Positions 1 through 40,753 of a stretch of DNA of 40,753 nucleotides are shown here, piece after piece (positions within the stretch are counted from its first letter, which is position 1; every line of letters starts with the position of its first letter). Both the position numbers and the translations under genes were made by a program. The DNA lies in contig WYBG01000509.1 in assembly GCA_011526015.1 (NCBI GenBank), positions 1 through 40,753 of the forward strand, written 5' to 3'. A model generated the notes under the pieces. The model was not told where the DNA came from, searched no databases, and saw only the letters and a list, made by a program, of their open reading frames with translations. The DNA comes from Deltaproteobacteria bacterium. Lineage in GTDB: Bacteria > Calditrichota > Calditrichia > RBG-13-44-9 > J075.

Positions 1-39
1 AACACTTGAACACTGCATAAACTCCGAGACGGTAGCAAC

Positions 40-987
40 ATGAGCGAGAAAAAGACCATTGTGGTGGCGTTGGGCGGCAACGCCATCACCCAGCAAGACG
101 AAGAAGGCAACATTTACCAGCAATTTGCCAATACCCGGCGCAGTATGGCGGGGGTATTGGAATTGGTCGAAATGGGGCACCGTTTATTGATTACCCACGG
201 GAACGGTCCCCAGATCGGCAACGAAATGATCCGGGTAGAACTCTCCGCCAAAGTGGTGCCCCGCCTGCCCCTGGGGGTGCTGGTAGGCGATACCCAGGGC
301 GGAATGGGCTACATGTTGGAGCAGTGTTTGCTGAACGTGATGCACGATCGCGGCATTAAGCGCGAGGTGGCCTGCATTGTGACCCAGGTGCTGGTGGACA
401 AGAACGATCCGGCGCTGAAGAATCCCACCAAATTCGTGGGGCCGTTTTACGATAAACCGCGCGCGGAAGAGCTGGCGCAAACCCAGGGCTGGATCGTCAA
501 GGAAGATCCCGGGCGCGGCTGGCGGCGGGTAGTGCCCTCCCCGGGTCCCCGGGAGATCGTGGCGAAGAAAGCCATCCAGTTGTTAGTAGATAACGGCGTG
601 ATCGTGATTGCCGCCGGGGGAGGGGGCATTCCGGTGTACCTGGAGAGCAACGGCTGGCTGGAAGGGGTAGATGCGGTGATCGACAAAGACCTGGCTTCCG
701 CGGTGCTGGGCAACGGGGTAGGAGCGGATGAAATGGTGATTCTGACCGGGGTGGACAAAGTGGCGCTGAACTTTGGCAAACCCAACCAGGCCTTTTTGGA
801 TCGCCTGACCGCAGCGGAGGCAAAGAGATACCTTTCCGAAGGGCAGTTTCCGGCCGGGAGCATGGGGCCGAAAATCCAGGCGGCGCTTAATTTCCTGGAA
901 AACGGAGGGAAGCGGGTGGTGATCACTTCCATCGAGCAATCCGCCGCGGCGGCGCACGGGCGGGCGGGGACGGTAATGATCGCCTGA
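40..987 (+). CDS. arcC: carbamate kinase
   Basis: This 315-residue protein is the usual length for carbamate kinase, which interconverts carbamoyl phosphate plus ADP with ATP plus carbamate in the cytoplasm (amino-acid kinase fold). The N-terminus has the family's VVALGGNAI nucleotide/phosphate loop. THGNGPQIGNE (about residues 52-62), the QGGMGYMLEQ stretch (about 86-95) and the AAGGGGIPV loop (about 192-200) follow in the expected order. The ATG at 40 is the only sensible start, although I see no strong ribosome-binding site before it. No arcA or arcB neighbour is visible, so whether it serves arginine, citrulline or agmatine breakdown, or purine/allantoin fermentation, cannot be decided here. 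The next genes, sucC and sucD, also make ATP by substrate-level phosphorylation. Confidence 0.95.
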   Translation: MSEKKTIVVALGGNAITQQDEEGNIYQQFANTRRSMAGVLELVEMGHRLLITHGNGPQIGNEMIRVELSAKVVPRLPLGVLVGDTQGGMGYMLEQCLLNVMHDRGIKREVACIVTQVLVDKNDPALKNPTKFVGPFYDKPRAEELAQTQGWIVKEDPGRGWRRVVPSPGPREIVAKKAIQLLVDNGVIVIAAGGGGIPVYLESNGWLEGVDAVIDKDLASAVLGNGVGADEMVILTGVDKVALNFGKPNQAFLDRLTAAEAKRYLSEGQFPAGSMGPKIQAALNFLENGGKRVVITSIEQSAAAAHGRAGTVMIA

Positions 988-1180
988 ATCGCTGTTTTCA
1001 GCACTCAGCGTCAGCAATCAGCCTTCAGCCGGGAATTGTGAAGGACGATTCAATAATTTTTTGCGTGGGATTCACAGATCAAAATTTTTTATATTGGCGG
1101 CGAAATGAAAATTGATTTGGGGAAAACAGTAGGTGTAATTTTATGAACTTGTACTGATGAGATCATTAGTGGAGGCATCC

Positions 1181-1390
1181 ATGCAGCGCCAAACATTTAC
1201 TGCCATTATCCACAAAGAAGATGATTTATATGTAGCGGAATGTCCTGAGGTCGGCACAGTCAGCCAGGGATATACGATTGAAGAAGCCATTAGCAATCTA
1301 AAAGAAGCGACAGAGCTATATTTGGAAGAATTTCCGCTCCCTGACCTCAATCGACCGCTATTGACTACTTTCGAGGCGAGTTATGCCTAA
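1181..1390 (+). CDS. hicB: HicB-like antitoxin
   Basis: This is a small HicB-type protein of 69 residues with the partial RNase-H-like fold of the family: a β-strand with YVAECPEVGTVSQG, then the helix of the type EEAISNLKEATELYLEE. It should neutralise the adjacent HicA. A longer ATG (1157) adds eight residues, but the ATG at 1181 has a GGAGG five bases upstream and begins with the family-like MQRQTFTAIIHKEDD, so I chose it. The gene overlaps hicA by 8 bases, indicating translational coupling. It is the short HicB form without a C-terminal DNA-binding domain, so autoregulation through this protein is not evident. The order hicB-hicA is one of the two common arrangements. Confidence 0.88.
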   Translation: MQRQTFTAIIHKEDDLYVAECPEVGTVSQGYTIEEAISNLKEATELYLEEFPLPDLNRPLLTTFEASYA

Positions 1391-1610
1391 GCTTCCTCGT
1401 CTCTCTGGCAAAGAGGTGATAAATATCCTGGAGCGTTTTGGATTTAAGCAACTCAGGCAAAAAGGCAGCCATGTGATACTGAAAAAACAGACCCCGGATG
1501 GTGAAGTAGGCTGCGTTGTCCCTCTCCATAGAGAACTTGCAATTGGTACCCTTCACGGAATTCTCAAACAGGCTAAAATCACACCGGAAGAATTTATCGA
1601 AAATATGTAG
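1383..1610 (+). CDS. hicA: HicA-like mRNA interferase toxin
   Basis: This 75-residue HicA family protein has a double-stranded-RNA-binding-like fold and is expected to cleave mRNA on ribosomes when not bound by HicB. It shows the family pattern: LSGKEVINILERFGFKQLRQKGSHVILKK, with the catalytic-type His30 in the G-S-H motif, followed by the V-P-L-H-R-E-L strand and the C-terminal helix that begins I-G-T-L. It starts at an ATG inside the last codons of hicB (8-base overlap). The pair sits between arcC and sucC and is unrelated to either. It looks intact. Confidence 0.9.
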   Translation: MPKLPRLSGKEVINILERFGFKQLRQKGSHVILKKQTPDGEVGCVVPLHRELAIGTLHGILKQAKITPEEFIENM

Positions 1611-1775
1611 CCCACATCTACTGTGAAGGTGAACGCTATGGAAATCGTCTGGAAAAACCATTCTTTTGCGGCTGAATCGGTGAAGAGCGAAGTAGTGGTT
1701 GCTTTGCAATGAAAATTGTTACGGATGAAAAAGCGGATAAAATATCCGAGATAAAATCAGACAGGAGAAAAGAGA

Positions 1776-2936
1776 ATGAACATTCACGAGTACCAGGCCA
1801 AAGAAATCCTGCGGAAGTACGGCGTGGCAGTGCCCGGCGGAAAGGTGGCCTTTTCCGCCGCGGAAGCGGAGCAGGCGGCTAAGGAATTAGGCGGAAACGT
1901 ATTTGTAGTGAAAGCGCAAATTCACGCCGGCGGGCGCGGCAAAGGCGGGGGGGTAAAAATCGCCAAAAGCCCCGCGGAAGCACGCGAGCTGGCAGAAAAA
2001 ATGCTCGGCATGAAGTTAGTGACCCACCAGACCGGCCCGGAAGGCAAGGAAGTGCGCAAAGTGCTCATCGAAAAGGGCATCGACATCGCCCGGGAATTGT
2101 ATTTGGGCATCGTGCTCGACCGCTCGGTCTCCAAATTGGTGATCATGGCCTCTACCGAAGGGGGGGTGGAGATCGAAAAGGTGGCCGCGCAAACCCCGGA
2201 GAAAATTTTCAAGGAATACGTGGAGCCGGAAATCGGCATGCAGCCCTTCCAGGCGCGGCGGCTGGCCTTCAAATTAGGGTTGAGCGGCGACCAGATCAAA
2301 AACGCCACCCAGTTTATCCTGGCCCTTTATAAAGCCTTTGTGGATAGCGACGCTTCCCTGGCGGAAATCAACCCCCTGGTAGTCACCAAAGCCGGGGAAG
2401 TGCTGGCGCTGGACGCCAAAATCGGGTTCGACGACAACGCCCTCTACCGCCACAAAGACATTGCCGGGATGCGCGACGTCCACGAAGAAGACCCCCTGGA
2501 GGTGGAAGCGCACAAGCACGACCTGAATTACATTAAGCTTGATGGCAACGTGGGCTGCATGGTGAACGGGGCCGGGCTGGCCATGGCCACCATGGATATT
2601 ATCAAGCTGGCCGGGGGAATGCCGGCGAACTTTTTGGACGTGGGCGGGGGCGCGAACGTGGACACGGTGCGCAACGGCTTTCATATCCTGCTCTCCGATC
2701 CCCACGTGAAAGCGGTGCTGGTAAACATCTTTGGCGGGATCGTGCGCTGCGACCGGGTGGCAAAAGGGATCATCGAGGCGGCCCAATCCATCGAGATCAA
2801 GGCGCCGATGGTAATCCGCCTGGAAGGCACCAACGCGGAAGAAGCGGCGGTGCTGCTGAAAGAATCGGGCATGAACTTTGAGGTGGCGAATTCCCTGGAA
2901 GACGCGGCGAAGAAAGTGGTCAGCCTGATTCGGTGA
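1776..2936 (+). CDS. sucC: succinyl-CoA ligase (ADP-forming), beta subunit
   Basis: This is the beta subunit of succinyl-CoA synthetase, 386 residues, a standard length. It forms a heterodimer or heterotetramer with SucD and couples succinyl-CoA cleavage to ATP or GTP formation in the TCA cycle. The ATP-grasp N-terminus starts [17 protein letters not shown] and contains the glycine-rich [13 protein letters not shown] loop (about residues 49-61). The C-terminal flavodoxin-like domain carries [11 protein letters not shown] and [12 protein letters not shown] good AGGAG lies upstream of the ATG. The sucD gene follows, but only after about 200 bases of palindromic repeats, which is unusual for this normally tight pair. 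Confidence 0.97.
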
Positions 2937-3130
2937 GTCACTCGGCTTCGCTGTCATTTGCTTTGCGTCATTGGTTGTCATTGGCCTGCGGCGTCATTTG
3001 TTGTCAAATGGCCATTGAATGACGCGAAGCAAATGACTACAAATGACAGCGAAGCGTAATGACGCGAAGCAAATGACGGCGGAGCCAAATGACAATCAAT
3101 GACGCCGCAGGCGAATGACAATCAATGACA
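2937..3130. repeat. complex inverted/direct repeat array between sucC and sucD
   Basis: The whole sucC-sucD gap is built from GTCATT / AATGAC units in both orientations. A 16-base arm at 2945-2960 is exactly complementary to 3040-3055. A 32-base arm at 2975-3006 matches the reverse complement of 3090-3121 at 29 positions. The 20-mer AATGACGCGAAGCAAATGAC occurs twice, 40 bases apart (3018-3037 and 3058-3077), and its reverse complement occurs once with one change at 2953-2972. No reading frame in it looks coding. Transcribed as part of a sucCD message it would fold into a long hairpin. Confidence 0.9.
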
Positions 3131-3148
3131 TTACAAAAAGAGGCGAAC

Positions 3149-4024
<876 letters not shown>

Positions 4025-4086
4025 CGTAGAAAACATTCTAAGATGGCTGGCTTGAAACCATACGCCGGTGCTTCGATTCGGATCGG

Positions 4087-4368
4087 GTGCTCTATTCCGG
4101 CCACGCAAGACGGGAAATGCGAATAGAAGAATTTGGAGTCATTTCCGACCAGGAGGTTTACGAAGCAATTCGTAAGGGGGAAATCATCGCGGCCTATCCG
4201 GATGATACCCCTTATCCCAGTGTTCTTGTTTTTGGAATAACCGAAACGAATCGGCCGTTACATATTGTCTGCGCCCATAACCCGGATGATGATGAAATAG
4301 TGATTATTACAGTCTATCAACCTGATCCAAATCGCTGGGAAGAAGATTATCGCAGGAGGAAAAAATGA
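4087..4368 (+). CDS. DUF4258 domain protein, probable toxin of a YgiT-linked pair
   Basis: This is a small DUF4258-type protein (93 residues from a GTG start) with the typical SGHARREMRIEEFGVISDQEVYEAI helix-turn segment and the β-strands VLVFGITETNRPLHIVCAH and EIVIITVYQPDPNRWEEDY. Such proteins are usually followed by a YgiT-type zinc-finger protein and are treated as toxin-like partners of MqsR/MqsA-like modules; activity here is inferred only. The reading frame stays open upstream to 4042 and reads W-L-E-T-I-R-R-C-F-D-S-D-R-V, which looks like the missing family N-terminus. No normal start codon exists in that extension; an ATG at 4043 is one frame off. The gene may therefore be 5'-damaged, or the GTG may be the true start. 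It overlaps the next gene by 4 bases. Confidence 0.75.
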   Translation: MLYSGHARREMRIEEFGVISDQEVYEAIRKGEIIAAYPDDTPYPSVLVFGITETNRPLHIVCAHNPDDDEIVIITVYQPDPNRWEEDYRRRKK

Positions 4369-4595
4369 AATGTGTTATTTGCCACGGGGAGGATATTCAG
4401 GTACAGGACATTCGGGAAGAGTTAAAAGTCAAGAACGATATTGTTTATGTTCAGATTCATATTCCTGTATGTCGCACCTGTGGGGAGAGATATTATGATC
4501 GCCGCACGATTCGTTACCTGGAAGATATTGAAAGAAAACTCAAGCAAGAGAAAGGAAAACTAAAGGAAGTGGGCAAAATTTTAGTATATACTTGA
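4365..4595 (+). CDS. YgiT-type zinc-finger protein, MqsA-like antitoxin N-domain
   Basis: This 76-residue protein carries two Cys-x2-Cys knuckles, C3/C6 and C36/C39, the zinc-binding signature of the YgiT/MqsA N-terminal domain, followed by a charged helix (about residues 46-68). It lacks the Xre-type DNA-binding domain of full MqsA, as do many stand-alone YgiT-type partners of DUF4258 proteins. It starts inside the stop of the upstream gene (ATGA overlap) after an AGGAGG, so the two are translationally coupled. The likely role is to bind and hold the DUF4258 product inactive; this is inferred from gene pairing. Confidence 0.82.
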   Translation: MKCVICHGEDIQVQDIREELKVKNDIVYVQIHIPVCRTCGERYYDRRTIRYLEDIERKLKQEKGKLKEVGKILVYT

Positions 4596-4617
4596 AACGA
4601 TTACACAGGAGAAACTC

Positions 4618-5037
4618 TTGCCAGAACAAACTTTCACCATGATCAAGCCGGAATGCGTTTCCGGCAAACATATCGGCGAGGTAATCGCCCGGATCGAAAA
4701 AGCGGGATTTGCCATCAAATCGCTGCGCATGGTGCACATGACCCGGAAAGACGCGGAGACATTTTACGCGGTGCATAAAGAACGCCCTTTTTACGGGGAA
4801 CTGACCGAATACATGAGCAGCGGCCCGGTGGTAGCGATGGTGCTGGAAAAAGAGAACTGCATCAAGGCCTACCGGGAGTTCATCGGCGCGACGAATCCGA
4901 AAGACGCCGCCCCGGGAACTATCCGGCGGGATTTCGGCAGCAGCATCCAGCTCAACTGCGTACACGCCTCGGACGGGCCGGATACCGCCCGGGCGGAAAT
5001 CAAATTCTTCTTTTCCGACCGGGATTTGGTAGGATAA
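4618..5037 (+). CDS. ndk: nucleoside-diphosphate kinase
   Basis: This 139-residue protein is the normal length for Ndk, which transfers the gamma-phosphate of ATP to other nucleoside diphosphates through a phosphohistidine. It has the start TFTMIKPECV, the segment KAGFAIKSLRMVHMT, the ERPFYGELTEYMSSGPVVAMVL core, and the active-site block with His116 in C-V-H-A-S-D (the more usual form is H-G-S-D). The start is TTG at 4618 with an AGGAG at 4608-4612; no ATG gives a complete N-terminus. It follows the DUF4258/YgiT pair by 22 bases. Confidence 0.96.
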   Translation: MPEQTFTMIKPECVSGKHIGEVIARIEKAGFAIKSLRMVHMTRKDAETFYAVHKERPFYGELTEYMSSGPVVAMVLEKENCIKAYREFIGATNPKDAAPGTIRRDFGSSIQLNCVHASDGPDTARAEIKFFFSDRDLVG

Positions 5038-5038
5038 T

Positions 5039-5078
5039 AATTGGCAATTGATAATTGGCAATTGGCAATTGCCAATTC
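5039..5078. repeat. AATTGGCAATTG repeat after ndk
   Basis: The short gap after ndk is made of AATTGGCAATTG units: one at 5039-5050, then an overlapping run at 5054-5078. It ends in a perfect 18-base palindrome at 5060-5077 (AATTGGCAA/TTGCCAATT). It could fold as a hairpin at the 3' end of the ndk transcript, but there is no T-run to call it a terminator. Confidence 0.8.
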
Positions 5079-5106
5079 ACTGTGAACCACAAAACAGGTT
5101 GGCAAC

Positions 5107-6054
5107 ATGCCGGTTTCCGTTAAATTTATCATCATCAGCATATTTGCCCTGCTGCTAACGGCCTGCTCCAAAAAAGCTACCGATGCGGTAGAAGAACTGC
5201 CGAAGATCAATATTCCCCGCTTCGGAGAGGAAAATACCCTGGAAATCGCCAGTTGGAACATTCGAACTTTCCCTAACCCTAACCCGAACATTAGTAACCC
5301 CGGCCAGACCGTCACCAGCGTGAAGGAAATCATTCTGGATCTGGACGTGGATCTCTACGCGGTTCAGGAAATCAATAGCGCGTATGAATTTGGAAATCTG
5401 CTAGACAGCCTCAACGCGGCAGCAGGAGCAAATATGTACGACGGCCGGCTGAATGAGCAATCCTCTTCCTTCAAAACCGGGATCATTTTCAAAAAATCCG
5501 TTATAGAGGTGCTCGATTCAACCTACCTGTTTGTGAATGATTTGTATGATTTCGCCTCCCGGCCGCCTTTTCAACTATATTTACGCGCCAGTAAAAACGG
5601 CCGCACCTTCGATTTTAACCTCATCGTGGTGCACTTGAAAGCCGAGGACGGAAATCCCCAAAGCCAGGTTCGCCGCCGAAATTCCATTCAAAAGTTAGAA
5701 AACTACATCGACGCTCAGCTTCAACAGCCGGGCAGCGATCCCGATTTCGTTATCGCCGGGGATTGGAACGACGAATTGGAGGATCCCACTTCCAGCAATG
5801 TTTTTCTTCCCTTCCTGGAAGATACCCTGCGCTACAAATTTTTGACCCTGCCCTTTGCCGGGAGCAGCAGCGAGTATTCCTACCTGTTAGGAGGCTTTAA
5901 TTCCCTGATCGATCATATCCTTATTACCACCTCCATCGATACCACCTATCTTCCCTTAACTACCCAGGTGCTCAAACTCGACCAGTACTATTCCCTCTAT
6001 GTGAGCGAGGTTTCCGACCACCGCCCCGTGGCCGCGCGGTTCGGGACGTTTTGA
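5107..6054 (+). CDS. lipoprotein of the endonuclease/exonuclease/phosphatase family
   Basis: This 315-residue protein has an EEP (DNase I-like) fold. The N-terminus is a lipoprotein signal with lipobox L-T-A-C (Cys20), so the enzyme should be membrane-anchored outside the cytoplasm. The catalytic landmarks are all present in order: Asn51 in A-S-W-N-I-R-T-F, Glu88 in A-V-Q-E-I, the V-V-H-L-K strand, Asp219/Asn221 in A-G-D-W-N-D-E, and Asp304/His305 in S-D-H-R-P. These are the Mg2+-dependent hydrolase residues. The substrate (DNA, a phospholipid head group or another phosphodiester) cannot be read from sequence. It stands alone between ndk and the YtxH gene. Confidence 0.88.
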   Translation: MPVSVKFIIISIFALLLTACSKKATDAVEELPKINIPRFGEENTLEIASWNIRTFPNPNPNISNPGQTVTSVKEIILDLDVDLYAVQEINSAYEFGNLLDSLNAAAGANMYDGRLNEQSSSFKTGIIFKKSVIEVLDSTYLFVNDLYDFASRPPFQLYLRASKNGRTFDFNLIVVHLKAEDGNPQSQVRRRNSIQKLENYIDAQLQQPGSDPDFVIAGDWNDELEDPTSSNVFLPFLEDTLRYKFLTLPFAGSSSEYSYLLGGFNSLIDHILITTSIDTTYLPLTTQVLKLDQYYSLYVSEVSDHRPVAARFGTF

Positions 6055-6214
6055 AACCGTGCTCCGAAAATAATGCCCGGAGAAGCGATAAATTCTTATT
6101 TTTTTGTTTATTGTAGCGCAAAACTATTGTATTTTAGTGAAGCAAGTTTGTGGGAGTTTGGGGAGGGGAACTGTAAATCTCAACGCTTCCGATTCAACGA
6201 GAGGAGGAAAAAGC

Positions 6215-6610
6215 ATGTCTGATCACCGTACCCTGGATTTTCTGAAAGGATTGTTCATTGGCGGAGCCGTTGGCGCCATCGTCGCCCTGCTATATGCTCC
6301 CAAAAGCGGCAAGGAAACCCGTGAAGAAATCGGCAGAAAAGTAGATGATTTGTATGACCGGGCGCGGGAAGAGTACGAAGAGTCCATGACCAAAGCCCGC
6401 AGAGCCTATGATTCGGCAATTACCCGGCTGAAAGACCTGGAAGTGGACGCCCGCAAAAAAGCCGAAGAAGTGGAAGATATCGTTGACGATATCATCGAAA
6501 AGGGAAAAACTACCGTCGAAGGAAGCAAGGGGCGTTTGAAAGACGCGCTGGACGCCGCCAAGAGTGCTTTTAAGGAAGAAAAGGGCGGCAAAAAAGAAAA
6601 AGAAGCGTAA
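6215..6610 (+). CDS. YtxH domain protein
   Basis: This is a small membrane-associated YtxH-type protein (131 residues). One N-terminal hydrophobic, glycine-rich segment (GLFIGGAVGAIVALLYAP, about residues 12-29) is followed by the family motif P-K-S-G-K-E-T-R-E-E-I. The remainder is a long charged helix with strong coiled-coil character, rich in Lys, Glu and Asp. The start at 6215 is set by a strong GAGGAGG nearby; a longer frame from 6104 has no such site and adds an unrelated stretch. It is followed by a DUF948 gene, a common pairing. Function is unknown; a role in envelope stress is often assumed for the family but not shown here. Confidence 0.87.
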   Translation: MSDHRTLDFLKGLFIGGAVGAIVALLYAPKSGKETREEIGRKVDDLYDRAREEYEESMTKARRAYDSAITRLKDLEVDARKKAEEVEDIVDDIIEKGKTTVEGSKGRLKDALDAAKSAFKEEKGGKKEKEA

Positions 6611-6644
6611 CGGTTCCCCCGGTTAATTACGCATCACGTTTCAT

Positions 6645-6686
6645 GGATTACGTTTTACGGATTACGTAATGCGTAAAGCGTAATTC
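6645..6686. repeat. inverted repeat centred on ATTACGTAAT
   Basis: The gap between the YtxH and DUF948 genes is built of TTACG / CGTAA units. The 26-base arm at 6645-6670 matches the reverse complement of 6661-6686 at about 23 positions, with the shared centre ATTACGTAAT at 6661-6670. Further TTACG/CGTAA copies lie on both sides (about 6626-6697). Confidence 0.8.
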
Positions 6687-6729
6687 GTAATGCGTGAGGG
6701 GTAACAGAGAACCAAAAGAGGCTTGTTGA

Positions 6730-7134
6730 ATGATCTGGGAAATCAGCACCCTGATAGCCAGTATTGCGTTGCTGATTTTGGTCGCTTTTCTGATTCCCAC
6801 GATTCTCCAGGTGCGGCGAACCATAAAAAAGATGGAGGATCTTTCGGAAAAGTTAGACCGGGATTTGCCGGATATACTGGTAAACGTGCGCGAGATCTCC
6901 GCCAATCTCTCCGCAATTTTGCAAACCGGGCGCTACCAGGCCGAATCCCTGGGCGAGGCGCTCGACCAGGTGCGGGGAGCGATGGGCGATATCGTCGGTT
7001 TCCAAAGGCGGGTGAAGAGAGAAATCGAATCGCCGCTATTGCGTACCGTGGACCTCATATCGGCGGCCAGCAGAGCCGTGCAAACCTTCCTGGTCGTTTT
7101 TCTCTCCCATAAACGTGCAAAGCGCAAGCATTAA
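6730..7134 (+). CDS. DUF948 domain protein
   Basis: This 134-residue protein has an N-terminal membrane segment (ISTLIASIALLILVAFLIPTILQ, about residues 5-27) and then a DUF948-like amphipathic helical region: R-R-T-I-K-K-M-E-D-L-S-E-K-L, D-L-P-D-I-L-V-N-V-R-E-I and later helices. A basic tail (KRAKRKH) ends it. It sits downstream of the YtxH gene and upstream of a clear terminator, so the two probably form one transcription unit. DUF948 proteins resemble methyl-accepting/HAMP-like helices but have no assigned activity. Confidence 0.82.
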   Translation: MIWEISTLIASIALLILVAFLIPTILQVRRTIKKMEDLSEKLDRDLPDILVNVREISANLSAILQTGRYQAESLGEALDQVRGAMGDIVGFQRRVKREIESPLLRTVDLISAASRAVQTFLVVFLSHKRAKRKH

Positions 7135-7135
7135 G

Positions 7136-7183
7136 GCTCCCCACTGCAATATTTTCGAGTAAGTGGCGGAGCGCATTTTTTTT
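7136..7183 (+). terminator. Rho-independent terminator after the YtxH-DUF948 pair
   Basis: GCTCCCCACT (7136-7145) pairs with AGTGGCGGAGC (7162-7172) as a 10-bp stem with one bulged C (7167). Eight T residues follow at 7176-7183. It starts two bases after the DUF948 stop codon and is the only classical intrinsic terminator I can see in the window. Confidence 0.85.
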
Positions 7184-7377
7184 ATTGCGAAAGAGCGATA
7201 TTTTCCCACCGGTTTTAAATAACCATCAAGGTTTGGATTCTGCGATTCGATAATGGTAGGTAAGGATTGCAAAATATGAAATGGAAAATATAGATCGTAA
7301 ACCACGCGGTACAAAGTGGGGTTGGGAGTGGCCGGGGTTTATCGTAAAAGGTGCTTGAGGCCTGGCAATCGAGGATT

Positions 7378-8526
7378 ATGGGCGATATCGGATTAAATGA
7401 AAACATTTCCGTTGCTTCCCGGGAGTTCCATATTCAAACCTCTACCTTAGTGGATGAGGGAATCATTCGCACGGAAGTATTTGAAAAGGGCCGCCTGCTC
7501 TTCGTGGAGCATTATCACTACGAACGCAGGAATTCGGAACAGGATAAAGGCCCGGAAAACCGCCTCCGCCAGGTAGTGGACCAATTTCACCAATCCATTA
7601 TCGAAGAAATCGACAACCTCTTCGAAATCTCCGAACGCGTTTTTGACCAGGAAACCCCCTCCGCCCACGAAAAGATCGGGCAGGTATTTCTCTTTACCCA
7701 TATTTTCGACAAAGCGGAAAAGCACTTCAAGCGGGTGCTGGCGCTGGAGCCCAACCGCCACAGCAGTTATGTATATCTGGGGCGCTGCTATTATTTGCAA
7801 AAACGCTATAACCAGGCCCTGGATACCCTTTCCGCTTTTAGCAACCAGCACCTTCGTTACCCGGACGCCTATAATCTGCTGGGCTTGATCATGCTGGAAA
7901 AACGGAATTTCCGCCAGGCCCTGCATTATTTTAAAGAGTCGCTGAAACACAATCCTGCCTATATCGAGGCCTACTTCAACCTCTCCGAAGCGATCTTGCA
8001 GCGAATCCTGGTCTTAAAACTGGAAGAAAAGCAGGAAGAGCTCAAAAAAAGCACCGATTTTTTGAAGATTCTCCTGAAGAAAATCGACCACTACGGCAAC
8101 GTGGAAGATCGCAACCAGAGCTACCTGATCAACAAGGCGCTGGGAAAGATGGATTTGCGCAAGTCCCTGGCGTTGATGCACAAATACCGGGAGCAGCATT
8201 TCATCCGCCACATTCCGCCGGAAATCATCGGCTATAAATTTTACCTGCGGCTGTTTTTCGGGGATGAAGAAATGAATGCGGAGGTTCTAAAAGGATTTGA
8301 GGAGAAATTGTCCGCCGCGCTGCAAAAAAACCCCTCCTACCCGGATTTATGGCAATACCTGGCGCTGGTTCACTTGATGCAGTGCCGGCATTATTTTTTG
8401 CGAGGATTGGATAACTTCCGCGACGCCACCCGCATCAATCCCCATTTCGATAAAGCGGCCAAGAATCTTCGCTTAGTGGAAAACGACGGCCGGGAATTCC
8501 TTTCTCTCATTAAAGCCATTATTTAA
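7378..8526 (+). CDS. tetratricopeptide repeat protein
   Basis: This is a 382-residue soluble-looking protein without a signal peptide. Residues about 1-45 form a β-rich domain (ISVASREFHIQTSTLVDEGIIRTEVFEKGRLLF cut by loops) that I do not recognise. Residues about 95-215 carry TPR motifs: A-E-K-H-F-K-R-V-L-A-L-E-P-N, YVYLGRCYYLQKRYNQALD, YNLLGLIMLEKRNFRQAL and H-N-P-A-Y-I-E-A-Y-F-N-L. A further helical region ends with a last TPR-like L-D-N-F-R-D-A-T-R-I-N-P-H. The ATG at 7378 has a GAGG just upstream; a GTG at 7351 would add nine residues. TPRs imply protein-protein binding; the partner is unknown. Confidence 0.8.
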   Translation: MGDIGLNENISVASREFHIQTSTLVDEGIIRTEVFEKGRLLFVEHYHYERRNSEQDKGPENRLRQVVDQFHQSIIEEIDNLFEISERVFDQETPSAHEKIGQVFLFTHIFDKAEKHFKRVLALEPNRHSSYVYLGRCYYLQKRYNQALDTLSAFSNQHLRYPDAYNLLGLIMLEKRNFRQALHYFKESLKHNPAYIEAYFNLSEAILQRILVLKLEEKQEELKKSTDFLKILLKKIDHYGNVEDRNQSYLINKALGKMDLRKSLALMHKYREQHFIRHIPPEIIGYKFYLRLFFGDEEMNAEVLKGFEEKLSAALQKNPSYPDLWQYLALVHLMQCRHYFLRGLDNFRDATRINPHFDKAAKNLRLVENDGREFLSLIKAII

Positions 8527-8547
8527 TGCAAAATGAAAAATGAAAAG

Positions 8548-8832
8548 TGTAAAGTGCAAAATGCAAGAGAGTCCCGAGCGTGCCTTTCATTTTTCGTAAC
8601 ATTTTAGCGCTATGAAAAATTCGGAAATTTTGGCCGCTATCCTTTCGTCTGTCATTCCTACGAAGCTTGTCCCCGTGAATACGGGGAGTGGGAATCCATA
8701 TTCTAAGCCACTTTTCTGGATTCCCGCCTTCGCGGGAATGACATTTTGTGTGAGTTTTTCAAAGGGCTAAAGTGTTACCATTTTTCACCCTTCGACAAGC
8801 TCAGGGCAGGCTTTTTCATTTTGCACTTTACA
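8548..8832. repeat. nested repeat segment flanked by 16-bp inverted arms
   Basis: TGTAAAGTGCAAAATG (8548-8563) is exactly complementary to CATTTTGCACTTTACA (8817-8832). The arms enclose 253 bases that hold the GTCATTCC element (8651-8742) and a CCCTTCGACAAGCTCAGGG-type motif (8788-8806). No credible gene lies in the 8527-9110 gap outside these repeats. Confidence 0.75.
8651..8742. mobile_element. MITE/REP-like element with GTCATTCC terminal arms, copy 1
   Basis: The right arm TGGATTCCCGCCTTCGCGGG plus AATGAC (8717-8742) is the inverse of the left end (GTCATTCCTACGAA ... GTGGGAATCCA, 8651-8698). The left arm is interrupted by about 23 bases that carry their own small hairpin (CCCCGT gaat ACGGGG). 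A second, uninterrupted copy lies at 40673-40742. There is no coding capacity, so it is non-autonomous at best. Confidence 0.82.
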
Positions 8833-9110
8833 TTTTCTCCTGTGACACTTATCACCACCTACCCTGCCGGGCAGGAATATTTTCTCAAGTCAGGGGTTGT
8901 TTTGGGTATATTATTGAATGTATGTGATGGTCTTTTACAAATATTCTAATGATCGCCGGGTAGCCGTCGAGAGTATTACTGGGGTGATTCAGCATGAATT
9001 CATATACCTACATCCGTCAAAATGCCCTTATGAACCCGTCGCGGAGCCGGTGGCTTTCTCTTCTTTTTCCAACCCGATTCAACTTCACTATTTTTCACAG
9101 GAATCTGCAA

Positions 9111-9629
9111 ATGTGTAATAAAAATCCTGAAATGAAAATTTCAGCGGGAGTACTATCCGCGCTTCTGGCGGCGTGGCTGATCCTGGTATTTTCCCCGGCG
9201 GCTGCAGCGCAGGATAATTCCTCCCCCGGCCAGGCCGGCGCTTCCCGGGAGATTACCATCGAAGTCGCGGGGAATGAATTGGCCGCCCCGCTAAATTTCC
9301 TGGTGTTAGGCGACTCCGGCAAGGTTGGCCTGGCGCTGGTGCGGATCAGCCTTGACGGCCGCCAGCTATGGGCCCGGCGCAGCGGCGCGGCGGTGGAAAT
9401 TCCCGGAACGGTGCACTGGTTCGACGATGAAGCCTCCGGCTGGCTGAGCATTGACCTGGCCGGAGTGCGGCAGCAATTACAAGCGCAGTCCATCCTGACC
9501 GTGGTGGTAACGCCGCTGCAATCCGAAGTTGCACCGTCGCAGGTTACCGTGTACCAGGCCGGCGAACGCCCGCCCGGCCCGGAAGCCCGCCTGCAAAAAA
9601 TCAAAGACCTGACCATCGAACTTAATTAG
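9111..9629 (+). CDS. small secreted protein of unknown function, first gene of the giant-protein locus
   Basis: This is a 172-residue protein with a signal peptide (hydrophobic core SAGVLSALLAAWLILVFSP, predicted cut after A-A-A-A near residue 33). The mature part is about 140 residues and β-rich: EITIEVAGNELAAPLNFLVL, GLALVRISLDGRQLW, V-H-W-F-D-D-E-A-S-G-W-L-S-I-D-L. This could be one immunoglobulin-like or dockerin/cohesin-like sandwich, but I do not recognise a family. I chose the ATG at 9111 because CAGGA lies eight bases before it and the signal peptide follows; the longer frame from 8994 adds an unlikely N-terminus. It ends 12 bases before the giant repeat protein, so the two are probably co-transcribed. 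Confidence 0.65.
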   Translation: MCNKNPEMKISAGVLSALLAAWLILVFSPAAAAQDNSSPGQAGASREITIEVAGNELAAPLNFLVLGDSGKVGLALVRISLDGRQLWARRSGAAVEIPGTVHWFDDEASGWLSIDLAGVRQQLQAQSILTVVVTPLQSEVAPSQVTVYQAGERPPGPEARLQKIKDLTIELN

Positions 9630-9641
9630 TGGGGTAGCTCT

Positions 9642-12600
9642 ATGAAATTGGTTGGGAGACTGCTGACTGCATTATCCGCAATCCTGATCATAACGCCGGG
9701 GGCTTTGTTTGCTCAAATTTCTCCCGCCGGTATGGGAAGGGCAAGCGATCCGAATATTGAATTCCATTGGGTGGAAATATCCGACGGAACCGTTATCGGG
9801 ACCACCACCGATGACGATACCTTCTATACCGTAAATCTCCCCTCGGGATTTTCATTTATTTATTACGACCGGTCCTTCGATGCCGTTTACGTCAGCAGCA
9901 ACGGATATTTGACGTTTCGGAATTACGGGGCCAGCGATCCCTATTTTACGAATGACAATTTGTCCGGCGGCAGCGCTCCGGACTCTATGATTGCGGTATT
10001 CTGGGATGATTTGATCCTGAGTGAGAACACTGCCCGGGTGTATCAGAAGGTGATCGGCGCCGCCCCTTACCGGGCATTGGTCATCGAATATAAAGACGTG
10101 TCCCTGAAAGCGGGCAGTTCTCCCCTCACTTTCCAGGTGATTCTGTACGAGACCACCAATCTCATCAAACTGCAATACTTGAGCCTGGGAACCGGCAGCA
10201 ATGGAGAATTGGGCGGCAGCGCCACCGTGGGAGTTAAATTCGGGCTGGATTTCAACACTTATTCTTTTAATAACCCCAGTTTGGCCAATGGGCGGGCAAT
10301 CCTCTTTTTCCCCTCCGCCAATATCAGCGCCATAGCGAATTTGCAGCCGAGCCAGGTGGCCGTGGGAACAAACGGGCAGAAATTCCGCTTTACCCTCAAT
10401 AATATTACCACTGCCGCAACCATTTTGCAGCAGATGGGTAAAGCGGATGTGCTGCGAATCTACAACCCGCTTTCCAACCCGGTTACGGTGGTCGATTCCA
10501 TTGCGGTGGACGGAACGGACTTTTTCTTCATCCAGCGCGCCACCCCGCCGTCGGCCGCGGAATACACCGCTCTGCCCACTATTGCCACCTGGTTTTACAA
10601 TTCCGGCAACGATAGTTTGTACATCCAACTGCCGCCTTATTCTGTCAAGACCAACATTTCGATCAGCTTTCGCATCAACGTGCCTAACCAGTCCCTGGGA
10701 GCTTATAGCTTTGAATCCCGCCTGTATCCCCGGCTGCGGTTTTCCACCGCGGCGCAAAACATTCCCGCGGTTACCTTAACCGCCGGGCCGATCACGCACT
10801 ACACGATTGCACCGCAAACCGCGACCATCACCGCCGGGGTACCGATCCCGTTTACCGTAACGGCGTTGGACGGCTTCAACAACCCGGTGGCGAACAGCGA
10901 CAGCGCCGATATCGAAATATTCGGGAGCGCCAGCGCGACATACCCGCCCCGGGGATTTTTCAATAACAATAGTTTTTTCAATTTCGTGGTGACGGAAACC
11001 GTTGCCGGCGCCTTTACGGCGCGGGCGACCAACGTTAATGACAGCACCCTCACCGCCCAGACCGGTATCATTACCGTTAACGCCGGACTTCCCACCATGT
11101 TGAGCAAAGTCAGCGGAGATACCACCGGGATTGCCGCGGGCGCCAACCGGCTGCTGCGGGCGCGGGTAACCGACCCCCAATCCAACCCGGTCAGCGGGGC
11201 ATCGATCCGCTTTGACGTGGTGAGCGGGGGGGGAAATTTCTCGGGGTTGAGCAGCCAGACGGTGGTATCCGATGGTGAAGGAATCGCCCAGGCGCTGTTT
11301 ACCACCGGCCCGGCTGCCGGGTTGCACCGGGCGAACGCCACCCTGGTTGGCAGTCCCGGGGTGCTCGTGCAGTTCGACGTCACCACGGTACCGGGACCGC
11401 TCAGTTATTTCACGGTCATTCCCGCAACCTTCGATACCACTGCCGGGAGCGATATTCCCGTTACCGTGCGGGGTTTCGATACCAACGACAACCTGGTGAG
11501 CAACGATAACAGCACCGTGGCGGAATTTTTTAGCGATAATCCGGACGTCTCCGTCTCTCCCCTGAGCGCCACCCTCAGCGCCGGGTTGGCCGGCTTTACC
11601 GCCAACAGCGATAAGATCGGCGTTTTCCGGCTCACTGCGCGCAGCCAGGCCAATCCGCTCAAAAACGGGGTTAGCGACCCGGTAACCATCCGGGCGGCGG
11701 CGCCGGATTCGCTCCTCAAATTTGCCGGGGACGGGCAGACCGCGCCGGTAAATTCCCTGCTTCCCCTGCCCATCGAAGTGCGGGTGCTGGATCAATTCCA
11801 AAACCCGGTGGAGGGCGTCACGGTTACTTTTGTGCCCCTCAGTGGGGGCAGCGTGAGCAATCCTACGGATGTAACCGACGCCTCTGGCATTGCCAGCGCC
11901 GGCTGGACCGTGCACAATACCGCCACCCCGGATACCCTGGCGGCCACCATCGTCGGCCAGCCGACCAACCCGGATACGGTTTTCTTTACCGCCACGGTCA
12001 TTCCCGGCGCGGCGCAGAACCTTACCCGGGAGCAGCCGGCCGATACCACCGGGCTGGTGGACAGCCTCCTGACGCAGAGCCTCAGCGTGGTGGTTACAGA
12101 TACGTTTGGCAATCCGCTGCCCAATTTTCCGATCAGTTTCGCCATCGTGCAAAAGCCCTCCGGCGCAGCGAATGAATTTCTTACCGTTAACAACGGCTCC
12201 ACCAACGCCCAGGGGCGGGTACAAACTCAAATTCACTTCGGAACGAAGGTGGGGACTTACGTGGTTCGCGCGTTTTCCGCCTCCACCAATCCCAATTTGG
12301 TGGATTTTATCACCTTTGCGACGCACCGGGCGCCGGATCGCATCCTGCTTGTTGCGGGAAACAGCCAGACCGGCATCGCGGGTCAGGCGCTTAGCGATTC
12401 GGTGCGTTTCCAGTTGGTGGATATTTACGACAACCCGATTGCGGATTCCACCCTCAGCTTCATCCCGCAGCCGCAGAACGGCTCGGTAAACCCGCTCTCC
12501 CGGCTGACCAATGCTTCCGGGCAGGCGGCCACCGCCTGGACCCTCGGCCCGCCCGCGGGAACCCAGAAAATGGTTGCCACATTGTCCTCTCCGGTGCTGG

Positions 12601-15600
12601 CCAGCGATACCGTCTATGCCACTGCCCAGGCAGCAGGAGGGGCATCCCTGGAGTTGGTTTCTATGCGGCAAATCCCTCGCGATTCCATTGCCGCGGTGCA
12701 AGGAGAGAATATTACCGTGATCCTGCGGGCGCTCGACGCCTTCGGAAACCCGGCTTCCGGGGCCCTGGTGAATTACGCAGCCCTGCCGGGATTCAATAAC
12801 ACCCAGTTCGAGTTCAGCCAGGTAACCACCGACGCCCAGGGCCGGGCCATCAACGTGCTCACCACCGACACGGAAAATGATTCCACTTTCTTCCGCGCCT
12901 TCATCGCCGGGGTGGATACCCTGGACCTGCACATTTTCCACCTCCGCTACGCCGGGAACTTGAGCCCCGTGGCGGTGTCGCCGGGCGCTTCGGCGGCATT
13001 CAGCTTAGATTTGGAAAACCTCTCCCCCAACCCGGTGGATTTGAACGCCGGGGCAACCCGCTTTTCCTTCAGCGACGGCAGCGCCCTTTTCTCTGCCCTG
13101 CTGGACAACCCGCTCACTTTGCAGCCGGGGATTACCACGGTAACCTTCATTCCCGGTATCGTTGATACCAATTTTGCCAACGTCAGCTACGCCCCGGAAG
13201 TATTCCTGCGCGGCAGCGGCGAGAACGCCCTGTTGGGCGGCAATATCGTGCTTCCCAACAATTCACTTTCGATCTTCACCCTCAAGGTCGCCCGGGTGCT
13301 GGGCTCCAAAACCCAGGCCACCCTGGGAGATACCCTCACCCTCACCGTGCGGGTCAATAAATTCGGGCCGGTAACGGTGAACGTGGACAGCGTATTCCTG
13401 AACTTTGCCGGGGGAACCACCATCCCGCAGTCCAATATCGTACCTTCCCCGGGCAATCCCACGGTGCTGCCGCCCAATATCAATACCCATGATTTTGAAT
13501 TTGTGGCGACTATTCCCGGAACCGCCTCGGGTTCTTACACGGTCTCGGGGAACTTCCAGGGAAGCACCCTCTCCGGTAACCCCGTGAACGCCAGCTCGGA
13601 TACCAATTTCGTCTTTTCCGTGGGAAGCAGCGCCAATCTTTCGGCGCAATCGCTAACGCCGGATACCCTTACCACCGCGGAGCCGGCCACCTTTACCGCC
13701 AGCCTGGCCAACAACGGCAATTTTGCGGTATTACTGGATCCCGATTTCTCCTACCTGGCCTTCGGAGCCGATACGGTGTTCCTGCGCCAGAGCTACTCCG
13801 TTCCAGCGGGCGGGGTCATAAACCCGGTGGAAGTGGAATTCCGGGCCAATTCGATTCTTTCCCCCGCCCAGGCCTCCCCTTACCCGGTAAATATGCGCCT
13901 GTTCGGGGTGGAAAACGGGATTACCTTCGATACCACCCTGACGGCGACGGATTCTGTTTTAGTGCAGAACCCGCCCGAGGTGGTGGTCGCCAGCATCGTT
14001 GCCCTGGAGGATACCGCGGCGCAGAACCAGGATTCCCTGCGCGCCCTGGTGCGCCTTACCAACAGCGGCGCCCTGAACGCCCCGGCGCGGTTCGCGCTGC
14101 CCCAGGGAATGACCCTTTCGACCTCGGTACTCAATAATATTCCCCCGAACAGCAGTTCCACCTTCACCCTGGCCGCGGGCGATACCACCCCGCCGGTGGA
14201 GTTCATCTTTTCCCTGGGCCCCAACTATCCCACCGGGGTGGAGCGGATTAAGGTGAGTTACAGCTACACCGACGCCAACTCCGGGAGAATTTTCACTCTC
14301 GCCCCGGCGGATTCCGCTACCTTTGTGGTGCTCAGCCGCGCCCGGCTCTCTCTCCAGGCTCATTCCCTGAGCCCGGATACAGTCAGCCCCGGCCAGCCGG
14401 GAGTGGAATTCCGCTTTACGGTGCGCAACGACGGCCAGTCTCCCGCAAAGATTGACAACGGCGACGTCGCGGTTCTGTTCAATAATCCTCACGCCGTTAC
14501 TTTAACCTCTCCCGCGCTCCTGCCGGTGGTTTTAGCGGGCGATTCAACCCGGGAATTCATTTATAACATCGACGTCAGCCCCAATTCCGCCATCGGCAGC
14601 GATTTTCTGGATTTGAGCGTCAGCCACAGCGACACCTTCTCCGCAAAGCGTTACACCGACGTCGCTATTGAGAACCTCGATACTTTGCAGATTGCCGAGG
14701 GGGTAACCGCGGCGCAGGTGCAAATCCAATCCGTGCAGGTAACGCCCGGCAACGCCAACCAGGGCCAGATCGGCTTGCAGGCGGCGGCGCGGATCAAAAA
14801 CTTGTCCAATATTGCGGTGCGGGTCGATACCGTCGCTTTGATTCCCTCCCGCCCGGGAATTGGCGCTGCGCTCATAACGCCCTTGCCGGTGCAAATCGCA
14901 CCCGGTAATACCGCGAATTTCCAGTTCGGCCTGGCCGTTGCTGATACCATGCCGGCCGGAGCGGTTACTATTGACGCGAGTTACCAGGCCACCGACCTCC
15001 TCTTCGGGGTAATGATTTCAGATACCGGGGCGGTGGCTCCCGGAACCCTGAACATTCTGAAACCGGCCAATTTCAGCTTCAGCGCCGTCACTCTGGCACC
15101 GGATACCGCCAGCCAGGGGCAGGGCGGCATCCTGGCCAGTACCCTGGTCACGAACGGCGATGACAGCACCTCTTCCGCGCGGGTGACCGGCCTGCAGGCG
15201 CTCTTCAGCGTGGGCGGGGATACGGTTACCGGGGCGCTGGTCAACCCCACGGTGCTGCCGGTAGTGCCGGGCGGTGAATCCGTGCCGGTACAATTCAGTT
15301 TGAACGTCTCCGATAGCGCCGCTCCCGGCCCGGTGGACGTGCGCATTGCCGCCGCGGGGCTGGATTTGACCGATTCTACCGCGTTTGCGGATACGTCCTT
15401 AGCGGGAACCCTGACCATCCGCCCGCGCGGCAACCTGGCGATTACCGCCCTGGTGATTCCCCCGGATTCGGCTTTCCTGGGCCAGAACGGGGTGCCGGCG
15501 AGCATCACGGTGCAGAATAACGGGGCCGGCGCCGCGCAGCTCAATACCGTCAACCTGGTGCTGCACAATGCCCCCAATTTCCCGGTCGGTTTGCAAACCC

Positions 15601-18600
15601 TTACCCTCCCGGTGATTTTGAACCCCGGCCAGCAGACCCAGGTGAATTACCGTATCGACGTCCCGCCCAACATTTTCCTGCCCAACGGGGACAGTACCAT
15701 CTACGCCGGGGCGACCGCGCAGGGGGTGGAAGTCAGCTCCGGGAAGCCGGTTTCTGCGTCGAGCGATTCCCTGGACAGCTTTGTGATTGCCGCGCAGCCG
15801 GATATCCGCTTCGACGCTTTGCTCTCCTCCCCGGCGTTCGATATCGGCGATACCGCCAATTTCAAACTCCAGGTTACCAACCTCGGCGGCGTCGCCCTGC
15901 GCTTGACCGCCGCCGCCTTCTTGCGGGTTGAGAAAGCGAACGATCCCAACAACTTTTCCACCCAGGCCATTGTGCCCGACTCATCCGATATGAACATTCT
16001 GCCCGGGGAAACCAGCGTGCTGGCGTTCGAGAACCTGGTGATGACCGAAGCGGGCGATTTCCGCCTGCTCCTGGGGATCCGGGGCAATTTTTTCCAGCCC
16101 CCCAACCAGCTTGCTTTTTCACAGGACGTCAATACCCAGGCGTTTATCAATATCGGGGGAGACGTTTCCATCATCCTGGTACGGGTAACCCCCTTTGAAA
16201 CCACCGCGGGAGATACCGGGGTGGTGGTGGACGCGCTGGTGAAAAACAATACCGCCCCGGTTACGATTGATCCCGGGGTGTTGGAATTCGTCTATACCGA
16301 CGTGCCCCAGGCGCTGCCCATCGTGCCCACCCGGCTCGATACCCTTACCCAGGTGGGCACTACCCCCGCCGCGGACACCTTGCGCTGGAAATTCACCGTT
16401 CCGCCCAGCGCCCGCGCCGGGGAGGTGGCAGTAACGGTTCGCCTGACCTTCGGCAACGGCTCCTTAGGACCGATTTCCCGAACCGGTTTCTTCAACATCA
16501 GCAGCGGCGCTAAAATTGAGTATGTTTTCGGCAGTCTTATGCCCGATTCCGTGGTGAACGGGCAGTTGGTAGCTTTCCGGGCCAGCTTCATCAACACCGG
16601 CAGCGCCAATTTCTTCGTGCGGGCGGATAGTTCTTACCTGCAATTCAGCGATCCCCAGCACCTCTATCGCGCCCCGGTAAACGGCAACTTCGTGATCAGC
16701 GGAACCCCCTTTCAGCAAGCCCCGGATACCAGCGAGGTCGCTTTCCAGGCCGATTCCATCAGCGCCGATTTCCTGGCCGGCCTCTACGACGTCGCTTTCC
16801 ATGTTTTCGGCGACCTGCCTAACCAGGATACTTTGACCGCGCTGGATAGCACGTTTACCGGCCAGCTCACCGTGCTGCCGGAAGCGATGGTGACGGTGGA
16901 CTCCGTTTCTGTGGTTCCGGACGCGGTGATCGCCGGGCAGGAAAACGTGCAAATCCGCTATTTCCTGCGCAATTCCGGGCAATCGGCAGCGAACCTCAAC
17001 GCCGCTATCGATGTTTTCAGCGACAGCCTGGGCAACGACATCAGCGCGCTCTGGAGCCTGCAAACCCAGTCGCAGAACTTCCCGTTTATCCTGCCGCCCT
17101 CCGGCGCGGCCGTGCTCACCCGCAACTTCATCGTTTCCGGGGTACATCCCCCGGGGCTGGTGCGGGCGTGTTTGAACGTAAATTACAACGACGTGCGCAA
17201 ACCCGGGGTAATCCTCCTGGCTGCCGATTCCACGGTATATGATTCGGTGCGGGTGATCATTCCTTCGGAATTGTTCGTGGACAGCCTGGCGCTGGTGAAC
17301 GTGCCCAACGCCGCCAACGGCACGGTTAATTTCAACCAATCCTATGAATTGAAGCTGGTGCTGCAAAACAGCGGTGAAGATTCCGTCACCAACGTGACCA
17401 TCCGTCTCTTCAACGACGCCAACCAGACCGTGGTGTTTACCCAGACCATCAGCGATACGGTGCTGGCTCCCGGGGCCAGCTTCCGCCGTGACTTCCCCTT
17501 TACCGCCGGGGGAGCCAGCCAGACCCTGCGCTACCGCATGGTCATTTTAGAAGCATTTTCGGTTACCTCCAACACCCCGGTGGCTATCGGGGAGCCCCTG
17601 GATAATCGCGAAGACGTAACCGTACAATCGCCTACCCAGTTGACCCTGGCGGCGCAGCTTCCCGGCGGGGACGTTTACTCCCAGGAGCAGCAATTTACAG
17701 TCAGTTTTGATATTGTCAGAAGCGGGCAAAGCCCCTTTGGCAACGGTTCGGTAAGGATTCAATGGCCGGCCGACTACACCTTGATCTCCCCCAACGCCCA
17801 ACTGCCCGTCGGGCCGGCGATTTTGAACGGCTCCTGGCAGGTACAGGCCTCCGCGGATACCACCGTGGGTTCTGCGGACACCATTATTGTATTTTATTCT
17901 GCCATCCCGCCGGACCTGAACACCGCTGCGCCGGTACTACTGGCCAACGACAGCCTGATTCTGCTGGTGCGGGTGGCGGAGAGCGGGAAGGTGGAAGTGG
18001 CGGATATCAGCATCATCGCCCCGCCGGGCGCGCTCGACTCCACGGTTTCGACCGGCCAGAACTTCCGCCTGAGCGCGACCATTTTGTATTCCGGGAATGT
18101 TTCACCAAACAACCGCACCGCCCGGATAATCCTGCCCCAGGGATTCTCCACCGACCCGGATTCCATCGAGCAAACCCTGCAAGGGGACCTGGTTACCGCG
18201 CAGTGGCCGGTTAGCGTGGCGGAGAATATTCTCCCCAATCTGGCAAAAGCAGTCCCCCGGGGGGCGCAAGAGCAGTTGCCAGGAGCAGATGCAGAAGCAG
18301 CCGGGGTGCAAAACTTCAGTTTTGCACCGGCAAGCGACGGGCGGCAAGGTGAGAAATTACGCTTAGGGGGAGCAGAGGGGGTTTTAGGTGAGACGTTTGA
18401 TCTGCAAGTTCGTGCCCGGGGCATAGACGGCGGCGATACCACCCGGCAATTTAGCGATACCGCGACCCAACAGGTTACCGTGGTAGAACGCGCCGAGCTG
18501 TTGATGCACGCCGCGGTGGTGGATCCGCCCGGGGCGACCCAGGGAACGGTGAGCACCTACCAGCCCTTCGACGTGCAAATCTGGGTGGAAAAGCAGGGCG

Positions 18601-21600
18601 AGGCGGCAGTGCTGCCGGATGATTCCAATTACGTGGCTATCAAAGTGCCCCAGGGATTCCGCATCGAGGGGCTGGCCGCAGGCGACAGCTTGCTGAATTA
18701 CGGCATCAAAACCGGGTTTGCGGAGGCGGATACCATCCGCATATTTGCCCCGGAAACCGTACCCCCGCAGCAGCCGCTGATTCTCGCCCGGCTGGATTCG
18801 ACTGCACGGGATGAGAATACCAACCAGCCCGCGCACGTCCGGCAGGCGCTGGCGTCCTTCAACCTGGCCGTGGAAACCCGCGCTTCCTTGCGCATCGACA
18901 GCCTGGGCGCGGGGCTGGACACCCTCACCCAGAATCAAGATTTCACCCTGCAAGGATTGATCAGCAATACCGGCGAAGCCGATATTCAGCCTAACAACAA
19001 CGTGACCGTGAAGCTGGCGTTCGACACCACCGCCTTCCGGCTGCTCAATCCCGCGGATTCCGTTAAAACCGTGCAGTTGGTGAACAAACAGGCGCTGATT
19101 TTCTGGCAAATGCGCAGTAAACCCGACGCCAGCGGCAGCGGGAATCCCTACCTGCTCAGGGCTTCCATCGACAGCACCCTCTCCTGGGATGAAAACGGTT
19201 TCCCGGGTATGGGCGTGCACCTGGAAAAAGGCAGCGACACCGACACCCTCACCATCGTTGACGTGGGAATTTTCGCCATCTCCGCCGCGTACCTGAACGC
19301 CCCCGGAACGGACAGCTTGACGGTTTCCACCCAGCAGCAAGTGCGGGTGACCGTGGAGCCGCAAATCAGCGGTAATTTCATCAACCGGGTGGCCACCCTC
19401 TACCTGCCGGACATTTTCACGCTGGATTCCCTAATTGCGCCCATTTCCGCCGCGGGAAACCCGGTGCAGTGGAACATCCAGGTTCCCGATTCCCTGACCA
19501 ATCTTTGGGAAGAGTTGAAAGTGAAAATTCGCGGGACTTCCCAGGTCAGCAGTACGGTGACGTTAGAAGATTCCGCGTTTCTCTATCTTTACGTTCAGAA
19601 GCGCGCCGCCCTGGCAGTTGATGGGCGGGTTGCCGGCGGCGCGGTGAACAACACCGTCAGCCAGGGACAATTCTTTGTGTATGAAGCAGTTGTCGCCAAC
19701 GTCGGCCAGGCCGGGGTTGCGGCGGCGCCCAAAGGGCAATTGACCCTCTCCCTGGGAGAGAAATTAGTGATCGACCCGGACAGCCTGGTAAAAGAATTTG
19801 ACCTGAATGCCCCGGTGCGCTGGACCATCCAGGCGTCGGAAAACGGCCAGGCGGCGGCGCTGCTGCGCCAGATTCACGGCGCGAAGCAGGAAAAAGCTCG
19901 CCTGATTGCCGCGGCGCAGCAGGCCGGCGCGGCGGAAGGGGAAGGAAGCGCCGGGAACCCGGGCCGGAGCGTTGCCAGCCGCGGGGCGGCGGTTTTCCGC
20001 GGAATCGAGAAATCCGCGGATCTGCGCCGGCTCGAAGACGAGCTTTCCGGCCTCTACCGCCTGTTGAACGCGCTGGTGGATACCTCGCTGGTGAAAGTAA
20101 CCATCACCGCGCGGCCCCCGGATGTTAATTCCGGGCTTCCCGCGGCCGTGGAGGTCGGCAGCGATTCTACGGCGATCTTCATCGCCGAGAAACCGGAGAT
20201 TACCATCATCCGCAATACCGCGCCGGCGGTCTGGTCCACCGAACAGGTGGGAATTCTGGAAGTGGAAGTGGACGCGCCGGAAAACGTGATCGAGCGCAGC
20301 GGGACTTTGCGGCTGCCGGAGGGATTTTCCTTCCTCAACCCCGCGGATTCGCTAAAAGCGTTCGGACAGAACGCCGTGGTGAACTGGGTGATTCAGGCCA
20401 ACCAGGGCATTCCCCAGCCCACCCTCCCGGGCATCCTCACCGTGATTGTGAGCGGGCGCGACGCCAATACGCCCCCGCCCAACGCCACCGTGGTGCGCGA
20501 TACCGTGGAGGTGCCGGTGAGCGTGCAGCGTAAAGCACTGCTGGATTTGGCCAGCCAGACCGTTTCCGTGCGGGTGTTGAAGGGCGAGCAGTTCGTGCTG
20601 CAAGCCTCGGTAAATAACGGCGGCGAGGCGGACGTGCAGGGAACCGGGCAGGTGAGATTGAACATCGGGGAGGTGGGATTCCAGTTTGCCGACGGGGAAA
20701 CCGCGGAAAAAGATTTTGTCATCGACAACCAGACCAACACCGCCAGCTTCCAATGGACCCTGCTGGCCCCGAATTTCGACGTGAATACCGTCTTTACCCT
20801 GGGCTTCACCCAGTTGCCGCTGGACGTCAACACCCAGAACCCGGCCAGCGTGGGGGTCAATACCCTGGTGTTCGACATCAACATGGTTTCCAGCCAGATC
20901 ACCATCAAGCCGCTGGACAGCGTGGTAGAGGTGGATAACAGCTACATCCAGGGAGAGCGGGAAATTGGGGTGCTGGGCGCGGCGTTTATCAATCCCAATA
21001 CCGTGGAAACAATTTTTATCAACAATTTTGACATTGCCGTGCTGGACGGGGAAACCGGAACCCCGGTCGCGGATATACACAACCTGATTTCCCGGGTCGA
21101 GGTGGTCAGTTATGATTTCTACCGCCGGCAATTAGGCAAGCCTGGCAGTCCCCCGGATCGTCTGGGCGAGCTGCCGATTACCGAGCAGACTGCTAACCCG
21201 GTGAAGATAAATTTCAGCCCCGTGGACACCCTCAATGCGGAAGAAAGCGACAGCCTGGTTATCCGTATCGATCTGGCCAACCAGCCTATCAGCCGGAATT
21301 TCAGAATTCAACTGAAGCAGGTTGACGCCTCCGGGGGGTTTGTGGGCAAGGTGAACGTGGTGGATTCCCTGGGCGCTCCCCTGGCGGCGATCCAGCTTCA
21401 ATCCCCGCGGGTAACGCTGCTTTCTTCGGACCCCAAAGAGATCTTCCATAATTACCCCAATCCCTTCGGAATGGAAACCCGGCTCCCCGGGGCGCCCCCC
21501 GGTGTCACCCGCTTTAATTTCCTGATGGAAAACAGCGGGGACGCGGAATTGCGCATTTTCACCCTTACCGGCCGGCTGGTCTGGAGCAGCGCGGTAAACG

Positions 21601-21758
21601 GCCTGCCCGCGGGGTTGCATACCTCGGCCCTGGAATGGGACGGCAGGAATTCCCAGGGCGACCGGGTAGTTAACGGGGTATATGTGGCTGTGCTGAAGGT
21701 CAACTACGGCAGCGGCGGCGGTGCTACATTCCAGACGAAAGTGGTTTATATTAAGTAG
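9642..21758 (+). CDS. giant secreted multi-repeat surface protein with C-terminal sorting domain
   Basis: This 4038-residue protein has a signal peptide (to about residue 25, ending A-L-F-A-Q). Residues about 35-225 resemble the nidogen-like β domain found in secreted FCB proteins (V-Y-V-S-S-N-G-Y-L-T-F, then F-W-D-D-L). Residues about 384-1090 hold seven invasin/Big_1-like Ig domains with the recurring D-x-x-x-N-P-V and S-G-x-A motifs. From about 1100 to 3900 there are about 20 CARDB-like repeats of roughly 120 residues, each opening like L-x-L-x-S-L-x-P-D-T-x-x-x-G-Q and containing V-x-N-x-G. Later repeats share a D-x-N-[TS]-x2-P element. Helical insertions interrupt two repeats (about 2868-2915 and 3400-3475). 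HNYPNPF at 3936-3942 opens a FlgD/T9SS-type C-terminal domain ending K-V-V-Y-I-K. The likely role is a long surface or extracellular fibre; the ligand is unknown. Confidence 0.88.
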   Translation: MKLVGRLLTALSAILIITPGALFAQISPAGMGRASDPNIEFHWVEISDGTVIGTTTDDDTFYTVNLPSGFSFIYYDRSFDAVYVSSNGYLTFRNYGASDPYFTNDNLSGGSAPDSMIAVFWDDLILSENTARVYQKVIGAAPYRALVIEYKDVSLKAGSSPLTFQVILYETTNLIKLQYLSLGTGSNGELGGSATVGVKFGLDFNTYSFNNPSLANGRAILFFPSANISAIANLQPSQVAVGTNGQKFRFTLNNITTAATILQQMGKADVLRIYNPLSNPVTVVDSIAVDGTDFFFIQRATPPSAAEYTALPTIATWFYNSGNDSLYIQLPPYSVKTNISISFRINVPNQSLGAYSFESRLYPRLRFSTAAQNIPAVTLTAGPITHYTIAPQTATITAGVPIPFTVTALDGFNNPVANSDSADIEIFGSASATYPPRGFFNNNSFFNFVVTETVAGAFTARATNVNDSTLTAQTGIITVNAGLPTMLSKVSGDTTGIAAGANRLLRARVTDPQSNPVSGASIRFDVVSGGGNFSGLSSQTVVSDGEGIAQALFTTGPAAGLHRANATLVGSPGVLVQFDVTTVPGPLSYFTVIPATFDTTAGSDIPVTVRGFDTNDNLVSNDNSTVAEFFSDNPDVSVSPLSATLSAGLAGFTANSDKIGVFRLTARSQANPLKNGVSDPVTIRAAAPDSLLKFAGDGQTAPVNSLLPLPIEVRVLDQFQNPVEGVTVTFVPLSGGSVSNPTDVTDASGIASAGWTVHNTATPDTLAATIVGQPTNPDTVFFTATVIPGAAQNLTREQPADTTGLVDSLLTQSLSVVVTDTFGNPLPNFPISFAIVQKPSGAANEFLTVNNGSTNAQGRVQTQIHFGTKVGTYVVRAFSASTNPNLVDFITFATHRAPDRILLVAGNSQTGIAGQALSDSVRFQLVDIYDNPIADSTLSFIPQPQNGSVNPLSRLTNASGQAATAWTLGPPAGTQKMVATLSSPVLASDTVYATAQAAGGASLELVSMRQIPRDSIAAVQGENITVILRALDAFGNPASGALVNYAALPGFNNTQFEFSQVTTDAQGRAINVLTTDTENDSTFFRAFIAGVDTLDLHIFHLRYAGNLSPVAVSPGASAAFSLDLENLSPNPVDLNAGATRFSFSDGSALFSALLDNPLTLQPGITTVTFIPGIVDTNFANVSYAPEVFLRGSGENALLGGNIVLPNNSLSIFTLKVARVLGSKTQATLGDTLTLTVRVNKFGPVTVNVDSVFLNFAGGTTIPQSNIVPSPGNPTVLPPNINTHDFEFVATIPGTASGSYTVSGNFQGSTLSGNPVNASSDTNFVFSVGSSANLSAQSLTPDTLTTAEPATFTASLANNGNFAVLLDPDFSYLAFGADTVFLRQSYSVPAGGVINPVEVEFRANSILSPAQASPYPVNMRLFGVENGITFDTTLTATDSVLVQNPPEVVVASIVALEDTAAQNQDSLRALVRLTNSGALNAPARFALPQGMTLSTSVLNNIPPNSSSTFTLAAGDTTPPVEFIFSLGPNYPTGVERIKVSYSYTDANSGRIFTLAPADSATFVVLSRARLSLQAHSLSPDTVSPGQPGVEFRFTVRNDGQSPAKIDNGDVAVLFNNPHAVTLTSPALLPVVLAGDSTREFIYNIDVSPNSAIGSDFLDLSVSHSDTFSAKRYTDVAIENLDTLQIAEGVTAAQVQIQSVQVTPGNANQGQIGLQAAARIKNLSNIAVRVDTVALIPSRPGIGAALITPLPVQIAPGNTANFQFGLAVADTMPAGAVTIDASYQATDLLFGVMISDTGAVAPGTLNILKPANFSFSAVTLAPDTASQGQGGILASTLVTNGDDSTSSARVTGLQALFSVGGDTVTGALVNPTVLPVVPGGESVPVQFSLNVSDSAAPGPVDVRIAAAGLDLTDSTAFADTSLAGTLTIRPRGNLAITALVIPPDSAFLGQNGVPASITVQNNGAGAAQLNTVNLVLHNAPNFPVGLQTLTLPVILNPGQQTQVNYRIDVPPNIFLPNGDSTIYAGATAQGVEVSSGKPVSASSDSLDSFVIAAQPDIRFDALLSSPAFDIGDTANFKLQVTNLGGVALRLTAAAFLRVEKANDPNNFSTQAIVPDSSDMNILPGETSVLAFENLVMTEAGDFRLLLGIRGNFFQPPNQLAFSQDVNTQAFINIGGDVSIILVRVTPFETTAGDTGVVVDALVKNNTAPVTIDPGVLEFVYTDVPQALPIVPTRLDTLTQVGTTPAADTLRWKFTVPPSARAGEVAVTVRLTFGNGSLGPISRTGFFNISSGAKIEYVFGSLMPDSVVNGQLVAFRASFINTGSANFFVRADSSYLQFSDPQHLYRAPVNGNFVISGTPFQQAPDTSEVAFQADSISADFLAGLYDVAFHVFGDLPNQDTLTALDSTFTGQLTVLPEAMVTVDSVSVVPDAVIAGQENVQIRYFLRNSGQSAANLNAAIDVFSDSLGNDISALWSLQTQSQNFPFILPPSGAAVLTRNFIVSGVHPPGLVRACLNVNYNDVRKPGVILLAADSTVYDSVRVIIPSELFVDSLALVNVPNAANGTVNFNQSYELKLVLQNSGEDSVTNVTIRLFNDANQTVVFTQTISDTVLAPGASFRRDFPFTAGGASQTLRYRMVILEAFSVTSNTPVAIGEPLDNREDVTVQSPTQLTLAAQLPGGDVYSQEQQFTVSFDIVRSGQSPFGNGSVRIQWPADYTLISPNAQLPVGPAILNGSWQVQASADTTVGSADTIIVFYSAIPPDLNTAAPVLLANDSLILLVRVAESGKVEVADISIIAPPGALDSTVSTGQNFRLSATILYSGNVSPNNRTARIILPQGFSTDPDSIEQTLQGDLVTAQWPVSVAENILPNLAKAVPRGAQEQLPGADAEAAGVQNFSFAPASDGRQGEKLRLGGAEGVLGETFDLQVRARGIDGGDTTRQFSDTATQQVTVVERAELLMHAAVVDPPGATQGTVSTYQPFDVQIWVEKQGEAAVLPDDSNYVAIKVPQGFRIEGLAAGDSLLNYGIKTGFAEADTIRIFAPETVPPQQPLILARLDSTARDENTNQPAHVRQALASFNLAVETRASLRIDSLGAGLDTLTQNQDFTLQGLISNTGEADIQPNNNVTVKLAFDTTAFRLLNPADSVKTVQLVNKQALIFWQMRSKPDASGSGNPYLLRASIDSTLSWDENGFPGMGVHLEKGSDTDTLTIVDVGIFAISAAYLNAPGTDSLTVSTQQQVRVTVEPQISGNFINRVATLYLPDIFTLDSLIAPISAAGNPVQWNIQVPDSLTNLWEELKVKIRGTSQVSSTVTLEDSAFLYLYVQKRAALAVDGRVAGGAVNNTVSQGQFFVYEAVVANVGQAGVAAAPKGQLTLSLGEKLVIDPDSLVKEFDLNAPVRWTIQASENGQAAALLRQIHGAKQEKARLIAAAQQAGAAEGEGSAGNPGRSVASRGAAVFRGIEKSADLRRLEDELSGLYRLLNALVDTSLVKVTITARPPDVNSGLPAAVEVGSDSTAIFIAEKPEITIIRNTAPAVWSTEQVGILEVEVDAPENVIERSGTLRLPEGFSFLNPADSLKAFGQNAVVNWVIQANQGIPQPTLPGILTVIVSGRDANTPPPNATVVRDTVEVPVSVQRKALLDLASQTVSVRVLKGEQFVLQASVNNGGEADVQGTGQVRLNIGEVGFQFADGETAEKDFVIDNQTNTASFQWTLLAPNFDVNTVFTLGFTQLPLDVNTQNPASVGVNTLVFDINMVSSQITIKPLDSVVEVDNSYIQGEREIGVLGAAFINPNTVETIFINNFDIAVLDGETGTPVADIHNLISRVEVVSYDFYRRQLGKPGSPPDRLGELPITEQTANPVKINFSPVDTLNAEESDSLVIRIDLANQPISRNFRIQLKQVDASGGFVGKVNVVDSLGAPLAAIQLQSPRVTLLSSDPKEIFHNYPNPFGMETRLPGAPPGVTRFNFLMENSGDAELRIFTLTGRLVWSSAVNGLPAGLHTSALEWDGRNSQGDRVVNGVYVAVLKVNYGSGGGATFQTKVVYIK

Positions 21759-21773
21759 TGCTATCGTGTTGGG

Positions 21774-21838
21774 GTGTTCAGGTGTTATAGTGTTTGGGTG
21801 TTCTGAAGCCTGGTTGCTTAACCTGAACACCTGAACAC
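21774..21838. repeat. inverted repeat GTGTTCAGGTGTT after the giant gene
   Basis: GTGTTCAGGTGTT (21774-21786) is exactly complementary to AACACCTGAACAC (21826-21838), with more TGTT-type units between. AACACCTGAACACTG at 21826-21840 differs by one base from the first 15 bases of the window (upstream of arcC), so this is a dispersed family. Confidence 0.8.
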
Positions 21839-21878
21839 TGAAATATCGCGATTTCAAAAAAAGCATAGAGATCACGTT

Positions 21879-23813
21879 ATGAGAGGTTTGAAACAATTTC
21901 CCGGGAAAGCATGGGCGCTCCTCTTGATAGGAATGCTGAGCATTGCGCCCCCGCAGGTTTGCGCGCAGGAGGGAACGGCGGGAACCCAGACCATCCTGCA
22001 CGAAGTGGGCGCCGGGGCCCGGGTTTTCGGGCTGGGGCGCGCCTTTGTGGGGCTGGCGGATGACCCCTCGGCGATTTTCTGGAACCCCGCCGGGTTGGAA
22101 TACGCGCCGCGGATTTCCTTTTCCCTTTTCCATACTCCCCTGGTGGTGAGCGGGGCCAGCTACGATTTCATCGGGTTCCTCTATCCGACGTTGCAGTTGG
22201 GCACCATCGGGATTGGTTATGCCCGGGTGGGGGTGGGGGACATCAATGTTGTAACGGAATACAACCAGGTGTTGCAGGGGGTATCCGCGGACTATGATTT
22301 CAGCGAGATTTATATTGCTTACGCCAAGAAGGTCTGGTACGGCGTCACCCCGGGCATTACCTTCAAAGTACAGCGGCAATCGTTTTCCTACACCAACCAG
22401 GTAACCAGCGCCTTTGGCCTTGATGCGGGTTTGATGTATCGCCCGGAGTCTGATTCCCCGTTTCTGAAAAACCTCTCCTTCGGCTTCCATTTTCAAAATT
22501 TGGTTAAGCCGCAGCTAAAATTAGGCGCCAATACCGACACCCTGGCCTACCAGCTCACCTTTGGAATGATGAAGAGCCTGCCCATCGGCCAGAGCGGTAA
22601 ATTGAATATTCTGTTCGATTACGCCCAGGGAGAATTCGAGGGAGGGGTTATTCACGCCGGCAGCGAATACGTGTTCCGGGAGATGGGCACGGTTCGGGTA
22701 GGGTTCGACCAGGGCACCCCCGCCTTTGGAGCCGGGCTGCGCTATAAATTCCTGGATATTGATTACGCTTTCGGCAATCTGAGCACCGAGGGCGATTTTG
22801 GCGCTTCCCATCGTTTTTCGATCACCTTCAATTTGGGGAAATCGCGGGAAGAAAAAATCTTTGCAGCGAACGAGGAGCGCAAACGCCGGGAACGGGAATT
22901 GGTGGAGCGCACCAAAGAAGACGACCGGCAGCAGCGGATTGCCCAGAACCTGCGCCAGGGGAAAGAAGATTTGCAAAAGGGGAATTACTTCGAGGCATTC
23001 TCCGATTTCCAGCAAGTGATGGCCGACGATCCCTTTAACAAGGAAGCCAAGGCGCTGTTCGACAGCACCCGGACCTTGATCGACGATCAAATTGAGAAAC
23101 GCTCGCAGGAAGCGGCCAACCAGGCGCTCGACAAGGGTCTGGCGGCGGAAAACCAGAAATTTATCCAGTTGCACTTCAAGCAGGGGCACATTCACCTGCA
23201 AAATAAACAGTTCACCGACGCCTTGAAGGAGTTTAACTTAGCACTGGAGCGCACAGAAGATGACTCCCTGACTGCTTTGATCAGCGAAGCGATCAATACC
23301 ACCAACCGCCAACTGAATGCGGAAGTGCGCAAGCTGGTGCTGGCGGCGCGGCAGGAATTCCAAAAGGGCAATTACTCGGATGCGCTGCGCATTCTCAGCG
23401 AGGCTTTCCTGCTCTCCCCGGAAGCGCCGGAGCTGAAAGATGAGATCGGCACCCTCACCAGGCGCATCAAATTGCAGCAATATACCGTCAAAGGGTTGGC
23501 GCTGCTGGAGTTAGGCGAGTACCAGGAGGCGAACGTGGTGTTCGAAGAAGCGCTGAAGCTCGATCCCTCTAACGAGGCGATCCGCAAATACTACGAACAG
23601 ACCCAGCGCGAGTTGGGCACCAAACGGGAGAAGATGGATCCGGAATCCGAACGGCAGTACCTCATCGCCACGGAACATTTCCTGGCCGGGCGCTATGATA
23701 AGGCGCTGGAGATCTGGAAAGCCCTGGCGGATAAATATCCCTATAACAAAAAACTTCAGGATGCTATTAAAACGACCGAAGATCGTATTAACCGTACCCG
23801 GGGGAATCAATAA
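21879..23813 (+). CDS. PorV/PorQ-family outer-membrane barrel fused to TPR region
   Basis: This 644-residue protein has a signal peptide (cut after C-A-Q near residue 30). Residues about 30-320 match the PorV/PorQ (UPF0164, FadL-like) outer-membrane family: G-A-G-A-R-V-F-G-L-G-R-A-F-V-G-L-A-D-D-P-S-A, F-W-N-P-A-G-L-E, and many alternating β-strands ending at L-G-K-S. A charged helix (about 322-345) then leads into TPR-like helices to the end: KEDLQKGNYFEAFSDFQQVM, K-Q-F-T-D-A-L-K-E-F-N-L-A-L, ARQEFQKGNYSDALRIL, and L-E-L-G-E-Y-Q-E-A-N. In Bacteroidota PorV-type proteins help the type IX system release and anchor CTD-bearing cargo. Here the gene directly follows a cargo with an NYPNPF-type domain, so a dedicated export or anchoring role is a reasonable inference. 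Confidence 0.85.
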   Translation: MRGLKQFPGKAWALLLIGMLSIAPPQVCAQEGTAGTQTILHEVGAGARVFGLGRAFVGLADDPSAIFWNPAGLEYAPRISFSLFHTPLVVSGASYDFIGFLYPTLQLGTIGIGYARVGVGDINVVTEYNQVLQGVSADYDFSEIYIAYAKKVWYGVTPGITFKVQRQSFSYTNQVTSAFGLDAGLMYRPESDSPFLKNLSFGFHFQNLVKPQLKLGANTDTLAYQLTFGMMKSLPIGQSGKLNILFDYAQGEFEGGVIHAGSEYVFREMGTVRVGFDQGTPAFGAGLRYKFLDIDYAFGNLSTEGDFGASHRFSITFNLGKSREEKIFAANEERKRRERELVERTKEDDRQQRIAQNLRQGKEDLQKGNYFEAFSDFQQVMADDPFNKEAKALFDSTRTLIDDQIEKRSQEAANQALDKGLAAENQKFIQLHFKQGHIHLQNKQFTDALKEFNLALERTEDDSLTALISEAINTTNRQLNAEVRKLVLAARQEFQKGNYSDALRILSEAFLLSPEAPELKDEIGTLTRRIKLQQYTVKGLALLELGEYQEANVVFEEALKLDPSNEAIRKYYEQTQRELGTKREKMDPESERQYLIATEHFLAGRYDKALEIWKALADKYPYNKKLQDAIKTTEDRINRTRGNQ

Positions 23814-23905
23814 AATGGTTAAATGGTTAAATGGTTGGAGGGTTGAAAAAGACTGATATGGCATACAACCATTTAACCATATAGCCATTTAACAATTTAA
23901 CCATT
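23813..23905. repeat. ATGGTTAA inverted repeat array
   Basis: ATGGTTAAATGGTTG (23823-23837) is exactly complementary to CAACCATTTAACCAT (23866-23880). Further ATGGTTAA / TTAACCAT units flank on both sides up to about 23905. It fills the gap between the PorV-like gene and the phosphatase gene. Confidence 0.85.
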
Positions 23906-23949
23906 CACTTGAATTCCCGGCGAAGTTTGTTCAAAGCGGAAAGTGGAAG

Positions 23950-26634
23950 ATGTTCAAGAATATCTCAAAAGAAGAAATTGTCGTCCCCGCCTCGATGGCG
24001 CACCTGAAAGAAATTCGGGATTTCATCGAGCAGATCGGGAAAAAGTACAAGATTTCCGACAAGATCATCAATTCCTTCAAACTGGTGGTGGATGAAGCTT
24101 GCACCAACATTATCCGCCACGGCTACAAGGATATCAAAGACGGCAAAATCACCATCCGGACCATCATCCGCCGCTTAAGTCTTACCATCGTGGTTATTGA
24201 CCAGGGCAGGAGCTTCGATCCCCGCCAGGTCAAAGACCCGGATTTGCAGAAGTATGTGCAGATCGGCAAGAAGGGCGGTTTGGGCATCCACATGATGCGC
24301 AAGCTGATGGATGATATCCAGTATAACATCACCAGCCACGGGAACGAGCTTCGTCTGGCCAAGACCCGGGAAGCGGTAGAAGAATCGAAATATCTCTCCT
24401 GGTTTAGCACTCTCTCGCTGCGCAATAAATCCTTCATGGTAACATCAATCATTATGGTGATTTTGACCTTAGCGGCGTATTTTCTCCTCAAGGCGGGGAT
24501 CGAGTTCGACGTTCGGGAAAAAATATTTGCCGAAGCCAGTTCCATCAGCAAAGATTTTGCGCGGGTCAATTACGAGCCGGTTCGCCAGGAGAAAGATACG
24601 CAGCTCTTTGAAAACGCCAAATCCATTCAGCAAAGCCGCAGCGAAATGCTCCGTATTGTGATGATCCTGAAGCAGAACCTGGAAGTAGTGGCGTTCTATC
24701 CCATCAATCTGGAACTGGTTCCCCAATCGATGCGCTTCGACAACTTGAAAACCATCGCCACCCTCGAAGACGTAACGGTGTACCAGACTGCCATGACCGA
24801 CTCGGGCCTGGCCTATTATTTCGTTTCTCCCATTCAACTATCCATCGATCCGGCGCCAATCGGATATACCCTGCTGGGGATAGACGAGGTTTACATTCAC
24901 AGCCTGGTGATAAAACAAAAGAACCGCCTGATTTTCATGCTGCTGCTGGTATTTGCCCTGGGTACCGCGGGAATCGCCCTGCTGGTTACCCTGATCACCA
25001 AACCGTTCCATAAACTGGCCGAGTGGGTGCGGCAGGTTGGCCGCGGGCAGGTGGACCAGGATGAGATCGACATCGACGCCAGCGACGAGGTAGGGGAAAT
25101 TGCCCAGGCCTTTAGCGAAGTAACCAATAAATTCCGGGAAGCGCAGATCAGCGTCATCGAACAACAGCGGATGCAGAAAGAATTGCAGGTGGCGCAGGAA
25201 ATCCAGCAGATGCTGCTGCCGGATGATTTCCCGGACGTGGTGGGGTACGACATCGCTTCTTATTACCAGTCCGCCAAAGAGGTGGGCGGGGATTTGTTCG
25301 ATTTTATGGAGATCGATGACCAGTCGATCGGGATTTGCGTGGCCGACGTATCCGGCAAGGGGGTTCCCGGCTCCCTGGTGATGACCATGATCCGCACCTC
25401 CCTGCGGTTGGAATCCCGGGGCAATAACAACCCCGCGGACATTATGACCCGGGTGAATTCGTTTGTGACCGACGATATTCGCAAGGGCATGTTCGTGACC
25501 ATGCTGTACGTGACCCTGGATTCCCGGGAGCGCATGGTCTCCTTCGCCAGCGCCGGCCACAATCCCATGATTCTCTATCGCGGGAAGAGCAAGGAAACCT
25601 ATTATCTCAATCCCTCCGGTTTTCCGGTGGGGATTACCCTGCCGGACATTCGCCTGTTCGGGGAAAAAATTCAGGCCGACCGCATTCGCCTGCACCCGGA
25701 TGACATTTTCATTCTCTACACCGACGGGGTTACCGAAGCGATGAATCCCCAGCGGGATTTGTACGGGGAAGAACGTTTCCTGGCTGCCATTCGCAAATAC
25801 GGGCACTTAGACGTGGATGAATTTGTCACGAGCATCAAGGATGACATCTTGGCCTTTACCGGCGGGTTCGAACAAAATGACGATATTACCCTGGTTGCCA
25901 TTAAAGAAAACATGGCTGCGGTCGATGTTAAGGTAAATACGTTCAAAAAATTGTTCGAACAAGTGCAGGCGGACAACAACCAGTCGGTTGCCGAGACCTG
26001 CAAAGAAGTGGGAGTTTCCCCCACGACCTTCTACCGCTATAAGCGTATTTACCAGGAAGGCGGGTATGACCTGCTGCGGGAAATGCTGCATGGTTACACC
26101 AACCTGGGATTGCGGCATTTAAGTATTGAAGTTAAAACAAAAATGTATGATATTATCCGGCAATACCCGGAGTATGGGCCTAAGAAGATCAGCGATATGC
26201 TGAATACGGAAAAATACGGATATACGGAGATTTCACCGTTCCTGGTCTATGAAGAGTTGCGGCGGGCAAAATTGAACACCAAAGAGCAGCGGCTTGCCTT
26301 TGTGCAGCGCGGCGGGAAAAAGCGGCTCAAACCTCCCGGAACCCCGCTGCTAACCCTGGACGGAGAGGTGATGGTCGGTTTCCGCAGCGATGATCAGAAG
26401 ACAGTGGATTCACCATTTATGCCTAACCTTCCCCCGGCCAAGTCCCGTGCGAAGGAAAAAATGATCTCCGCGCGGGGAAAACGTATCCCCGGCGCCTTTA
26501 ACGGTGAATCCTCAAATCAGAAACCTGCCCCGGCGCAAGGCGCGGCGGTAGAGGAATCTGCATTCGAGGAGCCGGCGGAGGAAGATGCGGAAAGCAAAGT
26601 GGATATTGTGGGAGACGAGGAAACTGAAAAATAG
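23950..26634 (+). CDS. membrane RsbW-like kinase / SpoIIE phosphatase with C-terminal transposase-type HTH domains
   Basis: This is an 894-residue regulator. Residues 1-140 are an RsbW/SpoIIAB-like ATPase: N-box D48-E49-A-C-T-N53, G1 box D84-Q-G, G2 box G109-G-L-G. A TM helix (about 158-183), an extracytoplasmic sensor (about 184-315), a second TM (about 327-349) and a HAMP linker follow. The PP2C/SpoIIE domain (about 400-655) keeps its metal aspartates D448 (GGDLFD), D466 (VADVSGKG), D592 (YTDGVTE) and D644 or D645 (NDDIT). Then come a helix-turn-helix (about 660-715, AETCKEVGVSPTTFYRYKR) and a second one (728-786) with the Y-G-P-K-K-I-S pattern of IS3/IS481-type transposase N-domains. No DDE catalytic region follows. 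The tail is Pro/Glu rich. The downstream STAS gene has a homologous C-terminal module. Confidence 0.9.
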   Translation: MFKNISKEEIVVPASMAHLKEIRDFIEQIGKKYKISDKIINSFKLVVDEACTNIIRHGYKDIKDGKITIRTIIRRLSLTIVVIDQGRSFDPRQVKDPDLQKYVQIGKKGGLGIHMMRKLMDDIQYNITSHGNELRLAKTREAVEESKYLSWFSTLSLRNKSFMVTSIIMVILTLAAYFLLKAGIEFDVREKIFAEASSISKDFARVNYEPVRQEKDTQLFENAKSIQQSRSEMLRIVMILKQNLEVVAFYPINLELVPQSMRFDNLKTIATLEDVTVYQTAMTDSGLAYYFVSPIQLSIDPAPIGYTLLGIDEVYIHSLVIKQKNRLIFMLLLVFALGTAGIALLVTLITKPFHKLAEWVRQVGRGQVDQDEIDIDASDEVGEIAQAFSEVTNKFREAQISVIEQQRMQKELQVAQEIQQMLLPDDFPDVVGYDIASYYQSAKEVGGDLFDFMEIDDQSIGICVADVSGKGVPGSLVMTMIRTSLRLESRGNNNPADIMTRVNSFVTDDIRKGMFVTMLYVTLDSRERMVSFASAGHNPMILYRGKSKETYYLNPSGFPVGITLPDIRLFGEKIQADRIRLHPDDIFILYTDGVTEAMNPQRDLYGEERFLAAIRKYGHLDVDEFVTSIKDDILAFTGGFEQNDDITLVAIKENMAAVDVKVNTFKKLFEQVQADNNQSVAETCKEVGVSPTTFYRYKRIYQEGGYDLLREMLHGYTNLGLRHLSIEVKTKMYDIIRQYPEYGPKKISDMLNTEKYGYTEISPFLVYEELRRAKLNTKEQRLAFVQRGGKKRLKPPGTPLLTLDGEVMVGFRSDDQKTVDSPFMPNLPPAKSRAKEKMISARGKRIPGAFNGESSNQKPAPAQGAAVEESAFEEPAEEDAESKVDIVGDEETEK

Positions 26635-26640
26635 CGGCCG

Positions 26641-26749
26641 TTAAACCAGGATGGTTTAATCCCTGCCGGTAGAAGCCGTGCGGCAGGCCGTTAAGTGCGC
26701 CGGAAAAGAATGTTTTGTCGGGACCACGGAGCAGTCGAAAAACTTAACG
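26641..26749 (+). promoter_or_regulatory. three successive hairpins in the leader of the STAS gene
   Basis: The gap between the phosphatase and STAS genes holds three perfect inverted repeats: TTAAACC/GGTTTAA (26641-26647 with 26653-26659), CCTGCCG/CGGCAGG (26662-26668 with 26681-26687) and CGTTAAGT/ACTTAACG (26689-26696 with 26742-26749). None ends in a T-run. They could be RNA leader structures or protein-binding palindromes; which one is not decidable from sequence. Confidence 0.55.
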
Positions 26750-26828
26750 ACCCTTTCAGCAGATGAAAATTTGGAATAAACAAGGACGTTTAACAATACA
26801 GACCGGAAACCATTATACGGAGGAATGA

Positions 26829-27611
26829 ATGGAAGGCATTCAGGTATCCACCCAGGCTGTGGGGGCGCATAGCCAGATTTCTATTATCAGGGTCGGGGGG
26901 TATATTGATACGACCACTTCTTCGGAAGTAGAGCGGGAGCTGAACAATCTTTTGAAGATGGGGAAGTATCAAATTATTATCGACCTGGGCAACGTGGATT
27001 ATATCAGCAGCGCGGGCTGGGGGATTTTTATCAGCGAAATCAAACAGATTCGGGAGAACAACGGCGACCTGAAGTTAGTGCGGATGATCCCGGACGTCTA
27101 TGAAATCTTCGAGCTGCTGGAATTTCACCACATTTTGGACGTTTACGATACAATCGAAGCGGCGATCAATAAATTCGAGGAATCTCAATACGTAGAAATG
27201 GTTTCCAGCACTCCCCGGGAAGCGCAGGACGCGCGCCCGGCCTTTTCCCCGGAGCCGGTGGCGCAGGGGCCTACCATCAGCCGGATGGATACCCCGCCTC
27301 GCGCGGAAGAACCCGCCCGCCCGCCCCGGGTTACCCCGGCGCAGGAACCGCCCCAGCGCCCGGCAGCTAAAAAACCGAGCATTCTCGACATGGTCAGTAT
27401 GTCCGTGGAAGATAAGATTCGCTATATTGTAGCCAGGAATCCCGACCTCGGCGCCTACCGGATTCACAAATGGCTGAATACCGCGGATTTCGGTTTCACC
27501 CGGGTCGGCTGGCTTAAAGTGCGTTCCTGGCTGAAAAAGATGAATTTGAACAGCCGTGATAAGCGGCGGGCGTTTGCCGCCAATTATCGCAATATGCAGA
27601 GCGGCGCATAA
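26829..27611 (+). CDS. STAS-domain anti-sigma-antagonist-like protein with transposase-type HTH C-terminus
   Basis: This is a 260-residue protein. Residues about 8-115 form a STAS domain of the SpoIIAA/RsbV type, with IIDLGNVDYISSAGWGIFIS. Ser61 aligns with the phosphorylated serine of SpoIIAA, while the preceding Asp of the usual D-S-S-G is replaced by Ser60 (S-S-A-G). Residues about 130-185 are a Pro/Ala/Glu linker. Residues 193-250 align without gaps with residues 728-785 of the upstream phosphatase (18 of 58 identical, including L-N-T and the R-x-A-F end), a winged-HTH of IS3/IS481 transposase type. The start ATG follows CGGAGG by five bases. By analogy it would be phosphorylated by the RsbW-like domain and dephosphorylated by the PP2C domain of its neighbour. 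Confidence 0.88.
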   Translation: MEGIQVSTQAVGAHSQISIIRVGGYIDTTTSSEVERELNNLLKMGKYQIIIDLGNVDYISSAGWGIFISEIKQIRENNGDLKLVRMIPDVYEIFELLEFHHILDVYDTIEAAINKFEESQYVEMVSSTPREAQDARPAFSPEPVAQGPTISRMDTPPRAEEPARPPRVTPAQEPPQRPAAKKPSILDMVSMSVEDKIRYIVARNPDLGAYRIHKWLNTADFGFTRVGWLKVRSWLKKMNLNSRDKRRAFAANYRNMQSGA

Positions 27612-27943
27612 AGATTTCAGTGAAGATTCACGGCGAGCCGGCCAATCACTGACGTTACGCATTTTGCCACATGGTTCGATAAACTCACCATGCAAAAGAC
27701 ACAGAGAACACGGAGTTTTAATCAATTTATGGTTTTTTTGCTTCTCAGTGCAGACTTAGGTTCAATGAATATTTGATTTTCTCTGTGACTCTGTGGCTAA
27801 TCTTTTGGCCTGCGTAACATCAGTTAATCATTCACCATTCTCGATTCGTCCATGCGTTAGCGCGGTTGCGCCGGAAATGTGAATGGAGAATGGTGAATTT
27901 GGAAGCTCGCTGCCATACCACCATCCATCACCGCCTCAATCCC
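27612..27943. repeat. repeat-filled gap before the DUF4159 gene
   Basis: There is no credible gene here. It holds a small CATGGT/ACCATG hairpin (27670-27692), a pair of CACAGAG-type arms (about 27697-27720 and 27778-27800) that resemble each other in inverted orientation, and an exact 13-base inverted repeat, ATTCACCATTCTC (27830-27842) with GAGAATGGTGAAT (27886-27898). Confidence 0.7.
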
Positions 27944-28609
27944 ATGAAGTTTCAAAACCTCGCGTATTCGATCATACTCGCCGGTTTGTGCCTGCAAGCG
28001 CCGGCTTTTTCCCAGTCCCCCGTCACCGTGGTGCGTATCAAATACGGCGGCGGGGGCGATTGGTACGGCAACCGCACCACCTTCGTCAATTTGTTCGAGT
28101 TTATGCGCCGGAACGCCGCCGTGGCCGCCACGGAGCGGGAAATCGCCCTGGGGATTTTGGACAAGGACTTCTACAAGTATCCCCTGGCCTATATCGCCGG
28201 GCATGGAAATATCAAATTTTCCGACGAGGAAGCTCGCAAGCTGCGGGAGTACCTGATCAACGGGGGATTCCTGTGGGCGGATGACGATTACGGAATGGAC
28301 CTTTCCTTCCGCCGGGAGATGAAAAAGGTTTTCCCGGAATCCGACTGGGCGGAGCTGCCCTTTTCCCATCCCATCTATCATATCAACTACCAGTTTCCCA
28401 ACGGCCTGCCGAAGGTGCACAAACACGACGGGGGGCCGCCCAAAGGCTACGGATTGTTTTTCGAGGGGCGGATGATAGCGTTTTACAGCTTCAATACCGA
28501 CATCAGCGACGGCTGTGAAGACGCTGAAATCCACAACGATCCCCCGGAAATTCGCCGCGCCGCCTTGCAGATGGGAACCAATATCCTGCTGTGGGCATTG
28601 TTACATTGA
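27944..28609 (+). CDS. DUF4159 domain secreted protein
   Basis: This 221-residue protein has a signal peptide (MKFQNLAYSIILAGLCLQ, cut after A-F-S). The mature protein is a DUF4159 domain: V-V-R-I-K-Y-G-G-G-G-D-W-Y-G, Y-I-A-G-H-G-N-I-K-F-S, LREYLINGGFLWADDDYG, FRREMKKVFPESDW and the H-P-I-Y-H-I motif. The fold resembles a ThuA/glutamine-amidotransferase-like domain, but no catalytic triad is assured. A longer frame from 27866 runs through an inverted repeat, so the ATG at 27944 before the signal peptide is preferred. It is followed 28 bases later by the DUF4175 gene; the two families are often neighbours in gene clusters with MoxR and DUF58 proteins, which are not seen here. Confidence 0.87.
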   Translation: MKFQNLAYSIILAGLCLQAPAFSQSPVTVVRIKYGGGGDWYGNRTTFVNLFEFMRRNAAVAATEREIALGILDKDFYKYPLAYIAGHGNIKFSDEEARKLREYLINGGFLWADDDYGMDLSFRREMKKVFPESDWAELPFSHPIYHINYQFPNGLPKVHKHDGGPPKGYGLFFEGRMIAFYSFNTDISDGCEDAEIHNDPPEIRRAALQMGTNILLWALLH

Positions 28610-28637
28610 CGCGGAATGATTTAAAAACGAGGAACCC

Positions 28638-31600
28638 ATGTCCCCCAAACCCGAAATCGACCAGCTTTACCAGGCCGCCTACCAAAAGCTGCGGAAGGTA
28701 AACCGGAATTATTACCTGCTCAACGCTTCCCGGGCGTTGCTGCGCCTGCTGCTGTTCGTGGCGGCCATGCTGTTTGGGTTTGCGCTGGCAGACATGGCCT
28801 TCGACCTGGCCGCCCCGCTTCGGATCGGATTCTGGGTTCTTTTAAGCGGGCTGGTTCTGTTTTTCTCCATTCGGGAAATTGGGCCCCACTTGCGCCGGGC
28901 GCTCCGGCCCACGGAAGCGGGTTTGTACGAGTTATCCCGCCAGATCGGCAGAAACGACCCCGTGGTGCAAGATTCCTTAGTCAATTTCCTGCAAATTTAT
29001 CACGATCGCGGGGTATCGGCGAATCCGCTCTTCAAAAACCTCTCACTGAAGCAGCTCTACGAAAAATTCCGCCATAGCAATTTCTACGGCATCATCTCCC
29101 TGCAAATTCTTCGCAAGCCGGCCAACCGTCTTTTGATTGCCGCAATGATATTTGCACTGCTGTTCATTATTTTTCCCGCGTCCATGAGCCAGGCGATTTT
29201 AAAGGTGCTCTATCCCACCCAATCATTCGAAAAACCGCTGCCGGTGACCTTGAAAAACCTCTCCGGCAACCTGACCGTGTTGAAAAACGAAGCCCTGCAA
29301 CTGCGCGGCGAATACGAGGGCGTAACCCCCCACAAACTCTGGCTGGTGATCCGCAATGAAGCCGTTCCGGGAGACTCCGCGGCAACGGAACGGTTGGAGC
29401 TCAGCGGAATTTCCGGCAAAAACTTTTCCTATGAGATGAATCACGCCAAAACCGGGTTCTCTTACTGGTTCGAGGCGCGGGTAGAAATGACCACGTTCCA
29501 GAACCGGCTGGCCCGCAGCGAAAAAGGCGTTGTAACCGTGTTAGAACGCCCCTTTATCCGGGAGTTGCAAGCCAAATTGATTTATCCCGCCTACACCCGC
29601 CTCCCCGCGGCGTTTCTGCCCCCCAACAGCGGGGAAGTGACCGCCCTGCGCGGCACCCGGGTAGAGGTGGAAATCGAAGCGAACAAAAAACTGGCCAAAG
29701 CCGCGATGTGGTTCCGGGACGCCGCGGCCCCCTCGCAAGACTCCCTCGGCCTGCCCCTAAGCGTGGCGGAAAACCGCGCCCGGGGCAGTTTTGTCGTTGA
29801 GAAGGATACCCGGTACCGTATCATCATCGAAGACAGCGACGGTATTTCCAACTACCAGCCGGTGACTTACTCGGTGTTTGCCCTCTCCGATGAAAGTCCC
29901 TATGTGGAAATTGCCCGCCCCGGCCAGGACCTGGATATTGGCGACGAATTACAAATCCCCCTGCTGTTGAACCTGCGCGACGATTACGGCTTCAGCCGGC
30001 TGCTGCTGAAGGGCCGCCACGTTCACGCCGGTTCCCGCGGCGATACCACGGAATTTACCCTGCCGCTGCCCTACCAGGCGCTGGACCCCAACCGCGCCAT
30101 CTCCGAATACACCTGGGACCTCTCTTCCTTATACCTTATACCCGAAGACTATGTAGAATATTTTGCGGAGGTGTGGGACAACGACGCCGTTACCGGCCCC
30201 AAGAGCGCCCGGAGCAAATCCTATATCTTGCGTCTGCCTTCGCTCATGGATATTCTGGAGCAAACCGAACAGGCCATGAGCGAGCAGGTGGAGGAAACCA
30301 AAGACGTCGCCCGGGACGCCCAAGAATTGAAGGAGAAACTGCAAGAGATCAACCGGGAGATGAAGCGGGAAGAGGAGCTTTCCTGGGAGCGCAAAAAGGA
30401 AATCCAGGCGCAGGTGGACCGTCAGCAGCAAGCCCTGGAGAAGTTAGAAGACATCCGCAAGGAAATTGAAGACCTGGCCAACCAGTTGGATAACCAGAAT
30501 ATGATCAGCCCGGAGACCCTGGAAAAATTCATGGAATTGCAGCAGATGTTCCGCGACCTGGCCTCCCCGGAACTGCTGGAAGCGATGAAAAAGCTCCAGG
30601 AAGCGCTGGAAAACGCCAATATGGAAGAGTTGAAAGAGGCCATGGAGCAGTTCCAGTTCTCCATGGAAGAATTCGAGCAGAAAATAGAGCGCACTTACGA
30701 GCTGCTGAAACGGGTGCAGTTGGAACAGAAAATGGATGAGTTGGCCAAAATGGCCGAAAAGTTGGCGGAGGAGCAGAAGACTATCAACGAGCAGTTGCAG
30801 AAAGAGAATTTGAGCGAGGCGCAGAAAGAGCAACTGGCCGATAAAGAAGCCAACCTGGAAAAAGATACCGGCTTTTTCGAAGAAAAACTCCAACAAGCTA
30901 AAGAGGAATTTCAGAAAGAAATGGCGGAAATCGCCAGCGAGCTGGAAAAAGCGCAGGAGTTCATGCAGGAACAACAACTCGGCCAGCAGATGCAGCAGAT
31001 GGAGCAACAAATCCGGCAGGGGCAGATGTCGCAGTGCCGGCAGAGCGGGCAGCAGTTGGAGCGGCAATTGGAGATGCTGCAAAGCATGATGCAGCAGGCG
31101 CAGCAGAACATGAACCGGATGCAGAAAGAAGAGCTGCTGCAAGCCATGCAGAAGGTGCAACAGGATCTGTTGCGCTCTTCCTTCCGGCAGGAGCAGTTGT
31201 TCGAGAAATCCGACCAGGCTGACGTGGCTTCCGCGCAAATTACCGACATCGCCCGCCAGCAGGCGCAATTGCGGGAAAACAGCACCCAGATTATCAAAGA
31301 GTTGATCGACATTTCCAAAAAGACCTTTTTCCTCTCCCCGCAGATGAGCCAGACCATGTCCTCCCTGATGCAGAACATGGAAGAATCCCTGGCGAGCCTG
31401 GAGAACCGCAATCCCAAGCGGGCGGCGCAGTCGCAGCAGCGAGCCATGGGAGATTTCAACCAGGCGGTCATGTCGATGCAGAATTCCATGAACCAGATGA
31501 TGCAGTCGAATTCCGCTTCCGGGTTCGAGGAGTTTTTACAGCAGATGCAGCAAATGGCCGGGCAGCAGGGGCAGTTGAACCAGGAGAGCATGGGGCTGTT

Positions 31601-32075
31601 GCAACAGCAGGGGCAGGGGAAAATGCAGCTATCCCCGGACGCCATGGCCCGCCTGGCGGCGCAGCAGGAGATGATCCGCCGCTCCCTGGAAAATTTGAAC
31701 CAGCAAATGGGCAACCGCCAGGACGTGCCGGGTCGTTTGGGCGAATTGGGCGAGGAGATGGAAGAGGTGATCGAAGAGCTGAAGCAGCAGAGATTGGACC
31801 GCAAGGTCATCGAGCGCCAGGAGCGCATCCTCTCCCGACTGTTGGACGCCCAGAAATCCGTGCGCGAGAAGGAATACTCCAAAAAGCGCCAGGCCGAGCG
31901 GGAAGATAACGTGACCGCCAAATCCCCCCCGCAATTGAAGCAGGAGCTGTTGGAACGCGAAAACCAGCTTCGCAAGGAGATGTTAGAAGCGCTGAAAGAG
32001 GGGTATTCTTCGGAATACAAAGAGTTCATAAAATCATATTACGAGATTTTATCCCGCCAGCCGAATAAGGATTAA
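28638..32075 (+). CDS. DUF4175 family large membrane protein with Gln-rich coiled coil
   Basis: This is a 1145-residue protein. Two N-terminal membrane segments (about residues 35-57 and 62-80) and a third at about 170-190 (LLIAAMIFALLFIIFP) anchor it. Residues about 195-530 are a β-rich extracytoplasmic region typical of DUF4175 (F-E-K-P-L-P-V-T-L, then L-I-Y-P-A-Y-T-R-L-P and D-D-Y-G-F-S-R). From about 537 to the end it is an almost continuous coiled coil, extremely rich in Gln, Glu, Met and Lys (for example QQMEQQIRQGQ, MQKVQQDLL). The strong bias explains the long antisense frames. It probably acts with the DUF4159 protein in the envelope; no enzymatic motif is visible. Confidence 0.88.
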   Translation: MSPKPEIDQLYQAAYQKLRKVNRNYYLLNASRALLRLLLFVAAMLFGFALADMAFDLAAPLRIGFWVLLSGLVLFFSIREIGPHLRRALRPTEAGLYELSRQIGRNDPVVQDSLVNFLQIYHDRGVSANPLFKNLSLKQLYEKFRHSNFYGIISLQILRKPANRLLIAAMIFALLFIIFPASMSQAILKVLYPTQSFEKPLPVTLKNLSGNLTVLKNEALQLRGEYEGVTPHKLWLVIRNEAVPGDSAATERLELSGISGKNFSYEMNHAKTGFSYWFEARVEMTTFQNRLARSEKGVVTVLERPFIRELQAKLIYPAYTRLPAAFLPPNSGEVTALRGTRVEVEIEANKKLAKAAMWFRDAAAPSQDSLGLPLSVAENRARGSFVVEKDTRYRIIIEDSDGISNYQPVTYSVFALSDESPYVEIARPGQDLDIGDELQIPLLLNLRDDYGFSRLLLKGRHVHAGSRGDTTEFTLPLPYQALDPNRAISEYTWDLSSLYLIPEDYVEYFAEVWDNDAVTGPKSARSKSYILRLPSLMDILEQTEQAMSEQVEETKDVARDAQELKEKLQEINREMKREEELSWERKKEIQAQVDRQQQALEKLEDIRKEIEDLANQLDNQNMISPETLEKFMELQQMFRDLASPELLEAMKKLQEALENANMEELKEAMEQFQFSMEEFEQKIERTYELLKRVQLEQKMDELAKMAEKLAEEQKTINEQLQKENLSEAQKEQLADKEANLEKDTGFFEEKLQQAKEEFQKEMAEIASELEKAQEFMQEQQLGQQMQQMEQQIRQGQMSQCRQSGQQLERQLEMLQSMMQQAQQNMNRMQKEELLQAMQKVQQDLLRSSFRQEQLFEKSDQADVASAQITDIARQQAQLRENSTQIIKELIDISKKTFFLSPQMSQTMSSLMQNMEESLASLENRNPKRAAQSQQRAMGDFNQAVMSMQNSMNQMMQSNSASGFEEFLQQMQQMAGQQGQLNQESMGLLQQQGQGKMQLSPDAMARLAAQQEMIRRSLENLNQQMGNRQDVPGRLGELGEEMEEVIEELKQQRLDRKVIERQERILSRLLDAQKSVREKEYSKKRQAEREDNVTAKSPPQLKQELLERENQLRKEMLEALKEGYSSEYKEFIKSYYEILSRQPNKD

Positions 32076-32161
32076 GAGGCGCGCATGAAGTAAAGATGCG
32101 GGGTATCCCTCCTTCAGGAAAAAAGGTAAACCTGAACGGGAGATACGGAAAACCCGGCCAA

Positions 32162-32227
32162 AACATCCGGGAGTTTTTGGAGAAACATCCGGGAGATTTG
32201 GGAGAAACATCCGGGAGTTTTTTGGGA
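32162..32227. repeat. three tandem 22-bp repeats
   Basis: Units beginning AACATCCGGGAG occur at 32162, 32184 and 32206, exactly 22 bases apart, each continuing with a T/G-rich tail. There is no spacer between units, so this is not a CRISPR array. An 85-codon frame across it (32096-32353) simply translates the repeat and is not credible. Confidence 0.85.
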
Positions 32228-32382
32228 AATCTGCGGTTAGCAAGGGCAATTTTCCGCCGCCAAAGCGCTTATAATAAATCTCTCCCCTTGAAAAAATTCT
32301 TTTCCCTCATTAGATTCAGCCAACCAGAGAAAACAAGACTATCTTTATCATAGATGGGCATTCACCTTAGAAATCCGAAATG

Positions 32383-32473
32383 TCTAAATTTAGAAACAAA
32401 AATGTTTCTACCGGTAGAAAGGCGATGGCCGTTCATGTTTCTAAGTATAGAAACAAGTTTCTAAATTTAGAAA
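32383..32473. promoter_or_regulatory. cluster of four TTTCTA-type palindromes upstream of the cassette island
   Basis: Four palindromes lie within 91 bases: TCTAAATTTAGA (32383-32394), TTTCTACCGGTAGAAA (32405-32420, perfect), GTTTCTA-agta-TAGAAAC (32437-32454) and TTTCTAAATTTAGAAA (32458-32473, perfect). All share the half-site TTTCTA. The last ends 50 bases before the GTTAGGC boundary of the first cassette. The rest of the 32076-32574 gap shows nothing coding. An operator array is the simplest reading; a repeat family is the alternative. Confidence 0.6.
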
Positions 32474-32574
32474 GTTTTTTGGGGTGTTTTAAATAAGGGA
32501 AGGGGTTTCCGTTTGAGTAATAGTTAGGCAGCAACAAAGTGGTTCCTCAGGGTTAATGTTACGGAATAGTAACC

Positions 32575-33207
32575 ATGAATAATGATGATTATAAAAATCA
32601 TAATTGGTTTAAAATATTTAAAAGTATCTACATACTCCTATCATGCGTACTTCTATTGTATTGTATTTCAATCTGGATAGAAGATCAATTTATGGACCAA
32701 TCACAAAAACAAATTGGTAAATACATTATAAAATGTGATAATGGTAAAGAATTCAATGCTAATTCGTTAGGAATCTATTCAACTACAATAAACGATTTTA
32801 CACAGGAAGAAGACACAAAAGCCAGAAAGCTTTGCAAATGTCAAGATCGTATTCTTAATTTTATTTTAAAACAAAGAAGCCTTGGTATTGATGATGATAC
32901 AATTTTGGAGCAAGTAACAAGAAACTTTTACCAAAAAGATGATCCTCCGTTATATGAGTATTTTAAAGAAAGAAAAGAAAATTCTACTTTGTTAGTAGAT
33001 CATCTTATTAATGAAGCGATCATGTATGTAGATAATCCAGTCAGAATAAATTATAAAATTAAAAAACAATATTTAGACAGACCTTTAATTGAGTATGCTA
33101 AAAAAGTTGGCTTAATTATTCTTGCTACTATGTTTGTTGGCGGATTGTTAGTAACGGTTTATGAATTATTGGGAAAAATATTGATTAAGATTGTTAGTAA
33201 AATATGA
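32575..33207 (+). CDS. two-TM membrane protein of unknown function (cassette 1, gene 1)
   Basis: This 210-residue protein has no family I recognise. One membrane segment lies near the N-terminus (FKSIYILLSCVLLLYCISIW, about residues 15-34) and another near the C-terminus (VGLIILATMFVGGLLVTVYEL, about 178-198). The 140 residues between are mostly charged and helical, with a C-K-C motif. Its base composition is very AT-rich with A/T-ending codons, unlike all chromosomal neighbours. It is followed 96 bases later by the HEPN-like gene in the same cassette and may be its membrane partner; that is inference from linkage only. Confidence 0.75.
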   Translation: MNNDDYKNHNWFKIFKSIYILLSCVLLLYCISIWIEDQFMDQSQKQIGKYIIKCDNGKEFNANSLGIYSTTINDFTQEEDTKARKLCKCQDRILNFILKQRSLGIDDDTILEQVTRNFYQKDDPPLYEYFKERKENSTLLVDHLINEAIMYVDNPVRINYKIKKQYLDRPLIEYAKKVGLIILATMFVGGLLVTVYELLGKILIKIVSKI

Positions 33208-33303
33208 AATAAATTTTAAAAGCCAAATATGCATAGAAATAAAAGACGAGTAACTTAGAACAGATATCTAACAATAACAACAATTCTGCAAGAGAACTAT
33301 TAA

Positions 33304-34299
33304 ATGTATTTTTTAACTGATCCTCTAATACAACATGCTCGCACTATTTATAAATCCATTCAAATTGACCGACCAGAAACAATTACTGGGAATAAATTAT
33401 TTGAATTATTTGGGCCAGGTAACATAAGAAACTATTCCGATAGACCACATGAAAGATTTAGTGATTACGAAACTTTATTAACTATTTTTCAAAATGATGA
33501 TATTGAGAAATACAGAAAGATCCATAAAGGCACTCCTTTTTATTTTCTTGCATGGACTGCATTTGAAATGAGAAATTATGAAAAGGCCTTATTTTATATG
33601 GACGCAGCAATTTCTGAAGATATTAAAAATACAGGAAATAAATGGAAAAATTATCCACCATATAAATTTTTAACATTGAGTAACTCAAAAAAGCAAGCAG
33701 CGAAACAAGTAGTAGAAAAAATTCGTGAGCTAATAATTAAAGAATTAAAGCGGTTCAATAGAACCTCAAATTTAAATCCCTTGACCTTTCAAAAATTGAT
33801 AAAAAAATTTGTCAAGGAATTAATCATTCATAAACCTTATAGAACAATCATTACGGCACTATATACATTTGTTTTAGAGTTTTCAGACAGATTCAAAGAT
33901 TTAAAATTACAAAGTGACAATGGCGGCTCTATAGAGCCATTTTTAATTCATCTATTTAAAGGCGGTTTAATATTTGAATCACTTTTAAAATACTGCTATC
34001 AATTGGATGATAATGGAAATCCCACAAAAACTTTAGGGTCTATTTTTAATACGACAAATTTCAAAAAGGATTTCAATAATAAGGTAAATACAAGTTCAAA
34101 TTCATTAAGAGAAATTGTAGATAATATTAAAGCAAATGATATTGAAACTTCTTTTAACACTGCCTCACAAATTAGAAACACAACTGGTCACAATTTAGTG
34201 TGGGATAATATTTTCGATACCCCATCAAACTATGAAGCGCTTTTTGAACAGCAGGTTAATGCGATTTTCTATGTCATTTCAGTAAAGTTTTTACTCTAA
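33304..34299 (+). CDS. HEPN-motif-containing protein of unknown function (cassette 1, gene 2)
   Basis: This 331-residue AT-rich protein lacks signal or membrane segments. The N-terminal part has a short TPR-like stretch (FLAWTAFEMRNYEKALFYMD, near residues 80-99). The middle is helical. Near the end a helical region contains R291-N-T-T-G-H296, fitting the R-N-x3-H (R-x4-H) motif of HEPN ribonucleases, followed by another helix (YEALFEQQVNAIFYVISVKF). HEPN domains occur in toxins and phage-defence proteins, so an RNase role is possible. The overall family is not recognised and only the motif supports this. It ends 34 bases before the attC site. Confidence 0.7.
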   Translation: MYFLTDPLIQHARTIYKSIQIDRPETITGNKLFELFGPGNIRNYSDRPHERFSDYETLLTIFQNDDIEKYRKIHKGTPFYFLAWTAFEMRNYEKALFYMDAAISEDIKNTGNKWKNYPPYKFLTLSNSKKQAAKQVVEKIRELIIKELKRFNRTSNLNPLTFQKLIKKFVKELIIHKPYRTIITALYTFVLEFSDRFKDLKLQSDNGGSIEPFLIHLFKGGLIFESLLKYCYQLDDNGNPTKTLGSIFNTTNFKKDFNNKVNTSSNSLREIVDNIKANDIETSFNTASQIRNTTGHNLVWDNIFDTPSNYEALFEQQVNAIFYVISVKFLL

Positions 34300-34333
34300 A
34301 TTAAACCGTAACAATATTTTTTTCTGCATAGTT

Positions 34334-34465
34334 GCCTAACTTTTGCTCAAGGCGACAGCAGGGCAACTGATGGAATTCAGAATTTTTAATTTACGCATTT
34401 TGCTTTGTGCGTAACTCAAAGTATGCGGCCCGCAAGCCCTGCTGCGCCTTAGCACCGCGTTAAGC
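34334..34465 (+). other. attC recombination site of cassette 1
   Basis: The site runs from R'' box GCCTAAC (34334-34340) to R' box GTTAAGC (34459-34465), 132 bp in all, within the usual attC size range. Inside the R boxes the arms TGCT-c-AAGGCG-a-CAGCAGGGC (34344-34364) and GCCCTGCTGCGCCTTAGCA (34436-34454) pair over 19 bp with just two bulged bases, C348 and A355 (34348 and 34355), like the extrahelical bases of attC. Unpaired spacers (TTT / CCGC) separate R and L boxes. The variable loop has its own hairpin (TTACGCA 34391-34397 with TGCGTAA 34408-34414). Confidence 0.85.
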
Positions 34466-35005
34466 GCCACACATCGACCATGGTATCGAAAGCATCCGAC
34501 ATGAAAGCCACAGGCGACCAGGCGACAATCCTTGCGCAGTATGCGGATGGACCGACCCAATTGGAGAACGCCATCAAGGGTTTGTCGGAATCCGGTCTCG
34601 ACATGGCGCCATCCCGGGGAGGTTGGTCAATCCGTGAAATCGTCCACCATATCGCAGATGGCGACGATATCTGGAAATCCTGTATCAAGATGGCCCTGGG
34701 GAACGAACAGGCGGAATTTCACCTCGACTGGTATTGGCCTATCCCGCAAACCACCTGGGCGTCGAACTGGGCCTATGCGCGCCGCCCTGTGAGTTCTTCC
34801 CTGGATCTGCTCAGGGCAACTCGAACACACATTCTCGACCTCCTTGCCCAGAGAGCGGACGCATGGGAGCGATCCGTCGAATTTCGCGAACCGAATGGAC
34901 AAATCACTCGCGTGTCCGTGGGATTTGTTGTGGAGATGCAGGCAAATCATGTCTTCCACCATATCAATCGAATTCTTGCCATCCGCCAGGAACATGGCGC
35001 TTAAC
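34460..35005 (+). mobile_element. integron-type gene cassette 2 (GC-rich, DinB gene), right end incomplete
   Basis: It begins at TTAAGC after the G at 34459. Its first ten bases, GTTAAGCGCC (34459-34468), are the exact reverse complement of GGCGCTTAAC (34996-35005), which is placed where its own attC should start and contains the R'' box GCTTAAC (34999-35005). No matching L' box and R' box (GTTRRRY) is found within the next 150 bases, so the far half of its attC is missing or degraded. The end coordinate is the last recognisable base, not a proven boundary. Confidence 0.7.
34480..35004 (+). CDS. DinB superfamily protein (cassette 2)
   Basis: This 174-residue four-helix-bundle protein is of the DinB/YfiT type, with the expected metal-site pattern: W-S-I-R-E-I-V-H-H-I-A-D (His56/His57) in the second helix region and N-H-V-F-H-H-I-N-R-I (His157, His160, His161) near the C-terminus. 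Members bind a divalent metal and some are thiol-dependent transferases or hydrolases; the substrate here is unknown. The start could be ATG 34480 or ATG 34501. Its GC-rich composition is opposite to that of cassette 1, as expected when neighbouring cassettes come from different donors. The stop codon lies inside the R'' box of its attC. Confidence 0.82.
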   Translation: MVSKASDMKATGDQATILAQYADGPTQLENAIKGLSESGLDMAPSRGGWSIREIVHHIADGDDIWKSCIKMALGNEQAEFHLDWYWPIPQTTWASNWAYARRPVSSSLDLLRATRTHILDLLAQRADAWERSVEFREPNGQITRVSVGFVVEMQANHVFHHINRILAIRQEHGA

Positions 35006-35251
35006 AGCGCCATCAAGCTGGCGGCAGAAATAGAAGAATAGCGCCCCTCAAATTCCCCCCGAGGTTCTAAAGCTCCGGGAGGTTGTTAATAGTGTTATCT
35101 ACCTCATGGGAACCACCGGTCAAATTTAGCGATTACCAAAAAATGCACAAAAAATTACTGGATATGTTTTTCCAAAATTGATATGTTACCGAAAAGATTT
35201 TAAACGAACAATTATTTTGCGAAGGCATCACTTCGGGAAAGGAGTACTGAA

Positions 35252-35467
35252 ATGTTACAACTTGCATTAAAATTAAAACCAGAGATAGAAAGACAATTAA
35301 GAGAAATCGTACAAAACGATTTTGATGGAAGTTATGAAAAATTCATTGAAACGGCTGTAAAAAGATATAAAAACGTCTTATCGAAACTAATTCATATTGC
35401 GGAAGATTTAGGAGTTGAGGATTTGGCAGCGAATCACGACCATTACTTGTATGGTTCCAAGAGATGA
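35252..35467 (+). CDS. VapB-like antitoxin
   Basis: This 71-residue protein lies directly upstream of a PIN-domain toxin gene and overlaps it by four bases (ATGA). The N-terminal part (LALKLKPEIERQLREIV, E-K-F-I-E-T-A-V-K-R-Y) resembles a short ribbon-helix-helix antitoxin, and the C-terminal tail (L-G-V-E-D-L-A-A-N-H-D-H-Y-L-Y-G) resembles the toxin-binding tail of such proteins. An AAAGGAG precedes the ATG. The 35006-35251 stretch before it is AT-rich and shows no gene. Confidence 0.75.
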   Translation: MLQLALKLKPEIERQLREIVQNDFDGSYEKFIETAVKRYKNVLSKLIHIAEDLGVEDLAANHDHYLYGSKR

Positions 35468-35865
35468 GAAAGATTTTCTTAGATACAGGTGGGATACTTG
35501 CTCTGGTAAATAAAAGAGATACTCTCCATAAAAAAGCCGTTCAGGTAAATGGGGCATTAGAGTTAGAGGAGGTTCGTTTTATTATAACCGATTACATTGT
35601 CGTGGAAATCGGAAATGCCCTGGCTAAACATAAGGAATTGGCTATAAAGACATTGGACCATTTGCAGACTTCGGAAGATATTCAGCGAACAAAGATTACG
35701 GATGAGATATTCGATCAAGCACTGGAACTCTACAAGAAATACTCTGATAAAGACTGGGGATTAACCGACATTTCATCATTCGTCATTATGCAACGAGAAA
35801 ACATAAGTGAGGCATTTACCGCAGACTATCATTTTAAACAATTTGGATTCAGAATTTTGTTGTGA
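35464..35865 (+). CDS. vapC: VapC-like PIN-domain ribonuclease toxin
   Basis: This 133-residue PIN-domain protein has the four acidic active-site residues: Asp7 (I-F-L-D-T-G-G), Glu48 (V-V-E-I-G-N-A-L), Asp102 (W-G-L-T-D-I-S-S) and Asp121 (T-A-D-Y-H-F). It should be a Mg2+-dependent RNase held in check by the upstream antitoxin; VapC proteins often cut tRNA or rRNA. The target here is unknown. The pair lies just outside the recognisable cassettes, on the side where the second attC is broken, so it may have arrived with the same island. Confidence 0.87.
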   Translation: MRKIFLDTGGILALVNKRDTLHKKAVQVNGALELEEVRFIITDYIVVEIGNALAKHKELAIKTLDHLQTSEDIQRTKITDEIFDQALELYKKYSDKDWGLTDISSFVIMQRENISEAFTADYHFKQFGFRILL

Positions 35866-36082
35866 TAGAGTACATCAACATGGTATAAAACTATTCCGTT
35901 CCGGGTTCTGGGAGCACAGGAGACGCCGATAGAACTCGCCCGCACAGGTAATCACACCCGTTATAGCAATTTCTCCCCCCCAAATCTTTTTCCTTTTTAC
36001 CACCCCTTTTTTTGGTTAAAATTGCACCGCTTGAAATGAAACCGCGGCGCAGCATGGCGCCTTATTATAAAAAATATGGTAG

Positions 36083-36210
36083 CTATTCAGCCACCAATGG
36101 ACACGAATGAACACAAATATTTCAAACTCGTTCCCGTCCCGGCGCCTCCGGAATGTGAGCGAGACCGGTAAACCTTTCGTGCGAATTCGTGGAAATTCGT
36201 GGCTGAATAG
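36083..36210. mobile_element. 128-bp inverted-repeat element immediately upstream of the patatin gene
   Basis: CTATTCAGCCAC (36083-36094) is exactly complementary to GTGGCTGAATAG (36199-36210). Similarity continues inward over about 35 bases with ATTCGTG/CACGAAT units on both sides. It ends nine bases before the ATG at 36220 and therefore supplies the gene's leader. No coding capacity. The rest of the 35866-36219 gap shows no gene, only a pyrimidine-rich run near 35970-36014. Confidence 0.75.
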
Positions 36211-36219
36211 TAACAAATT

Positions 36220-38916
36220 ATGAAACTATTTCTTGCGCTCCCGGCAATTTCCGGTTCTTTTTTGATAATCGCCTGTTTCCTCCCGGTCTCATGCCTGCCC
36301 CTCCACGCCGGGGAAGCGCGTGAAGAAATCCGCATCACCCTGGAAAAAGAACCCCACCCGGAGCTCCCCCTGCGCAACCTGCGCTATTTTCCCCTGAAGA
36401 AAATGAAGGTGGGATTGGCGCTCAGCGGCGGGGGCGCGCGGGGATTTGCCCACATCGGGGTGTTGAAGGCGTTCGAGGAGCGCAATATCCCCATCGACCT
36501 GATCGTGGGCACCAGCAGCGGCAGCATCGTGGGCGGGTTTTACGCCGCGGGATTCAGCGCCGAGCAGATCGAGCAGATCATCCGGGAAGTGGATTGGAGT
36601 AGCATCTTTGCCGACGAGACCTACCGCTCCCAGCTTTTTTTCTCCCAAAAAGACATTCCCCGCCGCCACGTGCTGCAATTCCGCCTCGACGGTTTCGTTC
36701 CCACCATCCCCGCGTCGATTTCCCAGGGCCAGAAGGTCTTCCAGACCCTTTACAACCGCCTGCTGCAAGCCAATTTCCAGGCCGCCAACGATTTCGACAA
36801 CCTGAAAATTCCCTTCCGGGCGGTGGCCACGGACATCATCAGCGGGCGCAAAATCGTGCTGGACCGCGGCGACCTGGCGGAAGCGATCAACGCCAGCAGC
36901 GCCTTTCCGCTGCTCTTCGCCCCGGTGGAAATCGACAGCCTCTGGCTGGTGGACGGGGGCATTACCGACAATTTGCCGGTCGAGGTCGCTTTTAAAGAAG
37001 GAGCGGATATCGTCATCGCGGTGGACGCCACTTCTCATCTCCGCAAAAAGGAAGAGATCAATCTTCCCTGGGAAATCGCCGACCAGGCCACCACCATTAT
37101 GATGGCCGCCTCCACGGAGGAAAACCGCCGCAAAGCGGATTTCCTGCTCACGCCCGACCTGGGGGAGATCAAAGGGGGAAATTTCCAGGAAGCAGATTCC
37201 ATCATTCAAATGGGATATCGTTCCACGCTGCGCTCGATGGACTCCTTGATCGGGGTGATCGCCCGGGCGGAGGCGCTGCGGCGCGGGAAATACGAATCTC
37301 TTGGCGCGATAACGGCCGTGCGGGTAGAGGGGATGTCCGGGGAGATTCTGGAAACTTTCCGGGGACGTTTTAAAACCGCGCCGGGCAGGGAAGTCTATCG
37401 GGAAGACCTGCTGACGGATTTGCGCATGATGTACAACAGCGGATACCTGGAAGATGCTTACGCGGTTATCCGCGAGGACGGGGAGCGCCGCGAAGCCGTA
37501 TTCCACGTCTTGCAGCAGCCGCACATCAACCGGGTGGTTTTCCGGCACCGCGGGGTGCTGCCCGACAGGATTTTCGTTGCCCTGGCGGCGGAATTATCCG
37601 GCAAAACGCTGAATGTCGTCGTCCTGGGAAACCGGATGATCGAATTGAGGAATCAATTGATCCGGCAGGGACATTCCCTGGCGCAGATTCGCTCCATCAC
37701 TTATCAACCGGAGACCGGGAACCTGGAGATCGAGGTTGACGAGGGGTATGTCAACCGGATCCGGATTAGCGGGAACAATGTAACCCGCGACCTGGTCATT
37801 TTGCGGGAATTTCCCCTGCGGGAAGGAGAATTGTTCCACGCCGCCCGGGCCATCGAAGGGATTCAGAATATTTACAGCACCGACCTGTTCGACCGGGTAT
37901 TGATCAACGCCGTCAAGGAAAACCAGGAAAACGTGCTGATTATTAAAGTCAAAGAAAGAAAATATTCCATCGCCCGGCTGGGCGCCCATGTATCGCTGGA
38001 ACGAAAAGCGGAAGGATTCGTCGAGCTGCTCAACGACAATTTCCTGGGTACCGCCACCCAGGCCAGCCTTTTCGGTTCCGTGGGAGACTACATCCGCCAC
38101 GCCGAGGGCTTGCTCAACGCGGTGCGGCTCTATAAAACTTATTTGACGTCACGTCTATCGGTTTATTATGAGGAGCGGGAGGACCGTTACTACCGGAACC
38201 TGGTTTTGCAGGGAGAATATATGACCACCCTGCGCGGGGGGCGTTTTGTGATCGGGCAGCAGATTAAGCGCCTGGGGCTTATCTCTGCGGAATTAAGGGT
38301 GGAAAACATCAGCGTAACTTCCGGTGATTCCGCCTTTCCTTACCAGGACAAATACCGGCTGCGCTCCTTCACCATCCGTTCCGTGGTGGATAAACGGGAT
38401 CGAATCCCTTTCCCGGAAAACGGGATTTATAACCGTTGGTATTGGGAAACCGGCAACCAAAAAATCCTGGAAAGCTCCAAACCGTTTACCAAAATTTTCC
38501 TGGGGCTGGAAGGATACTATCCAATCCTCAACAAAAAACTGAATTATCATCCTTACCTGTATGCCGGCAGCGCGGATTTGACCCTGCCGTTTACGGAATT
38601 CTTCTTTTTTGGGGGACAGAACAATTTCCCGGGCCTGCACGAGCGCGAAAAATTCGGGCGCCAGTTCATCCAGGCCGGCCTGGATATCCGCTACCGGATC
38701 AGGTGGAATTTGCCGATAGAAGCGTACCTGCTTGGGAATTACTCCTTTGGAGCGGCCTGGGAGAGAGCGGATGCGAAAATTGAAGATTCTGATTTCCTCC
38801 ATTCGCTTTCGGTAGCTTTTGCGATCAATTCTCTGTTGGGACCGCTCAAATTGAGTTATGCTTCCTTGCCGGGCAAACGGGAAATGGTTCATTTCTCTTT
38901 CGGATTCGATTTTTGA
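36220..38916 (+). CDS. patatin-like phospholipase with POTRA and BamA-type barrel
   Basis: This 898-residue protein starts with a signal sequence (hydrophobic to about residue 30; a Cys at P-V-S-C could also suit a lipoprotein). The patatin domain (about 64-330) has the oxyanion loop G70-G-G-A-R-G, nucleophile Ser99 in G-T-S-S-G, and the catalytic Asp245 in V-D-G-G. POTRA-like β-α-β domains follow (about 365-590, for example V-N-R-I-R-I-S-G-N-N-V-T-R-D). The last 300 residues are an outer-membrane D15/BamA-like barrel with L-R-G/F-P-G-L-H type strands, ending in F-G-F-D-F with a terminal Phe. This is the PlpD/type Vd-like architecture, in which the lipase is secreted by or tethered to its own barrel. 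Confidence 0.92.
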   Translation: MKLFLALPAISGSFLIIACFLPVSCLPLHAGEAREEIRITLEKEPHPELPLRNLRYFPLKKMKVGLALSGGGARGFAHIGVLKAFEERNIPIDLIVGTSSGSIVGGFYAAGFSAEQIEQIIREVDWSSIFADETYRSQLFFSQKDIPRRHVLQFRLDGFVPTIPASISQGQKVFQTLYNRLLQANFQAANDFDNLKIPFRAVATDIISGRKIVLDRGDLAEAINASSAFPLLFAPVEIDSLWLVDGGITDNLPVEVAFKEGADIVIAVDATSHLRKKEEINLPWEIADQATTIMMAASTEENRRKADFLLTPDLGEIKGGNFQEADSIIQMGYRSTLRSMDSLIGVIARAEALRRGKYESLGAITAVRVEGMSGEILETFRGRFKTAPGREVYREDLLTDLRMMYNSGYLEDAYAVIREDGERREAVFHVLQQPHINRVVFRHRGVLPDRIFVALAAELSGKTLNVVVLGNRMIELRNQLIRQGHSLAQIRSITYQPETGNLEIEVDEGYVNRIRISGNNVTRDLVILREFPLREGELFHAARAIEGIQNIYSTDLFDRVLINAVKENQENVLIIKVKERKYSIARLGAHVSLERKAEGFVELLNDNFLGTATQASLFGSVGDYIRHAEGLLNAVRLYKTYLTSRLSVYYEEREDRYYRNLVLQGEYMTTLRGGRFVIGQQIKRLGLISAELRVENISVTSGDSAFPYQDKYRLRSFTIRSVVDKRDRIPFPENGIYNRWYWETGNQKILESSKPFTKIFLGLEGYYPILNKKLNYHPYLYAGSADLTLPFTEFFFFGGQNNFPGLHEREKFGRQFIQAGLDIRYRIRWNLPIEAYLLGNYSFGAAWERADAKIEDSDFLHSLSVAFAINSLLGPLKLSYASLPGKREMVHFSFGFDF

Positions 38917-39057
38917 GCCGCGGGCCGATTTCCGATACAAGTTCCCCATCCCCCGCCTGAAAACCTGCCACAGAAGTAGTGCCTTCGGCAAACACAGATT
39001 CAATCCCTTGTAAAAATTCAGAAAAGATGATGGATTGATTCTATCGTTCATAGTGCT

Positions 39058-39102
39058 CCGGGTTATTTTTCCTCACCTGAACTTCGGTGAAAGATAACCC
39101 GG
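39058..39102. repeat. CCGGGTTAT hairpin
   Basis: CCGGGTTAT (39058-39066) pairs exactly with ATAACCCGG (39094-39102), and an inner TCACC (39073-39077) pairs with GGTGA (39086-39090). This makes one long interrupted hairpin in the gap between the patatin and ArsA genes. Confidence 0.8.
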
Positions 39103-39111
39103 AATGCCGAT

Positions 39112-39150
39112 CTCCTTTCTGTTAAATTGAATCGAATTTAACAAAAGGAG
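39112..39150. repeat. 16-bp-arm palindrome before the ArsA-like gene
   Basis: CTCCTTT-C-TGTTAAATT (39112-39128) pairs with AATTTAACAAAAGGAG (39135-39150) over 16 bp with one bulged base and a 6-base loop. The right arm ends in AAAGGAG, which resembles a ribosome-binding site, but no gene starts after it. The remaining 38917-39277 gap shows no gene. Confidence 0.8.
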
Positions 39151-39277
39151 ACCTGCTTTTAAAGTCCTCAATGGCATGGGGAATTTCTGTTTGTTTTATG
39201 GCGCCTTACTTCCTCTCTTGACATCCTCCCCGGAATGCCGTAACATCAACCTTTGTTCACTGCTGCAAAGGGGATGA

Positions 39278-40480
39278 ATGGCCAGGCGTATCATTCTGTT
39301 CACCGGCAAAGGCGGGGTGGGAAAAACCACCTGCGCCGCGGCCACAGCGTTGAAAGCCGCGGAATCGGGATATAAAACCCTGGTAATGTCTTCCGATCCC
39401 GCCCACAGCCTTGCCGACGCTTTCGACCGCCCCCTGGGACCGGAGCCGGAAGAGATCCAGCCCAATCTCCACGCCCAGGAAGTGGATCTCTATTATTCCA
39501 TGAAAAAATACTGGAGCAACATGCGCGAGTTGTTGCTGCTGGTGTTCAAGTGGCAGGGGGTCAACGAGATCGCCGCCGAAGAGTTGGCCGCCATTCCCGG
39601 GATGGGTGAAGCTTCCGCCCTGCTCTGGCTGGATCTGTTTTTCCATAGCGGGGAGTACGATTTGATCGTGGTGGACAGCGCCCCCACCGGCGAAACCCTC
39701 ACCTTCCTCACCCTGCCCCAGGCCACGGAGTGGTGGCTGACTAAAGCGTTTCCCTTTCAAAAATTGGCTTTTCAAACCGTGGGCTACGCGGTGCGCAAAA
39801 CCACCGGCATCCCCCTGGACAAAGGGTACATGGAATTGCGTACCCTGTTCGAGAAGCTGCGCGCCATTCACGCGGCGCTCAGCAACCCGGACGTCAGTTC
39901 CGTGCGCCTGGTAATGAACCCGGAAAAAATGGTGGTGCAGGAGGCCCGCCGCGCCTATACCTACTTGCAACTGTACGGCTACGGGGTGGATTCGGTCATC
40001 GTGAACCGGATTCTCCCCCCGGAAGCGGCCAGCGACCCCGGCTGGCAAAAATACTTAGAAGCGCAGGCCGGCTACCTGGAAGAGATCGAGGCCAGCTTTT
40101 CTCCCCTGCCGATTTTGCGGGTGCCGCACATGCGCCGGGAAGTATTCGGCCTTCCCCTGCTGAGCGAAATTGGCAGGGGATTATACGGAGACCGCGATCC
40201 CGCGGGCATTTTTTACAAAGAGCCTACTTACCGGGTGACGGCGGAAGGAGGGAGCTATTTTTTGGATATTCGCCTGCCCTTTGTGAAGGAAAAAAACTTC
40301 ACGATCAATCAATTCGGGGACCAGTTGGTCATTCAGATTCAAAACCAGCGCCGGAATTATCTCTTACCCACCTTTTTGACTTACTACCGATTAGCCGCCT
40401 CAACCCTGAAGAACGGCTGGCTGCGGGTGCGCTTCGAACCCGCGGAGTCGCCGCCGGGCGAGCCGCCGCAAGCCCGCTGA
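39278..40480 (+). CDS. ArsA/Get3-family ATPase with HSP20-like C-terminal domain
   Basis: This 400-residue protein of the SIMIBI ATPase class has the deviant Walker A G-K-G-G-V-G-K-T-T at residues 10-18 and the S-S-D-P-A-H-S-L-A-D-A-F block (about 43-54). Its D-S-A-P-T-G-E-T switch follows, and Asn/Asp nucleotide contacts (V-M-N-P-E) come later. Residues about 314-395 form the small HSP20-like β domain often fused to bacterial ArsA homologues (Y-F-L-D-I-R-L-P-F, then L-V-I-Q-I). No arsenite-transporter gene is adjacent, so a Get3-like targeting or redox-chaperone role is as likely as arsenic export. The ATG at 39278 follows AAAGGGG. Confidence 0.9.
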   Translation: MARRIILFTGKGGVGKTTCAAATALKAAESGYKTLVMSSDPAHSLADAFDRPLGPEPEEIQPNLHAQEVDLYYSMKKYWSNMRELLLLVFKWQGVNEIAAEELAAIPGMGEASALLWLDLFFHSGEYDLIVVDSAPTGETLTFLTLPQATEWWLTKAFPFQKLAFQTVGYAVRKTTGIPLDKGYMELRTLFEKLRAIHAALSNPDVSSVRLVMNPEKMVVQEARRAYTYLQLYGYGVDSVIVNRILPPEAASDPGWQKYLEAQAGYLEEIEASFSPLPILRVPHMRREVFGLPLLSEIGRGLYGDRDPAGIFYKEPTYRVTAEGGSYFLDIRLPFVKEKNFTINQFGDQLVIQIQNQRRNYLLPTFLTYYRLAASTLKNGWLRVRFEPAESPPGEPPQAR

Positions 40481-40505
40481 AGCCGTGCGCCCCATGCAGG
40501 AGTAC

Positions 40506-40566
40506 GGCAAAATGATTCTATGGCAGAATAATTCAAAAAATTATTTTGCCAATCAATCATTCTGCC
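40506..40566. repeat. 61-bp nested palindrome after the ArsA-like gene
   Basis: Outer arms GGCAAAATGATT (40506-40517) and AATCATTCTGCC (40555-40566) pair at 11 of 12 positions. Inner arms TGGCAGAATAATT (40521-40533) and AATTATTTTGCCA (40539-40551) pair at 12 of 13. The interior loops are three bases on each side, so the whole stretch is one extended hairpin. No T-run follows, so it is not a classical terminator. Confidence 0.85.
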
Positions 40567-40672
40567 ACAAAAAAATTATAAGTAATTGGGGAGAAGGCAG
40601 GCAGGGCTTAGAAGCCGTTTTAAAAGTTTGGGTAGTCCTAAACGATTAATGCTGTTTAAAAAAGTGCATGGT

Positions 40673-40742
40673 GTCATTCCCACGAAAGTGGGAATCCATA
40701 AACTCAGTAGAAATAGTGGATTCCCGCTTTCGCGGGAATGAC
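40673..40742. mobile_element. MITE/REP-like element with GTCATTCC terminal arms, copy 2
   Basis: The left arm is GTCATTCCCACGAAAGTGGG plus AATCCA (40673-40698). The right arm is TGGATTCCCGCTTTCGCGGG plus AATGAC (40717-40742). The 26-base arms are nearly complementary and each arm is itself a small hairpin. This is the uninterrupted form of the element at 8651-8742. Apart from this and the 61-bp palindrome, the 40481-40753 stretch shows nothing coding. Confidence 0.87.
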
Positions 40743-40753
40743 AAAATGGGTGG

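Follow-up and report, generated by a model that had tools for sequence, protein, structure and literature searches.

Introduction

Direct action on DNA by a phosphorylation-controlled STAS-wHTH protein has been described for CapK/CapS (Chambers et al., EMBO J 2026, PMC13373217), a working precedent in which CapS is a serine-phosphorylated repressor under the GHKL kinase CapK. In SypE/SypA of Vibrio fischeri (PMC10120452, PMC8256260), a serine kinase and a serine phosphatase reside in one protein, the output is a STAS protein of a polysaccharide locus, and no sigma factor is known. In RsbU/RsbW/RsbV and SpoIIE/SpoIIAB/SpoIIAA, the kinase, phosphatase and phospho-serine STAS domains reside in separate proteins without HTH tails, and the output is a sigma factor.

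Here we describe a locus of the phylum Calditrichota, within a window of 40,753 nucleotides (the whole stretch of DNA analysed), in which a membrane protein, termed the receptor, combines kinase and phosphatase, and an adjoining gene encodes a STAS protein, STAS1, with a tail homologous to one in the receptor. A second tailed STAS protein, STAS2, is encoded inside an exopolysaccharide operon beside export and chain-length genes. The question touched by these proteins is how non-canonical STAS proteins act without a sigma factor; to our knowledge, the target of SypA is not known. A possible answer lies in the protein itself, as an HTH on the STAS protein that has persisted in several phyla and is linked to surface and exopolysaccharide operons. 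STAS1 and STAS2, each tailed, offer a concrete test bed, and connect signalling in poorly studied phyla with the domestication of transposases. The earlier note on this DNA had known of no described example; a direct-acting STAS-wHTH protein has in fact been published (PMC13373217), but the shared tail is absent there. In the literature searched, mostly without subscription journals, we found no description of the shared tail, its spread or the slippage presented below, and no paper on a STAS domain with transcriptional slippage or on Caldithrix abyssi with SpoIIE.

Domain organization of the receptor and STAS1

The features of the locus are as follows.

9642..21758, +, giant secreted Ig-repeat protein, 4038 aa, FlgD_ig/CHU_C-like end; conserved neighbour (synteny, domain search)
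21879..23813, +, outer-membrane (PorV-like, by eye) and TPR protein; conserved neighbour (TPR by Pfam; synteny)
23950..26634, +, receptor, 894 aa: RsbW-type kinase, membrane/HAMP, SpoIIE (PP2C) phosphatase, HTH1 and HTH2 tail (ORF, Pfam, orthologue alignment)
23983..24363, +, RsbW-type HATPase kinase domain, receptor residues 12-138 (HATPase_c_2, E 9e-29)
24982..25113, +, HAMP domain, receptor residues 345-388 (Pfam, E 2.9e-7)
25315..25905, +, SpoIIE/PP2C phosphatase domain, receptor residues 456-652 (Pfam, E 2.5e-49)
25972..26076, +, HTH1 (HTH_28/23/29/Tnp_1 type), receptor residues 675-709 (HTH_28, E 8e-6)
26110..26304, +, HTH2 (receptor tail), receptor residues 721-785, homologue of the STAS tail (BLASTP, profile-profile, AlphaFold)
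26329..26364, +, conserved LKxPGTPLLTLDG segment 3' of the receptor tail (orthologue alignment)
26829..27611, +, STAS1, 260 aa: STAS domain, disordered linker and HTH tail (ORF, Pfam, AlphaFold)
26868..27164, +, STAS domain, STAS1 residues 14-112 (Pfam, E 2.1e-19)
27009..27011, +, Ser61 of STAS1, predicted phosphorylation site (aligns with SpoIIAA Ser58)
27207..27380, +, variable linker, STAS1 residues 127-184 (low model confidence)
27384..27590, +, STAS1 tail HTH (HTH_21-like), residues 186-254 (Pfam, BLASTP, profile-profile, AlphaFold)

The receptor kinase domain aligned with B. subtilis RsbW (6m36, E 2.5e-15) and retained the N-box EACTN; its ATP-binding motifs were intact by Pfam, by orthologue alignment and by the RsbW alignment. 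In the SpoIIE domain, metal-binding motifs were present, and VGGDLFDF, VADVSGKG and QNDDIT were kept across the aligned orthologues. By structure and sequence, the STAS domain of STAS1 was of the SpoIIAA/RsbV kind, and the position of Ser61 was invariant in an alignment of 77 STAS homologues. As judged by domains and motifs, the partner-switch set of kinase, phosphatase and STAS serine is complete in the receptor and STAS1, with phosphorylation of the serine predicted here.

The locus resembled CapK/CapS (PMC13373217) in a substrate with a STAS domain followed by an HTH, in an RsbW-like (GHKL) kinase encoded by an adjacent gene, and in a serine at the SpoIIAA Ser58 position, which CapS shares. 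However, CapK is a soluble, ssDNA-activated HTH-STAS-GHKL protein without a phosphatase domain, whereas the receptor is HATPase-membrane-HAMP-SpoIIE-HTH-HTH and carries the same tail as its presumed substrate; moreover, the CapS HTH is MarR-like and winged, whereas the STAS1 tail is of the HTH_21/Tc3_2 type. SypE (PMC10120452, PMC8256260) likewise joins kinase to phosphatase, but it belongs to the soluble response regulators and has a central REC domain; no REC domain was matched in the receptor by Pfam, and HAMP was present instead. SypA is a lone STAS domain without an HTH, unlike STAS1 and STAS2, and its place in a polysaccharide locus is paralleled by STAS2 but not by STAS1.

Homology and origin of the two tails

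The earlier note had aligned receptor residues 728-785 with STAS1 residues 193-250 without a gap at 18/58 identity, and this alignment was correct. BLASTP extended it to receptor 721-785 and STAS1 186-250, with 20/65 identities and E 3e-8. Shuffling the STAS tail 5000 times never gave a score above 51, against 92 for the real pair, and profiles built from 77 STAS proteins and from 70 phosphatase tails matched with E 2.4e-14 over 71 columns. Chance similarity was ruled out by the shuffles and the profile comparison; the two tails are homologous. The further HTH that had been proposed upstream of the receptor tail is real, being HTH1, but the description of the tails as winged was not sustained: AlphaFold predicted three or four helices without a beta-hairpin, and hence no wing, in each. 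The tail fold went unmatched by structure, since the receptor-tail model gave no significant Foldseek match in the PDB and the STAS domain dominated the result for the STAS1 model.

The tails differed in charge. STAS tails were strongly basic, with mean net charges of +7.8 and +9.4 in about 66 residues, and their recognition-helix residues differed from one tail to another; the receptor tail was less charged, and had an invariant Tyr and a near-invariant Glu in the recognition helix. Helix 3 was acidic in the receptor (D/E47, E48) and basic in the STAS tails (R46, K/R47).

A transposase-type HTH in both tails, as originally suggested, was borne out. The NCBIfam IS481 model matched receptor residues 674-780 (E 9e-10) and, more weakly, the STAS tails; HTH_21 matched 11/28 STAS tails (best 3.7e-7) and HTH_Tnp_Tc3_2 matched 8/28. 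In sequence searches of the PDB, the tail profile matched best, though weakly, a DNA-binding subdomain of the Sleeping Beauty transposase (5unk, E 0.018). HTH1 and HTH2 agree in type and order with the DNA-binding regions of IS3/IS481 and Tc1/mariner-type transposases, and the best reading is that the receptor pair retains more of the transposase region that the STAS tail also represents. Unlike those transposases, the receptor and STAS1 are signalling fusions of apparently vertical distribution in which Pfam and NCBIfam matched no DDE/transposase catalytic domain.

Distribution across phyla and gene neighbourhood

Among Calditrichota genomes, a tailed STAS protein was present in 40/40 and a tailed receptor in 38/40, and the tailed pair also occurred in KSB1, Zixibacteria and FCPU426, so that the tails are conserved in orthologues, as the earlier note needed them to be. 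In 20 non-Calditrichota genomes the tail profile found almost solely the receptor, its neighbour STAS1, which follows giant Ig-repeat and PorV-like genes, and STAS2 of an exopolysaccharide operon. The pair is old, and its descent across phyla looks vertical. With homologous conserved tails, no catalytic domain matched and almost no other tailed proteins in these 20 genomes, the term "domesticated" fits.

The receptor and STAS1 genes adjoin, both 3' of the giant Ig-repeat and PorV-like genes, and two further exopolysaccharide operons each contained their own tailed STAS protein. The neighbours were thus surface-protein or exopolysaccharide genes, not the immune operons that CapK/CapS controls (PMC13373217). 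No sigma gene was found among the recurring neighbours, and no SigB/F/G-type sigma factor exceeded the model cut-off in six genomes, in which other sigma-70 proteins occur below it.

A search for an operator found none. One candidate, the palindrome TTAAACCAGGATGGTTTAA (26641-26659), was dropped, as it was not kept in a same-genus genome. Another, GNAACAWTGTTNC, precedes STAS2 in three KSB1-type genomes; the same operons carry -24/-12 sigma-54-type promoters, and given these an enhancer-binding protein explains GNAACAWTGTTNC better. Such promoters imply that another regulator acts at the KSB1-type STAS2 operon; in Calditrichota, neither operon showed one in its upstream region. What looked like a glycosidase-STAS2 fusion in one locus (L206) stemmed from a run of N.

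Models for the switch

We propose, with a probability of about 0.5, a partner switch in which a membrane receptor governs outputs of DNA-binding type. A signal would enter via the extracytoplasmic region and HAMP of the receptor, shifting the balance between RsbW-type kinase and SpoIIE phosphatase, which would set the phosphorylation of STAS1 Ser61 and presumably of the matching serine of STAS2. The phosphorylation state would control STAS dimerisation or receptor binding, and hence whether the basic HTH tail is on or off DNA near surface-protein and exopolysaccharide operons. The receptor HTH1-HTH2 pair, probably accessory, might bind DNA, tether, or compete with STAS tails. Architecture, tail homology, motifs, descent, linkage and the slippage-type run of Zixibacteria are observed; we infer the receptor's action on STAS1 and STAS2, that the tails bind DNA, which operons are controlled and in which direction. 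Because several uncultured bacterial phyla share the set, beside surface-protein and exopolysaccharide genes, the switch proteins may bypass a sigma factor and act on DNA directly. Counted in favour of DNA output were the complete kinase, phosphatase and STAS-serine set, the homology, transposase type and conservation of the tails, the basic charge of the STAS tails, the location of tailed STAS proteins in operons that they would control, the lack of a SigB/F/G-type match in six genomes and the precedent of CapS; counted against it were the failure to find an operator, the varying recognition helices of the STAS tails, the Tyr and Glu in that helix and the lower charge of the receptor tail, and the sigma-54-type promoter of the KSB1-type operon. 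DNA binding by a membrane-bound receptor is also unusual.

The tails might instead be protein-protein modules, the receptor tail docking the STAS tail and thereby presenting STAS to the receptor's kinase and phosphatase; a given receptor would in this way recognise its cognate STAS1 and STAS2 in a cell with many STAS and SpoIIE proteins. A module common to both partners, the opposite charges of helix 3 and the number of competing SpoIIE proteins (19 matches in the genome of the window) speak for docking; however, HTHs of this lineage bind DNA in transposases, and in 32 loci, representing most sampled Zixibacteria, the STAS protein is tailed and the receptor is not, with the reverse pattern in locus L289. 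Since the tails occur apart, tail-tail contact cannot be obligatory, and we regard docking as possible but unlikely. In a classical switch, the RsbW-type domain of the receptor would hold a sigma factor until STAS1 released it, and the tails would be accessory; this accords with the closeness of these domains to RsbW and SpoIIAA/RsbV and with the sigma-70 family proteins below the cut-off, but conservation of the tails over phyla and the missing SigB/F/G-type match and sigma neighbour make it improbable. Hardly different in our estimate, and if anything slightly less probable, is post-translational action of STAS2 on the exopolysaccharide export machine, with the tail binding the machine, an idea considered for SypA-like proteins: the position of STAS2 beside export and chain-length genes and the sigma-54-type promoter already serving its KSB1-type operon are consistent with it, but a basic transposase-type HTH would be an unusual choice, and STAS1 has the same tail outside such an operon.

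A doubtful extension of the DNA-output model starts from the same domesticated transposase unit on the membrane receptor and on its soluble substrates, which might then recognise common sites in DNA: the currency of the switch would be common DNA occupancy in place of a sigma factor, with programmed slippage setting the share of HTH-bearing STAS protein where the receptor is tail-less.

A conserved A-run at the STAS-HTH junction

In 34 Zixibacteria loci, a conserved run of A9-A11 lies between STAS domain and tail. After the run, one frame gives the STAS-HTH protein and the others stop within codons, so that a conserved A9+ run marks the frame junction and a conserved product continues in another frame. 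Sequencing error as the cause of the split frames was ruled out, because all 34 loci have the run at a single position and the 20 regions counted contained no second run of at least 9 A/T. The pattern, unseen in Calditrichota, the phylum of the window, looks like the signature of programmed transcriptional slippage, and would add a broadly conserved bacterial case in a regulator. As in described slippage at A-runs (T. thermophilus dnaX, mxiE and IS elements; PMC1088944), a run of at least 9 A lies inside a coding region and the frames after it would give long and short products; unlike those cases, the Zixibacteria run sits in a signalling protein, where STAS domain and HTH meet.

Domain organization of the receptor and STAS1

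The protein that the earlier note treated as a phosphatase is more than that: in this 894-residue membrane receptor, an RsbW-type kinase domain and a HAMP domain precede the SpoIIE domain, which is followed by a first helix-turn-helix (HTH1) and the C-terminal tail. The features are as follows.

23950-26634, forward strand: receptor gene
Receptor residues 12-138: RsbW-type kinase domain
Receptor residues 345-388: HAMP domain
Receptor residues 456-652: SpoIIE domain
Receptor residues 675-709: HTH1
26829-27611, forward strand: gene for STAS1, the 260-residue neighbor
Contig C372 of the window's genome (G000): STAS2, a second tailed STAS protein

Bacillus subtilis RsbW aligned with the kinase domain (E 2.5e-15), receptor orthologues retained the kinase and phosphatase motifs, and the presumed sensor region lies, by eye, between two hydrophobic segments. 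STAS1 contains a STAS domain resembling SpoIIAA/RsbV, whose Ser61 falls at the position of SpoIIAA Ser58 in the alignment and does not vary among 77 homologues; a linker of about 60 residues, modeled with low confidence, separates this domain from the tail, for which AlphaFold gave pLDDT values of 95-98 over most of its length. Window positions 26329-26364 encode an LKxPGTPLLTLDG segment after the receptor tail that is near-invariant in Calditrichota and KSB1 and missing in Zixibacteria. Receptors from outside the window's order (L088, L147, L257) carry 200-600 extra residues C-terminal to the tail, with the KSB1 ones ending in TPR repeats.

Relationship and nature of the two tails

The shared C-terminal module described in the earlier note was confirmed, and the note's interpretation of it is borne out in part. 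The gapless alignment of receptor residues 728-785 with STAS1 residues 193-250 has exactly the 18 identities in 58 positions claimed; BLASTP gave 20/65 identities (E 3e-8), none of 5000 shuffles of the STAS1 tail reached the observed score, and an alignment built from 77 STAS proteins matched one built from 70 phosphatase tails over 71 columns (E 2.4e-14). On these sequence comparisons, the similarity of the two tails is homology. Profile matches also upheld the description of the tails as transposase-type, but the term "winged" was not supported, because the AlphaFold models, which have an identical helix order, contained no beta-hairpin in either tail. An IS481 transposase model matched the receptor HTH1-HTH2 region (E 9e-10), as did HTH_28, HTH_32, HTH_23, HTH_Tnp_1 and HTH_29 (each in 34-44 of 70 homologues); HTH_21 was matched by 11 and HTH_Tnp_Tc3_2 by 8 of 28 STAS tails. 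The best PDB sequence match of the tail profile was weak, to the DNA-binding subdomain of Sleeping Beauty transposase (E 0.018). Net charge is strongly positive in STAS tails (+7.8 and +9.4) and lower in receptor tails (+3.9), whose helix 3 contains a Tyr that never varies and a Glu that rarely does. Neither receptor nor STAS1 matched a transposase catalytic domain. We read the receptor as carrying a bipartite transposase DNA-binding region and the STAS protein as carrying the second half of it. The only other match to the receptor HTH1 region in the window's genome, a weak one (E 0.026), was a 392-residue protein that by eye is an IS630-like transposase (C276, 7971-8138; L015).

Distribution and genomic setting

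Fusions of STAS and SpoIIE proteins to the tail, which the earlier note proposed seeking elsewhere, were present in candidate division KSB1, Zixibacteria and FCPU426, where the receptor-STAS1 pair was found again. Every one of 40 Calditrichota genomes encoded a tailed STAS protein, and 38 of them also encoded the receptor with its tail; of the other two, G022 has a STAS1 contig that stops short of the receptor, and G010 is 72% complete with STAS2 alone visible. The two genes adjoin wherever Calditrichota contigs permit. In the best 80 of 184 loci, a biased sample of STAS proteins because the query was STAS plus tail, a tailed receptor lay upstream of the tailed STAS where the fetched DNA reached the neighboring gene. 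Tail-profile matches in 20 non-Calditrichota genomes were almost exclusively receptor, STAS1 and STAS2, the remainder being two additional proteins of receptor type and two additional STAS proteins. In the tail tree, receptor tails formed a single clade (100/100), as did STAS2 tails (100/99) apart from two extra STAS copies; its 67 columns are too few to settle the deeper forks.

From Calditrichota to KSB1, and in part of Zixibacteria, the genes for a giant secreted Ig-repeat protein and then a PorV-like/TPR protein precede those for the receptor and STAS1, in that order. Genes for a DUF4159 protein, a 1145-residue coiled-coil membrane protein and an 898-residue patatin/BamA-like protein (by eye; window 27818-32075 and 36214-38913) lie downstream of the pair in most Calditrichota, not in KSB1. 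A perfect palindrome, TTAAACCAGGATGGTTTAA, lies just past the receptor stop codon (window 26641-26659) and is absent from a same-genus genome (L115).

STAS2 lies among genes for exopolysaccharide production, including those for SLBB export, chain length and a sugar transferase. This setting held in 20/20 Calditrichota loci inspected; in one of them a gap leaves a single such gene visible. It directly precedes the SLBB export gene in nine KSB1-type or unassigned genomes, and two genomes (L258, L259) have an extra exopolysaccharide operon, each with its own tailed STAS protein. Sigma-54-type -24/-12 promoters (TGGCAYN5TTGYW) stand upstream of STAS2 at L250:5394, L251:6650, L253:4924, L255:6804 and L262:7561; they occur at this operon in KSB1-type genomes and hardly anywhere else in the loci. 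Farther upstream of the promoter, three KSB1-type genomes (L248, L251, L253) have the palindrome GNAACAWTGTTNC.

An A-run between STAS and tail in Zixibacteria

The tail was matched in 67/80 Zixibacteria genomes, in many of which STAS and tail occupy overlapping frames. In 20 split-frame regions (162,625 bases) there were 19 runs of at least nine A/T, against 2.6 expected from base composition, and all 19 were coding-strand A-runs at the STAS-tail junction. Including in-frame cases, 34 loci (L279, L291-L309, L313, L316-L327, L329) have an A9-A11 run 17-29 nt past the STAS domain; the run was absent from all 77 loci of other phyla. In the 32 loci read through, STAS and tail share a frame in 14 and are split in 18, with a -1 offset in 17 and a +1 offset in one; one frame gave an HTH tail of 93-108 residues, and each of the other two ended after at most 10 codons, or 25 in a single case. 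This pattern is the hallmark of programmed transcriptional slippage as described for dnaX, mxiE and IS elements (PMC1088944). Such slippage, as read from these frames, probably yields two STAS isoforms; ribosomal frameshifting at the run may operate instead. The receptor lacked a tail in all 32 A-run loci with a recognizable receptor, and none of six loci with a tailed receptor had the run (Fisher p 7e-6, an association that does not count independent events because the loci are related).

Proposed output of the partner switch

Receptor and STAS have the kinase, phosphatase and STAS-serine features of partner switching and are a variant of it. As to a sigma-factor output, no SigB/F/G-type sigma factor scored above the model cut-off in six genomes, in which other sigma-70 proteins do occur. 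We consider it most likely that this partner switch acts through DNA binding: the receptor would set the phosphorylation of STAS1 Ser61, whose state would decide whether the STAS-HTH occupies DNA. That such control is workable in principle follows from CapK/CapS, in which CapS, a STAS-wHTH dimer, releases DNA upon phosphorylation of the equivalent serine (PMC13373217). In SypE/SypA, a kinase and phosphatase in one protein control a polysaccharide-locus STAS protein by an unknown route (PMC10120452, PMC8256260). Receptor and STAS differ from both systems in defining parts but may share a working principle with them. A search for an operator found none. The main rival is that the tails serve docking; an obligatory form of it is disfavored because receptor and STAS tails can occur separately.
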